A stretch of 64,000 nucleotides of DNA from Rhodothermus profundi (GCF_900142415.1 NZ_FRAU01000008.1:65013-129012), one strand, 5' to 3'. Positions 1-64,000 are shown, numbered from the stretch's first letter. Made by a program: numbers and translations. Notes: generated by a model not told the origin, from the letters alone.

Positions 1-2
1 CT

Positions 3-2357
3 ACGACCACCTTCGAAGGCTGGCAGCTCTATCAGACCAAAGTGGAGAACGGGTTTTACCACCAGTTTACCCGCAACACCCTGCAATACAACAACGGAGA
101 CGGCACCTTCAGCGAAATCGGTATGTGGGCCGGGGTGGCCGCGACCGACTGGAGCTGGGCCGCGCTGATCTTTGATGCTGATCTGGATGGGTATAAGGAT
201 ATCTTTGTGGCCAACGGTATCTTCTGGGACGTGATCGATCAGGATTACCTCGAATACCTGTCGGCCGAAGAAACCATGCGGGCGGTCATTCGAGAGGAAG
301 GGGTCGATTACCTGACGCTGATCCGAAGAATGCCCTCCCATCCCCTCCCAAACTACGCCTTTCGCAACAACGGAGACCGCACGTTTACAAATCAGGCGCA
401 GGAGTGGGGGCTCGGACAACCCGGTTTTTCCAGTGGAGCCGCCTACGGGGATCTGGACGGCGATGGCGATCTGGACCTGATTGTCAACGACGTGAACGGG
501 CCGGCGCGCGTCTACCGCAACCAGGCCCGGGAACGATTGGGAAGACGCTTTCTGCAGGTGCAACTGGTGGGCACGCCGCCTAATACTCAGGGAATCGGGG
601 CCCAGGTGACAGTACTGGCAGGAGAGCAGCGCTTCTACCAGGAGCAGATGCCCAACCGGGGGTTCCAGTCGTCCGTGGATCCGGTGCTGACCTTTGGGCT
701 GGGAAGCCTGGACACCGTGGATGCGGTGGTTGTGGTCTGGCCCGACGGCCGCTACGAGATGCGTCGTCACGTAGCCACCAACCAGCGGCTGGTCTTCCGG
801 CAGGAAGAGGCCCTGGTCGGTCAGCCTGACGAGCCGCTGGTCCCGGCACGGGCGAGGCCCCGCTTTGTAGAGGTTACCGAACGGGTTGCCCTGCATTACC
901 GCCACCAGGAAGATGCCTTCGTGGACTTTCTGCGCGAAGGACTCATGCCCTGGATGCGTTCCCGTGAGGGGCCGCGTGTGGCCGTAGGGGATGTAAATGG
1001 CGACGGGCGTGACGATTTCTATCTGGGAGGAGCCAAAGGCTTTCCGGGAGCGCTTTTTGTCCAGCAGCCTGATGGTCGGTTCGCACGCACCAATGAGGCC
1101 CTGTTTGCCGTGGATGCGCTCTCCGAGGATATAGGCGCCGTGTTTTTCGACGCGGATGGGGACGGGGATCTGGACCTGTACGTGGTCAGTGGTGGCAATG
1201 CTTACGCCCCCCGGGCCCCGGCCCTCCAGGATCGGCTGTACCTGAACGATGGGCAGGGACGCTTCCGAAAGGCTGTAAACCACCTGCCGCGCATTCGCAG
1301 CAGCGGCGGACCCGTAGCAGCGGCCGACTATGATGGAGACGGCGATGTCGATCTGTTTGTGGGAGGACGCGTTGAGCCCTGGTTCTATGGCCAGGCGCCG
1401 GAAAGCCTGCTGCTACTTAATAACGGGCAGGGACGCTTTACCAACGTCGCCGATGCGCAGGCACCGGGTCTGTCCCGCGTAGGCATGGTGACCGACGCGG
1501 CCTGGGCGGACTTTGACGGCGACGGACAGCTTGACCTGCTCGTCGTGGGCGAATGGATGCCACTCACGATCTTCCGCAATACCGGAAACGGTCGGCTGGA
1601 ACGCTGGGAGCTACCCGACCTGGCCACCACTTCGGGCATCTGGCACCGCGTAGCGGTGGCGGACTTCGACGGCGATGGTGATCCAGACTTTATCGCGGCA
1701 AATCTGGGGCTGAATACGCCCCTGAAAGCGTCTCCGGAGACACCGCTTCGGCTTTTTGTGAAGGACTTTGATCAAAACGGCTTTGCGGATCACCTGTTGG
1801 CCCGTCCCGAAAGCACCGCTGTTGGATGGCGGCACCGTCCCCTGAACCTGCGCCGCGAACTGCTGGGCCAGTTGCCTTTTCTCCGCGCCCGCATTCCTTC
1901 GCATGCCGCCTATGCGCGCATGATGTTAGAAGATTTTCTACAACCAGAGGAGCTGGAAGGCGCAGTGGTGCTGGAGGTGCAGGAATTGCGCAGCCTGTAC
2001 GTAGAAAACCGCGGAAACGGACGTTTCCGACTGCATCCACTGCCGGCTGAAGCCCAGTGGGCTCCGCTTTACGGGTTGCTGGTGGATGATTTTGACGGGG
2101 ATGGTCATCTGGATGTGCTGGCCGGAGGCAACTTCCGGTGGGCGCAGACAGGACTTGGCCTGATGGAAGCGATCTACGGCCTCTGGCTCAAAGGGGATGG
2201 ACAGGGACATTTTGCGGTGATACCGCCGCGCGACAGTGGCTTTTTTGTGCGCGGTGAAGTGCGGGATCTGCAGCAACTTGCGCGTCCCGGCCAGCGTCCG
2301 CTGATTCTGGTGGCCCGTAATGACGACACGCCTCGGTTTTTTGTAGTGCTTCCGTAG
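3..2357 (+). CDS. FG-GAP/VCBS repeat protein with ASPIC/UnbV domain (5' truncated by window edge)
   Basis: Reading frame is open to the left edge of the window, so the start lies outside; the GTG at 42 is internal. The visible ~785 residues are a series of FG-GAP/VCBS blades with calcium-binding-type DxDGDGxxD loops (for example DGDGDLDL), with an ASPIC/UnbV domain in the middle (GIGAQVTV to FGLGSL to VVVWPDGRYE) and a second set of blades after it. It aligns throughout with the next gene, which has about 315 more N-terminal residues, so roughly that much is missing here. Such proteins are normally exported, and a beta-propeller or adhesin-like surface role is the family expectation; ligand unknown. 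Stop is 5 bases before the next start, suggesting one transcript. The short spacing and similarity suggest a tandem duplication. Confidence 0.9.
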   Translation, partial: TTTFEGWQLYQTKVENGFYHQFTRNTLQYNNGDGTFSEIGMWAGVAATDWSWAALIFDADLDGYKDIFVANGIFWDVIDQDYLEYLSAEETMRAVIREEGVDYLTLIRRMPSHPLPNYAFRNNGDRTFTNQAQEWGLGQPGFSSGAAYGDLDGDGDLDLIVNDVNGPARVYRNQARERLGRRFLQVQLVGTPPNTQGIGAQVTVLAGEQRFYQEQMPNRGFQSSVDPVLTFGLGSLDTVDAVVVVWPDGRYEMRRHVATNQRLVFRQEEALVGQPDEPLVPARARPRFVEVTERVALHYRHQEDAFVDFLREGLMPWMRSREGPRVAVGDVNGDGRDDFYLGGAKGFPGALFVQQPDGRFARTNEALFAVDALSEDIGAVFFDADGDGDLDLYVVSGGNAYAPRAPALQDRLYLNDGQGRFRKAVNHLPRIRSSGGPVAAADYDGDGDVDLFVGGRVEPWFYGQAPESLLLLNNGQGRFTNVADAQAPGLSRVGMVTDAAWADFDGDGQLDLLVVGEWMPLTIFRNTGNGRLERWELPDLATTSGIWHRVAVADFDGDGDPDFIAANLGLNTPLKASPETPLRLFVKDFDQNGFADHLLARPESTAVGWRHRPLNLRRELLGQLPFLRARIPSHAAYARMMLEDFLQPEELEGAVVLEVQELRSLYVENRGNGRFRLHPLPAEAQWAPLYGLLVDDFDGDGHLDVLAGGNFRWAQTGLGLMEAIYGLWLKGDGQGHFAVIPPRDSGFFVRGEVRDLQQLARPGQRPLILVARNDDTPRFFVVLP

Positions 2358-2362
2358 AAACG

Positions 2363-5300
2363 ATGCGAAAAACCTTCCTGCTGCTATGGCTGGCAGGCCT
2401 GGTCGCCTGTCGACCTGATGAACCTCCGCTATTTGAACAAGTGGATCCCGATCAAACGGGCATCACCTTCGTCAACGAAGTGCCCATCGACACCGCCTTT
2501 AACATCATCAATTACATGTACTACTATGACGGAGCAGGGGTGGCAGCAGGTGACTTCAACGGCGATGGCTGGCCCGACCTGTACTTTGTGGCCAACCGGG
2601 GCCCTAATCGGCTGTACCTGAACCGGGGCAACTGGCGCTTCGAAGACGTTACGGAAAAAGCCGGGGTGGCCGGCTCCGGCAACTGGAACACCGGCGTGGC
2701 TGTGGCCGATGTCGACGGCAACGGATGGCTTGATCTCTATCTGGTTACGTTCAGCAACTACCTGGATCGCACCGGACGCAATCAGCTCTTTCTGAATCAG
2801 GGGCCGGACGCCGAAGGAATCCCGCGTTTTCGGGAGGCAGCCGCCGAGTTCGGGCTGGATATTGCCGCCTATGGGTCGCAGGCCGTGTTTTTCGACTATG
2901 ACCGCGATGGGGATCTGGACCTGTACCTGCTGAACCGAGCGCTTCATACAGAAGAAAGCTTTGGCCCGGCCGAACGACTCCGCCATCGCTTTGATCCAAA
3001 CGCCAGTGATCGTCTGCTGCGCAACGATAACGGACACTTTGTGGATGTAACGACCGAAGCCGGGATTGTGGATGGGCTGATCGGGTATGGCCTGGGCGTG
3101 GTCGTGAGCGATCTGGATCAGGACGGCTGGCCCGATCTGTATGTGGCCAACGACTTTCACGAGGACGACCGGATCTATCGCAACAACGGCGACGGCACCT
3201 TCACGGACGTGCTGCGCACCGCTACGGCCTACACCTCGCAGGCGTCTATGGGAGTGGATGCCGGCGACGTCGATAACGATGGGCTGCCGGACCTGGTCGT
3301 GCTCGACATGATGCCCTTTGATCCGGCCATTTTCAAAACAGCCGATGGGCCCGAATCGTTTGAGTTGTTCCAGCGCAAGCGACAGTTCGGGTATCACCCC
3401 CAGTATCCGCACAACGTGCTGCTTCGTAACCTGGGCGCCTGGCAGTTCGTGGACGTGGCCTTTCAGGCAGGGGTGGCGGCTACCGATTGGAGCTGGGCCG
3501 CGCTACTGGCCGACCTGGACAACGACGGCTATCAGGATCTCTTGGTCACCAACGGCATCTACCACCGACCGAACGACCTGGACTATATCCGCTATGTAGG
3601 ACAGCCCGAGGTGCAACAAGCCCTGGCGCAGGGGCTCTCGCCGGAACTGCTCAAAGAGCTGCTTCGCCATATGCCCCGGGTGCCCCAGCCCAATTTTGCA
3701 TTTCACAACAACAGAGATGGCACGTTTACCAACCGAGCTCAAGCATGGGGGCTGGGACGACCGGGTTTCTCAACCGGGGCCGTATATGTGGACCTGGATC
3801 GCGATGGGGATCTGGACCTGGTCACCAACGAAATCAACGCGCCCGCTGCTGTCTACCGCAACCATGTCCGCGAGCGGACGGGGGCGCACTACCTGCGGCT
3901 TGTGCTTGAGGGAGAGGGGATGAACCGACTGGGCATCGGGGCCCGGGTAACCCTGCACTACGGAGACAGCCTGCAACTGCGCGAGCAGCAGCCTGTGCGC
4001 GGCTGGCTCTCTTCAGTCGAGCCGGTGCTGCACTTCGGGCTGGGCACCCGTGCGCAGGTAGACTCGGTAGTGGTCGTCTGGCCCGATGGCCGCTGCGAGG
4101 TGCGTCGGAACGTGGCAGCCGATCAGACGCTGGTCTTTCGGCAGGCCGATGCGCAGCAGCGATGTCCGTCCCCACCGTCTGCGCCTCTCCTTTTCCAGGA
4201 TCTGACGGAGAGGGCGGGACTCCCGTACCGCCATAAGGAAAATGCCTTCGTAGACTTCACGCGAGAGCCGCTGCAACCGCACCGGCTTTCGCGGGAAGGG
4301 CCTGCGCTGGCCGTAGGTGACGTGAATGGAGATGGGCTGGGGGATGTTTTTCTGGGAGGAGCTAAGTGGCAGCCTGCCCGGCTGCTGGTGCAGCAACCCG
4401 ACGGAACATTTCAATCGACTAACGAAGCGCTCTGGGAGGAGGAAAGCCGCTACGAGGATGTAGATGCCCTCTTCTTTGATGCCGATGGCGACGGCGATCT
4501 GGACCTGTACGTGGTCAGTGCAGGCAACGAGTGGTGGGGCCAGGCCGAAGCGCTGCGGGACCGGCTCTATCGCAATGACGGCCACGGACGGTTTGTCCGG
4601 GATGAGCAGGCGCTTCCTGATCTGTTTGCAAACGGGTGCTGCGTGCGCGCGGCCGACTACGATCGCGATGGCGATCTGGATTTGTTCGTAGGCGGACGGG
4701 TCGAGGCGCGTCGCTACGGAGAAGATCCCCGCAGTTACCTGCTGGAAAACCAGGGAAATGGCACCTTCGTGGATGTTACCGAAACACGGGCGCCTGCGCT
4801 GGCCCGCGTGGGGATGGTGACCGATGCCGCCTGGGGCGACTTCAACGGTGATGGACGGCTCGATTTGCTGGTGGTGGGCGAGTGGCTGCCCCTGACGTTG
4901 TTCTTCCAGGAGCAGAATGGTCGGCTGACGCCCGTTTATCTGGAAAATACCGAGGGGTGGTGGTTCAGCGTGCAGGTAGCCGACCTGGATCGCGACGGGG
5001 ATCTGGACTTTGTAGCTGGCAATCTAGGGCTGAACGCGACGCTGCAGGCAACCCCTGAGCGACCTGTTCAGCTTTATCTGCACGACTTCGATCAGAACGG
5101 CCATCCTGATCCCCTGTTGGTCGCATACTGGGGAGAGCAAGCCTATCCGGTAGCGACCATTGATCTGCTGGCGCGACGCTTTCCGGCGCTGGGCCGGCGG
5201 TTTGCCAGCTATCATGACTGGGGCGCCCGAACCCTGGCAGAGCTTTTTGGAGAGGAGGCTGTGCAACAGGCAACCATTCGGCGGGCCTATACTTTTGCAT

Positions 5301-5743
5301 CGGTCTGGGCCGAAAATGACGGGCAGGGCCATTTCACGCTCCATGTGCTGCCCGAGGCAGCGCAATGGTTTCCGGTGCGCGCGCTGCTGGTAGCCGATCT
5401 GACCGGAGACGGTCGGCTGGATGTCATAGCAGCCGGTAACTTTGACGAGGCCAATCCAGCGTTAGGACACTATGGCCACGGACCGGGCGTTGTGCTGGTG
5501 CAGCAGGCGGCGGGAGCCTTTACAGCCTTACGGCCTGGCACTTCGGGGCTGGTGCTACGTGGCCAGGTGCGCCACCTTGCCTGGCTGCAACGTCCGGAGG
5601 GAGGGCAGTGGCTGCTGGTAGCACGTAACGATGCCCCGCTTCAGGTTCTGGCAGTGCATACAAAGCGAAAAGCACCGCTGGAGGGAGCTGCCCCCTCGGC
5701 CGGCCTGTCGGAAGGAGACCCATCCAGGTTGCAGACATATTGA
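2363..5743 (+). CDS. Large FG-GAP/VCBS lipoprotein with ASPIC/UnbV domain
   Basis: 1126 residues. The N-terminus is a lipoprotein signal peptide with lipobox LVAC (Cys16), so the protein should be anchored to the outer or inner membrane. Two runs of FG-GAP/VCBS repeats (N-terminal ~50-500 and C-terminal ~600-1090), each rich in DxDxDG calcium-type loops, flank a central ASPIC/UnbV domain at about residues 520-590 (GIGARVTL, FGLGTR, VVVWPDGR). It is the complete paralogue of the truncated gene just upstream. The biochemical role of this family is not established; in Bacteroidota such proteins often lie near TonB-dependent receptors, as here (receptor starts ~260 bases downstream). A surface-binding or scaffold role is inference. 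Confidence 0.92.
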   Translation: MRKTFLLLWLAGLVACRPDEPPLFEQVDPDQTGITFVNEVPIDTAFNIINYMYYYDGAGVAAGDFNGDGWPDLYFVANRGPNRLYLNRGNWRFEDVTEKAGVAGSGNWNTGVAVADVDGNGWLDLYLVTFSNYLDRTGRNQLFLNQGPDAEGIPRFREAAAEFGLDIAAYGSQAVFFDYDRDGDLDLYLLNRALHTEESFGPAERLRHRFDPNASDRLLRNDNGHFVDVTTEAGIVDGLIGYGLGVVVSDLDQDGWPDLYVANDFHEDDRIYRNNGDGTFTDVLRTATAYTSQASMGVDAGDVDNDGLPDLVVLDMMPFDPAIFKTADGPESFELFQRKRQFGYHPQYPHNVLLRNLGAWQFVDVAFQAGVAATDWSWAALLADLDNDGYQDLLVTNGIYHRPNDLDYIRYVGQPEVQQALAQGLSPELLKELLRHMPRVPQPNFAFHNNRDGTFTNRAQAWGLGRPGFSTGAVYVDLDRDGDLDLVTNEINAPAAVYRNHVRERTGAHYLRLVLEGEGMNRLGIGARVTLHYGDSLQLREQQPVRGWLSSVEPVLHFGLGTRAQVDSVVVVWPDGRCEVRRNVAADQTLVFRQADAQQRCPSPPSAPLLFQDLTERAGLPYRHKENAFVDFTREPLQPHRLSREGPALAVGDVNGDGLGDVFLGGAKWQPARLLVQQPDGTFQSTNEALWEEESRYEDVDALFFDADGDGDLDLYVVSAGNEWWGQAEALRDRLYRNDGHGRFVRDEQALPDLFANGCCVRAADYDRDGDLDLFVGGRVEARRYGEDPRSYLLENQGNGTFVDVTETRAPALARVGMVTDAAWGDFNGDGRLDLLVVGEWLPLTLFFQEQNGRLTPVYLENTEGWWFSVQVADLDRDGDLDFVAGNLGLNATLQATPERPVQLYLHDFDQNGHPDPLLVAYWGEQAYPVATIDLLARRFPALGRRFASYHDWGARTLAELFGEEAVQQATIRRAYTFASVWAENDGQGHFTLHVLPEAAQWFPVRALLVADLTGDGRLDVIAAGNFDEANPALGHYGHGPGVVLVQQAAGAFTALRPGTSGLVLRGQVRHLAWLQRPEGGQWLLVARNDAPLQVLAVHTKRKAPLEGAAPSAGLSEGDPSRLQTY

Positions 5744-6000
5744 TCCAGGATTGTCTGGGAGAGCGGGCAAGGCTGCGTGCAGTTTTAGAGGAGCTTTGCA
5801 GCCGGACAGATGCCGGGGTAGAGGAGAGCGTTCTGGTAAGCCAGATTTTTTTGATCCAGGCTATTTTGAAGATTCTATCAAAGAAGTGGAGGAGGTTGGA
5901 GGCCAGAATGCACTTTTGTTAAAATTATTTGAAGCTTGAATAAATTAAAATGATTAATTAATTTCTTTCGCGAAATCTTGAAAACCAACATGAGGCATCC
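5744..6000. other. Intergenic region, AT-rich toward its 3' end
   Basis: 257 bases between the ASPIC/UnbV gene and the TonB-dependent receptor. The last ~90 bases (from about 5915) are conspicuously AT-rich compared with the GC-rich genes around them and probably carry the promoter of the receptor gene. I could not fit a clean Bacteroidota -33/-7 pair. A short TTG-initiated frame (5740-5922) exists but has no ribosome-binding site or recognisable family and was not called. Confidence 0.4.
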
Positions 6001-9000
6001 ATGAAACGCGCGCTACGAACCCTGGGCACGCTGCTACTGGTCGGCTGTTGGACGGCTGGAGCATGGGCTCAGACCGGTAAGATCACCGGTCGCGTGGTTG
6101 ATGCCCGTACAGGAGAGCCTCTGCCTGGAGTGAACGTGGTCATTGAAGGGACCACGATGGGTGCTACGACTGACATTGAGGGCTACTATACCATCATCAA
6201 TGTGCGTCCGGGCACCTATACCCTTCGCGCCTCTTTTGTGGGCTATGTGCCGCAGGTGGTTGAAAATGTGCAAGTTGACGTGGGGTTGACCACAGAAGTG
6301 AACTTTACCCTGCAGGAGACGGCGATTGGGCTGGAAGAGGTTGTGGTGCAGGCTACGCGGCCGATTGTGCAGCCCGATGTTTCTGCCAGCATTGTCAACA
6401 TTGATGCAACGGTGATTGAGGCCCTGCCGGTTGCCACCGATGTGGTGCAGGTAATCGGGTTGCAGCCCGGGTTTGAGCCAGGGCTCGTGGTGCGCGGCTA
6501 TGGAGGCAACCAGATTGCCTTTTTGCTTGACGGGATGAACCTGGCCGATCCGCGCACAAACGCTCCCTTCACGGGCGTCAGCTTTACGGCGGTAGAAGAA
6601 GTGCAGGCGCAGACTGGAGGCTTTACGGCCGAGTATGGGAACGTGCGCTCCGGACTCATTAATGTCGTGATGAAGGAGCCGCGCACGAATCGCTATACCG
6701 TTGATCTGATTCTGCGGTACGCACCCCCTCAGGCGAAAACCTTCAATGGCACGCCGAACGATCCAGATGCTTTCTGGGTGCGGCCGTATTTCGATCCGGC
6801 GGTGGCCATGATCGGCACGGATGCAGCCTGGGATGACTGGACAGAAAATCAATTTCCGGACTTTGAGGGATGGCAGGCTGCAGCGGCAGCGTATCCGGCC
6901 AATAATGATAGTGACCCCAGCAATGATGTAACGCCGCAGCAGTTGCAGAAGGCCTATGAATGGATGATTCGCAAGAATAATCGCATCGACGATCCAGACT
7001 ATCAGATTGACGGTACCATTACAGGGCCCGTCCCGGGTCTTGGGCCTTCTCTGGGAAATTTACGCTTCCTGATCTCCCATCGGCGCACGCAGACGGCTTT
7101 TGTCATTCCGCAGCGTCGGCGGGCCTATCAGGATTACACCACGCAGGCCAAGTTCGTCTCCGATGTTGCGGCAGGAGCTAAACTGGAACTGGTAGGGCTC
7201 TGGTCGAAGCGAAAAGGACTGGTGCGTCCGGTTTCCATTGCCGATGGGGCCACAGCCGACATGGTAGATGGAAGCACGCCCGTCTATCCATGGGATGGAC
7301 GTAATTACCTGGAAAATATGATTTTTGCCGGAGGGGAAGGCATTGAGGACCATGTCGCTCGCGCCGCCCTTTTCGGTGACTGGGTCATCAACCCGATGGA
7401 TATTAACTATACGCTTTATGGCGCCAAGTTTACGCATGCTCTGACGCCCAATACGTTCTACGAGGTGCAGCTGCAACGGGTGCAGACCGAGTACCTGACC
7501 GGTCATATTCCCTACCGAAAGCCCGATCCTGTTGTCTGCGTAACTCCCGAACCAGCCATTCGGCCCATCGACGATCCAGCCTGCCAGGCGCCCAATGTGA
7601 TCCGGTTGAATGAGGCGCCGTTCGGCTATGAGCCTAAGGGAATGCAGGATGGCCTGAGCGCTAACGGCCTGCGCATCGGGGGGCATGGAGGTGTTGCCTA
7701 TGATACGTCACAGGTATCCCGCTGGGTCTTTGGCGCTTCGGTGACCAGCCAGCTTAACCGCTACCTGCAAGTAAAAGGAGGTGTTGAGTTCCATGTAAGT
7801 GACTACAACATGAATTATGGCGAAGACGATCCGTTCTTTGTGCATCATGCCAATCCGAAATATCGCTGGCATCGAAAGCCCCAGCAGGGAGCTGCGTATC
7901 TGCAGAGCAAGCTGGAATTCAAAGGACTGATTGCGAACCTGGGCGTTCGCCTCGACTACTTCAACCCGAGCGGCAGGTGGTATGTCTACGAGCCGTATGA
8001 TCGCGCCTTTACGCCGGTAATCGGAGCGGACAAAATCGATGAGGTGCTGCCCCGAGAGCCGGTCAAAAAACAATTCACGCTGAGCCCACGGCTGGGAATT
8101 TCCTTTCCGGTTTCAGAAAACAGCAAGCTGTACTTCAACTATGGGCACTTCCGACAGATGCCTGATCCCGTTCCTCTGTTTGAAGTCGAAAAAGTCTCCA
8201 GTGGAGCGGTAGGGCGCATTGGTAATCCCAATCTACCGTTGCAGAAAACCGTTGCCTACGAGCTGGGCTTCGAGCAGAACCTGTTCGACATGTTTCTGCT
8301 CCGCATCGCTGGCTACTACCGCGACGTGTCGCTGCAGGCGCGCAATATCAACTTCGAAAGTATTGACGGGGAGGTAGACTACTGGGTGGCGCGGCCCTGG
8401 AATTATGGCGATGTGCGCGGTTTTGAAATTTCCATCGCCAAAAACCGAGGGCGCTGGATTCAGGGCTTTATCAACTATACCTACATGTCCCGTAAAGCCG
8501 GGAATTTCGGCTTTACCTACAACTATGAAAATCCGGTTCAGCAACAGCAGTATCTGCTGACAACTGTGGACCATTATCAGAGCAAGCCGATTCCTGAGCC
8601 GTTTGCTCGTTTTAATCTGGATTTTGTCACGCCCGAAGATTACGGCCCGAACTATAACGGCTTTCGACCCCTGGCTGGATGGCGCCTGAGTCTGCTGGGG
8701 GAATGGCGGGCCGGGCAGGTGCTCACGTGGACCGGCCAGCAACTGGTGGAAGGAATCAGTCCGGTCCGGGGCATTGAGCACAACGTGCGCTGGAAGGACT
8801 ATTACAACTTCGATCTACGCCTGAGCAAAACATTTACGACCGATCTGGGCGAGGTGCAGTTCTTCATGGATGTAACCAACGTCTTCAACATTCGGCACAT
8901 GAACCGCTGGAGCGGTTTTACCGGGCCGGACGATCTGCGAGATTATCTGCAGTCGTTGCATCTGCCTGCAAGCACGTTTGAAGGACTGGACAGCCCGCCC

Positions 9001-9318
9001 TATCTATTCGTGCCAGGTAACGACCGTCCGGGAGATTATCGAAAGCCCGGGGTTGAGTTTGTGCCCATTGTGGTGTGCCCGCCTTCAGGCTGCACGCCGG
9101 TGGTTGGCTCCAGCGACGACCCCAACGATCCTACGCGACCGCTGTACTACCAGAACGGTACGTACTATCGCTATAACGGAAGCGAATTCGTCGAGGCCGA
9201 CCCTGACTTTGTCAAGAAGGTGCTGGAAGACAAGGCATACATCGACATGCCAAACGCCGACTTCTTCACCTTCTTCAATCCGCGTCGCGTATTCTTCGGG
9301 CTTCGGATTTCCTTCTGA
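6001..9318 (+). CDS. TonB-dependent receptor with carboxypeptidase-regulatory-like N-terminal domain
   Basis: 1105 residues. A signal peptide ends at AWA/Q (cleavage ~23/24). Residues ~27-110 form a CarboxypepD_reg-like beta-sandwich (GKITGRVVDARTGEPLPGVN, then GTYTLRASFVGY), ~115-230 the plug (FLLDGMNLADPR, TGGFTAEYGNVRSG), and the rest the outer-membrane barrel, ending in the typical aromatic terminus FFGLRISF. It would import a ligand across the outer membrane using TonB energy, or act as a SusC-type channel. No SusD-like partner follows; instead a T9SS-type cargo protein and a PorV-like protein lie downstream, apparently in the same operon (27-base and 32-base gaps). Substrate unknown. 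Confidence 0.93.
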   Translation: MKRALRTLGTLLLVGCWTAGAWAQTGKITGRVVDARTGEPLPGVNVVIEGTTMGATTDIEGYYTIINVRPGTYTLRASFVGYVPQVVENVQVDVGLTTEVNFTLQETAIGLEEVVVQATRPIVQPDVSASIVNIDATVIEALPVATDVVQVIGLQPGFEPGLVVRGYGGNQIAFLLDGMNLADPRTNAPFTGVSFTAVEEVQAQTGGFTAEYGNVRSGLINVVMKEPRTNRYTVDLILRYAPPQAKTFNGTPNDPDAFWVRPYFDPAVAMIGTDAAWDDWTENQFPDFEGWQAAAAAYPANNDSDPSNDVTPQQLQKAYEWMIRKNNRIDDPDYQIDGTITGPVPGLGPSLGNLRFLISHRRTQTAFVIPQRRRAYQDYTTQAKFVSDVAAGAKLELVGLWSKRKGLVRPVSIADGATADMVDGSTPVYPWDGRNYLENMIFAGGEGIEDHVARAALFGDWVINPMDINYTLYGAKFTHALTPNTFYEVQLQRVQTEYLTGHIPYRKPDPVVCVTPEPAIRPIDDPACQAPNVIRLNEAPFGYEPKGMQDGLSANGLRIGGHGGVAYDTSQVSRWVFGASVTSQLNRYLQVKGGVEFHVSDYNMNYGEDDPFFVHHANPKYRWHRKPQQGAAYLQSKLEFKGLIANLGVRLDYFNPSGRWYVYEPYDRAFTPVIGADKIDEVLPREPVKKQFTLSPRLGISFPVSENSKLYFNYGHFRQMPDPVPLFEVEKVSSGAVGRIGNPNLPLQKTVAYELGFEQNLFDMFLLRIAGYYRDVSLQARNINFESIDGEVDYWVARPWNYGDVRGFEISIAKNRGRWIQGFINYTYMSRKAGNFGFTYNYENPVQQQQYLLTTVDHYQSKPIPEPFARFNLDFVTPEDYGPNYNGFRPLAGWRLSLLGEWRAGQVLTWTGQQLVEGISPVRGIEHNVRWKDYYNFDLRLSKTFTTDLGEVQFFMDVTNVFNIRHMNRWSGFTGPDDLRDYLQSLHLPASTFEGLDSPPYLFVPGNDRPGDYRKPGVEFVPIVVCPPSGCTPVVGSSDDPNDPTRPLYYQNGTYYRYNGSEFVEADPDFVKKVLEDKAYIDMPNADFFTFFNPRRVFFGLRISF

Positions 9319-9345
9319 GCGCCACGTAAACAACCGAGCTGCGAT

Positions 9346-11571
9346 ATGAGCACGTTGATGCCCAAACGCACGGCAGCCCGCCAGGGATATTGGCTGAGTG
9401 TTTGTCTGGTGATGCTTCTGGTCGCCGCACCGGCTCAGGCTCAGTGGAGCACGCGCTGGCTGGCTATTGGACGCCTCCAATCTCCTTATCTGGGCGGCGG
9501 CGCTGAGCCAGAAAACATGGCAGGGATTGGCAACAACGGAACGTACACCTGGCCCGGCCACCTGATCGGTACCTACTGGGGACACTGGCGAGGCCTCTGG
9601 ATCAGCGCGCAGAACTGGCGCTCGCCGGACGGACAAACGTTCCCGGTGCGCATTGAGCATATTGGCCCGCGTTTTAATGGACTGGGAGAATACTTCCAGG
9701 ATGTTATCAAGCTGGTCTACAAGTTTGAAGCACCGGAAGTGCTGGTGGACGGACTGAAGTCTTTTGACAAACCGGCCGTCCCCGACGAAATCGATCCGAA
9801 CATCCCGTCTGATGCCATGGTCGAAAACATTGCGCATACGGCCATGGGCATTGAAGTGCGCCGCCGGGCCTATCAGTTCAGCAACGAACAGCACCAGGAT
9901 TACCACATCATTGAGTACGTCTTTACAAACACCGGCAATGTGGACGAAGATGAAGAGATCGAACTGCCCGATCAGACGCTCCAGGACGTTTACTTCACTT
10001 TCTTCTATCGTAACAAAACAAACGCACCAGCCGGCGCCTGGGACAACAGCCATGGAGGAGCTGCGTGGGGCAAGTACACGATGAACGATGCCCTGGTGCC
10101 GGACTGGGAAGACATGCCGGGCGAACAGTTCAGTGAGCGGTTTGCCCGAGACTATGAATTCTGGAAAGATCATGCGGCCCAGTTTTCCTGGCTGGGGCAC
10201 GTGCCCGACCAGACCAACTTCAACACAATTGGCAACCCGATGTGGTTTGAGCTCCAGCCCTGGATTGCGCACATCGGCGGCGATACAACGGGGCGCCTGG
10301 GCGGAGCAGCCATGTTCGGTACGCTGACCGTTCACGCAGACCGCTCGGCCTCCGATGAGTCGCACGACGAAGGTCAGCCCCGCATGATGGACATCCTCGA
10401 TTCGGACGATGCCGACCTGACCAGCCGTAACGATCACAATGATATCAGCCAGATGCAATTTGAGCGAGACTGGCTGGTAGATGGCACAAAAAGCGGAGCG
10501 GGCCCTCCTCGCTACAACGACCAGAAGCCACCGCATGCGTGGCGCATTCAGCCAGATGGCGATTTTGCCCGTCAAACCGCACCGCCACAGCCCAGTGAAG
10601 GGGGCTATGGATTTGTGCAAAGCTTCGGTCCCTATACGCTGGGCCCCGGCGAAAACGTACGGATCGTAATCGCCGAAGGAATTGCCGGTCTGAACGATAA
10701 GCTTGCGTATGCCCTGGGCCGCTGGTATAAACAGCAGGTCCGGCAGTTGGGCCGTGACGCGGCCGACCAGGCCATCTTCTACTGGAATCCCACCACCAAT
10801 ACCTACTGCAACGAAGGCGAACCGGGATGCGTCGGCATGACCAAGAACGACTGGGTCATGACCGCCCGCGATTCTCTCTTCCAGCTCTTTGATCGAATTC
10901 TGGAAGTCTGGAACAACGGCATGCAGGTGCCCCAGCCACCCAGGCCCCCACGGCGATTTGTGGTAACCTCAGGCACCGACAAAATCACGCTGGAATGGGA
11001 GACCTATGCCGGGGAGCCCGATCCGGTAAAATGGGAAATCTGGCGAGCACAGAACTATTACTATGGCATTCCGCTTCCGGATAGCTCGACCATCTATCAG
11101 AAAATTGCCGAATTGCCTGGAAATGCCCGGTCCTACACGGATACAGAGGTAACCCGTGGGGTCAATTATTTCTACTACATCCAGGCGGTCGGCAGCAACG
11201 GACTGAAAAGCAATCGGTATTGGACGCAGACCTACCTGCCTGCCGTGCTGCGCAGGCCGCCTGGCGCCTCGCTGGATGAAGTGCGGGTCGTTCCCAATCC
11301 CTACGTGCTGGAAGCTGAGTTGGGCGTGCGTTTTCCGGACATTCAGGACAAAATCGCCTTCTATGGCCTCCCGCCGCAGGCGACTATTCGCATCTACACA
11401 GAGCTTGGCGAGCTGGTGAAGGTGATCGAACACACCGATGGCAGTGGCGACGAATTCTGGGATCTGACGACTTCGTCGCGTCAGGTGGTGGCAAGCGGTA
11501 TCTACTTCGCCGTTATCACCGACAACGAGACAGGGGCACAGACAACCCGAACCATTGTGATTATTCGCTAA
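9346..11571 (+). CDS. Secreted protein with T9SS-type C-terminal sorting domain
   Basis: 741 residues. N-terminal signal peptide ends around AQAQ (residue ~32); an alternative ATG is four codons in. The bulk is unassigned and rich in Trp and Asp. A fibronectin-type-III-like segment is seen around residues 545-640 (PPRRFVVTSGTDKITLEWE). The last ~90 residues resemble a type IX secretion type A sorting domain / FlgD-like fold: VVPNPY, then ATIRIYTELGELVKVIE, then ASGIYFAVIT and the terminal TRTIVIIR. The preceding receptor and following PorV-like gene support cell-surface delivery. Core T9SS genes are not in this window, so export by T9SS is inference. Enzymatic activity: none recognised. Confidence 0.8.
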   Translation: MSTLMPKRTAARQGYWLSVCLVMLLVAAPAQAQWSTRWLAIGRLQSPYLGGGAEPENMAGIGNNGTYTWPGHLIGTYWGHWRGLWISAQNWRSPDGQTFPVRIEHIGPRFNGLGEYFQDVIKLVYKFEAPEVLVDGLKSFDKPAVPDEIDPNIPSDAMVENIAHTAMGIEVRRRAYQFSNEQHQDYHIIEYVFTNTGNVDEDEEIELPDQTLQDVYFTFFYRNKTNAPAGAWDNSHGGAAWGKYTMNDALVPDWEDMPGEQFSERFARDYEFWKDHAAQFSWLGHVPDQTNFNTIGNPMWFELQPWIAHIGGDTTGRLGGAAMFGTLTVHADRSASDESHDEGQPRMMDILDSDDADLTSRNDHNDISQMQFERDWLVDGTKSGAGPPRYNDQKPPHAWRIQPDGDFARQTAPPQPSEGGYGFVQSFGPYTLGPGENVRIVIAEGIAGLNDKLAYALGRWYKQQVRQLGRDAADQAIFYWNPTTNTYCNEGEPGCVGMTKNDWVMTARDSLFQLFDRILEVWNNGMQVPQPPRPPRRFVVTSGTDKITLEWETYAGEPDPVKWEIWRAQNYYYGIPLPDSSTIYQKIAELPGNARSYTDTEVTRGVNYFYYIQAVGSNGLKSNRYWTQTYLPAVLRRPPGASLDEVRVVPNPYVLEAELGVRFPDIQDKIAFYGLPPQATIRIYTELGELVKVIEHTDGSGDEFWDLTTSSRQVVASGIYFAVITDNETGAQTTRTIVIIR

Positions 11572-11603
11572 CTGATTTGTATAAAAATTGATCTGTTAAC
11601 GTT

Positions 11604-12638
11604 ATGAAACGACTGCTGCATATAAGCATGGGCTTATTGCTGGGCGCCTGCCTGGCTGCAGGCCGCCAGCTTCACGCCCAGGATACCGGTCCGGTTACAG
11701 AGATTGAAACCAAAAAACTTGCGCAGACCGGGTTCAAGTTTCTCAGCGTCTCACTCGATCCACGGGCGGCTGCGCTGGGAGACGCGCTTACAGCTCGGGA
11801 TGACAATGGCTCGCTGTCGCTCTTTTATAATCCGGCCGGAATGGCGTACTTCGGGCAGACCTTCCACTTTGCAGTAGGCCAGACGCAATGGATCAACCAT
11901 ACCGACTACAATTACGCCAGCTTGGCGTACCGGCCGGCCGATGGGCAGTACGGGGTGATTGGGCTGAGCATTGTGGCGGTCAGCTACCCGGCGGTCCTTA
12001 AGACCATCTTTGCCACCAATGAGCAGGGATACGAAGAGCAGGGAACGTACAGTCCCAGTGCCCTGGCCATTGGCATTGGCTATGCCCGGGCGATTACCGA
12101 TCGCTTTGCCGTTGGCGGCCATGTCCGTCTGGCCCGTCAAGACCTGGGTTCTGCGCAGGTCGGGCTGGACGGTCGAGCTCAACGGTACGCGAAGTCGACC
12201 GTTTCGGTAGATTTTGGCGTGCTCTATCGCACAGCGCTCCAGAGCCTGACCTTTGCAATGAGCGTGCGTAACTTTTCGCGCGAGCTCACCTACGTGGAAG
12301 AAAGCTTTGAACTGCCGCTGACTTTTCAGATTGGAGCTACCTATAACTTGATGGACCTGGTAGCGCCGGGCAATACCCTGCATGCCCTCTGGCTTAACGT
12401 CGAAGCCGTTCGCCCCCGCGACTACCCAGAACAGATCAAGGTGGGCGCAGAATATGCGTTCATGGATCTGCTTTTCTTGCGGGCTGGCTACGTGAACCCA
12501 ACCGATGAGCAGGGCTTCAACCTGGGAGCCGGGGTGCGGCTGAGCACCCGGAGCTTCCGCATTGGCGTGGACTATGTCTACACTTCCTTTGGCATCTTCG
12601 ATAACGTGCATCGGCTGGGATTGCAACTGGCCTTCTGA
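11604..12638 (+). CDS. PorV/PorQ-family outer-membrane protein
   Basis: 344 residues with signal peptide (to ~LHAQ, residue 26). The stretch from ~40 (GFKFLSVSLDPRAAALGDA, then LFYNPAGMA) is the hallmark of the PorV/PorQ (UPF0164-like) family, and the remainder has alternating strands of a FadL-like beta barrel, ending RLGLQLAF. In T9SS organisms PorV binds cargo sorting domains and shuttles cargo from translocon to attachment complex; PorV-like paralogues exist next to specific cargo genes. Here the immediately upstream protein has such a sorting domain, so a dedicated pair is plausible. A strong terminator-like hairpin follows 34 bases after the stop. Confidence 0.85.
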   Translation: MKRLLHISMGLLLGACLAAGRQLHAQDTGPVTEIETKKLAQTGFKFLSVSLDPRAAALGDALTARDDNGSLSLFYNPAGMAYFGQTFHFAVGQTQWINHTDYNYASLAYRPADGQYGVIGLSIVAVSYPAVLKTIFATNEQGYEEQGTYSPSALAIGIGYARAITDRFAVGGHVRLARQDLGSAQVGLDGRAQRYAKSTVSVDFGVLYRTALQSLTFAMSVRNFSRELTYVEESFELPLTFQIGATYNLMDLVAPGNTLHALWLNVEAVRPRDYPEQIKVGAEYAFMDLLFLRAGYVNPTDEQGFNLGAGVRLSTRSFRIGVDYVYTSFGIFDNVHRLGLQLAF

Positions 12639-12672
12639 AACGCGGCCCAGAAGAGCGCTGAAGCATTCCAGG

Positions 12673-12708
12673 CCCCGGAAATCGAAAACAACGATTTTCG
12701 GGGTCTTT
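12673..12708 (+). terminator. Intrinsic terminator-like hairpin
   Basis: A 12-base-pair stem (12673-12684 pairing with 12692-12703, one G-U pair) with a 7-base loop, followed by a T-rich tail (TCTTT). It closes the transcript of the receptor/T9SS-cargo/PorV-like genes. It lies only ~35 bases before the next start codon, so it could also act as an attenuator for the downstream genes. Confidence 0.75.
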
Positions 12709-12742
12709 CCTGTTGTATATTCCAGGACAAAAATGCATAGTC

Positions 12743-14002
12743 GTGCTGCGGACGCTCGTATACGGAGGACTGGTGGGGGTCTTGGTGCTTCTGGAAATGG
12801 GCTGTGGGGAAAACAATCCCATGCCTGCTTCCTCCTCGTTGCTGCCGGCGCAACAGCGCGCGCCATTGCAGCAGGCATGGCAGGCCTATGAGGCAGGGGA
12901 TTATCACCGAGCCATGCGGCTGGTGGATAGTCTGCTTGCCCAGGAAGCTGTTGCCGAAGCCTATTTCCTGAAGGGGCGCATCCTGCTGGATGCCAATGCC
13001 TTTGAGAAAGCAATTGCGGCGTTTCAGCAGGCTCGGGTGCGTGATCCTCTGCTGCGGGGCGTCTATTTTCAACTGGGACACGCGGCCTTTCTGCAGGGCG
13101 CCTACCGAAAAGCCCTGGACTATTATCTGAAAGAACTGGAACTGATCCAGGCGTCGGCAGAGCGCTCTTATGAGTCGCAGGCCGAACGAAACGTGCTGGC
13201 AGCCATTTACCGCCAGGCCGGCCGCGCCTGTTTTCTGCTCGACAGCCTGGAAGCAGCGCGCCGGTTCTACATGCAAGCACTGGCAGCGGATTCCACGGAG
13301 AGCGAAACGTATCGCTGGCTGGCTGAGCTAGAAGAGCAGGAAGGCCGGCTGGCGCAGGCGCTAACGTTTGCAGAGAGGGCGCTGCAGTTAAACCCCGGTC
13401 ATCTGGACAACCTCTATGCTTTTGGGCGTCTTCTGCTGCAAAACGGCTACCTGCAAGACGCTGTGCATTTCTTGCGACTGGTGCTAGCGCGTTATCCCCT
13501 GCATCGCGGCGCCAACTACAATCTGGGACGGGCCCTGATGCGGCTGGGCGAGCGCGAGGCCGGGCAATTCTTTCTGGAGCGGGCGCATCGGATTCAACAG
13601 CTTAGCGGAAAAATAGGCCAGGCGCGCCTGAACGCCTACCAGAGCCAGAGCGCCCGCCCCTGGCAAGAGCTGGCGACGCTTCTGATGCAGGCCGGGCAAT
13701 ACGAGGAAGCGCGAAAGGCCCTGGACGTGGCTATTTTCTGGGATCCCGACAACCTGGCGCTGCAGAATGACCGCGCCAACCTGGCGTTGCTGCTGGGCGA
13801 CACGCTGGACGCGGTGCGCCGCTACTATCAGGTGCTACAACGCGACTCGACGCTGGCCGACGTCTGGTTAAACCTGGGGGTCGTGCTGGCAGCGCAGAAA
13901 CACTACGAAGCAGCCCGCCGCGCCTGGCTTCAGGCCTTGCACTATCGCCCGAATGATGATACCTTGCGACAGTATCTCGCCGAACTGGAACATCGGAAGT
14001 GA
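12743..14002 (+). CDS. TPR-repeat lipoprotein
   Basis: 419 residues from the GTG at 12743. A TTG ten codons upstream is possible, but the GTG gives a compact lipoprotein signal with lipobox EMGC (Cys21). From about residue 45 on it is tandem tetratricopeptide repeats, for example QQAWQAYEAGDYHRAMRLVD, YFQLGHAAFLQGAYRKALDYY, and a final VWLNLGVVLAAQKHYEAARRAW. TPRs scaffold protein complexes. It is followed 19 bases later by the pentaheme cytochrome, with a further CRTAC1-like protein and a second TPR lipoprotein, so it is probably part of a periplasmic or membrane-associated complex with them. Function unknown. Confidence 0.88.
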   Translation: MLRTLVYGGLVGVLVLLEMGCGENNPMPASSSLLPAQQRAPLQQAWQAYEAGDYHRAMRLVDSLLAQEAVAEAYFLKGRILLDANAFEKAIAAFQQARVRDPLLRGVYFQLGHAAFLQGAYRKALDYYLKELELIQASAERSYESQAERNVLAAIYRQAGRACFLLDSLEAARRFYMQALAADSTESETYRWLAELEEQEGRLAQALTFAERALQLNPGHLDNLYAFGRLLLQNGYLQDAVHFLRLVLARYPLHRGANYNLGRALMRLGEREAGQFFLERAHRIQQLSGKIGQARLNAYQSQSARPWQELATLLMQAGQYEEARKALDVAIFWDPDNLALQNDRANLALLLGDTLDAVRRYYQVLQRDSTLADVWLNLGVVLAAQKHYEAARRAWLQALHYRPNDDTLRQYLAELEHRK

Positions 14003-14021
14003 CTTCTGAAGCGCTTACGGT

Positions 14022-16742
14022 ATGCCCCGCCCTCATAACCGCCTGTTTCAGCTCCCGGCCCGTCAGCGCCGGCTGGTAAGCGTCCTGCTGGGCGGCTTCC
14101 TGGTGATGCTGCTCAACAGTCTGGTGCTGGTGTTGTTCGATCGCTCAACCGCCCTGCTCTACATGAGCAACGTGCTGGTGCACGTCGGGCTCGGGCTGCT
14201 GCTGATGGTGCCCTTACTACTGTTTCTGCTGGCCCATATCCGCACGATGCCGCTCCGCTGGAATCGGCGGGCCACAGCCGCCGGCGCGTTTACGGCGCTT
14301 TCTATGGGATTGCTGTTGCTGAGCGGCATCCTGCTTTTCTGGAGCCCGCCCACGCTAAACCGGCGCTGGCTGCTGACGCTGCACGTGGTAACCATGTTCA
14401 CCTCGCTGCTGGGATTTCTGGTGCATGTGGCGCTCAAGCGGGGTAGGCGGTTTCGCTTTTTGCTGCCCGAAGGGCTGGAAGCGCTCCGGTGGGGCCAGTT
14501 ACTACGCCATCCGTTGACGCTCACCTTCAGCGCCGGTGTGGTGGTCTCGCTGGCGTTCTTTCTGGTGCCCTGGCTCAAACAGCCGGATCCCGTCTACCTG
14601 GATACCGGTACGGAAAAACCGCTGGCTGCTGCTGAGGCGCTTCTGGCTCATGAAGGTTTCTTCAAGGAGGCCACGCTTTCCGGATCGAAGACCTGCGGAC
14701 AGGCCGGCTGCCATCCCGACATCTATGCGCAGTGGGCCGCTTCAGCGCATCGTTTTTCTTCCTTCAACAACCCCTACTACCGGCGCTCTATCGAATACAT
14801 GCTCCAGCGCCGACCGGTAGAAGCTGCCCGCTGGTGCGCTTCCTGCCACGATCCGGTTATGCTCTTTTCTGGACGCTTCGGGCACCGCATGCCGCTCGAC
14901 ACCACGCACTGGACCGCTCATGAAGGCATCACCTGCCTGGCCTGTCATGCCATTACCGGATTGCGCGACCTGCGCGGCAATGGTCGGTATGTCATTGCGG
15001 AACCAGACGAATACCCCTTTGCGCGCAGCACCAATCCTCTCGGACAGTGGCTGCACCGGCAGCTTATCCGGGCCAAACCGGAACCGCACCGGGAGGCCAT
15101 GCTGCGGCCTGTGCACCGAACCGAGCAGTTCTGCAGCACCTGCCACAAGGTGGGGCTTCCGCCGGAAGTCAATTACTACCGATGGCTTCGCGGCCAGAAC
15201 GAATATGACGCCTGGCAGATGAGCGGCGTCTCCGGAAGCACGGTGCGCTCCTTCTATCTCCCCAGCCAACCGCGCACCTGTATCGACTGCCATATGCCGC
15301 TGGTCCCCTCCGATGACCAGGGAAACGACGGAGGCTTTGTGCGGAGCCATCGCTTTCTGGCTGCCAACACGGCCCTGCCGTTTCTCAAAGGCCATGATGA
15401 ACAGCTACGGGCTACTCAGGCCTTTCTGCAGGACTCCATTGCTACCGTCGATCTATTTCTGGTGCGCGTCAACGGCCGCACCTATGGCCCGGATGCACCG
15501 ATGCCTGTCCTTCAGCCGGGTGATCACGTGGAGCTCACGGTGGTCGTGCGCAACCGAAAGGTAGGCCACGCCTTGCCCGGCGGCACCAACGACTCGAATG
15601 AGCTCTGGCTGGAAGTGGTCGGGCGCGACCGCAAAGGCCAGCCTGTCGTAGCCTCAGGCTTGCTGGACGCGGAAGGCCGCGTTGACTCAACCGCCCACTT
15701 CTTTGGCGCGGTGTTCGTTGACCGGGCCGGGCAGGAAGCCAACAAACGCAATCCCCACGACTTTCGCACACCGGTCTATGTGAACGTTATCAATCCAGGT
15801 ACCGCGCGCACCGTGCACTACCGATTTACCGTGCCGCCCGGACGCCAGATTACGGAGCTAACGGTTGCTTTCAAACATCGAAAATTCAAGTGGTACTTCC
15901 ACAACTGGACGTTCCGGGGCCAGGTAGCTCCCGGTCAACCAGACTCACTGGCCACCCCGGAGGTGGACTACCGCCGGTGGATCCTGGCCGAAGACCGCCA
16001 TGCGCCGGACCTACCGGTAACTGTCATTGCATCGGCGCGGCGCGTCGCCGGAAAAATTCCCGAAAGCAACGTTCCCCTCTGGGAGCGATGGAACGACTAT
16101 GGTATCGGGCTCTTCCTGGAAGGAAATACGCGGCGGGCACTGGCTGCTTTCGAACAGGTAAGCCGATTGGCCCCGGACAACCCCGAAGGGCCGATTAATC
16201 TGGCACGTGTGCTGATTGCGGAAGGGCAACTGGAGCGAGCTATGGCCGCCCTGGAAGAAGCCGAACGCCGACGCCCCGGCTATTTGAAGACCGCCTATTT
16301 CCGCGGCAAAATCTATCAGCGGCAGGGCAATTACGATCAGGCGCTGGCAGAGTGGATGAAGGTCGCCGCTCGCTACCCCCTTGATCGGGTGCTGCTGCAG
16401 GAAATCGGTCGCGTCCACTATCTTTCAGGACGCTACGAAGAAGCACTTCGATGGTTTGATCGCATCCTGACTATTGATCCGGAGGACCTGGGCGGCCTCT
16501 ACAACCGCATGCTGGCGCTGGGGGCCCTGGGGCGCACCGAAGCTTTTCAGGAGGCAAAGGCGCGCTATGAATACCATAAAATTGACGAGGACGCGCCGGC
16601 CTGGAGCACGCCGTACAAACACCGCCATCCGATGGCCAACCGCGAAGCGCAACCTATCCATGAACACGAGCTGCATCCCGTAGGACCCAACACGCAGGAG
16701 CGTCTAATCCTGGCCTGGCAACATGCTACAGACGATGCGTAA
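14022..16742 (+). CDS. Membrane-anchored pentaheme cytochrome c fused to C-terminal TPRs
   Basis: 906 residues. About five hydrophobic segments lie in the first ~185 residues (19-40, 47-72, 85-107, 115-138, 168-185). Then come five heme-attachment motifs: C225-X4-C230-H, C272-X2-C275-H, C305-X2-C308-H, C371-X2-C374-H and C420-X2-C423-H. The first has the less common CX4CH spacing. Residues ~690-860 are TPRs (NDYGIGLFLEGNTRRALAAF and following). The heme domain resembles the cytochrome c-554/multiheme type and should sit in the periplasm. It probably passes electrons between membrane and a periplasmic partner; donor and acceptor are unknown. The 3' end overlaps the next gene, indicating translational coupling. 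Confidence 0.88.
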   Translation: MPRPHNRLFQLPARQRRLVSVLLGGFLVMLLNSLVLVLFDRSTALLYMSNVLVHVGLGLLLMVPLLLFLLAHIRTMPLRWNRRATAAGAFTALSMGLLLLSGILLFWSPPTLNRRWLLTLHVVTMFTSLLGFLVHVALKRGRRFRFLLPEGLEALRWGQLLRHPLTLTFSAGVVVSLAFFLVPWLKQPDPVYLDTGTEKPLAAAEALLAHEGFFKEATLSGSKTCGQAGCHPDIYAQWAASAHRFSSFNNPYYRRSIEYMLQRRPVEAARWCASCHDPVMLFSGRFGHRMPLDTTHWTAHEGITCLACHAITGLRDLRGNGRYVIAEPDEYPFARSTNPLGQWLHRQLIRAKPEPHREAMLRPVHRTEQFCSTCHKVGLPPEVNYYRWLRGQNEYDAWQMSGVSGSTVRSFYLPSQPRTCIDCHMPLVPSDDQGNDGGFVRSHRFLAANTALPFLKGHDEQLRATQAFLQDSIATVDLFLVRVNGRTYGPDAPMPVLQPGDHVELTVVVRNRKVGHALPGGTNDSNELWLEVVGRDRKGQPVVASGLLDAEGRVDSTAHFFGAVFVDRAGQEANKRNPHDFRTPVYVNVINPGTARTVHYRFTVPPGRQITELTVAFKHRKFKWYFHNWTFRGQVAPGQPDSLATPEVDYRRWILAEDRHAPDLPVTVIASARRVAGKIPESNVPLWERWNDYGIGLFLEGNTRRALAAFEQVSRLAPDNPEGPINLARVLIAEGQLERAMAALEEAERRRPGYLKTAYFRGKIYQRQGNYDQALAEWMKVAARYPLDRVLLQEIGRVHYLSGRYEEALRWFDRILTIDPEDLGGLYNRMLALGALGRTEAFQEAKARYEYHKIDEDAPAWSTPYKHRHPMANREAQPIHEHELHPVGPNTQERLILAWQHATDDA

Positions 16743-18483
16743 ACGAATTGGCTACGGCCTGCTGGCGCTGCTGGCAATCGGCTGTGAGCAGGCCAGGCCG
16801 GTGCAGCCGGCCGATGAAACAACCGCCTCCATGACGGCGGTGCAGATCGCCTTTACCGATGTAACGGAAACGGCCGGATTGCACATCTTTCGGCATGAAA
16901 CCGGTGCCTTCGGGCAGAAATGGTTCCCTGAATCTATGGGCTCGGGGTGCGGCTTTGTGGATTACAATGGCGATGGCTGGCTCGACATTGTGCTGGTAGG
17001 GGGCGGCGTCTGGCCCGGCCATAGCGACAAAGACTGGGTGCGGCCCCTCTGGCTCTTTCGCAACAATGGCGATGGTACCTTCACGGACGTAACCGACGAG
17101 GCCGGACTCGGCCAGCTCACTGCCTATGGCATTGGCATTACTGCTGCCGACTACGACAACGACGGCGACGAAGACCTGTACCTTACCACGCTCTGGAAAA
17201 ATATCCTGCTCCGCAACAATGGCGACGGCACCTTCACCGACGTAACCGACGAGGCCGGGGTAGCAGGCGACTCGGTCTGGAGCAGCTCGGCGCTCTTTTT
17301 CGATGCCGACCGCGATGGTGATCTAGACCTGTTCGTGGGAAACTATGTCTACTGGACTCCGGAAACCGACCTCTGGTGCTCGCTTGATGAGAAAACCAAA
17401 GGCTACTGCACCCCCGAAGCCTACACCGGAATTCCTCCCTATTTTTTCCGCAACAATGGCGACGGCACCTTCACCGACGAAAGCGAAAAAGCCGGATTTG
17501 TGCCGGCACCTGGCAAAACGCTCGGGGTTGCTGAAACCGACTACAACCGCGACGGATGCCCGGATCTCTATGTAGCCAACGATACGCAGCCGGATCAACT
17601 CTACCGCAACAATTGCGACGGGACCTTCACCGACATCGGGCTGACCAGTGGGGTAGCTTATGATGAAAACGGAAAAGCACGTGCCGGTATGGGGCTCGAC
17701 GCAGGCGTGGTCGACACAACCGGACAGGTCAGTCTGTTTGTAGGGAACTTTTCTAAAGAAATGATTGGCGTTTATCGCTACATCGGTAACGATCTGTTTA
17801 TTGACCGGGCTGCTGTCTCTAAGGTGGGCCGTCAGAGCCTGCAAACGCTCACGTTTGGACTCTTCCTGTTTGATGTCGACCTGGACGGCGATCTGGACCT
17901 GTTTGCGGCAAACGGACACGTGCAGGATGAAATTGAACGCGTGCAGGATGGCATTACCTACGCCCAGCCCCCGCACCTCTTTTTAAATGATGGCAATGGC
18001 TTTTTTACGGACATTGCACCCGTGATAGGCGGTGTGCTGGCGCAGCCTCTTGTTGCCCGCGGCGCTGCCTATGGCGACTTCAACCGGGATGGACTGGTAG
18101 ACATTCTGGTGGTTGAGAACCATGGACCGGCGCATCTGTGGCGCAACGATACAAAAGGCGCCGGGCATTATCTGCGCGTGCAGCTTGTCGGCACAAAAAG
18201 CCATCCACAGGGCATCAGCAGTCAGGTCGTGGTGTGGGTAGCAGGGCGACCCCTGGAGCAACGGGTCCGTACCGGCGGTAGCTACCTGGCCGTTTCGGAA
18301 AAGACATTGACATTCGGTCTGGGAGCCGCTGCGCGCGTGGAGGCTGTGGAGGTAACATGGGCCAGTGGGTTGCGTGAGCGCTTTGGTCCCTTTGCAGCCG
18401 ACCAGGAGGTCCGCCTGGTGGAAGGGACGGGACAGCCCGTGGAAACACTGGCGCAGGCTGCGTACGAAGCCAGGCAAAAATGA
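16735..18483 (+). CDS. CRTAC1-type FG-GAP/ASPIC-UnbV lipoprotein
   Basis: 582 residues from the ATG at 16735, which overlaps the cytochrome stop by 8 bases; an in-frame ATG four codons earlier (16723) is an alternative. Lipobox AIGC (Cys17). FG-GAP/VCBS repeats run from ~40 to ~450 with repeated NNGDGTFTDVTDEAG units, and a C-terminal ASPIC/UnbV domain lies at ~480-550 (GISSQVVVWVAGRPLEQ, FGLGAAARVEAVEVTW). This single-propeller plus C-terminal ASPIC layout matches the CRTAC1 family, shorter than the double-propeller proteins at the start of the window. The stop overlaps the next start (ATGA). Likely calcium-binding and periplasmic or surface-exposed; function unknown. Confidence 0.9.
   Translation: MRKRIGYGLLALLAIGCEQARPVQPADETTASMTAVQIAFTDVTETAGLHIFRHETGAFGQKWFPESMGSGCGFVDYNGDGWLDIVLVGGGVWPGHSDKDWVRPLWLFRNNGDGTFTDVTDEAGLGQLTAYGIGITAADYDNDGDEDLYLTTLWKNILLRNNGDGTFTDVTDEAGVAGDSVWSSSALFFDADRDGDLDLFVGNYVYWTPETDLWCSLDEKTKGYCTPEAYTGIPPYFFRNNGDGTFTDESEKAGFVPAPGKTLGVAETDYNRDGCPDLYVANDTQPDQLYRNNCDGTFTDIGLTSGVAYDENGKARAGMGLDAGVVDTTGQVSLFVGNFSKEMIGVYRYIGNDLFIDRAAVSKVGRQSLQTLTFGLFLFDVDLDGDLDLFAANGHVQDEIERVQDGITYAQPPHLFLNDGNGFFTDIAPVIGGVLAQPLVARGAAYGDFNRDGLVDILVVENHGPAHLWRNDTKGAGHYLRVQLVGTKSHPQGISSQVVVWVAGRPLEQRVRTGGSYLAVSEKTLTFGLGAAARVEAVEVTWASGLRERFGPFAADQEVRLVEGTGQPVETLAQAAYEARQK
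17059..17640 (+). repeat. Repeated FG-GAP coding units (near-identical DNA)
   Basis: Four near-identical ~30-base segments beginning at 17059, 17212, 17449 and 17605 each encode R-N-N-x-D-G-T-F-T-D within the CRTAC1-type gene. The first two extend identity through VTDEAG. They are coding repeats with irregular spacing, not a CRISPR array, but could support slipped-strand or intragenic recombination. Confidence 0.75.
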
Positions 18484-19700
18484 GAAAGCATAACCGAATC
18501 GGATGGGGGGGAGGGCTGATCGTTCTGCTGCTGACTGCAGGGGCATGTCGCCCGGTTCCTTCCGCTTATCTTCCGCTTCAGCCCCGGGCGCAGGCGCTGT
18601 TGAACCAGGCAGAACAAGCGTTGCAGCAGCAACAGTTCACGCAGGCTGTTCTCCTGGCCGACAGTGCCGCAACGCTTCAACCCGATCATCCAGCTATTCT
18701 GTTCTTCAAAGGGCGCGTCTACGCGCACATGCGGCTGCTCAACGAATCCGATAGCCTCTACCGGCTAGTAGCCCGACGGGCACCCACTTATCCAGGTCTC
18801 TGGCACAACCTGGCCAACAATGCGGCCCGCCGGGGGCAGTTTCGGAAAGCGATTACGCTTTTCAGGCAGGAACTGGCGCAGCGTCCCAATGCGCTTTCGT
18901 GGCGCGGTATCGGCCGGGCCTATCTGGAACTGGGAAAGCCCGACAGTGCGCGGCTTGCTTTTGAAACCGCCCTGGCGTACGACAGCACCTACGCCGAAGC
19001 CTGGCTTGACCTGGCCGAACTATACGAAGACGAAGGACGCTATGCCGAAGCGCTCCAGGCTGCCCGTCGCGCCTGGAAACTGGCACCGCAGAGTCTGGTG
19101 GCACGCTATCGGCTGGGCAACCTGCTCCGGCTAACCGGAAAGCCAGCGCAGGCGCGTCCGCTGCTTGAAGCCGTGGTGCAGGAGGCCCCCTGGCATCAGG
19201 CGGCCCATTACAGCCTGGGACGCGTGTTGCACCAACTGGGGGAGACGGAAGCTGCCCGCCGCATGCTGGAACGGGCGGAAGCGCTGCGTGCCCTTCAGGC
19301 CCGCGTGGAGCAGGCAGAGCTGCTGGTAGCGAACACGCCTCGCGATCCGTATGCCTATGCCACGCTGGGATCGCTGCTGCGACGGCTGGGCCAGTATCAG
19401 GAGGCGCTCTACGCCTATCAGGTAGCCCATTTTCTGGAGCCAGGCAATCTGGAGTTTCTGAATAACATGGCTATTCTGCATCTTCTGATGGGCCGCGAAG
19501 ACCAGGCTATTGCCCTGCTGGAGCGCGCTGTGAGACGCGACACAACGTTTGTCGATGGATGGATCAATCTGGGCATTCTGCATGCCCGGCAGGGAAACCG
19601 GGAAGCTGCCCGGCACGCCTGGGAGCGGGCGCTTCGGTTGGCCCCCGATCGCCCCGAACCCCGGCGTTACTTAGCAGGGCTTGAAACAGACACCCCATAA
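18480..19700 (+). CDS. TPR-repeat lipoprotein
   Basis: 406 residues. ATGA overlap with the CRTAC1-type gene shows tight coupling. Lipobox AGAC (Cys23). Nearly all of the mature protein is tetratricopeptide repeats (residues ~40-400), e.g. LNQAEQALQQQQFTQAVLLAD, AWLDLAELYEDEGRYAEALQAA and GWINLGILHARQGNREAARHAW. Similar in plan to the TPR lipoprotein that opens this block but not an obvious recent duplicate. Probably the last gene of the cytochrome/CRTAC1/TPR unit. No enzymatic motif seen. Confidence 0.88.
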   Translation: MRKHNRIGWGGGLIVLLLTAGACRPVPSAYLPLQPRAQALLNQAEQALQQQQFTQAVLLADSAATLQPDHPAILFFKGRVYAHMRLLNESDSLYRLVARRAPTYPGLWHNLANNAARRGQFRKAITLFRQELAQRPNALSWRGIGRAYLELGKPDSARLAFETALAYDSTYAEAWLDLAELYEDEGRYAEALQAARRAWKLAPQSLVARYRLGNLLRLTGKPAQARPLLEAVVQEAPWHQAAHYSLGRVLHQLGETEAARRMLERAEALRALQARVEQAELLVANTPRDPYAYATLGSLLRRLGQYQEALYAYQVAHFLEPGNLEFLNNMAILHLLMGREDQAIALLERAVRRDTTFVDGWINLGILHARQGNREAARHAWERALRLAPDRPEPRRYLAGLETDTP

Positions 19701-19749
19701 GGCTCGCTGAGATGGAATCGCTTCCAATAAAAAGAAAAGGGTTCAAGAC

Positions 19750-19781
19750 TTGAATTTTTCCATTTTTTTGTTCTAAACTTT
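19750..19781 (+). promoter_or_regulatory. Possible Bacteroidota-type promoter for the sugar island
   Basis: TTG at 19750-19752 and TAAACTTT at 19774-19781, separated by 21 bases, resemble the Bacteroidota -33 TTTG / -7 TAnnTTTG pair. The surrounding 80 bases are AT-rich and lie before the MFS transporter gene. The match is imperfect and no transcript evidence is available. Confidence 0.3.
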
Positions 19782-19830
19782 TTGACATCTCGTATAAGCG
19801 CTTTCACCTATCAACCGTCTTCCTGCAGCC

Positions 19831-21093
19831 ATGAAACGGTTTCTCGGTGCGCGGCTCAGCGCTATGATGTTTCTGGAATTTTTTATTTGGGGGGCCTGGT
19901 ACACATCTGTGGCTGTCTATATGGCCGCTGAAGGGATGGGCACGCTTACGCACTGGCCCTACACCGTGAATCCCATTGCAGCGATTGCAGCGCCGTTTTT
20001 TCTGGGCCTGGTAGCGGACCGCTACTTTGCTACCGAGAAGGTGCTGGGCGTGCTGCACTTACTGGGCGGCCTTGTGATGCTACTGGTGCCGCAGTTTAGT
20101 GGAGCTCCGGTTATCTTTATTCTACTGCTCTTGCTTTACAACCTGTGCTATATGCCCACGCTGGGATTGGCCAACTCGTTGGCGTTTCACCACATTCAGA
20201 GTCAGGAGAAGCAGTTTCCGCTGATCCGTGTATTTGGCACAATTGGCTGGATTGTGGCCGGATTGTTCGTAAGCTTCGTGCTCAAAGGGTTTGTAGCAGA
20301 AGGACGGCTGCCCGAGCAGACACCGCTCCCCATTTACACGGCCGCTGTAGCCAGCATCCTGCTGGGCGTGTATAGCTTCACGCTGCCGCATACGCCTCCG
20401 CCGGCTGCCGGGCAGCGCGTGTCCATTCGGAGCATTGTAGGATTGGATGCTCTGCAGCAACTGGGGAGCAAGCCGTTTTACGTGTTTTTGGTCAGCTCCT
20501 TTTTGATCTGCATTCCGCTGGCCGCCTATTACAACTTTACGCAGCTTTTCCTGGAAGCAACGGGCTTTCAGAACATTGCCGGCACGCAGACGCTCGGGCA
20601 GATGTCTGAGGTTGTCTTTATGCTGCTGATGCCGCTGTTTTTTGCGCGGCTGGGCGTCAAGTGGATGCTGCTGGTGGGAATGGGCGCCTGGGTGCTGCGC
20701 TACGTCCTGTTTGCGCTGGCTGCACCGGAGGCTATCTTCTGGATGATCATTCTGGGCATTCTGCTGCATGGCATCTGCTACGACTTCTTCTTTGTGACGG
20801 GCCAGATTTACGTCGATAAAAAATCAACGCCGGAAATTCGCGGGCAGGCGCAGGGAATGCTCGTGCTGGTAACCTATGGGCTGGGTATGCTGATCGGGGC
20901 CCAGGTAGCCGGAAACCTGTACAACAGCTTCCTGAATGGCGCGCAGGCACTGACGCTGGAGGCCTGGCAACAGTTCTGGCTCATTCCAGCCGTGTTTGCA
21001 GCGGTGGTGATGGTGCTGTTCGGTCTGCTGTTCAACGACCGGGTGGAACAGGCGCCGGCTCCGGCAAGCGCTCCGGCCACGGTGGAAAAATGA
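19831..21093 (+). CDS. MFS transporter, nucleoside:H+ symporter-like family
   Basis: 420 residues with about twelve hydrophobic segments, no cleavable signal. The start ([23 protein letters not shown], then [22 protein letters not shown]) is typical of the Nuc_H_symport (NupG/XapB-related) branch of the major facilitator superfamily found in Bacteroidota and Planctomycetota beside sugar-catabolic genes. It probably imports a (modified) sugar or nucleoside across the inner membrane with protons. It is the first gene of the + strand sugar island; its stop overlaps the start of the isomerase gene (ATGA), so import and catabolism appear co-expressed. The substrate cannot be told from sequence. 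Confidence 0.85.
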
Positions 21094-22031
21094 TGAAACG
21101 CATGACCCGACGGGACTTTCTGCAGCAGGCTTCGGCGTTGCTGGTCGCCGGCTTCGGTCAGAAGTTGGCCGGCAGGACAGCGGCAATGCCCTGGTTCCGG
21201 ATTTCCCTGGCCCAGTGGTCGCTGCACCGCACCATTTTTAGCGGAAAGCTGGACGCGCTCGACTTTCCCGTGGTGGCCCGCCAGATGTTTGGCCTGGAAG
21301 CAGTCGAATATGTCAATCAGTTCTTTTTCGACCGGGCACGTGACCGGGCCTATCTCCGGGAACTGAAGCGACGGGCCGAGGGCGAAGGCGTGCGCAGCCT
21401 GCTGATCATGTGCGACCGGGAAGGGCGCCTGGGAGACCCGGATCCGAAGAAACGCCGCCAGGCTGTCGAAAACCATTACAAATGGGTAGAAGCTGCCCGC
21501 TTTCTGGGCTGCCATTCCATTCGGGTCAACGCCGCCAGCGAAGGCAGCTATGAGGAGCAGCAAAAGCTGGCGGCCGATGGATTGCGTCGATTGACCGAAT
21601 TCGCCGCCGCGCATGGGCTGAACGTGCTCGTAGAAAATCACGGCGGGCTGTCAAGCAACGGTGCCTGGCTGGCAGGCCTCATCCGCCTGGTAGATCATCC
21701 TCGATGCGGGACGCTGCCGGACTTCGGCAACTGGCGCATCGACGCCACCACCCGGTACGATCCCTATCAGGGACTGGCCGAGCTGATGCCGTTTGCGAAA
21801 GGGGTAAGTGCCAAGTCGTACGACTTCGACGACGAAGGCAACGAGACGCGGTTGGATTACGTGCGGTTGCTGCGCATCGTGCAGGCAGCAGGCTATCGCG
21901 GCTACATTGGCATTGAGTACGAAGGGAATCGATTGGATGAACCCAGCGGCATTCGGGCAACCAAAAGGCTGCTGGAGCGCGTGCGCACCCTGCTGGCCGA
22001 AGAAACCCAAAAAGACCCCAAAAACCGATGA
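21090..22031 (+). CDS. Tat-exported sugar isomerase/epimerase (hydroxypyruvate isomerase-like TIM barrel)
   Basis: 313 residues. Twin-arginine signal TRRDFLQQ near residues 6-13 followed by a hydrophobic stretch, so likely periplasmic. The body is an AP-endonuclease-2/xylose-isomerase-like TIM barrel. Likely metal-ligand acidic and histidine residues occur in [28 protein letters not shown] and YIGIEYEG. Related proteins sit beside DUF1080 and Gfo/Idh genes in 3-keto-glycoside clusters, as here. It overlaps both neighbours by 4 bases. The reaction is probably on a keto- or deoxy-sugar, but the exact substrate is inference. Confidence 0.85.
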
Positions 22032-22741
22032 GTCGTATAGGCAACCTGGGAATTGTGCTGCTGGGCGTCTGGATGCTGGGCTGCGGACCTTCTCGCTCCG
22101 ACGTAGCGACCAGGCAAACGGCCGCAGCCGACACATCTGATGGCTGGATCGTCCTGTTTGATGGAACCAGCCTGGACGCCTGGCGCGGCTACCGAAGCGA
22201 GACGATCCCGCCCTGCTGGCAGATAGCAGAAGACGGGACGTTGCACTGCACCGGCGAAGGCAGTGGAGATCTAATCACCAGGGCGCAGTTCGGGGATTTT
22301 GTGCTGGAGCTGGAATGGAAGGTTGCGCCCGGTGGCAACAGCGGCATTATGTATCGGGTGACTGAGGAATACGAGGCGCCGTGGATGAGTGGACCGGAGT
22401 ATCAGGTGCTGGACAATGCGGGCCATCCAAACGGCAACGACCCAAAGACAAGTGCCGGGGCCTGCTATGCGCTCTATCCGACCGATCCGCAGGCCGTCCG
22501 ACCAGCCGGAGCATGGAACCAGGCGCGCATTGTTGTGGACGGCACGCACGTAGAACACTGGCTCAATGGCCAGAAAGTGGTCGAATATGAGCTGGGCAGT
22601 GCCGACTGGAACGCCCGTGTGGCAGCCAGCAAGTTTCGGGCTTACCCGAATTTCGGCAAAGCATCCGAAGGACACATTGCGCTGCAAAATCATGGCGATC
22701 CGGTCTGGTATCGCAACATCCGGATTCGTCCGCTACGCTGA
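22028..22741 (+). CDS. DUF1080 (3-keto-disaccharide hydrolase family) lipoprotein
   Basis: 237 residues; lipobox MLGC (Cys19) predicts a lipoprotein. The mature part is one DUF1080 beta-jelly-roll (concanavalin-like): [47 protein letters not shown] and a C-terminal [17 protein letters not shown]. Members of this family are annotated as 3-keto-disaccharide hydrolases and are linked to cleavage of 3-keto-glycosides made by Gfo/Idh or GMC oxidoreductases. It is in an overlapping operon with the exported isomerase and just ahead of a Tat-exported Gfo/Idh enzyme, which is exactly the context expected for glycoside cleavage in the periplasm. Confidence 0.9.
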
Positions 22742-22812
22742 CGGTGCGCGGAGCCGCGAAGGATCGGATCGCCGCAGATACATTTTCCTGCAAAACCAAC
22801 CCGACGTGAAAG

Positions 22813-24147
22813 ATGGCGGGCCAGCGCATATCACGACGCCGCTTTCTGGGCACCGTGGCTTCAGCAGGAGCTGCCTTCATGGTGGTGCCCCGGCACGTAC
22901 TAGGCCGTGGATTCGTCCCGCCCAGCGACAGGTTGAACATCGCCTGCATTGGGGTAGGAGGACGCGGCGCCTGGAACGTACGGGGCGTGGCCAGCGAAAC
23001 CCTGGTGGCGTTCTGCGATGTGGACGATGAACGCGCTGCGGACACCTATCGCGCTTTTCCAGACGTCCCGCGCTACAAAGACTTTCGGGTCATGCTGGAG
23101 CGGGAAGAAAAACGCATCGATGCCGTGGTCATTTCCACGCCTGACCACACGCACGCTCCGGCAGCCATGATGGCAATTCAGATGGGCAAGCACGTCTACT
23201 GTGAAAAACCGCTTACGCGCACCATTTATGAGGCGCGACGCCTGGCCGAGGCGGCCCGCGAGAAGGGCGTGGTCACGCAAATGGGCAACCAGGGACATGC
23301 TGGCGAAGGCACGCGCCAGATTCGCGAATGGATCGAAGCCGGAGCCATTGGCACGGTGCGAGAAATTCATTGCTGGACGAACCGGCCGATCTGGCCGCAG
23401 GCGATCAAGCGACCGCTAGAAGCCTACCATGTGCCGCTTACATTGGACTGGGATCTATGGCTGGGACCAGCTCCAGAGCGTCCCTACCATCCGGCTTACC
23501 TGCCGTTCAAATGGCGGGGCTGGTGGGACTTCGGTACCGGTGCGCTGGGCGACATGGGCTGTCACATCATGGACGCAGCGTTCTGGACCTTCGACCTGCG
23601 CGACCCCGTGCGCGTAACGGCCGAGACGACCCCTGTCTTCCCGGAGACGGCGCCCCTGGTTTCACGCGTGATTTATGAGTTTGAGGCCCGCGACAGCCGA
23701 CCCGCGCTGCGCCTGATCTGGCGCGATGGAAGCCTGGCACCGCCGCGTCCGCCCCAGTGGGAGAAAGATCGACCCTGGCCACCCATGGCCAACGGGCAAA
23801 TGTTTGTGGGCGACGAAGGCGTGCTCATTGCGGAGACCTATGGGGAAAATCCACGATTGATTCCAGAACGCCGTCACCAGGAGTGGCTGGCCGATGCCCC
23901 TGAGCCGCGCTATCCGCGCTCACCCGGGGTCTATCAAGAGTGGATTCAGGCATGCAAAGAAGGGGGACAGGCTGGATCGAACTTTCCCGACTACGCCGGA
24001 CCGCTCACGGAAATGGTGCTGCTGGGGAATCTGGCCGTGCGGCTGGGCGGCACCATCGAATGGGATGCGGCGGCGATGCGCGTGACCAACATTGAGGTCC
24101 CAGAAGAATACATCCGCCCGACCTATCGCCCGGGCTGGCCATTGTAA
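22813..24147 (+). CDS. Tat-exported Gfo/Idh/MocA-family oxidoreductase
   Basis: 444 residues. Twin-arginine signal SRRRFLG at residues 7-13 predicts folded export with bound cofactor. A Rossmann fold starts at ~38 (LNIACIGVGGRGAW), with the family Lys-containing motif at ~137 (VYCEKPL) and C-terminal substrate domain (GALGDMGCHIMDAAFW). Such exported enzymes retain tightly bound NAD(H) and oxidise or interconvert sugars; in DUF1080-linked clusters they oxidise glycosides at C3. Located 71 bases after the DUF1080 gene, same strand. It is the only one of the three Gfo/Idh enzymes here with a signal peptide. Confidence 0.92.
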   Translation: MAGQRISRRRFLGTVASAGAAFMVVPRHVLGRGFVPPSDRLNIACIGVGGRGAWNVRGVASETLVAFCDVDDERAADTYRAFPDVPRYKDFRVMLEREEKRIDAVVISTPDHTHAPAAMMAIQMGKHVYCEKPLTRTIYEARRLAEAAREKGVVTQMGNQGHAGEGTRQIREWIEAGAIGTVREIHCWTNRPIWPQAIKRPLEAYHVPLTLDWDLWLGPAPERPYHPAYLPFKWRGWWDFGTGALGDMGCHIMDAAFWTFDLRDPVRVTAETTPVFPETAPLVSRVIYEFEARDSRPALRLIWRDGSLAPPRPPQWEKDRPWPPMANGQMFVGDEGVLIAETYGENPRLIPERRHQEWLADAPEPRYPRSPGVYQEWIQACKEGGQAGSNFPDYAGPLTEMVLLGNLAVRLGGTIEWDAAAMRVTNIEVPEEYIRPTYRPGWPL

Positions 24148-24192
24148 TTACGCGATCCCAGGTAAAGAAACTTAACGAACGAGCTGCCTCCT

Positions 24193-25437
24193 TTATCGCC
24201 GGATAGGTTGCCAGGTGCCCTGCGCGACGGCAGGCACGAAGGTTTCCAGACCCTCCGGTTTCCAGGGGAGCGTGCGTTCCTGCTCGGCGCTCATGTAGGC
24301 TGTCATAAGCAACTCAACGACTTCCAGACCAGCATAAAAGTCTTCTTCCGGCTGACGCCTTTCCAGGAAGCAGCGCACAAAGTAGCGATTTTCCCATTCA
24401 TAACCGTACTCAGCGGCCTCGTTGCCTACCAGCGGCATCCAGCCCTGCTCGGCATTTTGCTTTTCGACCAGATCTTCTCCGGCTTCCCCCTGCACGCGCC
24501 GGCTGAAAAATAGCCGGGCACCTGTGTCCAGGGAGTTAACCTGCAATGAGTATTCCGGGCCCAGTAATTCGGCGGTCAAACGCAGGCCAGGACCCACGTA
24601 GCTCCAGGAGGTGGTTGTTTCGGCAATAAGCGAGCGGCCTGCTTCGTCTACAAACTCAATGGTGGCCCGCGCAAAGTCTTCGGTTGGATGGTGCTCGTAA
24701 TCTAGGTTCGGATCCATGTGCTCTCTGAGCCAGGCGGCATATTCCGGACGCGACCACTTCAGGCTGGCGATCTGGGCCGTGACTTTGACCGGACGAATAC
24801 TCTGGCGGGGTTTCCCCGGCTCGGTCAGCAAAAAACGAGCAACTTCGACGCTGTGGCACATCATGTCGTTAAGCACGCCTCCGCCCTGCAGGCGGCCGGA
24901 CCAGAACCACGGGGCATGCGGGCCACTGTGCTCTTCGGCAGCCCGGGCCAGATAGGGACGCCCGGTCAATGCCGCTCCGCGTTTCCAGATAATCTCGCGA
25001 CCCCGTCGAATCGCCGGAGTGAAAAGCTGGTCTTCCAGATAGCCATGCAGCAGGCCAGCTCGCTCTACCAGCGCAACCATGCGCTGCGCTTCGGCCACGT
25101 TGCGGGCCAGCGGTTTTTCGCAGGCTACACCGACCAGTTCACCGCGGCCTCGTTCCAGCACATCGACAATAGCTTCTAAATTTTCAAGACGGGTATGATT
25201 GGGACCACAGATCCAGATAGCATCAATGGACGGATCAGCTACCATCGCCTCAATGGAGTCAAACACGCGGGCATCCCCAACGCGCAGCTCACGGGCCAGC
25301 GCAGCCGCCGCTTCGGCATGCGAACGGTTGGGACTCCAGATGCCTCGAATATCCGCATCGCGAACTGCCTGCCACGACTGAATGTGAAAGCGTGTAATAA
25401 AACCGCTTCCGATAAAGCCAATGCCCAGACGTTCCAT
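24193..25437 (-). CDS. Gfo/Idh/MocA-family oxidoreductase (cytoplasmic)
   Basis: 414 residues, no signal peptide. Rossmann motif at residues 6-12 (GFIGSGF), catalytic EKP-type motif at ~108 (VACEKPLARN) and C-terminal domain with GGVLNDMMCHSVE. Predicted NAD(P)-dependent sugar or ketosugar dehydrogenase. It is the only gene of the island on the minus strand, convergent with the exported Gfo/Idh gene and divergent from the GMC oxidoreductase, sharing a 169-base intergenic region with the latter. It may reduce or re-oxidise the keto-sugar after uptake, comparable to ThuB-type enzymes; this is inference. Confidence 0.9.
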   Translation of the reverse strand: MERLGIGFIGSGFITRFHIQSWQAVRDADIRGIWSPNRSHAEAAAALARELRVGDARVFDSIEAMVADPSIDAIWICGPNHTRLENLEAIVDVLERGRGELVGVACEKPLARNVAEAQRMVALVERAGLLHGYLEDQLFTPAIRRGREIIWKRGAALTGRPYLARAAEEHSGPHAPWFWSGRLQGGGVLNDMMCHSVEVARFLLTEPGKPRQSIRPVKVTAQIASLKWSRPEYAAWLREHMDPNLDYEHHPTEDFARATIEFVDEAGRSLIAETTTSWSYVGPGLRLTAELLGPEYSLQVNSLDTGARLFFSRRVQGEAGEDLVEKQNAEQGWMPLVGNEAAEYGYEWENRYFVRCFLERRQPEEDFYAGLEVVELLMTAYMSAEQERTLPWKPEGLETFVPAVAQGTWQPIRR

Positions 25438-25532
25438 CGTTCCTGTTGGCTGATGCTTGACGTTACCCTCAAGATAGCACAGTAATCACTAAGAGGAACC
25501 AGCGCGCAGCCCGTATGGAACCGGTTTCTCTG

Positions 25533-25564
25533 TTTGCAAAAAAGCAACGCCCATGGTATTTTCA
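25533..25564 (+). promoter_or_regulatory. Possible Bacteroidota-type promoter of the GMC oxidoreductase operon
   Basis: TTTG (25533-25536), a 20-base spacer and TATTTTCA (25557-25564) match the -33 TTTG / -7 TAnnTTTG pattern at most positions, about 43 bases before the GMC start codon in the divergent intergenic region. Inference from consensus only. Confidence 0.4.
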
Positions 25565-25606
25565 ATTTATCTGATGAAATAAAGTTTGTACAACGGAGAA
25601 GGTCTC

Positions 25607-27325
25607 ATGAAGAAGCGCGTGTTCGTGGCGCGTCCGCCGGAGGTGTATGATGCCATTGTGGTCGGTTCTGGCATTTCAGGAGGTTGGGCCGCCAAAGAAC
25701 TCTGCGAACTGGGGCTGAAGACGCTGGTTCTGGAACGCGGCCGGCCGGTTACGCACGGTAAGGACTACATTACCGAGCACATGCCGCCCTGGCAGACGCC
25801 TTTTCGGGGATTGGAAGATCGCAGGCGAATGCTCGAAGACCACTTTATTCAAATGCAGGCAGGTCCCGTCAATGAGTACAACATTCACTTTTTCATTAAC
25901 GACCGGGAAAATCCTTATACCTACGATCCCGACAAGCCCTTTCTATGGATTCGAGGCGATCAGGTGGGCGGTCGTTCTATCATGTGGGGACGCCAGAGCT
26001 ACCGGTGGAGTGATCTGGATTTTGAAGCCAATGCGCGGGAAGGCATTGCCATCGACTGGCCAATCCGCTACAAAGACATCGCACCATGGTACGATTATGT
26101 CGAGCGTTTTGCAGGCATTAGTGGGCAGGCGGAAGGACTGCCGCAGCTCCCCGATGGGCAGTTTCTGCCCCCGATGCCCATGAACTGCGTAGAGCAATAT
26201 GTCAAAGAGCGCATTGAAAGGGCTTTCCCGGGGCGCAAAATGACCATTGGGCGGAGTGCCGTCCTGACGGTACCCCATAATGGACGAGGCGCCTGTCACT
26301 ACTGCGGGCCGTGCAGCCGGGGGTGCACGCCCGGCGCATATTTTTGCAGCCTGAGCAGCACGCTCCCGGCGGCTCAGGCGACCGGCAATCTCACCCTGCG
26401 TCCCAACAGCATCGTGCACAGCGTGATTTACGACGAAGAAAAAGACCGAGCAGTGGGGGTGCGGGTGATTGACCGAGAGACCCGAGAAATGCTGGAGTTC
26501 TATGGACGAATCATTTTTCTGTGCGCCTCCACGCTGGGGACCACGCAGATCTTGCTCAATTCAAAGACGCGCCGTTTCCCGAACGGTCTGGGCAATTCGA
26601 GCGGCGTGCTGGGCCACTATCTCATGGATCACCATTTCAAGGTAGGAGCAGTGGCTGAATTCCCGGGATTTGAAGACAAATACTACGTTGGAAATCGGCC
26701 CAATGGTATTTACATCCCGCGGTTCCGCAACCTGGGAGACCGGGCTTCGCGGCACCCAGACTTTTTGCGAGGATATGGTTATCAGGGAGGAGCCAGCCGG
26801 GGAAGCTGGTGGCGCGGGGCCGAAATGGATGGCTTTGGCGCGTCGCTTAAGCAAGCATTGCGCGATCCAGGACCCTGGCGTATGGGGCTGACGGGCTTTG
26901 GCGAGATGTTGCCGCGCTATGAAAACTATGTGGAGCTGGATCCAGAAGTAACCGATGCCTGGGGCATTCCGGTGCTGCGCATCCACTGCACGCTGAGTGA
27001 GAACGAGCTGAAAATGCGGGAGGATATGGCCAATGCAGCGGCCGAAATGCTGGAGGCTGCCGGTGGGAAAAACGTGCGGCCTTTCATCGACGACTATAAG
27101 CCCGGCGAAGGGATTCACGAGATGGGAACGGCTCGCATGGGACGGGACCCGAAGACGTCGGTGCTGAACGCATACAACCAGATGCACGACGTGCCAAATG
27201 TGTTCGTAACCGATGGGGCCTGCATGACCTCGTCGGCCTGCCAGAATCCATCGCTTACGTACATGGCACTGACAGCGCGAGCAGCGCACTACGCTGTTGA
27301 ACAGCTTAAGAAAGGCAATCTGTAA
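25607..27325 (+). CDS. GMC-family FAD oxidoreductase (glucoside 3-dehydrogenase / FAD-glucose dehydrogenase large subunit type)
   Basis: 572 residues from the ATG at 25607; GGAGAAGG at 25595-25602 supports this over a TTG seven codons upstream. FAD-binding GSGISGG at ~20-26 (dinucleotide fold followed by VLERG), GMC C-terminal catalytic region HEMGTARMG and CQNPSLTYMALT. A cysteine cluster C230-HY-C233-GP-C236-SRG-C240 has the C-X5-C-X3-C spacing of the [3Fe-4S] ligands known for Burkholderia FAD-glucose dehydrogenase, as I recall it. No own signal peptide; the next gene encodes the Tat-bearing small subunit, so export as a complex is likely. Probable role: oxidation of sugars or glycosides, often at C3. 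Confidence 0.9.
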   Translation: MKKRVFVARPPEVYDAIVVGSGISGGWAAKELCELGLKTLVLERGRPVTHGKDYITEHMPPWQTPFRGLEDRRRMLEDHFIQMQAGPVNEYNIHFFINDRENPYTYDPDKPFLWIRGDQVGGRSIMWGRQSYRWSDLDFEANAREGIAIDWPIRYKDIAPWYDYVERFAGISGQAEGLPQLPDGQFLPPMPMNCVEQYVKERIERAFPGRKMTIGRSAVLTVPHNGRGACHYCGPCSRGCTPGAYFCSLSSTLPAAQATGNLTLRPNSIVHSVIYDEEKDRAVGVRVIDRETREMLEFYGRIIFLCASTLGTTQILLNSKTRRFPNGLGNSSGVLGHYLMDHHFKVGAVAEFPGFEDKYYVGNRPNGIYIPRFRNLGDRASRHPDFLRGYGYQGGASRGSWWRGAEMDGFGASLKQALRDPGPWRMGLTGFGEMLPRYENYVELDPEVTDAWGIPVLRIHCTLSENELKMREDMANAAAEMLEAAGGKNVRPFIDDYKPGEGIHEMGTARMGRDPKTSVLNAYNQMHDVPNVFVTDGACMTSSACQNPSLTYMALTARAAHYAVEQLKKGNL

Positions 27326-27343
27326 ACCTGGGCGCATAAACGT

Positions 27344-28009
27344 ATGGATCGACGTGAAGCGTTAAGACAGTTGGCTCTCCTGACCGGTGGGGCGCTGTCG
27401 CTTTCGACCGTAGCAGGCGTGCTGGGAGGCTGCCGGGCCGGTTCGGCGCCAGGCACCTATCGCCTCCAGACGCTTTCGACTGCTCAGCACGAGCTGGTAG
27501 CTACCATTGCGGAGCGAATTCTTCCCGAAACTGATACGCCCGGCGCCCGGGCAGCAGGCGTGCCGGAATTCATCGACCGCATGCTCACCGACTGGATGTA
27601 TGCGGCCGAGCGCGAGCACTTCCTGCGCGAACTGGCGCGGGTGGATGCACTGGCGCAAGAACGGTTCGGGCAGCCGTTTGTGCAGGCCTCAGAGGAACAG
27701 CAGGTGCAACTGCTACGCGAACTGGAAGAGGAGGCTAGGCATGCGGAACCGCAGCGCGTGGTCATCGACCGGTCAACCGGACAGATTGTGGACGGCCCCG
27801 ACACGTCAGCAGAAGACATGGCGCGGGGGCGTCCACCGCGCACGCTGACCGTGGAGCTGCGGCCATTTTTCCGGATAATGAAGGAATTAACCATTGTAGG
27901 CTACTACACGTCCGAGGTAGGGGCTACGCAGGAGTTGCAATTGAACCTGGTGCCGGGACGCTACGACGCCTGCGTGCCTTACGAACAGATCGGCCGCGCC
28001 TGGGCGTGA
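27344..28009 (+). CDS. Gluconate 2-dehydrogenase subunit 3-family protein (small subunit, Tat signal)
   Basis: 221 residues. Twin-arginine start DRREALRQLALLTGG, followed by a hydrophobic stretch and a Cys at 30 (LGGC) that could be lipidated. The remainder matches the gluconate 2-dehydrogenase subunit 3 family (LVATIAERILPETDTPGARAAGVPEFIDRML; C-terminal ELTIVGYYTSEVGA). In FAD-glucose/gluconate dehydrogenases this subunit is needed for maturation and carries the export signal for the GMC subunit. It lies 18 bases after the GMC gene. The cytochrome c subunit usual in three-subunit dehydrogenases is not in this cluster, so the electron acceptor is unknown. Confidence 0.9.
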   Translation: MDRREALRQLALLTGGALSLSTVAGVLGGCRAGSAPGTYRLQTLSTAQHELVATIAERILPETDTPGARAAGVPEFIDRMLTDWMYAAEREHFLRELARVDALAQERFGQPFVQASEEQQVQLLRELEEEARHAEPQRVVIDRSTGQIVDGPDTSAEDMARGRPPRTLTVELRPFFRIMKELTIVGYYTSEVGATQELQLNLVPGRYDACVPYEQIGRAWA

Positions 28010-28048
28010 TGAGCGCATTCCTTCACCAGCATTTATGTTATTTAGCGT

Positions 28049-28921
28049 ATGAACCGACGCCACTTTCTGCGAACGGCTGGAGGGCTCACGCTGGGAAGTC
28101 TGGCGACCATCGCGCTGGGTTGCCGTCCCTCCGATGAAACCTCGCAGGCTGCCTCGGGCGCTCCAGCAGGCACGCGGCGCCTGGAACGCATCGGCCTGCA
28201 ACTCTACACGGTGCGGACGCTTATGGCGCAGAACGTACCGCGAACGCTTGAACGCGTGGCCGAGATCGGCTACCAGGAGGTAGAGTTCGCAGGCTATTTC
28301 AACTATACCCCTCAGGAATTACGCCAGATGCTTGACCATCTGGGCCTTTCAGCTCCTGCTACACATGTGCCCTATCAGGCGCTTGAAGCAAATCTGGAAG
28401 CTACGCTGGAGACCGCTCAGGTGCTGGGACATCGCTATGTAGTGGTGCCCTGGCTGCCTCCTGAGCAGCGTCAGACTCTCGACGACTATCGGCGCTGGGC
28501 CGAACGCTTTAACCGCTGGGGCGAAGCCTGTAAAGCAGCCGGGGTGCAGTTTGCCTATCACAACCACGACTTTGAGTTTGCTCCGGTTGAAGAGCAGATT
28601 CCCTACGATGTGCTCCTGGCCGAAACGGATGCCGATCTGGTCAAAATGGAGCTGGACCTGTACTGGATCACCTATGCCGGCCATGATCCTATACCGTACC
28701 TCCAACAATATCCTGGACGCTTTCTGCTCTGCCATGTAAAAGACATGACGGCAGATCGACAGATGGTAGATGTTGGACAGGGGACGATCGACTTTGCCCG
28801 CATTTTTGCGCAGGCAGTCGGCACCCAGCTCCAGCATTATTTCGTGGAGCACGATCAACCTGAAGATCCGCTGGCCAGCATCCGGCGGAGCTACGAATAC
28901 CTTGCGCAATTGCGTTTCTAA
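28049..28921 (+). CDS. Tat-type sugar isomerase/epimerase lipoprotein (TIM barrel)
   Basis: 290 residues. Twin-arginine signal NRRHFLRTAGG and a lipobox-like LGC at ~25 predict a Tat-exported, lipidated protein. The body is a xylose-isomerase-like TIM barrel: GLQLYTVRTLM, GYQEVEFAGYF, FAYHNHDFEF (metal-binding His), KMELDLYWIT (Glu/Asp), LCHVKDM and FVEHDQPED. Related to hydroxypyruvate isomerase and sugar phosphate epimerases, but a periplasmic location argues for non-phosphorylated sugars. Follows the dehydrogenase subunits by 39 bases and precedes a Gfo/Idh gene by 15. Exact reaction unknown. Confidence 0.88.
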   Translation: MNRRHFLRTAGGLTLGSLATIALGCRPSDETSQAASGAPAGTRRLERIGLQLYTVRTLMAQNVPRTLERVAEIGYQEVEFAGYFNYTPQELRQMLDHLGLSAPATHVPYQALEANLEATLETAQVLGHRYVVVPWLPPEQRQTLDDYRRWAERFNRWGEACKAAGVQFAYHNHDFEFAPVEEQIPYDVLLAETDADLVKMELDLYWITYAGHDPIPYLQQYPGRFLLCHVKDMTADRQMVDVGQGTIDFARIFAQAVGTQLQHYFVEHDQPEDPLASIRRSYEYLAQLRF

Positions 28922-28936
28922 AAGCCGATAGCAGCC

Positions 28937-30109
28937 ATGCCGTTGTCTCGTAAACTTCGATACGGAATGGTCGGAGGAGGGCCCGGAGCGTTTATCGGGG
29001 CCGTCCATCGCAAGGCCGCCGCGCTGGATGGGGAGATTGAGCTGGTGGCCGGGGCGTTCTCGTCAGATCCAGACAAGTCGCGTCACATGGGGGCCCTGCT
29101 CCATCTGGATCCCCGACGCGTGTACCGTTCCTATGAGGAGATGGCCGAAAAGGAGGCGGCTCTGCCCCCTGAAGAACGCATTGACTTTGTTTCCATTGTT
29201 ACACCTAACCATCTGCATTACCCCATTGCTAAGACGTTCATTGAGGCCGGCTTCCATGTAGTGTGTGACAAACCCATGACCACTACGCTGGAAGATGCCG
29301 AAGATCTGTGCCGACTGGTAGCCCGCCACAACGTGCTCTTTGCACTGACTCACAACTACTCGGGCTATCCCATGGTCAAACAGGCGCGGGCTCTGGTGCA
29401 GGAGGGTCTGCTGGGCGATATCCGCAAGATTGTGGTCGAATATCCGCAGGGTTGGCTGGCCACGCCCCTGGAGCAGACCGGCCAGAAGCAGGCAGCCTGG
29501 CGTACGGATCCCAGACGGGCCGGCGCCGGTGCCCTGGGGGATATCGGATCGCACGCCGAGCATCTGGCGCGCTACATCACCGGCCTGGAGCTGGATCGGC
29601 TCTGCGCCGATATTACAACGTTCGTTTCCGGACGCCAGGTCGAAGATGACGCGAACCTGCTTGTGCACTACCAGAACGGCGCGCGGGGTATTCTATACGC
29701 TTCTCAGGTATCGGTCGGCGAGGAAAATAACCTGCGCATTCGGATCTATGGCACCCGAGCCTCCCTGGAGTGGCACCAGGAAGAACCGAATTACCTGTAC
29801 GTGCGCTATCCGGATCGGCCCGAGGAAGTCTACAAGCGAGGAAACGAATACCTGGCACCGGCTGCCCGGCGCGCTTCACGGCTGCCCGCCGGTCATCCTG
29901 AAGCTTTTATCGAAGCGTTTGCCAACATTTACCTGAATTTTGCGCGGACGCTCAAAGCGCGGCTGGCAGGTGAAAAACCCGATCCGCTGGATCTGGACTT
30001 TCCAACGGTGCAGGATGGGGCGCGAGGCGTGCATTTCATCCTGACGGCCCTGGAAAGTGGCCGCCGCCGCGCCTGGGTGGATGCACGCTACACGCCTCCA
30101 GAAGCATAA
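28937..30109 (+). CDS. Gfo/Idh/MocA-family oxidoreductase (cytoplasmic)
   Basis: 390 residues, no signal peptide. N-terminal Rossmann motif [14 protein letters not shown] (residues ~7-20), catalytic-lysine motif [10 protein letters not shown] near 110, and C-terminal half with [19 protein letters not shown]. The long form with [13 protein letters not shown] is typical of bacterial sugar or inositol-like dehydrogenases in this family. Flanked by two TIM-barrel isomerases on the same strand, so probably acts in the same pathway; NAD(P) dependence follows from the family. Substrate unknown. Confidence 0.9.
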
Positions 30110-30140
30110 CTTCGTTGACAGTAAAACCTGGAGAAATAGC

Positions 30141-31151
30141 ATGGCACGACCGGTTACTCTGTTTACCGGACAATGGGCTGACCTGCCGTTGGAGACGCTC
30201 GCCAAAAAGGCCAGCGAATGGGGCTACGACGGCCTGGAACTGGCCTGCTGGGGCGACCACTTCGACGTGCAACGCGCCCTCCAAGAAGAAGGTTATTGCG
30301 AGCAGCGACTGGAATTGCTGGCACGCTACGGGTTGAAGGTCTGGGCCATCAGCAATCACCTGGTGGGACAGGCCGTCTGCGACCTTATCGATGAACGACA
30401 CAGAGCAATTCTGCCGCCGCACGTCTGGGGCGACGGCGACCCGGAAGGCGTGCGGCAGCGCGCGGCGCAGGAAATGATGGACACCGCTCGAGCGGCCGCT
30501 AAGCTGGGAGTCAAGGTCGTCAATGGTTTTACTGGCAGTAGTATCTGGCATCTCCTGTACGCTTTTCCGCCCCTGCTACCCGGCATGATTGAAAGAGGCT
30601 ACGAAGATTTTGCCCGCCGCTGGAATCCCATCCTGGATGTGTTTGAGGAAGTGGGCGTGCGCTTCGCGCTTGAAGTGCACCCAACCGAGATTGCCTTCGA
30701 CATTGCGTCGGCCGAGCGCACCCTGGAAGCCATTGGATATCGCGAATCCTTCGGCTTTAACTACGACCCGAGCCACCTGGGATACCAGGGCGTTGACTAC
30801 GTGGCGTTTATCGAACGCTTTGCGGACCGCATCTATCACGTGCACATGAAGGACGTCTGGTGGTCGCCCGTCCCCAGACGCTCCGGAGTCTTCGGAGGAC
30901 ACCTGCCTTTCGGGCACCGCGACCGCTACTGGGATTTCCGCTCGATTGGCCGCGGTAATATCCGGTTCGAGGAGATTATTCGGGCGCTGAACCGGATTGG
31001 CTATGACGGACCGCTTTCTATCGAGTGGGAGGATATCGGAATGGAACGGGAGCACGGCGCCCGCGAAGCCTGCGCGCGCGTAAAGGCCCTGGACTTCCCC
31101 CCGTCGGCCGCTGCCTTTGACGCCGCCTTCGCTCGTGAACGCCAGCCGTAG
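30141..31151 (+). CDS. Sugar phosphate isomerase/epimerase (xylose isomerase-like TIM barrel)
   Basis: 336 residues starting at the ATG at 30141, preceded by GGAG at 30130-30133; an open frame runs 28 codons further upstream into the previous gene but is not needed. No signal peptide. TIM barrel with metal-site segments [38 protein letters not shown] and [11 protein letters not shown]. Longer than the two exported paralogues and of the type often paired with a Gfo/Idh enzyme in Bacteroidota sugar loci. Likely isomerises the keto-sugar intermediate in the cytoplasm; inference from context. Confidence 0.88.
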
Positions 31152-31189
31152 GCCATGGACTCTGTATGATGCCTGCGGGAAGCAATACC

Positions 31190-31939
31190 ATGCACTTGCT
31201 TCGTCTGTTGCTGGGAGGATTGCTGGCGTGGAGCGCCTGCTCGCTGGCCGGAAAGGATCCCGCTGAAAAACCTGCCGCCTTTCAGGTGTTGGTCTTCAGC
31301 CGGACGGAAGGCTACCGGCACGCGTCCATTCCAGATGGGATTGCGGCGCTTCGGGCACTTGGGGCCGAACACGGATTCTCGGTAATCGCTACAGAGGATC
31401 CGGACTATTTTCATCCCGACTCGCTGGCTCGGTTTGCGGTGGTGGTCTTTTTAAATACCACAGGCGACGTGCTCGACTCGCTTCAGCAGGTGGCATTTCA
31501 GGCGTACATCCAGCAGGGAGGTGGATTTGTAGGAATCCATGCGGCCAGCGACACCGAGTACGACTGGCCCTGGTATGGTAAGCTGGTCGGTGCGTACTTC
31601 AAAAACCATCCGCGTATTCAGGAAGCTGTCGTACGTGTTGTGGACCCGGGACATCCATCCACGCAGGCGCTTCCCGCAAGCTGGAGGCGCACCGACGAAT
31701 GGTACAACTTCCGTGAAAATCCGCGCCTCAGTGGCGTGCAGGTGCTGGCCGTGGTGGATGAAAGCACCTATGAAGGAGGGCAAATGGGCGAAGATCACCC
31801 GATTTCGTGGTATCACACCTATGCGGGCGGACGGGCCTGGTACACGGCGATGGGACATACAAAGGAAAGCTATGCAGAACCGCTTTTTCGACAGCACCTG
31901 CTGGGCGGTATTCTGTGGGCAGCCGGACGGGCACGCTGA
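31190..31939 (+). CDS. ThuA-like domain lipoprotein
   Basis: 249 residues from the ATG at 31190, which has GGGA nine bases upstream; an ATG at 31166 is an alternative. Lipobox WSAC (Cys17). The mature domain is ThuA-like (class I glutamine-amidotransferase-like fold): VLVFSRTEGYRHASIPDGI, VVVFLNTTGDVL, GGGFVGIHAASDTEYDW and GRAWYTAMGHTKESY. ThuA was named for trehalose utilisation in Sinorhizobium and is associated with 3-keto-sugar metabolism together with ThuB (a Gfo/Idh enzyme). Here it ends the sugar island and, being a lipoprotein, would act outside the cytoplasm. Catalytic role not established. Confidence 0.88.
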   Translation: MHLLRLLLGGLLAWSACSLAGKDPAEKPAAFQVLVFSRTEGYRHASIPDGIAALRALGAEHGFSVIATEDPDYFHPDSLARFAVVVFLNTTGDVLDSLQQVAFQAYIQQGGGFVGIHAASDTEYDWPWYGKLVGAYFKNHPRIQEAVVRVVDPGHPSTQALPASWRRTDEWYNFRENPRLSGVQVLAVVDESTYEGGQMGEDHPISWYHTYAGGRAWYTAMGHTKESYAEPLFRQHLLGGILWAAGRAR

Positions 31940-32218
31940 CCGAACCTCTTCTTTTATGACGGGTTGGAGCAGCACGCACCTTCCCTCTTGCAGGGGGCGA
32001 AGTCTGAAGGGGTGCTTCGGTGTGACGCTGCGCTGAAGGGGGAGAGGGGGAGGCCTGGTTGGAGTCCTTCTCCGAGCTCTTTCCGGTGAGGAAGGGGGAA
32101 AGAAGGCTTCACCGGTGAAAAAAGGCTGTCCGCGTTGCAAAGGCTGTGCGTTGCTGCGTGCTGTTGTGGGCGTAGTAGCCTGCTGCGCAGAAATACAAAA
32201 AAGACTTGCTAACGTTTT
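31940..32218. other. Intergenic region, purine/pyrimidine-biased, no gene seen
   Basis: 279 bases. Contains strongly G/A-rich tracts (about 32020-32060 and 32085-32110), a 12-base perfect palindrome TTCACCGGTGAA (32108-32119) followed by an A tract, and nearby CTTTCC/GGAAAG complementarity (32077-32105), so it may fold. Short open frames here lack ribosome-binding sites and family resemblance. May hold a terminator for the sugar island and the promoter of the next gene. Confidence 0.4.
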
Positions 32219-33103
32219 ATGGCCGAGCGTAACTACCATCCACAACGTCAACGAGCGGCAGGAAAGCCTGCAGATCCAGAGCAGAATGGGGAGGTGGACT
32301 GGGAAGCATGGCTTGACGAACTGTTGCAGGAAGTCGAGCTTGCACCGCCTGGTAGCACGCCCCTGGAGCAGGCCCAGGCTTTGATCTATCAGGCGTGGCA
32401 CGAGCCTGATCGGCGGCGCCGCATTGAGCTGGCCAGGCAGGCACTGGACTGCTCTCCTGACTGCGCCGATGCCTGGGTAGTGCTGGCTGAAGAGGCAGAC
32501 GATGTAGCAGAAGCGTTGCGTTGCTATCGGGAAGGGGTTGCCGCCGGCGAGCGTGCGCTACCGCCCGCTTTATTTGAGCAGGAGTGTGGATGCTTCTGGC
32601 AGATCCCGGAGGCCCGTCCGTACTTGCGAGCCCGCGTAGGACTGGCGCAATGTCTGTGGTTGCTGGGAGAGCAGGACGCCGCGCTGCAGCACTTCTGGGA
32701 GCTCCTTCGCTTAGACGCGGGCGATCACCTGCACGTGCGGTATTTGCTGCTGGAGGCCTTGCTGATTCGCAACGACCTGCAGGCGCTTCGCCGACTTATT
32801 GACATGTATCCCGATGACGAATCAGCCGCCTGGCGCTACAGCCGGGCGCTTGTGCTGTACCGGAGCGAAGGCGATACGCTGGTAGCACGGCAGGCGTTGC
32901 GCGAGGCGCGTCAGACCAATCCTTATGTCCTGGATTACTTGCTGGGACGCAAAAAGCTGCCTCGTGCTCTGCCTGACACAATTGAGCCGGGAAGTGTGGA
33001 GGAAGCCGTTGACTACGTATCGGTAGCCCGACCTTACTGGAAAAATACCCCGGGTGCGCTGCGCTGGTTGCGGCAGCAGGTTGCTCGTGCGCGGAGCCGT
33101 TAA
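32219..33103 (+). CDS. ST7-like TPR protein (bacterial)
   Basis: 294 residues, soluble, acidic, no signal peptide. TPR-like helices run from ~50 to ~260 (AQALIYQAWHEPDRRRRIELARQALD; ADAWVVLAEEADDVAEALRCY; ARVGLAQCLWLLGEQDAALQHF). The C-terminal NPYVLDYLLGRKKLPRALP and GSVEEAVDYV are features I associate with bacterial proteins similar to the ST7 family. Cytoplasmic; probably a protein-interaction scaffold. No link to flanking genes is evident, and it is separated from the sugar island by 279 bases. Weak ribosome-binding site. Molecular function unknown. Confidence 0.8.
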   Translation: MAERNYHPQRQRAAGKPADPEQNGEVDWEAWLDELLQEVELAPPGSTPLEQAQALIYQAWHEPDRRRRIELARQALDCSPDCADAWVVLAEEADDVAEALRCYREGVAAGERALPPALFEQECGCFWQIPEARPYLRARVGLAQCLWLLGEQDAALQHFWELLRLDAGDHLHVRYLLLEALLIRNDLQALRRLIDMYPDDESAAWRYSRALVLYRSEGDTLVARQALREARQTNPYVLDYLLGRKKLPRALPDTIEPGSVEEAVDYVSVARPYWKNTPGALRWLRQQVARARSR

Positions 33104-33105
33104 AT

Positions 33106-33139
33106 GCGGAAGCCGGGAGGAATTCCTCCCGGCTTCCGC
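33106..33139. terminator. Perfect 34-base palindrome between convergent genes, likely bidirectional terminator
   Basis: 15-base GC-rich arms (33106-33120 and 33125-33139) around AATT form a perfect inverted repeat containing GAATTC at its centre. It begins three bases after the ST7-like stop and sits before the 3' end of the FmdB-like gene on the other strand, the position of a shared terminator. There is no long T tract, so termination may depend on the stem. Confidence 0.7.
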
Positions 33140-33166
33140 GTGCTCTGTCCGCAGAAGAATCGCGCT

Positions 33167-33418
33167 TCAGTTACTTTTGTCCCCTGAAGAGGTCGTTTCG
33201 CTTTTGGCTTTGTTGCCGTTTGAGCTGTTGCTGTTGCCTTTGCGAGCGTAGTCGGTCAGATAAAAGCCACTCCCTTTGAAGATCAACCCGGCCGATCCCG
33301 TGATAATCCGCTCAACGCGTTGACCGGTGGTCGGGCAGTGCGTCAGCGGTGGATCGGTAATGCGTTGTTCGATTTCAAAAGTGGTTCCATCCTCACGACG
33401 GTACACGTAGGTCGGCAT
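33167..33418 (-). CDS. FmdB-like small regulatory/zinc-ribbon protein with degenerate cysteines
   Basis: 83 residues. The N-terminus MPTYVYRREDGTTFEIEQ and DPPLTHCPTTG, then VERIITGSAGLIFKGSGFYLTDY, is clearly FmdB-family. The usual first CxxC (after MPxYxYxC) is absent, replaced by RREDGT, and only one Cys (CPTTG) remains of the second pair, so zinc binding as in canonical members is unlikely. The C-terminal ~20 residues are low-complexity Ser/Asn/Lys. AAGGGG about nine bases before the ATG supports the start. Role unknown; family members are proposed small regulators. Confidence 0.85.
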   Translation of the reverse strand: MPTYVYRREDGTTFEIEQRITDPPLTHCPTTGQRVERIITGSAGLIFKGSGFYLTDYARKGNSNSSNGNKAKSETTSSGDKSN

Positions 33419-33512
33419 AGCGACACCCCTTCTGGTTTAACAGCTTGCAGAAAATTCGGCGTCTGGCTGCCACAAATCGTATTCCACACCGACAACCTGT
33501 CGGACGGCGCTT

Positions 33513-36410
33513 TTACGGCAGGAGGGTGTCGAGGTTCAGCGTAGGAGGGCCGATGATGGCCTGGTAGGCAAGGTCGGCCAGTTTGGCACGTACAGCCAGG
33601 TGTTTTCGATTCTCCCGGGTGGGATAGACCCGATTGGTCAGCAGGATAACGAACAATTGCTGGTCCGGGTCGATCCAGATCGACGTCCCTGTAAACCCGG
33701 TATGTCCGAAGCTGCGCGGCCCGAAAAACTGACCTGCCGACGAATAGCCTTCGGGGCTCCGGGTATCCCATCCCAGCGCGCGCGTTCCCGCACGCTCCGG
33801 ATCGACCGGCGTGGTAAACAGGCGAATGGTTTCCGGTTTCAGGAACGCCCTTCCGTTGATGCGGCCTTCATTAACCAGCATGTAGGCAAAGCGGGCCAGG
33901 TCGGCCGCCGTAGAAAACAGTCCGGCATGCCCGGCCACGCCACCTAAGATCCAGGCGGTCTCATCGTGCACCTCGCCCTGGATGAGCCGATGGCGAAAGA
34001 GGGTGTCGAGCTCCGTAGGCACTATGGTGGTGTCGGGCCGGCCAACGGGTCGAAAGCCCGTATGACGCATGCCCAGCGGACGAAAGATATGCGTTTCCGC
34101 ATACTGGTCCAGCGACTGGCCCGTAATGCGCTCAATAACCCAGCCCAGCACAATCATGCCCAGATCACTGTAGCGCGCCTGCGTGCCGGGTTCGTAGATC
34201 AGCGAGTCGGACAGAATCGCCTGCTGCACTGCTTCGGGTGAGGTGATTCCCATGCGGTGGAAGGGATAAAACGGAGCTAGTCCCGCCGTGTGCGACAGCA
34301 ACTGGCGAATCGTAACGCGTTCCTTACCGTTCTGGCCGAAAGCGGGCAGGTAGCGGGCGACGGGAGCGTCTAGGTCTAACTGTCCGGCCTCGTAGAGCTG
34401 CATGGCAGCCGTAGTGGTAACCACGACTTTGGTCAGAGAAGCCAGGTCAAAAACCGATTCCGGCGTAACGCGCTGGTCGGACGTGTAGGTAAAGTGCCCG
34501 TACCCTTTCAGCCACACGATAGCCGGACCTCGGCCAATCGCTACAGCGGCGCCCGGAAAGGCCCGCTCGGCAATGGCAGCCTGCAGGAGCGAGTCGATCC
34601 GGTAGAGTCGTCGGGTGCTCATGCCTACTTCTTCAGGGTAGGCCAGGCGAGGGACCACCTGTTCGAGCTGGAGGCCATCGCCGCGTTGAAAGTAGCCGGG
34701 AATGGTGATGGGGAGACGACCAGTGAAAGGTGCCTGGCCGAAAAGAGCCTGCACGACGGCCCGCTGGGTGGTTGTGTTGCCGCCATAGGCGGCCAGGTAA
34801 ACGGCAGGGGGGCGCTTCAGGTCCATGATCATATAGGGGTTGCCAAAAGCAATGAGCACGACCGGGGGGCCCTGCGCAATCAGCGCGTCTAGAAATTCGC
34901 GCTGACGGTCGGGCAGGCGAATGCGGCCGGTGCCCGAGCGGACAAACAGGTAGGCCGGTACCAGCACCACGTCGGCGTGGGCCGCAGCCCGCAGGGCGGT
35001 CTGGTACTCCTCAGGATGAGAGCGCACGTCCAGTAGGCGGGCTGTTACGTGATCTTCCGGGGCGATCTCGCGAAGGGTTTGGACAAAAAAGCGTCCGGTG
35101 GCGGGGTCGTCGCTGTCGCTGAGAATGACTACCTGAAGCCGCCGCGGTGCGTTTGGAATATCAGGTAGGGGGAGCAGGTTGTTCGCATTTCGAAGCAGGG
35201 TCAGGGAAGCACGGGCGATGGTCTGGCTCAGGGCCTGATGGGGCGCGATGCCTACCAGGTACGGGAGTGCGTTCAGATCGACGGTTCGCTCCCGGTGCAG
35301 CCCCAGCCATTCCTTGGTAAGCAGGATGCGGCGCACCGAGGCCTCAATGCGTTCTCTGGAGAGGCGGCCCTGGGCAATGGCTTGCAGGATGGCGGCGCGG
35401 GCTGCTTCAACATCCTCTGACAGAAGCAGGAGGTCGGCACCCGCCTCCAGCGCCCGAACGGCGGCTTCCCCGACGCCGAAGTGTTTGGTGACGCCCTGCA
35501 TTTCAAGGGCATCGGTAACCACCAGGCCGTTGAAGCCCAGCTCGTTACGCAAAAGATCGTGTGTAATGCGACGTGAAAGGGAAGCCGGCAGGTCAGGGGT
35601 TGGGTCCAGATAAGGCAGTGCCAGGTGGCCGGTCATGATGCTTCGCACGCCTGCTTTGATCGCAGCCCGAAACGGCACCAGCTCCAGCGTGTCGAGCCGC
35701 CGGCGGTCAAACCGGAGGATGGGCAGATCGCTGTGCGAGTCGATGGACGTGTCGCCGTGACCGGGAAAATGTTTGGCCGTGGCAACGGCGCCCGCATCTT
35801 GCACGCCGCGCACAAAGGCCCGTACCATCGTGGCCACAAAGAGCGGGTCTTCGCCAAAGGCACGTACATTGATGATCGGATTGAACGGATTGTTGTTTAC
35901 GTCCGCGACCGGTGCGTAGAGCTGGTGCACGCCCAGGGCCCGTGCTTCCCGAGCCGTTACGTAGCCGACTGCATAGGCATAGTCCGGGTTGCCGGTAGCG
36001 CCGATGGCCATGGCGCGCGGAAAACTGGTGGTGCGGCGAACGCGCATGGCCACGCCCCACTCGGTGTCCTGGGCAATAAGCAACGGCAGCCGGCTTCGGC
36101 GCTGCAGGTCGTTGGCAAGCACAGCCTGGCTGTAGGGATCGCCTCGGAAGAAAATGATCCCCCCCACCTGAAACTCCTCCACCAGGCGCACCAGTTCGCG
36201 GTATTCCGGATCGTCCACGCTCTGGAATACGCCACGGGCTCGGACGGCAAAGAGTTGGCCGATCTGCTGCTCCAGCGTTAGCGCTCGGAGCTGCGTCTCG
36301 GTCCAGGCACCTAATCGGGAGGGATCATGCGCAGCACCAGAGCGGTGCGAGAAGGCCAGGAGCGTAACACTGCCCGCAAAGAGCAGGACAGACAGCAGAC
36401 GCATCGTCAT
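33513..36410 (-). CDS. Fusion of GH3 beta-N-acetylhexosaminidase-type glycosidase and serine beta-lactamase-like domain
   Basis: 965 residues with an N-terminal signal peptide (residues ~1-26). GH3 domain ~35-375 has the NagZ-type KHFPGHGDT loop (213-221, catalytic His/Asp dyad) and nucleophile Asp300 in VTDALEM; a GH3 C-terminal domain follows to ~580. Residues ~595-960 form a class C beta-lactamase/DD-peptidase-like domain with SLTK (658-661), YSD (747-749) and HTG (903-905). This fusion is known in Bacteroidota and points to cell-wall muropeptide turnover in the periplasm. An ATG two codons later is an alternative start. The active-site residues of both halves are intact. Confidence 0.93.
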   Translation of the reverse strand: MTMRLLSVLLFAGSVTLLAFSHRSGAAHDPSRLGAWTETQLRALTLEQQIGQLFAVRARGVFQSVDDPEYRELVRLVEEFQVGGIIFFRGDPYSQAVLANDLQRRSRLPLLIAQDTEWGVAMRVRRTTSFPRAMAIGATGNPDYAYAVGYVTAREARALGVHQLYAPVADVNNNPFNPIINVRAFGEDPLFVATMVRAFVRGVQDAGAVATAKHFPGHGDTSIDSHSDLPILRFDRRRLDTLELVPFRAAIKAGVRSIMTGHLALPYLDPTPDLPASLSRRITHDLLRNELGFNGLVVTDALEMQGVTKHFGVGEAAVRALEAGADLLLLSEDVEAARAAILQAIAQGRLSRERIEASVRRILLTKEWLGLHRERTVDLNALPYLVGIAPHQALSQTIARASLTLLRNANNLLPLPDIPNAPRRLQVVILSDSDDPATGRFFVQTLREIAPEDHVTARLLDVRSHPEEYQTALRAAAHADVVLVPAYLFVRSGTGRIRLPDRQREFLDALIAQGPPVVLIAFGNPYMIMDLKRPPAVYLAAYGGNTTTQRAVVQALFGQAPFTGRLPITIPGYFQRGDGLQLEQVVPRLAYPEEVGMSTRRLYRIDSLLQAAIAERAFPGAAVAIGRGPAIVWLKGYGHFTYTSDQRVTPESVFDLASLTKVVVTTTAAMQLYEAGQLDLDAPVARYLPAFGQNGKERVTIRQLLSHTAGLAPFYPFHRMGITSPEAVQQAILSDSLIYEPGTQARYSDLGMIVLGWVIERITGQSLDQYAETHIFRPLGMRHTGFRPVGRPDTTIVPTELDTLFRHRLIQGEVHDETAWILGGVAGHAGLFSTAADLARFAYMLVNEGRINGRAFLKPETIRLFTTPVDPERAGTRALGWDTRSPEGYSSAGQFFGPRSFGHTGFTGTSIWIDPDQQLFVILLTNRVYPTRENRKHLAVRAKLADLAYQAIIGPPTLNLDTLLP

Positions 36411-36472
36411 GGGGAAGCATGCCGTTTGGGAACGTCTGCCGGAGTTTACAAAATTTCATTCTTTAATGTGAA

Positions 36473-38131
36473 TTAAGGAAACAGGCTTTTCATTTCATCA
36501 TCCAGCTCCTCGAAGCTGCGCTCCGGTCCGCGCATAGCCTGGTAGAACGTCTCGTCGTACGGACGCGTCTGCACAACGACCGGCATGGGAACGGCATGCC
36601 CCAGAATGAGCGCCTGTTGCTTGGAGTCAAGGGATGCCAGAATCTGACGCAGTGCGCCGGCATCGCGCGTGCCTACCAGTGCTGCCGTGAGGTCTTTGTC
36701 GTCGTTGAGCTGGGCGATAATGCGCGTGCCAATCTGACTGAGCACTTCTTCGTCAATAGCACTGGGCCGCTGGTCGACCACCAGGAGCGAGACAAAGTAC
36801 TTTCGCATTTCCCGGGCAATTTTGCCAAAGGGCGTCTCGCGAGCAATGCCGGGCAGCAGGAATTTGTGGGCTTCCTCAATGGTGATGATAAGCTGAGGGG
36901 GACGGTCGGCCGGATCCTGCGTTTGCAGGTAGTGCGCCGTTTTTTCTTCATAGGCGGCGCGAACGCGCCGCGTAATCACGTTGGCTACCAGCAGATAGAC
37001 CCGCAGGTCGTCATAGCGCCCGAATTCGAGCACGACCGATTTGCCGTCGTTCAGGGCTTCCAGCAGATCTTCCAGCACGTCACGTTTACCCGCCGACGGT
37101 TCGGTCTTGAAAAAGTCGTAGCGTTCAAATGTGGCGAGCTTGCGCCGCAGGGCTCCCAGCGAAGCCGGATGCGCGCCCACGTGCTCGGCCAGTTCGTTCA
37201 ATGCAGCTTCGGAAGTTTGCAGGAGGCGGAGCAACCAGTTGCGCCCAAACTTGCGCTGGAGCAGGTAACTGCTCTCAGCGGCCGTTTCGTTGAGATTCAA
37301 GGTGTCCTGAAGCGGCAGAATATCTTCCGGTTCGATCTGGTCGGCGTACAGGTAAACGGCGCAGTCTGGATCGCGGCCGGTGCGCTCGCGCGTTCCCTGA
37401 GGATCTAGGGAAAAAACCTGCACGCGCGTTGGAAACAGCTCGCGCAGACCCTTGACAAAGGTGCCGTCTTCTTTACGGGCATTGTAACCGTATTCGGAGT
37501 GCATATCAAACACCAGATTGACGGCCTTTCCCGTTTTGATCGTGCCGCACAGAAGCAGCCGCGTCAGGAAGGTTTTCCCGGTGCCCGTTTTGCCGAAGAC
37601 GGCATTGGAGCGCTCCACAAACCGATCCAGGTCGATGCAGACCGGAATGCCCGGCATGCCCAGCGGCTCGCCAATCTGAAAGTAGCGATGGCCTCCTTCA
37701 TTGGCCTCGTGGCCGAAGATGCGGGCTACGTCTTCAGCGGTAGCGCGGGCAACAGGAGCGAAATGACTGGGCACTGTTTTGACAGGGAGAATCTCGGCCA
37801 GCTCCTGCAGCCCATCGTTACGCATCATGAGCATGGGCTTGAGCGTGACGGTTGCGTAAGTGCCCGAGCCCTTCAAGATCTGACGCAACAGATGGTCGTC
37901 CGTGGAGGGAGGATGGAGCAGGATATTTTCGTTGGCCGCGTCGATGCGCACGTCTGTGATCAGGGAGAAAAAGTCATATTTTTCTCCCTGGATGACCACA
38001 AACGTGCCCGCCACCACGTCTTCGATGGATTCGTGGGCGTCAAGCTTCATTTCGACGCCCTTGGTCAACGATCCATGCGTGATGACGCCCAGTCGGTCTG
38101 GACGCTCATTCAGTCGGCGAAGCGGTTCCAT
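36473..38131 (-). CDS. HerA-like ATP-binding protein (DUF87 family)
   Basis: 552 residues from the ATG at 38131; an upstream in-frame extension to 38197 lies inside the preceding gene and is not favoured. N-terminal HAS-barrel-like region (LGVITHGSLTKGVEMKL, GTFVVIQGEKYDFFSLITDV), Walker A GKTGTGKT at 180-187, VFDMHSEYG, and Walker B region PQLIITIEEAHKFL followed by LLVVDQRPSAID. HerA proteins are hexameric DNA translocases; in archaea they partner with NurA nuclease, which is absent here. The start overlaps the stop of the small membrane protein by 26 bases. Role in bacteria uncertain: DNA repair or defence-type translocase. Confidence 0.9.
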   Translation of the reverse strand: MEPLRRLNERPDRLGVITHGSLTKGVEMKLDAHESIEDVVAGTFVVIQGEKYDFFSLITDVRIDAANENILLHPPSTDDHLLRQILKGSGTYATVTLKPMLMMRNDGLQELAEILPVKTVPSHFAPVARATAEDVARIFGHEANEGGHRYFQIGEPLGMPGIPVCIDLDRFVERSNAVFGKTGTGKTFLTRLLLCGTIKTGKAVNLVFDMHSEYGYNARKEDGTFVKGLRELFPTRVQVFSLDPQGTRERTGRDPDCAVYLYADQIEPEDILPLQDTLNLNETAAESSYLLQRKFGRNWLLRLLQTSEAALNELAEHVGAHPASLGALRRKLATFERYDFFKTEPSAGKRDVLEDLLEALNDGKSVVLEFGRYDDLRVYLLVANVITRRVRAAYEEKTAHYLQTQDPADRPPQLIITIEEAHKFLLPGIARETPFGKIAREMRKYFVSLLVVDQRPSAIDEEVLSQIGTRIIAQLNDDKDLTAALVGTRDAGALRQILASLDSKQQALILGHAVPMPVVVQTRPYDETFYQAMRGPERSFEELDDEMKSLFP

Positions 38132-38390
38132 GAGGTTCCGGTGTGGTTGGTGAAGGCGCTGGCTGACGCTGCAACCAGTCCAGTGCTTTTTCTGCAATCA
38201 GGCCTACGGTTACTGCCAGGATCACGTCGAGCAACAGACCTGGCAGGATGCGACGAATGAACAGACGCGCGGCGCGAGGAAGCAACAGCACGGCCAGTGC
38301 GCCGCTGATAAAACCACCGATCCAGCGCAAGAGGCTCCACTGCAGGTCAGCCCCGGTATCGGTTGTGCGTTCAGCGTGCCAGCTATTCAT
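38106..38390 (-). CDS. Small membrane protein, unknown function
   Basis: 94 residues from the ATG at 38390; the longer frame to 38468 would overlap rlmN by 32 bases and is less likely. One or two hydrophobic segments (LLRWIGGFISGALAVLLLP, LLLDVILAVTVGLIAEKAL) separated by a basic loop RAARLFIRRIL; Pro-rich tail. No family recognised. Lies between rlmN and the HerA-like gene on the same strand and overlaps the latter, suggesting co-transcription. Confidence 0.65.
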   Translation of the reverse strand: MNSWHAERTTDTGADLQWSLLRWIGGFISGALAVLLLPRAARLFIRRILPGLLLDVILAVTVGLIAEKALDWLQRQPAPSPTTPEPHGTASPTE

Positions 38391-38436
38391 GGCCCTGTGT
38401 GGTCTGGTTAAAGTTGCTGGAGGAAGCGTGACAACA

Positions 38437-39528
38437 TTATGACACCACTTCGGAACGGGTGGGTTCACGGATGGCCAGTTGGCCGCAGGCAGCGTTGATG
38501 TCCTGGCCCCGGCTTCGGCGCACGGTAACCGTCACACCGCGGGCGACCAGAACCCGGATAAAGGCCTGAAGGCGTGCTTCGGAAGGTCGGCAGAAAGGCA
38601 GGCCTTCAACTGGATTGTACAGGATCAGGTTAACCTTACCGGGTGCCCGTCTGGTAAGGTCGGCCAGGCGATGCGCATCTTCGGGACGGTCGTTGAAGCC
38701 CTCAAACAGGCAATATTCATAGGTGATAATCTGCCCTGTACGCTGTTCAAAATAGCGAATGGCTTCGATCAGATCGTCCAAATCGGTCTGCTCGCTTCGG
38801 TTGACCGGCATGATGGCCGATCGCTGCGCATTGGTGGGAGCGTGCAGCGAGACCGCCAGGCGAAAACGCACTCGGTCGTCTGCCAGCTTCCGGATGCGGC
38901 GTGCCAGTCCTACAGTCGAAACTGTGATGCGGCGCGGCGATAGCCCGAGGCCATCCCGATCGGTCAGCAGCGCTACGCTTCGGAGCACGGCGTCGTAATT
39001 CAGCAGCGGCTCACCCATGCCCATGTACACAACGTTTGTGATGCGCCGGCCAAAGCGGGTCTCGGCCAGCTGGTTGAGCTGCCAAACCTGGTCGTAAATC
39101 TCACCGGCTGTCAGGTTTTGCTGAAACCCCATCAGACCGGTCGCGCAAAAAGCGCAGCCCATCGCGCAGCCCACCTGACTGGAGACGCACACCGTCAGGC
39201 GACGCACGCGGCCCGTCTCATCAAAGTCCGGAATCAACACCGATTCGATGTGCCGCCCCGAGGGAAGCCGAAAGAGCACCTTGATCGTCTGGTCGCTGGC
39301 CGTGAGCTGGCGCACAGGCTCCAGCCGCGTGATGCAGGTGCGGCGGGCCAGTTCTGCCCGAAAAGATTTAGGCAGGTCCGTCATCTGCGCGACGGACACA
39401 GCCCCTTTCCCATAGATCCATTTAAAAAGCTGGCGACCCCGATAGCGCGGTTCTCCCAGATCTTCAGCCAGCCGCTCCAGCTCCTCGCGACTGAGCGTCC
39501 GCAGATCAATTGGTGTGGGCGTGCGCAC
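38437..39528 (-). CDS. rlmN: 23S rRNA (adenine(2503)-C2)-methyltransferase RlmN
   Basis: 363 residues. Radical SAM cysteines C121, C125, C128 in GCAMGCAFCATG, preceded by VCVSSQVG, and the conserved C-terminal cysteine in GQDINAACGQLA, which forms the methyl-carrying thioether partner. N-terminal helical domain REELERLAEDLGEPRYRGRQLFKWIY is typical. Methylates A2503 of 23S rRNA and A37 of some tRNAs using SAM. Length and motif set are as usual for the family. First gene of a minus-strand run with the small membrane protein and HerA-like ATPase. Confidence 0.96.
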   Translation of the reverse strand: MRTPTPIDLRTLSREELERLAEDLGEPRYRGRQLFKWIYGKGAVSVAQMTDLPKSFRAELARRTCITRLEPVRQLTASDQTIKVLFRLPSGRHIESVLIPDFDETGRVRRLTVCVSSQVGCAMGCAFCATGLMGFQQNLTAGEIYDQVWQLNQLAETRFGRRITNVVYMGMGEPLLNYDAVLRSVALLTDRDGLGLSPRRITVSTVGLARRIRKLADDRVRFRLAVSLHAPTNAQRSAIMPVNRSEQTDLDDLIEAIRYFEQRTGQIITYEYCLFEGFNDRPEDAHRLADLTRRAPGKVNLILYNPVEGLPFCRPSEARLQAFIRVLVARGVTVTVRRSRGQDINAACGQLAIREPTRSEVVS

Positions 39529-39781
39529 GATCCCGAAAAGACTTAATCATCTGTGGGCTTCATTCCAACGCAGGGCCTGTGGAACGGTTCAGGGGGGCCT
39601 TCGGGCAGTAGCTGCTGCCGCTAGATCACAGGGCGATGAAGGCAGGTTGCTAAAGGAGTGAGCTTGCAGAGGATAGTAAGTACGAGAAATGGCGGCAGAA
39701 AAAAGGCTCCTTCTTCGGGAACAGCTCTTTCCTCCAACCTGCCGCTTTCGTATGCTTTAGACGGTCCCTGTATACGCTCAG
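39529..39781. other. Intergenic region between divergent rlmN and amidohydrolase genes
   Basis: About 250 bases holding the upstream regions of both divergent genes. No tRNA-like or conserved RNA structure recognised, and no promoter pair convincing enough to mark. Short frames here lack coding features. Confidence 0.35.
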
Positions 39782-39796
39782 ATGGAAAAGGTCGCC

Positions 39797-41119
39797 ATGA
39801 AAATGCTTCAGATACTCGGATTCTTTGTTATGGGCGCGCTGGCCTGCCAGGCGCAGCCGACGGCGGAGCCGGTTACAGCCTTTGTGCACGTGAACGTGCT
39901 TCCGATGGATCGGGATACTGTGTTGTCTGATCAGACCGTCCTGGTGCGTGGCACGCGAATCATAGCCGTAGGACCGGCGGCTGCCGTGGAGATCCCGGAG
40001 AACGCGCGGCGCATTGAGGGGAGGGGACGCTACTTACTGCCCGGGCTGGCCGAGATGCATGGGCACGTGCCTGGCGGCAATGCACCGGCGCAGTACGTCG
40101 AAGACGTGATGTGGCTGTACGTGGCCAATGGCGTCACAACCGTGCGCGGAATGCTGGGAAATCCGGCCCAGTTGGAGTTACGCGAGCGCATTCAGCGCGG
40201 AGAACTGGTGGGGCCAACGCTCTACCTGGCCGGGCCTGCCTTTAGCGGACGAACCGTTCGCACGCCTGAGGAAGCGGAGGAAAGGGTGCGGCAGCAAAAA
40301 GCTGAAGGCTGGGATCTGCTCAAAGTGCAAGAAGGGCTTCGACCGGAAGTCTACGATGCGATGGCGCGCGCTGCGCACGAAGTGGGAATTCGTTTTGCCG
40401 GACACGTGCCGGACGAGGTAGGCCTGCGCCATGCTCTTGAAATGGGCCAGGAGACGTTCGACCATCTGGATGGCTTCATTGCCTACCTGGATGCGTTTGA
40501 CCGGCCCATCGACGAGACGCGGCTGCGCGAGATCGTGCGTCTAACCCGGGAGGCGCAGGCCTGGGTCGTACCGACGATGGCGCTCTGGGAGGTGCTGATG
40601 GGCGCAGCCGACCTGGAAACGCTCAGGCGCTACGAAGAATTGCGGTATATGCCACCGGAGATCGTCGCGCGATGGGTGCGAGCGCATGAGCGACGGTTGA
40701 ACAATCCCCGTCTGGACCGTGCGGCAGCCCGCCAGCACATTGCCAACCGCATGCGCCTGCTTAAAGCGCTGGCAGATGGCGGGGTAGGCATCCTGTTCGG
40801 TACCGATTCTCCCCAGCAGTTCAGCGTACCAGGGTTTTCTGTATATCGGGAAATGGCGCGCATGGAGGCAGCCGGTCTGACGCCCTATCAGATTTTGCGT
40901 TCGGCTACGTACAACGTGGGGCAGTATTTCCAACGGCACGATCGCTTCGGCGCCGTGGCCATCGGGCACCGGGCCGATCTAATTTTGCTGGAAGGGAATC
41001 CCCTTGAAAACCTGGAGCACCTGAAACGTCGGGTAGGTGTCATGGTACGGGGCCGCTGGTTCCCAGAAAGCGAACTGCAAGCTCGCCTGGAAGCCATTGC
41101 AGCGCGTTATGCCCGGTAG
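39797..41119 (+). CDS. Secreted amidohydrolase-family metal-dependent hydrolase
   Basis: 440 residues from the ATG at 39797; an ATG at 39782 five codons earlier is an alternative. Signal peptide with a Cys (LAC, ~17) suggests a lipoprotein or periplasmic location. Amidohydrolase features: GLAEMHGH (HxH metal ligands), LLKVQEG (Lys), FAGHVPDEVG (His), FDHLDG (His) and GTDSPQQ (Asp); C-terminal RADLILLEGNPLENL. Resembles imidazolonepropionase/prolidase-like members often found in secreted form in Bacteroidota. Probably hydrolyses a dipeptide or cyclic amide; substrate unknown. Monocistronic by layout. Confidence 0.9.
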   Translation: MKMLQILGFFVMGALACQAQPTAEPVTAFVHVNVLPMDRDTVLSDQTVLVRGTRIIAVGPAAAVEIPENARRIEGRGRYLLPGLAEMHGHVPGGNAPAQYVEDVMWLYVANGVTTVRGMLGNPAQLELRERIQRGELVGPTLYLAGPAFSGRTVRTPEEAEERVRQQKAEGWDLLKVQEGLRPEVYDAMARAAHEVGIRFAGHVPDEVGLRHALEMGQETFDHLDGFIAYLDAFDRPIDETRLREIVRLTREAQAWVVPTMALWEVLMGAADLETLRRYEELRYMPPEIVARWVRAHERRLNNPRLDRAAARQHIANRMRLLKALADGGVGILFGTDSPQQFSVPGFSVYREMARMEAAGLTPYQILRSATYNVGQYFQRHDRFGAVAIGHRADLILLEGNPLENLEHLKRRVGVMVRGRWFPESELQARLEAIAARYAR

Positions 41120-41191
41120 ACCCTGCGACAGTGGGGCAAAACCCGAAGAGCTTGTACCCGGGGGATGGTCCGGGAAGCGCCGCTGCTTGTT

Positions 41192-42931
41192 TTAAACGGA
41201 AGCATGACGCTCCAGGCAGATGTCGCAGGCGTTGCAGCGTTCAGGGACTGATTCGCCAAAGTAGGTGAGCAGAAAATGGCGGCGGCAGGTGGGGGTTCGG
41301 GCGTAGCGTATAAGAGCATCCAGACGGGCTCTGGCCTGCACGCGCGCCTGATGCAGCAGCCGATCATCAAGGATAAGCCGCTGAGGGCGGGCCATTTTGA
41401 AGCGAACGAATCGAGCGCGGCCGATCTCCAGCCAATCCAGTAGCGTGCGCTCGCGCAGAAAATCCAGGCCGCGTAGCAGGCGGTCGCGTTCCAGGCCGGT
41501 GCGGTGGGCCAGGCGGCGCAGGCTAACCGGCCACCAGGTTGCAAACGCCTCTGCTGGAAGGGTGCGCAGCAACGCCTCGACAAAACGGGACAGCCGCCGA
41601 TTGCTTGATGCAGCCGCAAAGCGCCGGAGCGTGTCTGGCGTGCCCTGCAGGCGCAGCAGCACGTAGTGGGGGGGTAGCCAGACAGGTTCCCAGATATGGT
41701 GGCGTGTGAGGAGCTCCAGGGTGTGCTGGACAGCTCCGACCGGTACGCCCACGATGCGGGCCACGCGTTCGGTGTCAAGCAGAACAGGGGTGGTCGGACA
41801 GAAACCTATGGGGACCTGAGCCAGACTGCATGCTACCTCAAAGATGCGTGCTACCACGTCGCGGCCAGGATAGCGCTGCGCTATAAGGTGCTGCTGCAAA
41901 GCGATGTCGCGTTCCTGAAACAGGAGCACGGCATAAGCCCGGCGTCCATCGCGTCCTGCCCGGCCTGCTTCCTGGTAATATGCCTCCAGCGAAGAGGGAA
42001 GCTCAACATGAATGACAAAGCGCACGTCTGGACGGTCGATGCCCATGCCAAACGCACTGGTGGCAGCTGTGATGCGAGCACGCCCTTCTCGCCAGGCACG
42101 ATAGGCGGCGGTGCGGTCGGCCATCGAAAGGCCTCCATGGTAACAGACGGCCGCCACGTTCATGCGGCGCAGTATCTCCGCCCAGCGCTCAGCGCTTCGG
42201 CGGGTGGCGCAGTACACGATACCCGGCCCCGGCACTCCCTGCAGCACAGCTCGGACGCGTTCGGCCTTGTGAGCAGTCTGGAACACTGACCAGATCAGGT
42301 TCGGTCGGTCAAAACCGCGCACGACGATACGGGGAGTGCGCAACCCTAATTTGGCAACAATGTCCTGCCGTACGCGTGGGGTAGCCGTTGCGGTTAGAGC
42401 GAGCAGGGGAGGGTTGCCCAGACGCTGGCGGGCTTCGGGCACCTGTAAATAGGCAGGACGAAATTGCACGCCCCACTCACTGACGCAATGCGCTTCGTCG
42501 ATGGCCAGCAAGGCTACCCGCAACCGTGTGGCACGCTCAGCAAAACGCGGCGTGATGAGCTGTTCTGGGGTTACGTAAAGCAGTCGATACGCCCCGTGCT
42601 CGGCATTGGTCCAGCACTGTTCGGCCACCTGCGGGGTCAGATGACCGTGCAGGAACGCTGCAGCAATGCCGCGCGCTCGCAGACGAGCTACCTGGTCCTC
42701 CATGAGCGCAATAAGCGGTGAAACGACAAGCGTCAGGCCTTCCAGCATTAAGGCCGGTAGTTGATAGCAGACCGACTTGCCGCTGCCTGTTGGCAGGATG
42801 GCCAGCGCGTCCCGCTGCTGAAGAACGGCTTCAATGATTTCCCATTGCCCGGGTCGAAAGGTTTCGTGCCGCCAGTAGCGACGCAGCAGGGTGCGTGCCG
42901 TGTCATATAAGTCGGCCGCTACCTCGCGCAT
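41192..42931 (-). CDS. recQ: ATP-dependent DNA helicase RecQ
   Basis: 579 residues. Walker A PTGSGKS (47-53), DEAH motif in LLAIDEAHCVSEWG, SF2 motif VI region YYQEAGRAGRDGR, and a zinc-binding region with four cysteines at the extreme C-terminus (TCRRHFLL to CNACDIC). The zinc cysteines come after a winged-helix-like segment, an unusual order compared with E. coli RecQ; no clear HRDC domain follows. Unwinds DNA 3'->5' in recombination and repair. Starts 3 bases after the deoC stop, last in the ClC-MscS-DeoC-RecQ run. Confidence 0.9.
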   Translation of the reverse strand: MREVAADLYDTARTLLRRYWRHETFRPGQWEIIEAVLQQRDALAILPTGSGKSVCYQLPALMLEGLTLVVSPLIALMEDQVARLRARGIAAAFLHGHLTPQVAEQCWTNAEHGAYRLLYVTPEQLITPRFAERATRLRVALLAIDEAHCVSEWGVQFRPAYLQVPEARQRLGNPPLLALTATATPRVRQDIVAKLGLRTPRIVVRGFDRPNLIWSVFQTAHKAERVRAVLQGVPGPGIVYCATRRSAERWAEILRRMNVAAVCYHGGLSMADRTAAYRAWREGRARITAATSAFGMGIDRPDVRFVIHVELPSSLEAYYQEAGRAGRDGRRAYAVLLFQERDIALQQHLIAQRYPGRDVVARIFEVACSLAQVPIGFCPTTPVLLDTERVARIVGVPVGAVQHTLELLTRHHIWEPVWLPPHYVLLRLQGTPDTLRRFAAASSNRRLSRFVEALLRTLPAEAFATWWPVSLRRLAHRTGLERDRLLRGLDFLRERTLLDWLEIGRARFVRFKMARPQRLILDDRLLHQARVQARARLDALIRYARTPTCRRHFLLTYFGESVPERCNACDICLERHASV

Positions 42932-42934
42932 AGT

Positions 42935-43636
42935 TCAGTACCGTTCGGATGCGATAGCTTCGCCGGTAACCAGCGCTACGCCCGCGCTGGTGCCCAGCCG
43001 GTTAGCGCCGGCAGCAACCAGGGCTTCAGCCTGGGCGCGCGTTCGAATACCACCGGCAGCCTTCACGCCCATCCGGCTTCCTACGACCCGACGCATGAGC
43101 TTCACGTCGGAGACGGTAGCGCCCCCTCCCGCAAATCCGGTAGAGGTCTTGACGAAGTCGGCTTCTGCTTCTAATGCCAGGCGGCAGGCGGTTTCCTTTT
43201 CGGCATCGGTGAGCAGTGCTGTTTCGAGAATCACTTTCACCAGCACACGTTCGCGTCCGGCCGGTGGTGGTGCCTGATGGGCGATGCTCACCACCGCGCG
43301 TATGTCTTCCAGCACCTCCTGAAGCCGCCCGCTTTTCAGCAGGCCAATATTCAGCACCATATCCAGCTCGGCTGCTCCGTCCTGAATAGCCTGTGCTGCT
43401 TCGGCAGCTTTGGTCGCCGTACGGTTGGCGCCCAGTGGAAAGCCGATAACAGTGCAGACAGCTACCGAGCTGTCGCGCAGCAGGTCGGCTGCCAGCGGTA
43501 CGTAACAGGGGTTAACGCATACGGCAGCGAAGCCATAGCGGCGCGCTTCGTCGCAGAGCGCGCGAATGCGCGCGTCGGTCGTGTCGGGCTTAAGGGCTGT
43601 GTGGTCGATCAGGCGGGCGAGTTCCCGGGGCGTCAT
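42935..43636 (-). CDS. deoC: Deoxyribose-phosphate aldolase
   Basis: 233 residues from the ATG at 43636 ([17 protein letters not shown]); an upstream in-frame start at 43669 lies within the MscS-like gene. Family motifs: [43 protein letters not shown] and the Schiff-base lysine in FVKTSTGF. Cleaves 2-deoxyribose-5-phosphate to glyceraldehyde-3-phosphate and acetaldehyde in deoxynucleoside catabolism. The 5' end overlaps the MscS-like stop by 47 bases. Confidence 0.95.
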
Positions 43637-44546
43637 GGTCGGTGCGGTTCGGTGGTGGTAGGGAACCAAATTGGGGCGTATCGGGCAGGGCTACCTGCAT
43701 GGCAGGGTAGGCCAGCTCAATGCCGCCATGCTGGCGGAACGCTTCCAGGATGCTGACCGTCAGGGCGTGTTCGGTGCCGCGACGCTTGCGCACTTCGCAC
43801 AGGTAGCGGAGCGTCAGGCGAATCCCATTCTCTACGATACGCACGTAAACAAACGGCGTCAGGATGCTGTAATGTACGAGAAATTCCCGCGACATCTGGC
43901 GGATTTCTTCGGCCACCTGGCGTTCGATAATGGCGGTTGATTCACGGGCCAGCGATTCCATGATGTCGCGGGCGGCCTGCCAGTCGCTGCGAAACGTAAC
44001 CGTTACCGATAGCTCGTTCCAGATAAAGCGAAATCCCTGGGTGTAGTTATACACAGGGTAAAGAAAGACCCAGGCATTAGGGATGTGCACCAGGCGCCCG
44101 GTGCTCTGGTCGGCTTCGACCCATCCACCAATCTCCATGAGCGTGGTGCGCATGACGCGAATGTCAATGACGTCCCCGCGCACCCCGTTGATTTCAATGC
44201 GGTCGCCTCGCTGGTAAGGGTGCATCAGCACAATGCGGAGCCATCCGGCAACGCTCAGCAGCGTTTCGCGTAGGGCAATGGCCAGACCAGCACCGACGAC
44301 GGTCAGGATGGCCACCAGTTCGGCCGGCCGAGGCGAAAAGATGACCAGCAAGAGACCTATCATGACCACAACGCCGGTGCGTCGGATCTGGCGACTGATG
44401 CGATAGACGCGATCCGGGTCGTCGATGCGGCGCGTGAGGAGCCGGATGGTTACGCGCACCAGCACAAAGACGACCAGCAGACCGGCGATCGCCAGGGCGA
44501 GCCGGTAAAACAGGTCCTGTTCTTGGATAGAAAACAGCTCGCTCAT
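43590..44546 (-). CDS. MscS-family mechanosensitive ion channel
   Basis: 318 residues. Transmembrane segments at ~10-30, ~48-65 and ~72-100, the third being pore-lining ([23 protein letters not shown]). The beta domain follows: [32 protein letters not shown], then a C-terminal alpha/beta cage. Releases solutes on hypo-osmotic shock. Starts in a 4-base ATGA overlap with the ClC gene, so an anion channel and an osmotic safety valve are co-expressed. A few additional hydrophilic residues at the C-terminus are Pro/Arg-rich. Confidence 0.92.
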
Positions 44547-46420
44547 GAGCGGGTCTCCACTTCCGGCGTGTGCCGCAGGTGACGAAGCAGAGCGCGATGG
44601 TATTCGCTAATGAGCTGATGCGGGCGCAAAAAGCCTACAATTTCTCCGCGTTCGTCCAGCACAGGCAGCTCAGGGTAGCGCGTCTCCAGGAACCGATTGA
44701 GTGCGTCTTCAAGCGTATCGGACAGCCGCACCGCCTCAAACGGCACCTGTACGTCCTGGGCAACAATGAGCGGGCTCAGCGCATCCGCCTCCCGCAGGAA
44801 CGATTGCAGGTCTTCAAGTAACACCAACCCCAGATAGTGCGGCGGGTGACCCTTGCCGGGAGCTACCACGGGGAGCACCACTTCCCGCGTGCGCGTGAAT
44901 ACGTCCAGCATTTCCCGCAGCGTGTGGCCCGGTTCCACCGTGTGAAAGTAGGGCACCCGCTCAACGACAGCAGCCACCGGAATCTGCCGTAGCAGGTCGG
45001 GCAGAAGCTCGGCGCGATGCGCTGGCGAGTCATTGTGCGTGCGCACCTGTTCTTCAAAGAGGCTCCAGCGCCGGGCGACCAGATGCGTGATAACGCCGGC
45101 AAAAATCAAAGGCACCAGCAGGGAGTAGCTGCCGGTCATTTCGGAAATCATGATTGTCGTGGCAATCGGTACGTTGGCCGCTCCGCCCACAAACGTGCCC
45201 ATGCCGATGAGCACGTAGGCTTCGGGCTGGGTTACCAGGTTGGGCAGTAGCCGATGCAGGCCTTCGCCATACAGGCCGCCCAGCATACCCCCAATGACCA
45301 GGGAAGGAGCGAAGGTCCCCCCGGAACCGCCAGACCCTATCGTTAGCGACGTTGCGATGATCTTCAGAAATGCCAGAAGCGCCATGAAGCCCAGTGGCAG
45401 GTTGCCGTCGATGGCCTGCTGCAGCCAACCATAGCTTGAGCCCATAATGGCCGGAAAGAAAAAGGCCAGAATGCCTACCAGCAGGCCGCCCAGAGCAGGC
45501 TTGAGCGCCGGAGCCAGCGGAAGCGGATCAAACAGCCGGCGCTTCGTCCCATAAAAGATGCGTACGTAAAAAATACCGATGATGGCGCACAGGAGCGCAA
45601 AGCCAACAAGCGGCAGCAGCTCCAACGGATTAACAAACTCAAACCGAGGAGTAACAAAAACCGTCCCTGAGCGCTCAATGCTCGTGTAGAGGGAATAGCC
45701 GGTAATGCTGGCTACAATGGCCGGCATGAGCGCCTCACTTTCAATATCTTCGCGATACAGCACCTCAACGGCGAAAAAGGCACCGCCCAGCGGGGAGCGA
45801 AAGATGCTGCTCAGGCCAGCTGCCATGCCGGCTACCAGAAACAGCCGGCGCTCACGCTCGCTGAGCCGCAACCGCTGCGCCAGCCAGGAACCCAGGCTGG
45901 CACCGATCTGCGTAATGGGACCCTCACGGCCCGCGCTTCCGCCCGACCCGATGGTCAACGCCGAAGCAATGGTTTTGACCAGAGCTACTCGGATGCGCAT
46001 AAAGCCCCGCTCCCGATGAAAGGCCCGAATGACGCTGTCGGTGCCATGACCTTCCGCCTCAGGCGCGTAGGTAAACACAATCCACCCGGAAATCAGTCCT
46101 CCCAGCGTTGGGGCAACCAGGAGTAACCAGCGCCGGGTCGGTTGCAACACCTGCTCCAGATCAAAAATATCCGTGCCGCCTTCCCCTTTAGGAAAAGGCA
46201 TCGGGTAGCCGGCTCCATCGATCAGCATCAGACGCGTGAGCAGCGTAACCAGCTCGCCCAGCACCAGGGCCGCCAGCGCCCCCAGCACTCCAATAATGGT
46301 CGAGTAAAACATCCAGCGCCCTGTAATGCGCCAGTCGAAGTTCTGCGTCCAGGCTAGAAGCGTGCGTGGATAGAAAAGCCGAAAAATCTGAGCAGGATCA
46401 ACATGGTTGCGGCGTGCCAT
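44543..46420 (-). CDS. ClC-family chloride channel/antiporter with C-terminal CBS pair
   Basis: 625 residues. ClC core ~35-460 with GREGP (GSGGSAGREGPITQIG; gating Glu present) and the second filter GSGGSGGTFAPSLVIGG. The first filter motif, usually GSGIP, reads GHGTD, so the chloride-coordinating Ser is replaced by His. A C-terminal tandem CBS pair (~490-610) includes LRPHQLISEYH. Expected to exchange Cl- (or another anion) for H+; regulation by nucleotides via CBS is a family possibility. First gene of the minus-strand operon with the MscS-like channel, deoC and recQ. Confidence 0.92.
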   Translation of the reverse strand: MARRNHVDPAQIFRLFYPRTLLAWTQNFDWRITGRWMFYSTIIGVLGALAALVLGELVTLLTRLMLIDGAGYPMPFPKGEGGTDIFDLEQVLQPTRRWLLLVAPTLGGLISGWIVFTYAPEAEGHGTDSVIRAFHRERGFMRIRVALVKTIASALTIGSGGSAGREGPITQIGASLGSWLAQRLRLSERERRLFLVAGMAAGLSSIFRSPLGGAFFAVEVLYREDIESEALMPAIVASITGYSLYTSIERSGTVFVTPRFEFVNPLELLPLVGFALLCAIIGIFYVRIFYGTKRRLFDPLPLAPALKPALGGLLVGILAFFFPAIMGSSYGWLQQAIDGNLPLGFMALLAFLKIIATSLTIGSGGSGGTFAPSLVIGGMLGGLYGEGLHRLLPNLVTQPEAYVLIGMGTFVGGAANVPIATTIMISEMTGSYSLLVPLIFAGVITHLVARRWSLFEEQVRTHNDSPAHRAELLPDLLRQIPVAAVVERVPYFHTVEPGHTLREMLDVFTRTREVVLPVVAPGKGHPPHYLGLVLLEDLQSFLREADALSPLIVAQDVQVPFEAVRLSDTLEDALNRFLETRYPELPVLDERGEIVGFLRPHQLISEYHRALLRHLRHTPEVETRS

Positions 46421-46575
46421 AACCGACTAAATCATTCAACACTCAATGCTCGGTGCTACAGGACCCTGCCTCCTAAGATACGTTCCTGAAGTTATCGACG
46501 CTGATGTGCCGGATCGAAACCCTGACATATTTTTCTTCATTAACTGGAGAGCGTGAAATTCCTGAGGCCAGAGCA

Positions 46576-47805
46576 ATGGCATCACTGAATCTGTCGGATT
46601 TGCGCGGACGTTTGCGCAGCCGGCGCGCCGGACTTAACCGCTGGATCTTTGGGCTTGCGCTGCTGGGCCTTCTCGATACCACGCACCTCTGGGTGCAACA
46701 GCAGCGGCAATTTGAAGAAGGATGCTTTGGCGTGGCAAGTCTGGCTCCGCTGGAGCAGGCCTTCGATTGCGCTTCCGTGGTGCAGAGTGCAGCCGGAACG
46801 CTGCTGGGGATCTCCAACACGGCCTGGGGCGCCCTGTTCTACGCGGCAGTTGCGTGGCTTAGCGCCCTGGCACTGGTCCGTCCGGCACTTCGCCGGCCCC
46901 AGTACAAACTGCTCCGAACCGGACTGCTCGGAGGCGGCTTGCTTTATACCCTCTATCTGCTCTATTATCAAGCATTCGAACTGGCTACCTTCTGCTCGCT
47001 GTGCCTCGTCTCAGCGGCTCTGGTGCTGACGATGGCTGGCCTGCAGGCTTACGAACTATTCACCTTCCGTCCTGCCACCATGGAACGACCGGAACGGCTA
47101 CGCACCGAACGATTCGCTCTGAGCGGCCTGGCCCTGGTAACCGTGCTGCTCATGGGCGCTGACGTATATCTGAACGATGCACTTGCGCCAGAGACGCCAG
47201 CAACAGCAGCGGCTGAAACGCCTGCTGCGCAACCAGCAGCTCAGACCTGCACTTTTGATGCAGAACGGCCTCCGGTACGCTATTACCGGGAGCTGATCAC
47301 AATGAATGATCCTACAGCAGGCAATCCCGAGGCAAAGGTGGTGGTCATCGAATACCTTGATCCGAACTGCCCCCATTGCAAGAGCTTTCATCCGGTCATG
47401 AAACAGGTGATCGAACGCTATGGGGTGCAGGCCTACTTTGTGTTCAAACCAATCCCCCTCTGGCAATTCTCCATTCCGCAGGTAGCTGCATTGTATGCGG
47501 CAGCCCGGGAGGGGAAATTTGAGGCTATGCTGGAGGCGCAGTTTGCACGCCAGCGTTCCGGAGGATTGCGCCTGGAAGAAATCCTGGATATAGCAGAACA
47601 GATCGGCATGGATCCCGACCAGTTGGCCCAGCAGATCAATGAAGGGGTTTTTAATGAGTACATGGCGCGGCAGCGCCGGCAAGCCAGCATGATCGGTGTG
47701 CGAGGGGTACCTACCGTTTTGATCAACGGCCGTTTCGTGCCCGGTGTCGCTCGGACAGTGGAATGCCTTGGCCAGTTGATTGAGCAGCAGGCTAAAGAAT
47801 CGTAA
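46576..47805 (+). CDS. VKOR-DsbA-like fusion (vitamin K epoxide reductase plus thioredoxin domain)
   Basis: 409 residues from the ATG at 46576, with GAGG at 46564-46567; an upstream frame to 46504 is not needed. Four to five membrane segments (~22-40, 75-105, 112-130, 138-165, 178-198) with VKOR cysteines C50 and C65 in the periplasmic loop and active-site CSLC (140-143). A linker rich in Ala/Thr leads to a DsbA-type thioredoxin fold with CPHC at 265-268 (LDPNCPHCKS) and cis-Pro in GVRGVPTVLING. Makes disulfides in exported proteins using quinone as electron acceptor, replacing DsbA/DsbB. Divergent from the ClC operon. Confidence 0.93.
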   Translation: MASLNLSDLRGRLRSRRAGLNRWIFGLALLGLLDTTHLWVQQQRQFEEGCFGVASLAPLEQAFDCASVVQSAAGTLLGISNTAWGALFYAAVAWLSALALVRPALRRPQYKLLRTGLLGGGLLYTLYLLYYQAFELATFCSLCLVSAALVLTMAGLQAYELFTFRPATMERPERLRTERFALSGLALVTVLLMGADVYLNDALAPETPATAAAETPAAQPAAQTCTFDAERPPVRYYRELITMNDPTAGNPEAKVVVIEYLDPNCPHCKSFHPVMKQVIERYGVQAYFVFKPIPLWQFSIPQVAALYAAAREGKFEAMLEAQFARQRSGGLRLEEILDIAEQIGMDPDQLAQQINEGVFNEYMARQRRQASMIGVRGVPTVLINGRFVPGVARTVECLGQLIEQQAKES

Positions 47806-47823
47806 GCTGGTAAAAATGGCGGG

Positions 47824-48240
47824 GTGAAGGCAAAGCGGCGGCGGAAAGGTCCGCTCATGCAGCTCAGCCTTATGCTGTGGCTGCTGACAGGCTTCCGGGC
47901 TGTAGCTCAGGAAGAACCCTGGTGGACGGCCGTCTGGAAGCCCCTGTTGACCTATCGGGGGGTGGAGATCACTTATCTGTTCTATTCGGAACAGAACACT
48001 TCTTACAACGGGGTAGTGCTTCGGCTGCACAATCGCAACGCGTTTCCCGTTACTCTTCGTTTTCAGGTGGTTTTTCGGGCTGACGACGGCAGCGAACAGA
48101 CCGCCTGGGTAGCCGATACGCTTCAAGCAGGTGAAATGCGCACTGGCGGACTGGCGGGATTGTTCTGGACCCCATTCCGCGATGGGCGCTCGCTGACCGC
48201 ACTGGGACTGCGCAAAATCCGCATTCAGGCGCTCCGGTAG
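47824..48240 (+). CDS. Small secreted protein, unknown function
   Basis: 138 residues from a GTG at 47824; an ATG at 47857 with GGAAAGG upstream is an alternative giving 127 residues. Signal peptide MQLSLMLWLLTGFRAVAQ. The mature part looks like an immunoglobulin-like beta sandwich (VLRLHNRNAFPVTLRFQVVFRADDGSEQ; LQAGEMRTGG), family not recognised. Lies 18 bases after the VKOR-DsbA fusion, same strand, so probably co-transcribed, but it has no cysteine of its own. Confidence 0.65.
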   Translation: MKAKRRRKGPLMQLSLMLWLLTGFRAVAQEEPWWTAVWKPLLTYRGVEITYLFYSEQNTSYNGVVLRLHNRNAFPVTLRFQVVFRADDGSEQTAWVADTLQAGEMRTGGLAGLFWTPFRDGRSLTALGLRKIRIQALR

Positions 48241-48276
48241 GGCAGGCCGATGGGGCGGTAACGTCAAGGGAATTGA

Positions 48277-49851
48277 TCAGGGCGTCTCTTCAGGAGACGA
48301 AATTCCCCAGCCGCCTCCTCCAGGGGTTTCGATACGGATGCGGTCGCCGGCTTCCGCCTGAAAACTGACTTTGCCCGGCATGCAGCGCGTTTCTCCTTGA
48401 TGGATCCACAGGTTGCGGCCAGGCTTACCCGGAGCGCCGCCGGCCAATCCATAGGGCGCGCGCCGTCGCCGTTCGGTGAGCCAGGTTACCCGGGCAGATG
48501 CCAGGAGCTCCATCTCCCGGATCAGCCCATCGCCGCCCCGGTAGCGGCCAGTCCCGCCCGATCCATCCCGAATGGCGTAACGCGTTACGCGCAACGGATA
48601 GGCATACTCCAGCGCTTCGATAGGGGTGTTCCAGGTGTTGGTCATGTGCGTGTGCACGGCCGACGTCCCATCGGCGTTGGGCATTGCGCCTGCCCCGCCA
48701 GCCAGCGTTTCGTAGTACGTGTAGTAATGGCCCGTGCGCGGGTCGAGCCCGCCAATGGTGACGTTGTTCATGGTACCCTGAGAAGCCGCCGGGATGCGGT
48801 CGGGACAAACCTGCGCCAGGGCGCCCAGCAGCACATCGACTATGCGCTGCGAGGTTTCTACATTCCCCCCGGCCACGGCCGCAGGAGGCCGGGCATCGAC
48901 AAGCGTACCAGGACGGGTGATGATTTGCAAGGGACGAAGGCAGCCTGCGTTGGCAGGCACGTCGTAGCCCAGGAGCGCCCGGAATACGTAGTACACGGCC
49001 GAGACCGTGATGGCTCGGACGGCGTTCAGGCTGCCGGCGCACTGGGGATCGGTCTCCGAAAAATCGATGGTAGCGGCGTCTCCCGAAATAGTCAGGGCTA
49101 CCCGAATCCATAGCGGCGCGTCGCTCAGACCATCGTCGTCGAGCGCATCCTCAAAACGGCAGACTCCGTCAGGAAGTGTGCGCAGAAAGGCACGCATTAA
49201 CCGTTCGGCATAGTCCAGCAGGGCTGAAAAAGCCGTGCGCAGCGTATCGAAGCCGTAAGCAGCCGCCAACTCCTGCAGACGCCGAACGCCTCGTTCGTTA
49301 GCGGCCAACTGGGCACGGAGGTCTCCCTGACGCTCCTCAGGTGTGCGCACGTTGGCCAGCAGCAGGGCCCACACAGAGGGGTTAGGGCGGCCTCGTTCCA
49401 TCAGTTTGACCGGGGGAATAATGAATCCTTCCTGGAAGATTTCGTGGGCCAGCGGCATGGAGCCCGGAGCCATGCCGCCGATGTCGGCATGGTGTGCTCG
49501 ACTGGCCACAAAGCCTAAAAGCTGTCCCTCCACAAAGACCGGCGAGACAAGCGTCAGGTCAGGCAGGTGGGTGCCACCCCGAAACGGATCGTTGAGCAGG
49601 ACCGCGTCCCCGGGCTTTAGCTCGGGAAACGCCTCCCGGCAGGCTTGCACGGAAAGCGGCAGGGCGCCCAGATGAACGGGAATGTGGGCTGCCTGAGCTA
49701 CCAGTTCGCCTTCGGCCGTGAACAGAGCGCATGAATAGTCGCGTCGCTCTTTGATGTTGGGCGAAAACCCTGTGCGGCGCAGCACGGCGCCCATTTCTTC
49801 GGCTACGGCAGCCAACAGATGGCGGAAAATTTCCAGACGAACCGGATCCAT
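48277..49851 (-). CDS. Hydantoinase B/oxoprolinase-family subunit
   Basis: 524 residues from the ATG at 49851, one base after the stop of the A subunit; an open frame continues upstream but would overlap it. Family features: DPVRLEIFRHLLAAVAEEMGAVLRRTGFSPNIKERRDYSCALF, GDAVLLNDPFRGGTHLPDL, GGNVETSQRIVDVLLGALA and GGDGLIREMELLA. The B subunit of N-methylhydantoinase, acetone/acetophenone carboxylase or 5-oxoprolinase-type ATP-dependent enzymes. With the A subunit and an Nramp-like transporter upstream it probably opens a cyclic amide such as 5-oxoproline or a hydantoin; substrate is inference. Acts in the cytoplasm. Confidence 0.93.
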   Translation of the reverse strand: MDPVRLEIFRHLLAAVAEEMGAVLRRTGFSPNIKERRDYSCALFTAEGELVAQAAHIPVHLGALPLSVQACREAFPELKPGDAVLLNDPFRGGTHLPDLTLVSPVFVEGQLLGFVASRAHHADIGGMAPGSMPLAHEIFQEGFIIPPVKLMERGRPNPSVWALLLANVRTPEERQGDLRAQLAANERGVRRLQELAAAYGFDTLRTAFSALLDYAERLMRAFLRTLPDGVCRFEDALDDDGLSDAPLWIRVALTISGDAATIDFSETDPQCAGSLNAVRAITVSAVYYVFRALLGYDVPANAGCLRPLQIITRPGTLVDARPPAAVAGGNVETSQRIVDVLLGALAQVCPDRIPAASQGTMNNVTIGGLDPRTGHYYTYYETLAGGAGAMPNADGTSAVHTHMTNTWNTPIEALEYAYPLRVTRYAIRDGSGGTGRYRGGDGLIREMELLASARVTWLTERRRRAPYGLAGGAPGKPGRNLWIHQGETRCMPGKVSFQAEAGDRIRIETPGGGGWGISSPEETP

Positions 49852-49852
49852 T

Positions 49853-51844
49853 TCAGCTTTCGATCCACACATTGCCAAAACGGTCAATATGAGCAATGGC
49901 TTCCGGGGGAAGGTAGACGGTGGTGTCGGGACGCACTAGCACGGCCGGACCTGTTAGCCGATTGCCGGCTCGAAGACGGGTGGCGTCAAAAAAAGGTACA
50001 ATGGCACGGGTCGTTTCAAGCACCACCGGACCGGTGTCCAATAATGCTTCAGCCGGCGGTTCGAGATCTCCGGAGGCTACGGTGGGAAGAACAGGCGGCG
50101 CAACCGGTCCGGTAGCCCGCACGCGCAGGTTAACAATTTCAGGAACCTGCTCCGGCGCGGCATAGCCGTATCGCTGCTGGTGCAGGCGATGGAAGGCGCG
50201 CGCCCAATCACGCCTGAATGGCACGGTCAGTTCGTAACTCTGGCCGGGATAGCGGACGTCGAGCAACTGTTCAATTTGAATCTGATCTGGTGCGAATCCC
50301 TCGGCTCGCAATTGATCGCTTCCCTGCTGGACCAGCAGGCGAAAGCGCCGGCGCAGCTCGCGCAGCGGAGTCGTACCCGGCAACATAACCGTCTGAACGT
50401 AGTCACGCACGACGTCGGCAGCCAGCATGCCCAGCGCCGAAAGCACCGAAGCCTGTGCTGGGACCAGCACGCGGCGGATGCCCAGAGCACGCGCCAGAGT
50501 AGCGGCATGCAGCCCGCCGGCTCCCCCGAACGAAACAAGCACAAAGTCACGAGGATCGTACCCGCGCTCGACCGAAATGACGCGCAGGGCACGGGCCATG
50601 TGGGCCTCCGCGATGGCGATGATGCCTTGCGCCGCTACCTGAGCAGGGGTCAGGGGGCCTGAGGCTTCCAGGCGCAGCCGGTAGGCCAGGCGCGTCAAAG
50701 CCTCCTGAGCCGCTTCGGCATCCAACCGGTGTTGCCCCCCAAGAAAGGTCTCCGGCCGGAGGCGGCCCAGCACCAGGTGCGCATCGGTGACCGTAGGTTC
50801 TGTGCCGCCACGCCCGTAGCAGACTGGACCGGGATCGGCACCGGCGCTTTCCGGGCCTACGCGCAACGCTCCTCCAGGATCGACACGGGCCAGAGAGCCT
50901 CCACCGGCCCCGACCGTATGAATGTCGAGTAGCGGAATACTGATGGGCAGCCCTCCGATGGTGCCTTCTGTGGTTAGCGGCAGGGCGTCAGGAACCAGCG
51001 CTACGTCGGTAGAGGTGCCGCCCATGTCGAAGGTAATCAGATGACGCACGCCGGCCAGTCCCGCCACAAAACGAGCGCCGATCAGCCCGCCGGCCGGCCC
51101 CGAGAGCACGCAACGCACGGCCTGCGCGCGCGCCTCACGCGCATGGATCAACCCCCCGCTGGATTGCATGACGCGCAGTGAGGCTCCCAGCGCTGCCTCA
51201 AGACGGCCCAGGTAGCGATCCAGCACAGGGGCCACGTAGGCGCTGGCGACCGTTGTGCTGGCGCGCTCGTACTCTCGAAAAGCAGGCAGGATGTCGCTTG
51301 AGGCGGCAACTGTAAAGCCAGCCGCACGCAACGCTCGGGCAAGCTGCTGCTCGTGCGCTGGATTGGCAAAAGCAAAAAGAAAGCAAATGGCCACCGATTC
51401 TACCCGGGCGCGTCGCAGCGCTTCGATCAGCGATGGAATAGCCGCATCGTGAAGTGGAACAAGCACGGAACCATCGGGCCCCACGCGCTCCGGTACCTCG
51501 AAGCACAGCGGGCGCGGTACGAGCGGCTCCGGTTTACGTGCGGCCAGATCGTACAGCGCAGCCCGATGCTGGCGACCAATGTGCAGCAGGTCGCGAAAGC
51601 CCGCAGTGGTTACAAAGGCCGTGCGAGCACCTTTCCGTTCCAGTAAGGCATTGGTGGCGACCGTCGAACCATGGACAATCTGTCGGGCAACCTCCGGTAC
51701 CTGAGCCAGACCTTCAAGCACGGCCCGCGCCGGATCATCCGGCGTAGAAAACACCTTGAACGTGGTCAGCCGTCCTTGATCTTCGTCGAAGACGACAAAA
51801 TCGGTGAACGTTCCGCCGATATCGATGCCCACACGGATGCTCAT
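49853..51844 (-). CDS. Hydantoinase A/oxoprolinase-family subunit
   Basis: 663 residues from the ATG at 51844, which overlaps the transporter stop (ATGA). The open frame happens to continue far upstream antiphase to the transporter gene; homology begins at MSIRVGIDIGGTFTDFVVFD. Actin-like ATPase features: GTFTDF phosphate loop, HGSTVATNALLERKG, FDMGGTSTDVALV and SFGGAGGLHAATLA. ATP-dependent ring-opening subunit partnering the B subunit one base downstream. Length is typical for split A subunits. Confidence 0.94.
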   Translation of the reverse strand: MSIRVGIDIGGTFTDFVVFDEDQGRLTTFKVFSTPDDPARAVLEGLAQVPEVARQIVHGSTVATNALLERKGARTAFVTTAGFRDLLHIGRQHRAALYDLAARKPEPLVPRPLCFEVPERVGPDGSVLVPLHDAAIPSLIEALRRARVESVAICFLFAFANPAHEQQLARALRAAGFTVAASSDILPAFREYERASTTVASAYVAPVLDRYLGRLEAALGASLRVMQSSGGLIHAREARAQAVRCVLSGPAGGLIGARFVAGLAGVRHLITFDMGGTSTDVALVPDALPLTTEGTIGGLPISIPLLDIHTVGAGGGSLARVDPGGALRVGPESAGADPGPVCYGRGGTEPTVTDAHLVLGRLRPETFLGGQHRLDAEAAQEALTRLAYRLRLEASGPLTPAQVAAQGIIAIAEAHMARALRVISVERGYDPRDFVLVSFGGAGGLHAATLARALGIRRVLVPAQASVLSALGMLAADVVRDYVQTVMLPGTTPLRELRRRFRLLVQQGSDQLRAEGFAPDQIQIEQLLDVRYPGQSYELTVPFRRDWARAFHRLHQQRYGYAAPEQVPEIVNLRVRATGPVAPPVLPTVASGDLEPPAEALLDTGPVVLETTRAIVPFFDATRLRAGNRLTGPAVLVRPDTTVYLPPEAIAHIDRFGNVWIES

Positions 51845-53142
51845 GACCTCAAACGACGCAGTCGGTACAGATAGCGGCTTACGCACAACAGGAGCACAAG
51901 GGTCAGACCACCGGCCACCTTCAGCAGCAACGACTCCGAAAGCGGCGGACCTATGCCGGCTGCCTGCAGGGCCGCCAGCAGATTGCGCAGGCCCAGCAGC
52001 ACAGCCACGCCAACTGAAATGCCGGTGAGCAGATTGAGCCCGCGTGACGTGAGGCCATTGCGGCCCATCAACCGGGGATCGTTGGTGGCTATCCACAGAA
52101 ATACGGCCACGACCGGTAGCAGCACACCGTTCAGCGCCTGCGCAGTAATGATGGCGGGAATAGGACGCAGGTCCAGTAAGCTCAACGTTATGCCGCTTCC
52201 CCAGACTACCAGCCAGGTGATCCGATACGTTCGATTGGGCTCCGAAGCGTTGCCAGACGAGGGGTCGGCCAGCAGGCCCCGGGCCGTAATGGCGGCAGCG
52301 ATAGGAGCAGTTAACGCCGAGGTAAAGCCCGCTGCAAAAAGCCCCAGAGCAAATAGCACGCGCGCCCCGTCTCCCAGCGTCCGCCCGAGCGTATCGGCAA
52401 GGGCCTCGTAGGTAAACGCGCCCTGCACGGCTGTGCCCACCACCAGAATCGCCATGGAAATCAGACCGCCCCCGACAATCGCAACGGTGAGCCCAAAGCG
52501 CGTAACATTTAACTGCTCTCCCTGAGCAAGTCCTGAGCCTAAAAAGAGGTTGTAGGGCACGACGGTGGTGCCGATCAAACCGATTACCAGCAGGCCTGCT
52601 CCTTCCGGTAGGGAGGGCCAGACCAGCCGGTGTAGCAGGGCTCCGTCGAGCGGATGCACCTTCAGCGCCGTCACCAGAAAAGCCAGACCCATGAATGCTA
52701 CGAACGCACCCAGCACGCGCGGTAGCATCCGAAGCGTGCCAAACCAGAGCAAGGCACCTGAAAGGAGGCCGATACCGATGACGAGGAAAGGCCGAGAAAC
52801 CGGCCACACCAGCTCCAGGCCGGCAACAGCGCCCAGTACGTTCCCCACTTCGAAAGCTGCATTACCCAGTACGATGGCTCCCAGCGCCAACAGGCGAACC
52901 GCTACGCCTTTCCACCCATCGAATTGATGGCGCAGCGCTTCGGCCAGCGGCAGCCCTGAGCAGATGGCCAGCCGGGCAGCCGCCTCTTGCAGGGTCCAGC
53001 AGGCCAGCGTTGAAAAGGTCAGCGCCCACAGCAAGGCCAGTCCATAGTGCGCACCGGCAGCCGCTGCTGTCGTGACCGTGCCGGGGCCAATAAAGGCTGC
53101 TGTCAGGACAGCGCCGAGCAGGATAGAGGTCCAGCGTTTCAT
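51841..53142 (-). CDS. Nramp-fold transporter lacking the metal-binding DPGN motif
   Basis: 433 residues from the ATG at 53142; an in-frame ATG at 53169 adds nine residues. About eleven hydrophobic segments. TM1 reads AAFIGPGTVTTA (G19-P20-G21-T22) where metal-transporting Nramps have DPGN, and the TM6 region (FTSALTAPIAAAITA) lacks the MPH methionine/histidine. Resembles the Nramp-related group with GPGTVTT in place of DPGN. Operon with hydantoinase/oxoprolinase A and B genes (4-base overlap). Likely carries a substrate other than Mn2+/Fe2+, possibly the enzyme's amide substrate; see finding. Confidence 0.9.
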   Translation of the reverse strand: MKRWTSILLGAVLTAAFIGPGTVTTAAAAGAHYGLALLWALTFSTLACWTLQEAAARLAICSGLPLAEALRHQFDGWKGVAVRLLALGAIVLGNAAFEVGNVLGAVAGLELVWPVSRPFLVIGIGLLSGALLWFGTLRMLPRVLGAFVAFMGLAFLVTALKVHPLDGALLHRLVWPSLPEGAGLLVIGLIGTTVVPYNLFLGSGLAQGEQLNVTRFGLTVAIVGGGLISMAILVVGTAVQGAFTYEALADTLGRTLGDGARVLFALGLFAAGFTSALTAPIAAAITARGLLADPSSGNASEPNRTYRITWLVVWGSGITLSLLDLRPIPAIITAQALNGVLLPVVAVFLWIATNDPRLMGRNGLTSRGLNLLTGISVGVAVLLGLRNLLAALQAAGIGPPLSESLLLKVAGGLTLVLLLCVSRYLYRLRRLRS

Positions 53143-53353
53143 GCAATGAGCCGGCAGGCTTAGACGCAATGCGACCGGAAACTATGAGAACGAAAGGCAA
53201 AAATGCCACCCCTGCCCGAAAGCGCCAGGAGACTACGCCGCTCGATCCCCCGATCAGGCATTGCCCGAGGGGTTTGTTCTGGAAGGCGCTCCATTTTAAA
53301 AATTTGCTTTGTAGTTTAGGCGCAACAATTACACACCTGCATGCCGAAGGGCC

Positions 53354-54721
53354 ATGAAGCAACCCTGGATTATGCTCCTGCTAATTGGAGGAGTCCTGAG
53401 CGTCCGGGCGCAGCCGGTAATGCACCAGCCGGATCCGTATATCCAGCAACTACTGACGCGCGTTTCAGCTGATTCCATTGAAGCCAGCATCCGGCGGCTG
53501 GCTGCTTTTGGCACGCGCCATACCCTTTCCCCTACCGATAACGATACATTTGGCATCGGGGCAGCTCGGCGATGGATCAAGCAAACCTTCGAACGCTATG
53601 CAGCAGCCGGAGGCGGGCGCATGGAAGTCTTCTTGGATCGCTTCTGGTATGGACCCGATGGCCGTCGCGTGGATCGGCGCGTGGAAATTGTCAACGTCAT
53701 CGCACGGCTACCCGGTACCGATCCACAAGACGATCGCATTTTTATCGTCAGTGGCCACTACGACAGTCGCGTGCGGGACGTAATGGATTCGCTTTCGTAT
53801 GCCCCTGGCGCGTCGGACGACGCCAGTGGAACAGCCGCGGTCATGGAAATGGCCCGTGTCCTGGCCGATGCGCGTTTTCCTGCTACAATCCTGTTTGTAG
53901 CAATGGCAGCCGAAGAACAGGGGCTCATCGGAGCCCGTCATCTGGCTGCCCTGGCCGATTCGCTGGGCTGGAATGTGGCCGGGATGTTTACGCTGGACAT
54001 TATTGGCAATACCGAGGGCGATAACGGCGTGCGCGACAACCGAACGGTGCGTGTCTTTTCGGAAGGGGTTCCATCTGCTGAAACACCCCGGCAGGCTCGG
54101 TTGCGGCAGGCGATCGGTGGCGAGAACGACAGCCCCTCCCGACAGCTTGCCCGCTACCTGCACGAAATTGGCACCCGATACGTGCCCGAACTACGGGTGA
54201 AACTGATTTTCCGGCGCGACCGCTTTCTGCGCGGAGGCGACCATATTCCGTTCAACGAACGCGGTTTTGCGGCCGTGCGCCTCACCGAACCGCACGAAGC
54301 CTATACGCGCCAGCACCAGGACGTGCGCGTGGCAGATGGAATCGCCTACGGCGATGTGCCGGACCGGATCGACTTTGACTACGTAGCCCGGGTAACCCGG
54401 TTGATGACGGCTGCGCTGGCCAACCTGGCCATGGCACCTCCCCCGCCTGCCGTTGCCTACATCGATGCACGCAGGCTTTCCGTGGATACCCGGCTGCTAT
54501 GGTCGCCCCCGCGAGCCGGCCGTGACCGGCTGGCGGGCTACTATGTGCTGGTGCGGGAGACCACGGCGCCCCTGTGGGAGCAGAAGTGGTTTGTACCCGC
54601 CACCGACACCAGCTACACATTTGTGGGCTGGTCCAAAGACGATTACTTCTTTGGCATCCAGTCGGTTGATGCGCAGGGGCATGAAAGCCGCGTGCTGTTT
54701 CCGGTGCCGTTGTTCCGTTAA
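53354..54721 (+). CDS. Secreted M28-family metallopeptidase
   Basis: 455 residues, signal peptide MKQPWIMLLLIGGVLSVRAQ. M28 co-catalytic zinc residues are visible: H135 (VSGHYDSR), D155 (GASDDASG; bridging), E187/E188 (MAAEEQGLIGA), D215 (TLDIIGN) and the His in GGDHIPFNERG. A C-terminal ~90-residue beta domain (LAGYYVLVRETTAPLWEQKW) follows. Probably an aminopeptidase or peptide hydrolase acting outside the cytoplasm. Followed by a Tat-type amidase 21 bases downstream, same strand, suggesting a shared transcript for peptide or amide degradation. Confidence 0.93.
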   Translation: MKQPWIMLLLIGGVLSVRAQPVMHQPDPYIQQLLTRVSADSIEASIRRLAAFGTRHTLSPTDNDTFGIGAARRWIKQTFERYAAAGGGRMEVFLDRFWYGPDGRRVDRRVEIVNVIARLPGTDPQDDRIFIVSGHYDSRVRDVMDSLSYAPGASDDASGTAAVMEMARVLADARFPATILFVAMAAEEQGLIGARHLAALADSLGWNVAGMFTLDIIGNTEGDNGVRDNRTVRVFSEGVPSAETPRQARLRQAIGGENDSPSRQLARYLHEIGTRYVPELRVKLIFRRDRFLRGGDHIPFNERGFAAVRLTEPHEAYTRQHQDVRVADGIAYGDVPDRIDFDYVARVTRLMTAALANLAMAPPPPAVAYIDARRLSVDTRLLWSPPRAGRDRLAGYYVLVRETTAPLWEQKWFVPATDTSYTFVGWSKDDYFFGIQSVDAQGHESRVLFPVPLFR

Positions 54722-54742
54722 CTCCCAAACCACAACAACGCC

Positions 54743-56443
54743 ATGCCACTGGATCGACGCCTGTTTCTCCAGTACTGCTCCGCCCTGGGACTGACAGGCA
54801 CGCTATTCCCAGGTGTGCTTTACGCCAAGATTGAAGAGGGTGAGCCGATTACGCCCGAAACAATTGCCTGCGCCGAACGCATTGCCGGCCTTTCCTTCAC
54901 TGAAGAGCAGCGCCAGATGATGGTGGAAGACCTGACCGAGCGCCTGAAAGATTACGAGGCGCTGCGGCAGGTCCCGCTGCCGAACGACGTCATTCCGGCC
55001 TTTGTGTTTGACCCAACGATCGGGGGAGAACCGGTGCCCGAGGGGACGGCCGGAATGCGCTGGGAGCCTCGTCCGGTGGAACGGCCGCGCAGCGACGAAG
55101 ATCTGGCGTTCATGACAGTGGCGGAGCTGTCGTACCTGCTCAAAACGCGACAGGTGCGCTCGGTAGAACTGACCGAATTGTACCTGTCCCGCCTGAAACG
55201 TTATGATCCGGTATTGAAAGCCGTGGTAACCTACACGGAGGAACTGGCTTTTGAGCAGGCCCGAAAAGCTGATGAGGAACTGGATGCGGGCCACTGGCGC
55301 GGCCCCCTGCACGGCGTACCCTATGGGGCCAAAGACCTGCTGGCTGTGCCTGGCTACCGCACGACCTGGGGCGCTAAGCCCTACGAAAATCAGGTGCTGG
55401 ACGTAAAGGCTGCTGTAATTGAGAGACTGGAAGCTGCCGGGGCTGTTCTGGTGGCCAAGCTGACGCTGGGCGCGCTGGCCTGGGGCGATGTGTGGTTCGG
55501 TGGGCAGACCAAAAACCCCTGGAACATTGATCAGGGATCCAGTGGCTCTTCGGCCGGGTCGGGAGCGGCCGTTGCCGCTGGTCTGGTGCCGTTTGCTATT
55601 GGTTCAGAAACGCTCGGGTCCATTGTTTCACCGTCAACGCGCAATGGCGTAACCGGCCACCGCCCAACGTTTGGTGCCGTAAGCCGGTATGGCGCCATGG
55701 CGCTGAGCTGGACCATGGACAAACTGGGGCCTATGGCCCGTTCGGCCGAGGATTGTGCGCTGGTGTTCGAAGCCATCCGAGGACGCGATGCGCGTGATCC
55801 AAGCACCCGCGATATGCCGTTCCCCTTTGATCCCGCCTTTGACGTGCGGCAGCTCCGCGTAGGCTATCTGGCCGACGCCTTCGAAGAGGACTATGAAAAC
55901 CGCGAGGCCGATTTGCAGACGCTTCAGGTGCTCCGCGACCTGGGCATTACGCTGAAGCCCATTCGTCTGCCCGATGACCTGCCCGTTTCGGCCATGCTGC
56001 TTACGCTGGAGGTCGAGGCAGCCGCTGCTTTTGACGAGCTGACCCGCACGGGAGGAGTAGACCAGATGGTCCGGCAGGGGCGCAACACCTGGCCGCATGT
56101 GTTCCGCGTAGCCCGTTTTGTGCCGGCGGTTGAGTTTTTGCAGGCTAATCGTATCCGCACCCTGCTCATGCAACGGATGGCGGAGGTCTTTCGCGAAGTC
56201 GATGTCTTTGTCGCGCCGGCTTTTCAGGGAGGCACGTTACGCATTACAAACCTGACAGGACATCCCTGCGTGTGCGTGCCGAATGCGTTCCATCCTCTGA
56301 AGGATAAACCGCTGTCCCCACGCCGGCAGCCTGGCAGCATCACGTTTATCGGAGGACTCTACCGGGATGCCGAAGTGCTCATGCTGGCGCATGCCTACCA
56401 GCAGGCAACCGACTTTCACCGACGTCGCCCCCCGATTCGATAA
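54743..56443 (+). CDS. Amidase-signature family hydrolase with Tat-type signal
   Basis: 566 residues. N-terminal DRRLFLQYCSALGLTG is twin-arginine-like, implying export. Amidase-signature Ser-cisSer-Lys triad: K197 (YGAKDLL), S269 (QGSSGSSAGSG) and nucleophile S293 (GSETLGSIVSP). N-terminal ~120 residues precede the usual start (VAELSYLLKTRQVRSVELTELYL). Cleaves a carboxamide or ester, substrate unknown; secreted amidases of this sort occur in Bacteroidota. Sits directly after the M28 peptidase. The gap to the convergent PAS gene holds a short GC-rich inverted repeat but no clear terminator. Confidence 0.92.
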   Translation: MPLDRRLFLQYCSALGLTGTLFPGVLYAKIEEGEPITPETIACAERIAGLSFTEEQRQMMVEDLTERLKDYEALRQVPLPNDVIPAFVFDPTIGGEPVPEGTAGMRWEPRPVERPRSDEDLAFMTVAELSYLLKTRQVRSVELTELYLSRLKRYDPVLKAVVTYTEELAFEQARKADEELDAGHWRGPLHGVPYGAKDLLAVPGYRTTWGAKPYENQVLDVKAAVIERLEAAGAVLVAKLTLGALAWGDVWFGGQTKNPWNIDQGSSGSSAGSGAAVAAGLVPFAIGSETLGSIVSPSTRNGVTGHRPTFGAVSRYGAMALSWTMDKLGPMARSAEDCALVFEAIRGRDARDPSTRDMPFPFDPAFDVRQLRVGYLADAFEEDYENREADLQTLQVLRDLGITLKPIRLPDDLPVSAMLLTLEVEAAAAFDELTRTGGVDQMVRQGRNTWPHVFRVARFVPAVEFLQANRIRTLLMQRMAEVFREVDVFVAPAFQGGTLRITNLTGHPCVCVPNAFHPLKDKPLSPRRQPGSITFIGGLYRDAEVLMLAHAYQQATDFHRRRPPIR

Positions 56444-56546
56444 TCGGCCTGCCGGTTAAACATCGGGGTAAGCCGAAAGAGAAGCGGTAGTCGCCTCCCC
56501 ATAATGCCGGGAGGATCAGCAGCCCTTGCTGGGGAGCGTAAATGCG

Positions 56547-56936
56547 CTAGGCCAGTTGCAATGGTTGCAACAACAGCAGAATACCGCCCCGGTCCCGAAT
56601 GAGATTGCGGGCGCGCACCTGAAACCAGCGCCAGTGGCCGCGTCCGGTGCGAAGCCGAAGCAGCCAGGACGCTTGCTGCTTTCGCGCCCGGGCCATTGCC
56701 GCCAGATCATGCCAGATTTGCTGCAGATTGCGGCTGTGGACGTGCGTAAAAAAGCAAGGGTCAAGCGGTTGCTTTCCGGGATATTCAAGCAATGTACGGG
56801 CTGCCGGGGTTATGTGCTGAATGTCGCCGTTGGCGTTGATCAACAGCATCGGAAGATGAGGATCAAGCGCCTCCTCTCGCTGAAAGCGCTTCCGAGCTAA
56901 AGAGGCCGAAGAGGGCTTAAGAGATTTTGCTGGCAT
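56547..56936 (-). CDS. Stand-alone PAS-domain protein
   Basis: 129 residues. A single PAS fold from ~28 to ~128: LPMLLINANGDIQHITPAARTLLEY, FFTHVHSRNLQQIWHDLAAMA, then RGHWRWFQVRARNLIRDRGGILLLL. A perfect AGGAGG ribosome-binding site (56946-56951 on the complement) nine bases upstream fixes the ATG at 56936. No histidine kinase, GGDEF or DNA-binding part; the ~25 N-terminal residues are basic. Probably a sensory or adaptor module acting on another protein in trans. Confidence 0.85.
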   Translation of the reverse strand: MPAKSLKPSSASLARKRFQREEALDPHLPMLLINANGDIQHITPAARTLLEYPGKQPLDPCFFTHVHSRNLQQIWHDLAAMARARKQQASWLLRLRTGRGHWRWFQVRARNLIRDRGGILLLLQPLQLA

Positions 56937-56945
56937 ACGCGCGTT

Positions 56946-56951
56946 CCTCCT
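56946..56951 (-). promoter_or_regulatory. Strong Shine-Dalgarno of the PAS gene
   Basis: AGGAGG on the minus strand, nine bases upstream of the ATG at 56936; unusually strong for this window, and it decides the start. Confidence 0.8.
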
Positions 56952-57062
56952 GCCAAACCATGAGTAGCTTTACGTAGTTAGAACGTACAACAAAGTTGTC
57001 GCTTTGGCAAGCGCTTCCGGTAAGGAAAAGTGTGAAAAACATTCCGTTAAACAAATATCCCC

Positions 57063-58010
57063 ATGCGCGTTGTCTCTCTGTTACCGGCCGCTACCGAATG
57101 GGTATGGGCATTCGGCGCTCAAGAGGTACTGATTGGTCGTTCTCATGCCTGTGACTTCCCGCCGGAAGTGCTGGATCGTCCGGTGCTGACCCGGCCGCGC
57201 GTTGCTGCTCAGGGCACGTCAGCCGAAATTGACCGGCAGGTTCGGGCGGTATGGGAACAGGGGCTGAGCCTGTACGAGATCGACTGGGAGCAACTGCAGG
57301 CGCTGCAACCTGATCTGATCCTTACGCAGGCCCAGTGTCCCGTGTGTGCCGTGTCGGTGTCCGAGCTAGAAGCCGGCATAGCCCACTGGCCGGTCCCGCC
57401 GCGCGTGCTTGCCATAGCACCGCAGACGCTCAAACAGGTATTGGATGCCGCGCTGAAAATTGGCCGAGCTATCGGCCGTGTTCGTGCAGCTATGGCGTAT
57501 CTGGCAGCGGCAGAGCAGCGACTGCGCCGCTTGCGGGATGCGCTGGGGCTGCACCGGCGTAGCAACCCCGCTTTATTTCCGCGGGTTGTCTGCCTGGAAT
57601 GGCTTGAGCCACTCATTGTGGCCGGGCACTGGATGCCCGATGTTGTGGAAATGGCCGGGGGACAGGCCGTGCTGGTCGAGTCCGGGCAACCCTCGCGAAC
57701 AATCTCCTGGGACGAGCTTCAGGCAGCCGATCCGGACGTGCTGCTAATCATGCCCTGTGGATTTACCGTGGCGCAGACGTCTCGAGAGCTGCCTGGTCTG
57801 ATGCAACATCCCGTCTGGCAAACGCTACGGGCTGTGCAGGAGGGACGGGTATATGTACTGGATGGACATGCCTACTTCAATCGGCCCGGCCCTCGTCTGT
57901 ATCGTTCCATTGAGCTCGTGGCGGTATGCCTGCATCCGGAGCGCCTGCCTGCACACGCCTGCAACGTGCAGCCCTGGGAATTGCAGACGTTGGAAGCTGC
58001 GCTGGCCTAA
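57063..58010 (+). CDS. BtuF-like cobalamin-binding/periplasmic-binding-fold protein without signal peptide
   Basis: 315 residues. The MRVVSLLPAATEWVWAFGA start is that of the cobalamin-binding-protein branch of the periplasmic-binding-protein-2 (BtuF/FhuD) family; LILTQAQCPVCAVS, MAGGQAVLVESGQPSRTISWDEL and PDVLLIMPCGF follow the fold, and the C-terminus RSIELVAVCLHPE is typical. No signal peptide or lipobox is present, common in this branch. Binding of corrinoids or heme is suggested by family and by the neighbouring TonB receptors. The stop overlaps the convergent small gene by 4 bases. No cobalamin riboswitch was recognised upstream. Confidence 0.85.
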   Translation: MRVVSLLPAATEWVWAFGAQEVLIGRSHACDFPPEVLDRPVLTRPRVAAQGTSAEIDRQVRAVWEQGLSLYEIDWEQLQALQPDLILTQAQCPVCAVSVSELEAGIAHWPVPPRVLAIAPQTLKQVLDAALKIGRAIGRVRAAMAYLAAAEQRLRRLRDALGLHRRSNPALFPRVVCLEWLEPLIVAGHWMPDVVEMAGGQAVLVESGQPSRTISWDELQAADPDVLLIMPCGFTVAQTSRELPGLMQHPVWQTLRAVQEGRVYVLDGHAYFNRPGPRLYRSIELVAVCLHPERLPAHACNVQPWELQTLEAALA

Positions 58011-58354
58011 TTGCGTGCGCGCAACGCCTGCTGTAGCAGGTGTTCCCGCTCCATTTTGGCCTGCGCGCCCTCCAGCAGCTCGCGCAGAGCCCGCAGTTCG
58101 GCGTGCGTGCAGGCATAGCGCACGTCGACGGTCTCCAGCCGTCCCGTCAGCGACAGGGCGCACAGGCTGCCCGCTTCCCAGGCCTCAAGGGGCACCGAAC
58201 GCACCCGCTCACAGAGTGCCTGAAAACGTTCAGGCGAAAGCTGAAGCACGAGCCGCCCGAAGGCGACCTCAAAGCGTCCGCAGCAGGCGCAGCGTAGCAC
58301 GTAGCCATGCGGCGTTTGAAACAGATAGGGGCGGCTGCCAGAGGGAGCTTGCAT
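58007..58354 (-). CDS. Small cysteine-containing protein, DUF6686-like
   Basis: 115 residues. FQTPHGYVLRCACCGRFEVAFGRLVLQLSPERF resembles the small Bacteroidota family (annotated as DUF6686) with a CxxC near the N-terminus; further Cys residues lie at ~48 and ~64. Cytoplasmic. Could bind a metal through the CACC/CALS cysteines. Convergent with the BtuF-like gene and 13 bases downstream of the chelatase-like gene on the same strand, so probably in the minus-strand uptake operon. Function unknown. Confidence 0.7.
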   Translation of the reverse strand: MQAPSGSRPYLFQTPHGYVLRCACCGRFEVAFGRLVLQLSPERFQALCERVRSVPLEAWEAGSLCALSLTGRLETVDVRYACTHAELRALRELLEGAQAKMEREHLLQQALRARN

Positions 58355-58367
58355 GGCTTGAGTGCTT

Positions 58368-59252
58368 TCAGTGCAAGGGATGCGACAACGCTTCCTCAGA
58401 CGATAGCCAGCCGGCCTGCCGGCTCAACCGGTACCACTGGCGTTCAATCCAGGCCGTAATAGCCGGATGGGGAAGCAGTCCGGTTCCGTCCGCCCGATAC
58501 GTCAGACCCTCCAGCACCTCCTGATAGGGACCAAAGCCGTACACGCGAAACGGAATGACCAGAACCGTGCGGCCTGCTTGCGTTTCGGCCTCAATGAAGG
58601 CGCGAATCCGACGTTCAGCCTCGGCCCGCAGTGCCGGCCAGTCTTCGCGCAGCGTCTCAACGCGCACGGCATAAAAACCCAGCGCCCGAATAAGCCGGGC
58701 ATGCCGCTCCATTGCCACAATCCAGCGGGCATTACGCACTTCATCCTCGGTACCGTGCGCCAGGAGGAGCACAGACTCCCGGGCCGGATGCTGGCTGAGC
58801 GCAAGGGCGCGATCGGCCAGAATCGGACCGATTTCAGGAGCCTCCATCAGGCCGGTCCGGCTGAGCACGAGCGAAAGATCATGACGAAGCGGCGGTGGGG
58901 GGCCAGGTTCGCTACGGGGGCCGTGATGCAAGAAGCGAGCGGGTGGGTCAGAGCGCAACCCGAGCAGATATTCCGTCTGATGCCGAAACGAAGCACTGTC
59001 CATGAAAAGCCGGACAACCACGACGCGGCGCGCTCCCTGCGCTCGCAAGGAGTCCAGCGCCTGGCGAAGCGTGTTGGGATCGGCCATTCCGAAGGCAACA
59101 GCTGTCGGACGTCCTGCTCGCAGGGGCGCCACTGCCTCCAGTACGGCCTGATTCCAGGAGGAAGACCCTCCATGGGCCATCACCAGCAGGCCCGGTTGGG
59201 TGCTGTCGGGCGCTATGAGCAGGTTCATCCAGAGTAGAAAAAGCGTCAGCAT
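58368..59252 (-). CDS. Secreted CbiX-like class II chelatase
   Basis: 294 residues from the ATG at 59252, preceded by GGAG; a GTG at 59279 overlapping the HmuY-like stop is an alternative. Hydrophobic signal MLTLFLLWMNLLIAPDS predicts export. Two halves each show the CbiX metal-site motif: LLVMAHGGSSSW and LLLAHGTEDE. The region VVVRLFMDSASFRHQTEYLLG and VLVIPFRVYGFGPYQEVLEGL fit the sirohydrochlorin cobaltochelatase fold. A periplasmic chelatase next to HmuY-like and TonB receptor genes suggests metal insertion into or removal from an imported tetrapyrrole. Exact reaction is inference. Confidence 0.85.
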   Translation of the reverse strand: MLTLFLLWMNLLIAPDSTQPGLLVMAHGGSSSWNQAVLEAVAPLRAGRPTAVAFGMADPNTLRQALDSLRAQGARRVVVVRLFMDSASFRHQTEYLLGLRSDPPARFLHHGPRSEPGPPPPLRHDLSLVLSRTGLMEAPEIGPILADRALALSQHPARESVLLLAHGTEDEVRNARWIVAMERHARLIRALGFYAVRVETLREDWPALRAEAERRIRAFIEAETQAGRTVLVIPFRVYGFGPYQEVLEGLTYRADGTGLLPHPAITAWIERQWYRLSRQAGWLSSEEALSHPLH

Positions 59253-59275
59253 GGTTTTCTCCGTCTTGTTCAAGC

Positions 59276-59941
59276 TCACTGCAGCCGGCGAGAGCCGTCC
59301 GGTTGAAAGACGTACTCGAAGGTGTAGTAACGGGGCGGATTAGCCTGGCGGTCGATGGCACCGGGATCAGGAGCCCCTTTGTAATAGCTCAGGATGCGCA
59401 CTTTGGCATAACGCCCATCAGCCGTGCGCACGACAATCGTGCGGCCAGGTATCGGAGTGACCGTATGCGTGGCTGGATCGTAGTTGTACCAGCCGTTTCC
59501 GGAGCCCGGGCAGATGGCGCGTTGAACGCCGTTGGGACAGGGGTCCTCTCCGTCTACCCGAAACTGATCGTCGGCGGGAGCTTCGGCTACCTCTTCAAAA
59601 GGCACCTCCAGCACAACCGCACCCCCCTGACCCGGACCACTCGTGCCGCCATTGATCAGAATATGGGTGCCCTGAAAGGCCAGGTCCCAGGCAGTCGAAG
59701 CCGAATCGCTACGGTCTGGATTATCGTAGCGCAGCACAATTTCGCCGGTGCGCAGGCTGAAAAAGGTGTATCGACCGGTACCGACCGGCCGCCCTGTCTG
59801 AGGATCGCGCGTGGTGGGGTCGGCCGGCAGATCTTTGACCACGACTGCCTCGACCGGCGTGGTTTCATCTAATGGATTGCTGGCATCACAGGCGGCTACC
59901 ACCAGACCCGGGATAAGGAGCAAAAGGGCATGTGTCCGCAT
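59276..59941 (-). CDS. HmuY-family lipoprotein
   Basis: 221 residues; lipobox VAAC (Cys18). HmuY-like features: WDLAFQGTHILINGGTSG near residue 90, and the conserved C-terminal PPRYYTFEYVFQPDGSR; Gly/Asp-rich central part. In Porphyromonas HmuY is an outer-membrane heme-binding lipoprotein that takes heme from host proteins and hands it to the receptor HmuR. Heme-ligand histidines of P. gingivalis HmuY cannot be confirmed by eye here. Precedes the chelatase-like gene and follows the TonB receptor by 14 bases, the same order as hmu loci. Confidence 0.88.
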   Translation of the reverse strand: MRTHALLLLIPGLVVAACDASNPLDETTPVEAVVVKDLPADPTTRDPQTGRPVGTGRYTFFSLRTGEIVLRYDNPDRSDSASTAWDLAFQGTHILINGGTSGPGQGGAVVLEVPFEEVAEAPADDQFRVDGEDPCPNGVQRAICPGSGNGWYNYDPATHTVTPIPGRTIVVRTADGRYAKVRILSYYKGAPDPGAIDRQANPPRYYTFEYVFQPDGSRRLQ

Positions 59942-59955
59942 GGTTCACATCGGGT

Positions 59956-62001
59956 TTAGGGTTGCACATGAACGGTAAGCGTCACAAACCAGCGCCGACC
60001 AGGTTGGAAAGGCATCAGCGCCGGACGTCGCAGATTCAGCAGGTTAAAAGCACCGCCTTGGAGCTCCAGGAAGCGGCCTAGATTGCGCGTAATTGTCAGG
60101 TGCCAGAGGCTGTAGCCTGGTGCATACTCGTCAGGGCGGTTCACCACCCCATTGCCATCCACATCCCGATAGCCGTACCGGCTGCGCCAGATGCCCCAGA
60201 GCGCTACGGTCCCTTTCAGCGGCGCTAACCGCCAGCGCAGATGAACCGTGCCGCTGTGTCGGGAACGTCCAAAGAGGCCGCCGTAGTCCTGGCGCTGCAG
60301 ACGATAATCGCGGCCTGATGCCGTGCGGCCAAAGAGCCGCCCCGCGTCAATGGCCGCAAGCACATCTCGGTCGGCCGTCTCCAGATACTGGTAGCTCAGG
60401 CCGAATGTCACGGCTGACCGGGGCCGAACCGTCAGCGTAGCTTCCAGCCCGCGGGTGTAGATGCGCTCCAGGTTGAAGTAGGAGTAGACAAACGCCTGAT
60501 TGGTCTTTTGAGCAACCGGCTGCACGTCAATCAGGTCCCGGACTTCGTTATGGAACAGGTTAAGGGAAACCTCCAGGCGCTTAAAGAGCTGCACGTCGCC
60601 GCCCAGGTTGAAGGCAACAGAGCTTTCTGCACGTAACGGGGCGACACGGTCTGGATCGATGAGGAGCCGGGCGATCTGTCCGGCCGCCTGCAATCGCTCC
60701 AGCTCTTCCCGAAAACGCGCGGTACCAAACACGCTGTAGCCAGCCGCTGTATTGGTGAAGACCAGGTAGCGCTGGCGGAAGGCTGGAGCCTTGAAGCCGC
60801 TGCCCACCGATACGCGGAGTCGGTAGTGCTCGGAAGGCCGAACCAGCAGGGCCAGCCGAGGACTGAAGCGGCTGGCATAGTCACTGTGGGTGTCGAACCG
60901 AAAACCTGAGACCACTTCCAGCCAGGAGCGAGGCGCCCATTCGTGCTGGGCAAAGAAAAAGCCGCTCCGGGCTGTAACGCGACCGGCATAGCGATCGCCC
61001 TCCAGCGCTTCCTGCACGGCGCCGCTGCCTATTGTCAGCAACTGGCGATGGGGCAGCAGTTGCTGCAGGCGCACTTCCAGCTTGCGATAGGCCTGCGCAA
61101 AGCGATCCTGGTAGTATAGCGCACCGTCCGCCTGCCGGGTCATACGGGTACGGGTCGCATAGCCTGTCAGGTAGAGCGAGAGGTCCAGCCGCAGCCGGCG
61201 AGTAAGCTGCTGTTGCCAGCGCGGATGCAGGCTCCAGTCCACCTGGCGGTACGTCTCGTCGTAGGGGATGTCCGCCAGGGCGAACGCGCTGAGCCGCTGC
61301 TGACGATGGTGGCGAGCTGCCAGCGATAGCAGCGAGCGACGGGGCAGGTCCCAGGTGAGGTAAACGTCGGCGGTATAGTCGCGCAGGGCCGGGGCAGTAG
61401 GGCCAAAGACGTCCGGTGCCAGATCATACCCTTCGGTGCGGTAGTGGTCCACCAGTAAGAAAGCGCCCAGGCGGCCGCGCCGCAGCTCTGTGGTGGTCCC
61501 GATCTGATGCGTGCCGTGCGTTTCTGTGCGCGCGTGCAGCGTAGCGGCCAGTGGTGCGGCTGGACGGCGGCGGATCAGGTTAACTACTCCAGCCAGCGCT
61601 TCACTCCCATAGAGGGAGGAGGACGGACCGCGAACGATTTCAATGCGGTCCAGCCCCTGCACCGTAAAGCGATCTAAATCCAGCGTGCCCGCTGTGCGAC
61701 CGATGATGGGCTCGCCGTCAAGCAGCAGCAACGTGTAGTCGGGCTCAAAGCCCTGTATCATGAGGCCGGTGCCGTGGTCTTCGAAAAGCAACAGGCCGGG
61801 TTGCTGGGCCAGCAGGTCCGACAGGCGCGCGGCGCCGCTCTGGCGGATGGCCTCAGCGGAGACGAGCTGCGTAGGCACAGGTACCTCGGTCAGCGGCCGG
61901 GCCGACCGGGTAGCCGTAATGACTACAGGGGGCAGGGGGATGGCCCGGCTTGTATCCAGGGCTACCTGCGGTAGCAGCACCAGCAGAAGCAGCGAGGTCA
62001 T
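59956..62001 (-). CDS. TonB-dependent receptor, HmuR/BtuB type
   Basis: 681 residues from the ATG at 62001; a frame upstream to 62070 is not needed. Signal peptide MTSLLLLVLLPQVALDTSRA. TonB box-like segment PVVITATRS, then plug (LSDLLAQQPGLLLFEDHGTGLMIQGF; VRGPSSSLYGSEALAGVVNLIRR) and barrel, with the end GRRWFVTLTVHVQ. No N-terminal carboxypeptidase-regulatory domain, unlike the receptor at 6001. The compact size and linkage to HmuY-like and CbiX-like genes suggest heme or corrinoid import. Confidence 0.92.
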   Translation of the reverse strand: MTSLLLLVLLPQVALDTSRAIPLPPVVITATRSARPLTEVPVPTQLVSAEAIRQSGAARLSDLLAQQPGLLLFEDHGTGLMIQGFEPDYTLLLLDGEPIIGRTAGTLDLDRFTVQGLDRIEIVRGPSSSLYGSEALAGVVNLIRRRPAAPLAATLHARTETHGTHQIGTTTELRRGRLGAFLLVDHYRTEGYDLAPDVFGPTAPALRDYTADVYLTWDLPRRSLLSLAARHHRQQRLSAFALADIPYDETYRQVDWSLHPRWQQQLTRRLRLDLSLYLTGYATRTRMTRQADGALYYQDRFAQAYRKLEVRLQQLLPHRQLLTIGSGAVQEALEGDRYAGRVTARSGFFFAQHEWAPRSWLEVVSGFRFDTHSDYASRFSPRLALLVRPSEHYRLRVSVGSGFKAPAFRQRYLVFTNTAAGYSVFGTARFREELERLQAAGQIARLLIDPDRVAPLRAESSVAFNLGGDVQLFKRLEVSLNLFHNEVRDLIDVQPVAQKTNQAFVYSYFNLERIYTRGLEATLTVRPRSAVTFGLSYQYLETADRDVLAAIDAGRLFGRTASGRDYRLQRQDYGGLFGRSRHSGTVHLRWRLAPLKGTVALWGIWRSRYGYRDVDGNGVVNRPDEYAPGYSLWHLTITRNLGRFLELQGGAFNLLNLRRPALMPFQPGRRWFVTLTVHVQP

Positions 62002-62148
62002 AGCTTGTTTGATATAAAATTTAGACTGAATATAAATTACAGGCTGGACCGATCCGATGCAAAGGGACAATTATGAAGTTGCAGTGAAAGCCGTCATCCG
62101 TGGAAGGAAGGGCCGGCCTGACTGGGCTTGCTATCTGCTGTTACAGGC

Positions 62149-63999
62149 TTACCGTCGCCACTGGAGCTGGAGCTGCAGGTGGCGGGGTGGGGCCAGTAGA
62201 GCCGGACGTTCTACGTAATAGTAGTCGAGGGCGTTTTTGATCAGCAAGGTGAGCATCAGGCCAGCACGCTGCCAGCTTAATCGCAGATCCAGCACGCGGA
62301 TTGGTACGGTAACGTCGGCATCTGGTACAAAGCGGGCAAATTCCGTGTCGATGCGTTCCGGGCGGCTGGCCAGGCGCAGATCAGCGCCCATGCGAAGGTG
62401 GACCGGCAGCGCTATGGTCAGGCTCGTTTTGAGCAAATGGCGGCTTCGGAAGGACAGCGGAAGCGGTCGGGGGCCGGTTAGATCGTCCGCATCCAGCAGG
62501 GTATAGCCGAGCTGGGCTTTCAGCCAGGAGCCCAGGAGCTGCATGTCCACGGTGGTTTCCAGGCCGCGGATGCGGGCTCGGGTCAGGTTGACAAATTGAA
62601 AGGCCAGGCGATGGGCCTGAAAGCGCGGTTCGACCAGATCCCGATAATCGGTCCAGAACAGCGCCAGCGTGCTGCTCACGCTGGCCAGCGCGCCTGCGCG
62701 ATAGCGAAAGCGCAGCCCGAGTTCATAACCAGTACTTGTTTCGGGGCGCAGGTCGGGGTTGGCCACAATGGGAAAGAACTCCTGGTTTTCGATGTAGCGC
62801 TCAGCTACACCGGGCACCCGAAAGCCCAGCCCAAAAGCGGCGTGCAGCGTCAGGTTGGGGCGGACCTGAAAGAGCACGTTGGCCCGGGGGCTGAGCCGCG
62901 TAATCCAGCGATTGGCACGAATCTGGTAGGCGTCAAAACGCAGTCCGCCGGTCAGCCGCCACCGAGGGGTGAGCGCCTCTTCCCATTGGCCGAACACAGA
63001 TACTTCGGGCTGGCTGCGAAACGGATGGCCGTCTTCGGCAGGAAAGAATGAGGAGCGCGTGGCGACTGCGTCGGCCGATGCTCCAAACGTCAGGTAGCGT
63101 GTTTCAGCGGGTTGCCAGTCGAGCTGAACCTGTCCGCCATAGCGGAATCCCAGCGTGCCTTTTGAGAGCGGCTTCGGGCGGCCCTCATCGTCCAGCGGGC
63201 GCAGCGCCAGTACGTAGAGCCGGCCACTGATGGTGTAGAACAGGTTAGAGCCCGGGGCATGGGTAAAAGCCGGTAGCAGCGTCCACTGGAGGGATTCCGT
63301 ATCGTTGGCACCTACAGCATCTTTGGCGCCGGTTGTGGGAATGCGGCCGGGATTGAGCGGATCGCGCAGGCCATTCCAGTACAGAAAAGAGTCATTGCGC
63401 CGCCAGGTCAGTCCGGAAAGCACTACGAGCCGCGCGTTTGCCGCAGGTTGCCAGCGCAGCTTGGTGTAGCCCTGAAGCAGAAGGCGCTTGCTGAAATTCA
63501 GGTGGCCGGTGTTGTGCAGATAGGTGAGATGGAGCCACCCACCTGCGCGGCTGCTCAGGCGCCGGGCGTGCGTGAAAATAACGGTGCCAAACGGGCGCCA
63601 ACGGCGGGCGCCCGCCCAGCGCGCGCGCCACTGGGCGTAACGCACGGGGGCATATGCTCCTCCCGAGAGGCGCACTTCGGTTTCCGGTTGCTCAGGGAAA
63701 TCGCGGGTGAGCACCTGGATGACGCCACCGAGCGCTCCGCTGCCGTAAAGCGCCGAGCCAGGTCCTTTGAGCACTTCGATCCGGTCAATCTGGGCAATGG
63801 GTAGCAGCTCGAAGGGCACGCCATCGGCATCAGGCGATAGCATGGGAAAGCCGTCGATGAGCAGCAGCACGCGGCTGCCAGCATTGTAGGTGAAGCCTGA
63901 GGATCCCCGGATGTTGACCTGGTTGCCGCTCATTTGCACGCCGGGGATGTAGCGTAAGGCATCGTCGAGCGTAAAAATGCCGCGTGCCGTTACGTCGCG
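62149..63999 (-). CDS. TonB-dependent receptor (5' end outside window)
   Basis: About 616 residues are visible; the frame is open to the window edge and the annotated-looking start at 63939 is an internal GTG. The plug domain is present (TARGIFTLDDALRYIPGVQMSG; RVLLLIDGFPMLSPDADG; VLKGPGSALYGSGALGGVIQVLTR), followed by the barrel. C-terminus ends LQLQLQWRR, less aromatic than usual. 147 bases upstream of the HmuR/BtuB-type receptor on the same strand. Ligand unknown; probably part of the same tetrapyrrole or metallophore uptake region. Confidence 0.9.
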   Translation of the reverse strand, partial: RDVTARGIFTLDDALRYIPGVQMSGNQVNIRGSSGFTYNAGSRVLLLIDGFPMLSPDADGVPFELLPIAQIDRIEVLKGPGSALYGSGALGGVIQVLTRDFPEQPETEVRLSGGAYAPVRYAQWRARWAGARRWRPFGTVIFTHARRLSSRAGGWLHLTYLHNTGHLNFSKRLLLQGYTKLRWQPAANARLVVLSGLTWRRNDSFLYWNGLRDPLNPGRIPTTGAKDAVGANDTESLQWTLLPAFTHAPGSNLFYTISGRLYVLALRPLDDEGRPKPLSKGTLGFRYGGQVQLDWQPAETRYLTFGASADAVATRSSFFPAEDGHPFRSQPEVSVFGQWEEALTPRWRLTGGLRFDAYQIRANRWITRLSPRANVLFQVRPNLTLHAAFGLGFRVPGVAERYIENQEFFPIVANPDLRPETSTGYELGLRFRYRAGALASVSSTLALFWTDYRDLVEPRFQAHRLAFQFVNLTRARIRGLETTVDMQLLGSWLKAQLGYTLLDADDLTGPRPLPLSFRSRHLLKTSLTIALPVHLRMGADLRLASRPERIDTEFARFVPDADVTVPIRVLDLRLSWQRAGLMLTLLIKNALDYYYVERPALLAPPRHLQLQLQWRR

Positions 64000-64000
64000 C

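Follow-up and report, generated by a model that had tools for sequence, protein, structure and literature searches.

What could a bacterium build from a row of genes coding for TPR lipoproteins, a multiheme cytochrome and a calcium propeller, without a substrate-specific enzyme among them? Such a block was located at positions 12743 to 19700 of a 64,000-nucleotide stretch of DNA from the heat-loving bacterium Rhodothermus profundi (the window), and its products had been predicted to form a periplasmic or surface electron-transfer complex. This is still the best reading of the gene linkage, the congruent trees and the transmembrane histidines described below, but it does not hold for the four genes as a unit: the four-gene block as such was found only in Rhodothermus, and the widely conserved core is the pair of cytochrome and CRTAC1. 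The analysis points to a widespread, so far undescribed electron-transfer machine made of these two proteins, in about eight phyla.

The gene block in the Rhodothermus profundi window

Four intact reading frames, all on the plus strand, form the block. TPR1 (12743..14002), the first gene, codes for a TPR lipoprotein. CYT (14022..16742; 906 aa) codes for a cytochrome with five transmembrane helices, a pentaheme c region, a beta-rich (Ig-like) domain and a C-terminal TPR domain, as assigned from the reading frame, Pfam and an AlphaFold2 model. CRTAC1 (16735..18483; 582 aa) is a lipoprotein with an FG-GAP propeller and an ASPIC domain (Pfam and AlphaFold2), and TPR2 (18480..19700; 406 aa), the last gene, codes for another TPR lipoprotein, recognised by its reading frame, its Pfam TPR matches and its relatives. 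The gene content and coordinates of the original prediction agree with Pfam, which gave TPR matches in TPR1, CYT and TPR2, Cytochrome_C554 above cut-off in CYT, and FG-GAP_3 and UnbV_ASPIC above cut-off in CRTAC1. Recomputed reading frames returned the same spacing, with a gap of 19 bases between TPR1 and CYT and overlaps of 8 bases between CYT and CRTAC1 and of 4 bases between CRTAC1 and TPR2. The start codons are uncertain: TPR1 begins with GTG, with TTG at 12713 also possible, and an alternative ATG of CRTAC1 at 16723 would bring its overlap with CYT to 20 bases. The predicted membrane tethering of all four products is likely, in view of the helices of CYT and the lipoboxes of CRTAC1 and TPR2, but the lipobox of TPR1 is poor (LEMGC, with Glu at -3); its ortholog in another Rhodothermus genome (L035) carries GIGC.

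The left boundary of the block is supported by a terminator-like hairpin (15 pairs followed by TTCCTGTT; 12670..12706, plus strand) located between the PorV gene and TPR1. Hairpins of different sequence were found at the matching spot in three other Rhodothermus genomes (L034, L035 and L037), and this like placement in four species marks the four genes as one transcription unit. The order PorV-TPR1-CYT-CRTAC1-TPR2 is kept within the genus (L034, L035 and L147), and its recurrence argues that the block is more than a chance arrangement; the TPR1 orthologs at the matching position agree at 61-76% in L034, L035 and L037 and at 65% in L147.

Just upstream, on the same strand, lie the genes for a TonB-dependent receptor (CarboxypepD_reg and Plug; 6001..9318), a T9SS-sorted protein (9346..11571; C-terminal end PorZ-like, Por_Secre_tail just below cut-off) and a PorV/PorQ-family outer-membrane protein (11604..12638; NF033709 at 196.6 bits for a cut-off of 90). 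They are preceded by two large FG-GAP/ASPIC proteins of 771 and 1126 aa (42..5743, plus strand), considered here as context only. Tandem ASPIC frames of about 1100 aa, similar to this pair, were also observed in many genomes of the phylum that have no such cytochrome. Downstream, an intergenic stretch of 130 bases separates TPR2 from a sugar (3-ketoglycoside) cluster at 19831-25437, which contains an MFS transporter (Nuc_H_symport), a TIM-barrel isomerase, a 3-keto-disaccharide hydrolase, a BT_2158-like glycoside 3-dehydrogenase and a convergent Gfo/Idh gene. In genome G003 the sugar cluster comes after a second CRTAC1/TPR module.

Domains and invariant residues of the cytochrome and the propeller

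The five heme sites that had been predicted, one of them of the CX4CH type, were found in CYT, on the plus strand: CGQAGCH (site 1, 14694..14714), CASCH (site 2, 14835..14849), CLACH (site 3, 14934..14948), CSTCH (site 4, 15132..15146), followed by the invariant Lys376, and CIDCH (site 5, 15279..15293). Sites 2, 3 and 5 are invariant in the alignment of relatives, and the four sites other than site 1 have the form CXXCH. Site 1 is also CXXCH in most relatives outside Rhodothermota, Poribacteria, KSB1 and Calditrichota, and its CX4CH form is, as read from the alignment, a lineage variant. An NrfA-type nitrite reductase was ruled out, since there is no CXXCK and all five sites end in CH. In profile searches the window CYT matched no catalytic family, and Cytochrom_NNT (NapC/NrfH) was absent from its matches at E 0.01 and weak in 6 of 29 relatives.

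The AlphaFold2 model of CYT (mean pLDDT 88.4, pTM 0.85) comprises the five transmembrane helices (residues 13-185; 14058..14576), the heme region, the beta-rich domain (residues 474-675 by secondary structure of the model; 15441..16046) and a TPR solenoid (16077..16577, also matched by Pfam). The beta-rich domain, delimited by DSSP and alignments, holds the invariant His516 in a GHxxPxG motif. A Foldseek search with the entire model returned TPR folds only; the heme and beta-rich part, aligned by VIA-align over the Foldseek top 1000, superposed on Thermochromatium tepidum c552 (5ze8) with a Z of 18.2 and an rmsd of 3.4 Å over 341 of 385 residues. The profile of the CYT family also finds 5ze8 by sequence (E=2e-11), with the H-x-x-P-x-G motif aligned. 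The ExtKL model NF040886 was matched by 25 of 29 family members, far below its cut-off, and the window CYT reached 23.9 bits for an equivalog cut-off of 250. The modelled pentaheme domain is of the Thermochromatium c552/ExtKL fold; ExtKL and its relatives are a pentaheme family with an Ig-like domain (PMC11976967).

In the membrane part, His54 (second helix) and His121 (fourth helix) are invariant in 40 of 40 sequences; His72 (22/40) and His135 (29/40) are partly kept and absent in many lineages. The helix order and the positive loops place the N-terminus of CYT, in our reading of the sequence, in the cytoplasm, an orientation that would put His54 and His121 near the periplasmic face and His72 and His135 near the cytoplasmic face. 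These histidines are likely heme-b ligands, in a layout that would fit one or two b hemes, and the placement of the invariant ones suggests that the protein moves electrons into or out of the periplasm in a quinone-linked way. No b-type family scored above cut-off in this region, DUF4405 (PF14358) reaching 19.2 bits for a cut-off of 26.7 (E=0.0018).

The AlphaFold2 model of CRTAC1 (pLDDT 88.9) superposed on murine CRTAC1 (9etn) with a Z of 41.5 over 457 residues. The next structural matches were LGI1 and the fungal aldos-2-ulose dehydratase (Z 28.7), and Foldseek also returned GlcNAc-binding lectins; such likenesses of the model are compatible with ligand binding and are not proof of it.

Linkage of cytochrome and CRTAC1 genes across phyla

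The cytochrome loci compared are the best 80 of at least 557 relatives in GTDB genomes, mostly on MAG contigs, so that all counts are biased; neighbours come from mechanical reading-frame finding and taxonomic labels are those of the submitters. These best 80 of at least 557 fall in Rhodothermota, Poribacteria, Acidobacteriota, Planctomycetota, Pseudomonadota, Verrucomicrobiota, Gemmatimonadota, Latescibacterota, Calditrichota and KSB1, and most of them are 900-1000 aa long with the domain layout of CYT. Adjacency was scored for genes on the same strand from -300 to +700 bases downstream, on unpruned reading frames, since longer antisense frames mask genes (CRTAC1 in L037 and several cytochromes), and the controls were further genes of these loci coding for 150 aa or more. 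In this sample (best 80 of at least 557), counting only non-Poribacteria loci with room for a downstream gene, 43 of 54 have CRTAC1 directly after the cytochrome, versus 25 of 753 control genes; the linkage spans about eight phyla, often with a 4-base overlap. L093 probably has a downstream CRTAC1 too, masked in a longer frame. The linkage is not obligatory, as an adjacent CRTAC1 is missing in Poribacteria (0/21 among the best 80 of at least 557) and in a marine Rhodothermales clade. Each of the 16 genomes tested that have no CRTAC1 next to the cytochrome carries a homolog elsewhere, at 48-62% identity in most and 40-45% in three.

The trees of the two proteins, built from 40 loci, gave a distance correlation of 0.90 (0.87 without the paralog type; best of 1000 permutations 0.30), a value partly inflated by shared host ancestry; the pair still clearly travels together. 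Both trees have 25 of 37 splits in common, including Bacteroidota with Gemmatimonadota and Latescibacterota, and Gammaproteobacteria with Planctomycetota. A tree of 80 CRTAC1 proteins puts 40 of the 42 linked copies into a single clade of 46 (SH-aLRT 98), whose other members are five Acidobacteria copies near the same cytochromes and the masked frame of L093; the linked and unlinked labels change 4 times on this tree, against a shuffled mean of 26.8. TPR-CRTAC1 fusions of about 1000-1200 aa, encoded near the cytochrome in eight loci of several phyla (L068, L077, L079, L083, L091, L095, L104 and L115), form a separate clade.

The window genome itself (3.14 Mb) contains a second, divergent CYT-CRTAC1-TPR cassette (L031) at 34% identity, which has a counterpart in another family of the class (L033), and none of the five ASPIC matches of this genome is more than about 15 kb away from one or the other cytochrome. 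A search for conserved CRTAC1 and TPR neighbours had been proposed as a check, and only the CRTAC1 half of that expectation held widely. The four genes co-occur within Rhodothermus; beyond the genus only the cytochrome-CRTAC1 pair is widely kept, and the separate TPR lipoprotein genes are found instead, in Rhodothermota and Calditrichota, alongside CRTAC1 and a TonB/T9SS/PorV module of the outer membrane. This module precedes CRTAC1/TPR genes in L119-L121, L140 and L148. Marine Rhodothermales and a Calditrichia genome combine it with CRTAC1 genes and a TPR lipoprotein gene, the receptor position being outside the Calditrichia stretch covered. In G200, of the same order, CYT-CRTAC1 stands alone and the TonB receptor-T9SS protein-PorV-CRTAC1-TPR genes are elsewhere, and G003 has two neighbouring modules, of which one includes the cytochrome and the other lacks it. 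As the pair and the module are separable elsewhere, the Rhodothermus operon is a merger of both.

Three tandem CRTAC1 genes followed by a TPR lipoprotein gene were observed in marine Rhodothermales (L119 5693-12167, L120 5197-11702 and L121 5268-12054). The T9SS protein of the trio has matches in 45 of 102 sampled genera, mostly with genes other than CRTAC1 following it. The trio was rejected as an essential partner of the cytochrome: it lies behind the terminator-like hairpin, none adjoins the cytochrome outside the genus among the loci examined, and it has other neighbours in seven loci (L141, L143, L145, L146, L150, L151 and L153).

Proposed mechanism, alternatives and known systems

We propose, giving this reading about even chances, that the core of the block is a redox system of two co-inherited proteins, in which CYT carries out quinone-linked electron transfer and TPR and CRTAC1 parts provide docking to a partner. 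The cytochrome would sit in the cytoplasmic membrane with a four-helix, heme-b-like bundle plus a fifth helix, and expose its pentaheme, beta-rich and C-terminal TPR parts to the periplasm. Most likely, its membrane part would give electrons to the quinone pool, or take them from it, through a b heme close to the periplasmic side (His54/His121), and the five c hemes would conduct them through the periplasm. The TPR domain and CRTAC1 would dock CYT to a partner in the periplasm or the outer membrane; in Rhodothermus this would run through TPR1, TPR2 and the adjoining TonB/T9SS/PorV module. Outward flow from quinol and inward flow from periplasmic dehydrogenases, for example of glycosides, are live alternatives, and outside Rhodothermota no neighbouring gene settles the substrate.

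A chance co-operon of promiscuous TPR/ASPIC scaffold genes with an unrelated cytochrome would find room in the abundance of these genes, ASPIC occurring in 72 of 148 genomes of the phylum and in 4-35 copies in other cytochrome-bearing genomes; the linkage of 43/54 versus 25/753 (best 80 of at least 557), the congruent trees, the clade-specific partner and the independent paralogous cassette make it very improbable. Extracellular metal respiration by a porin-cytochrome system (Mtr/Pcc) was set aside, since the conserved pair includes no beta-barrel and PorV belongs to a generic family and lies behind the hairpin. The cultured members known to us are aerobes, which was also counted against it. 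The pentaheme domain could itself be a quinol-fed reductase acting at an open, five-coordinate heme, with CRTAC1 as an accessory or substrate-binding subunit. Besides the five proximal histidines, exactly four periplasmic histidines (243, 356, 443 and 516) are invariant in the 40 sequences, so that one heme may lack a His partner, unless His559, present in 35 of 40 and a possible fifth ligand in most members, serves. The invariant Lys376, Tyr395, Asp396, Arg620 and Lys621 would also suit a reductase, related sPHC/lPHC proteins have been given as potentially catalytic with five-coordinate hemes (PMC11976967), and CRTAC1 genes stand beside hydrazine-synthase-like genes (PMC12758564). Against these points weigh the lack of CXXCK and of any catalytic-family match of the window CYT, besides His559, and we consider a reductase unlikely.

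The cytochrome might instead serve as the electron sink when sugars or glycosides are oxidised in the periplasm: dehydrogenases of the flavo- or quinoprotein type would act on substrate bound by the CRTAC1/TonB module, CYT would pass the electrons to quinone or an oxidase chain, and the 3-keto product would be imported and hydrolysed. The original statement that the block holds no substrate-specific enzyme is correct within its coordinates, but the transporter, isomerase, hydrolase and 3-dehydrogenase genes of the sugar cluster follow it in Rhodothermus, and in six marine Rhodothermales loci (L040-L043, L045 and L158) the cytochrome gene is preceded, at a distance of a few bases, by a FAD_oxidored gene with a Tat-type signal (8381-9997 in L042), which in these loci stands in for CRTAC1. 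A PQQ-type dehydrogenase with a c-heme domain (L118 1933-4074) and a Gfo/Idh gene stand beside CRTAC1/TPR in a Calditrichia MAG, a GMC oxidoreductase lies near the cytochrome in an Acidobacteria locus (L116), and the propeller resembles aldos-2-ulose dehydratase and GlcNAc lectins. However, this likeness is broad, every enzyme neighbour is confined to one lineage, the intergenic stretch parts TPR2 from the sugar genes, and these phyla commonly have Gfo/Idh and isomerase genes, the neighbour enzymes being recorded here as occurrences. Sugar oxidation is a lead only, and as an explanation of the block improbable.

The docked, quinone-linked pair might, more tentatively, represent a new respiratory-type complex in at least eight phyla, a pentaheme reductase or oxidase with a dedicated calcium propeller; if true, this would be the first bacterial function for the ASPIC/CRTAC1 family. 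Acidobacteriota, Planctomycetota and neighbouring phyla are rich in CRTAC1/ASPIC proteins, whose presence there is unexplained; animal CRTAC1 is a relative. The link drawn here, from gene order and congruent trees, between one of their clades and a membrane pentaheme cytochrome offers a testable lead on the role of the bacterial propeller and a pointer to an uncharacterised periplasmic electron-transfer branch in abundant, mostly uncultured soil and marine heterotrophs; Rhodothermus and Wenzhouxiangella are cultured carriers.

Each domain is known, and the combination, its spread and its co-inheritance appear new. In line with the original prediction that no described system has this composition, no description of the cytochrome-TPR/CRTAC1 pair was found in the open-access literature. 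CYT resembles Thermochromatium c552, ExtKL, MccSep and PHC in its five hemes, its fold and its beta-rich domain with H-x-x-P-x-G; these proteins have, to our knowledge, no fused five-helix and TPR parts and are not paired with CRTAC1. Heme-b-like helices are also fused to a periplasmic multiheme domain in the Geobacter CbcL-type membrane b/c quinone-cytochrome modules, whereas CYT has another c-heme fold, an additional TPR domain and a propeller partner, and is found in aerobic heterotrophs such as Rhodothermus. The SusCD-like and TonB/T9SS/PorV modules of Bacteroidota likewise place a TonB receptor, a T9SS protein and PorV beside lipoproteins, with CRTAC1 and TPR lipoproteins following in some members only. 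The sole mention of CRTAC1 genes adjoining multiheme cytochrome genes that we found concerns hydrazine-synthase-like clusters (PMC12758564), which share this trait with the pair but have other cytochromes. Finally, the window CRTAC1 has the propeller and ASPIC domain of cartilage acidic protein 1 (9etn) and, unlike the animal protein, is a lipoprotein or membrane-anchored form genetically tied to a cytochrome.
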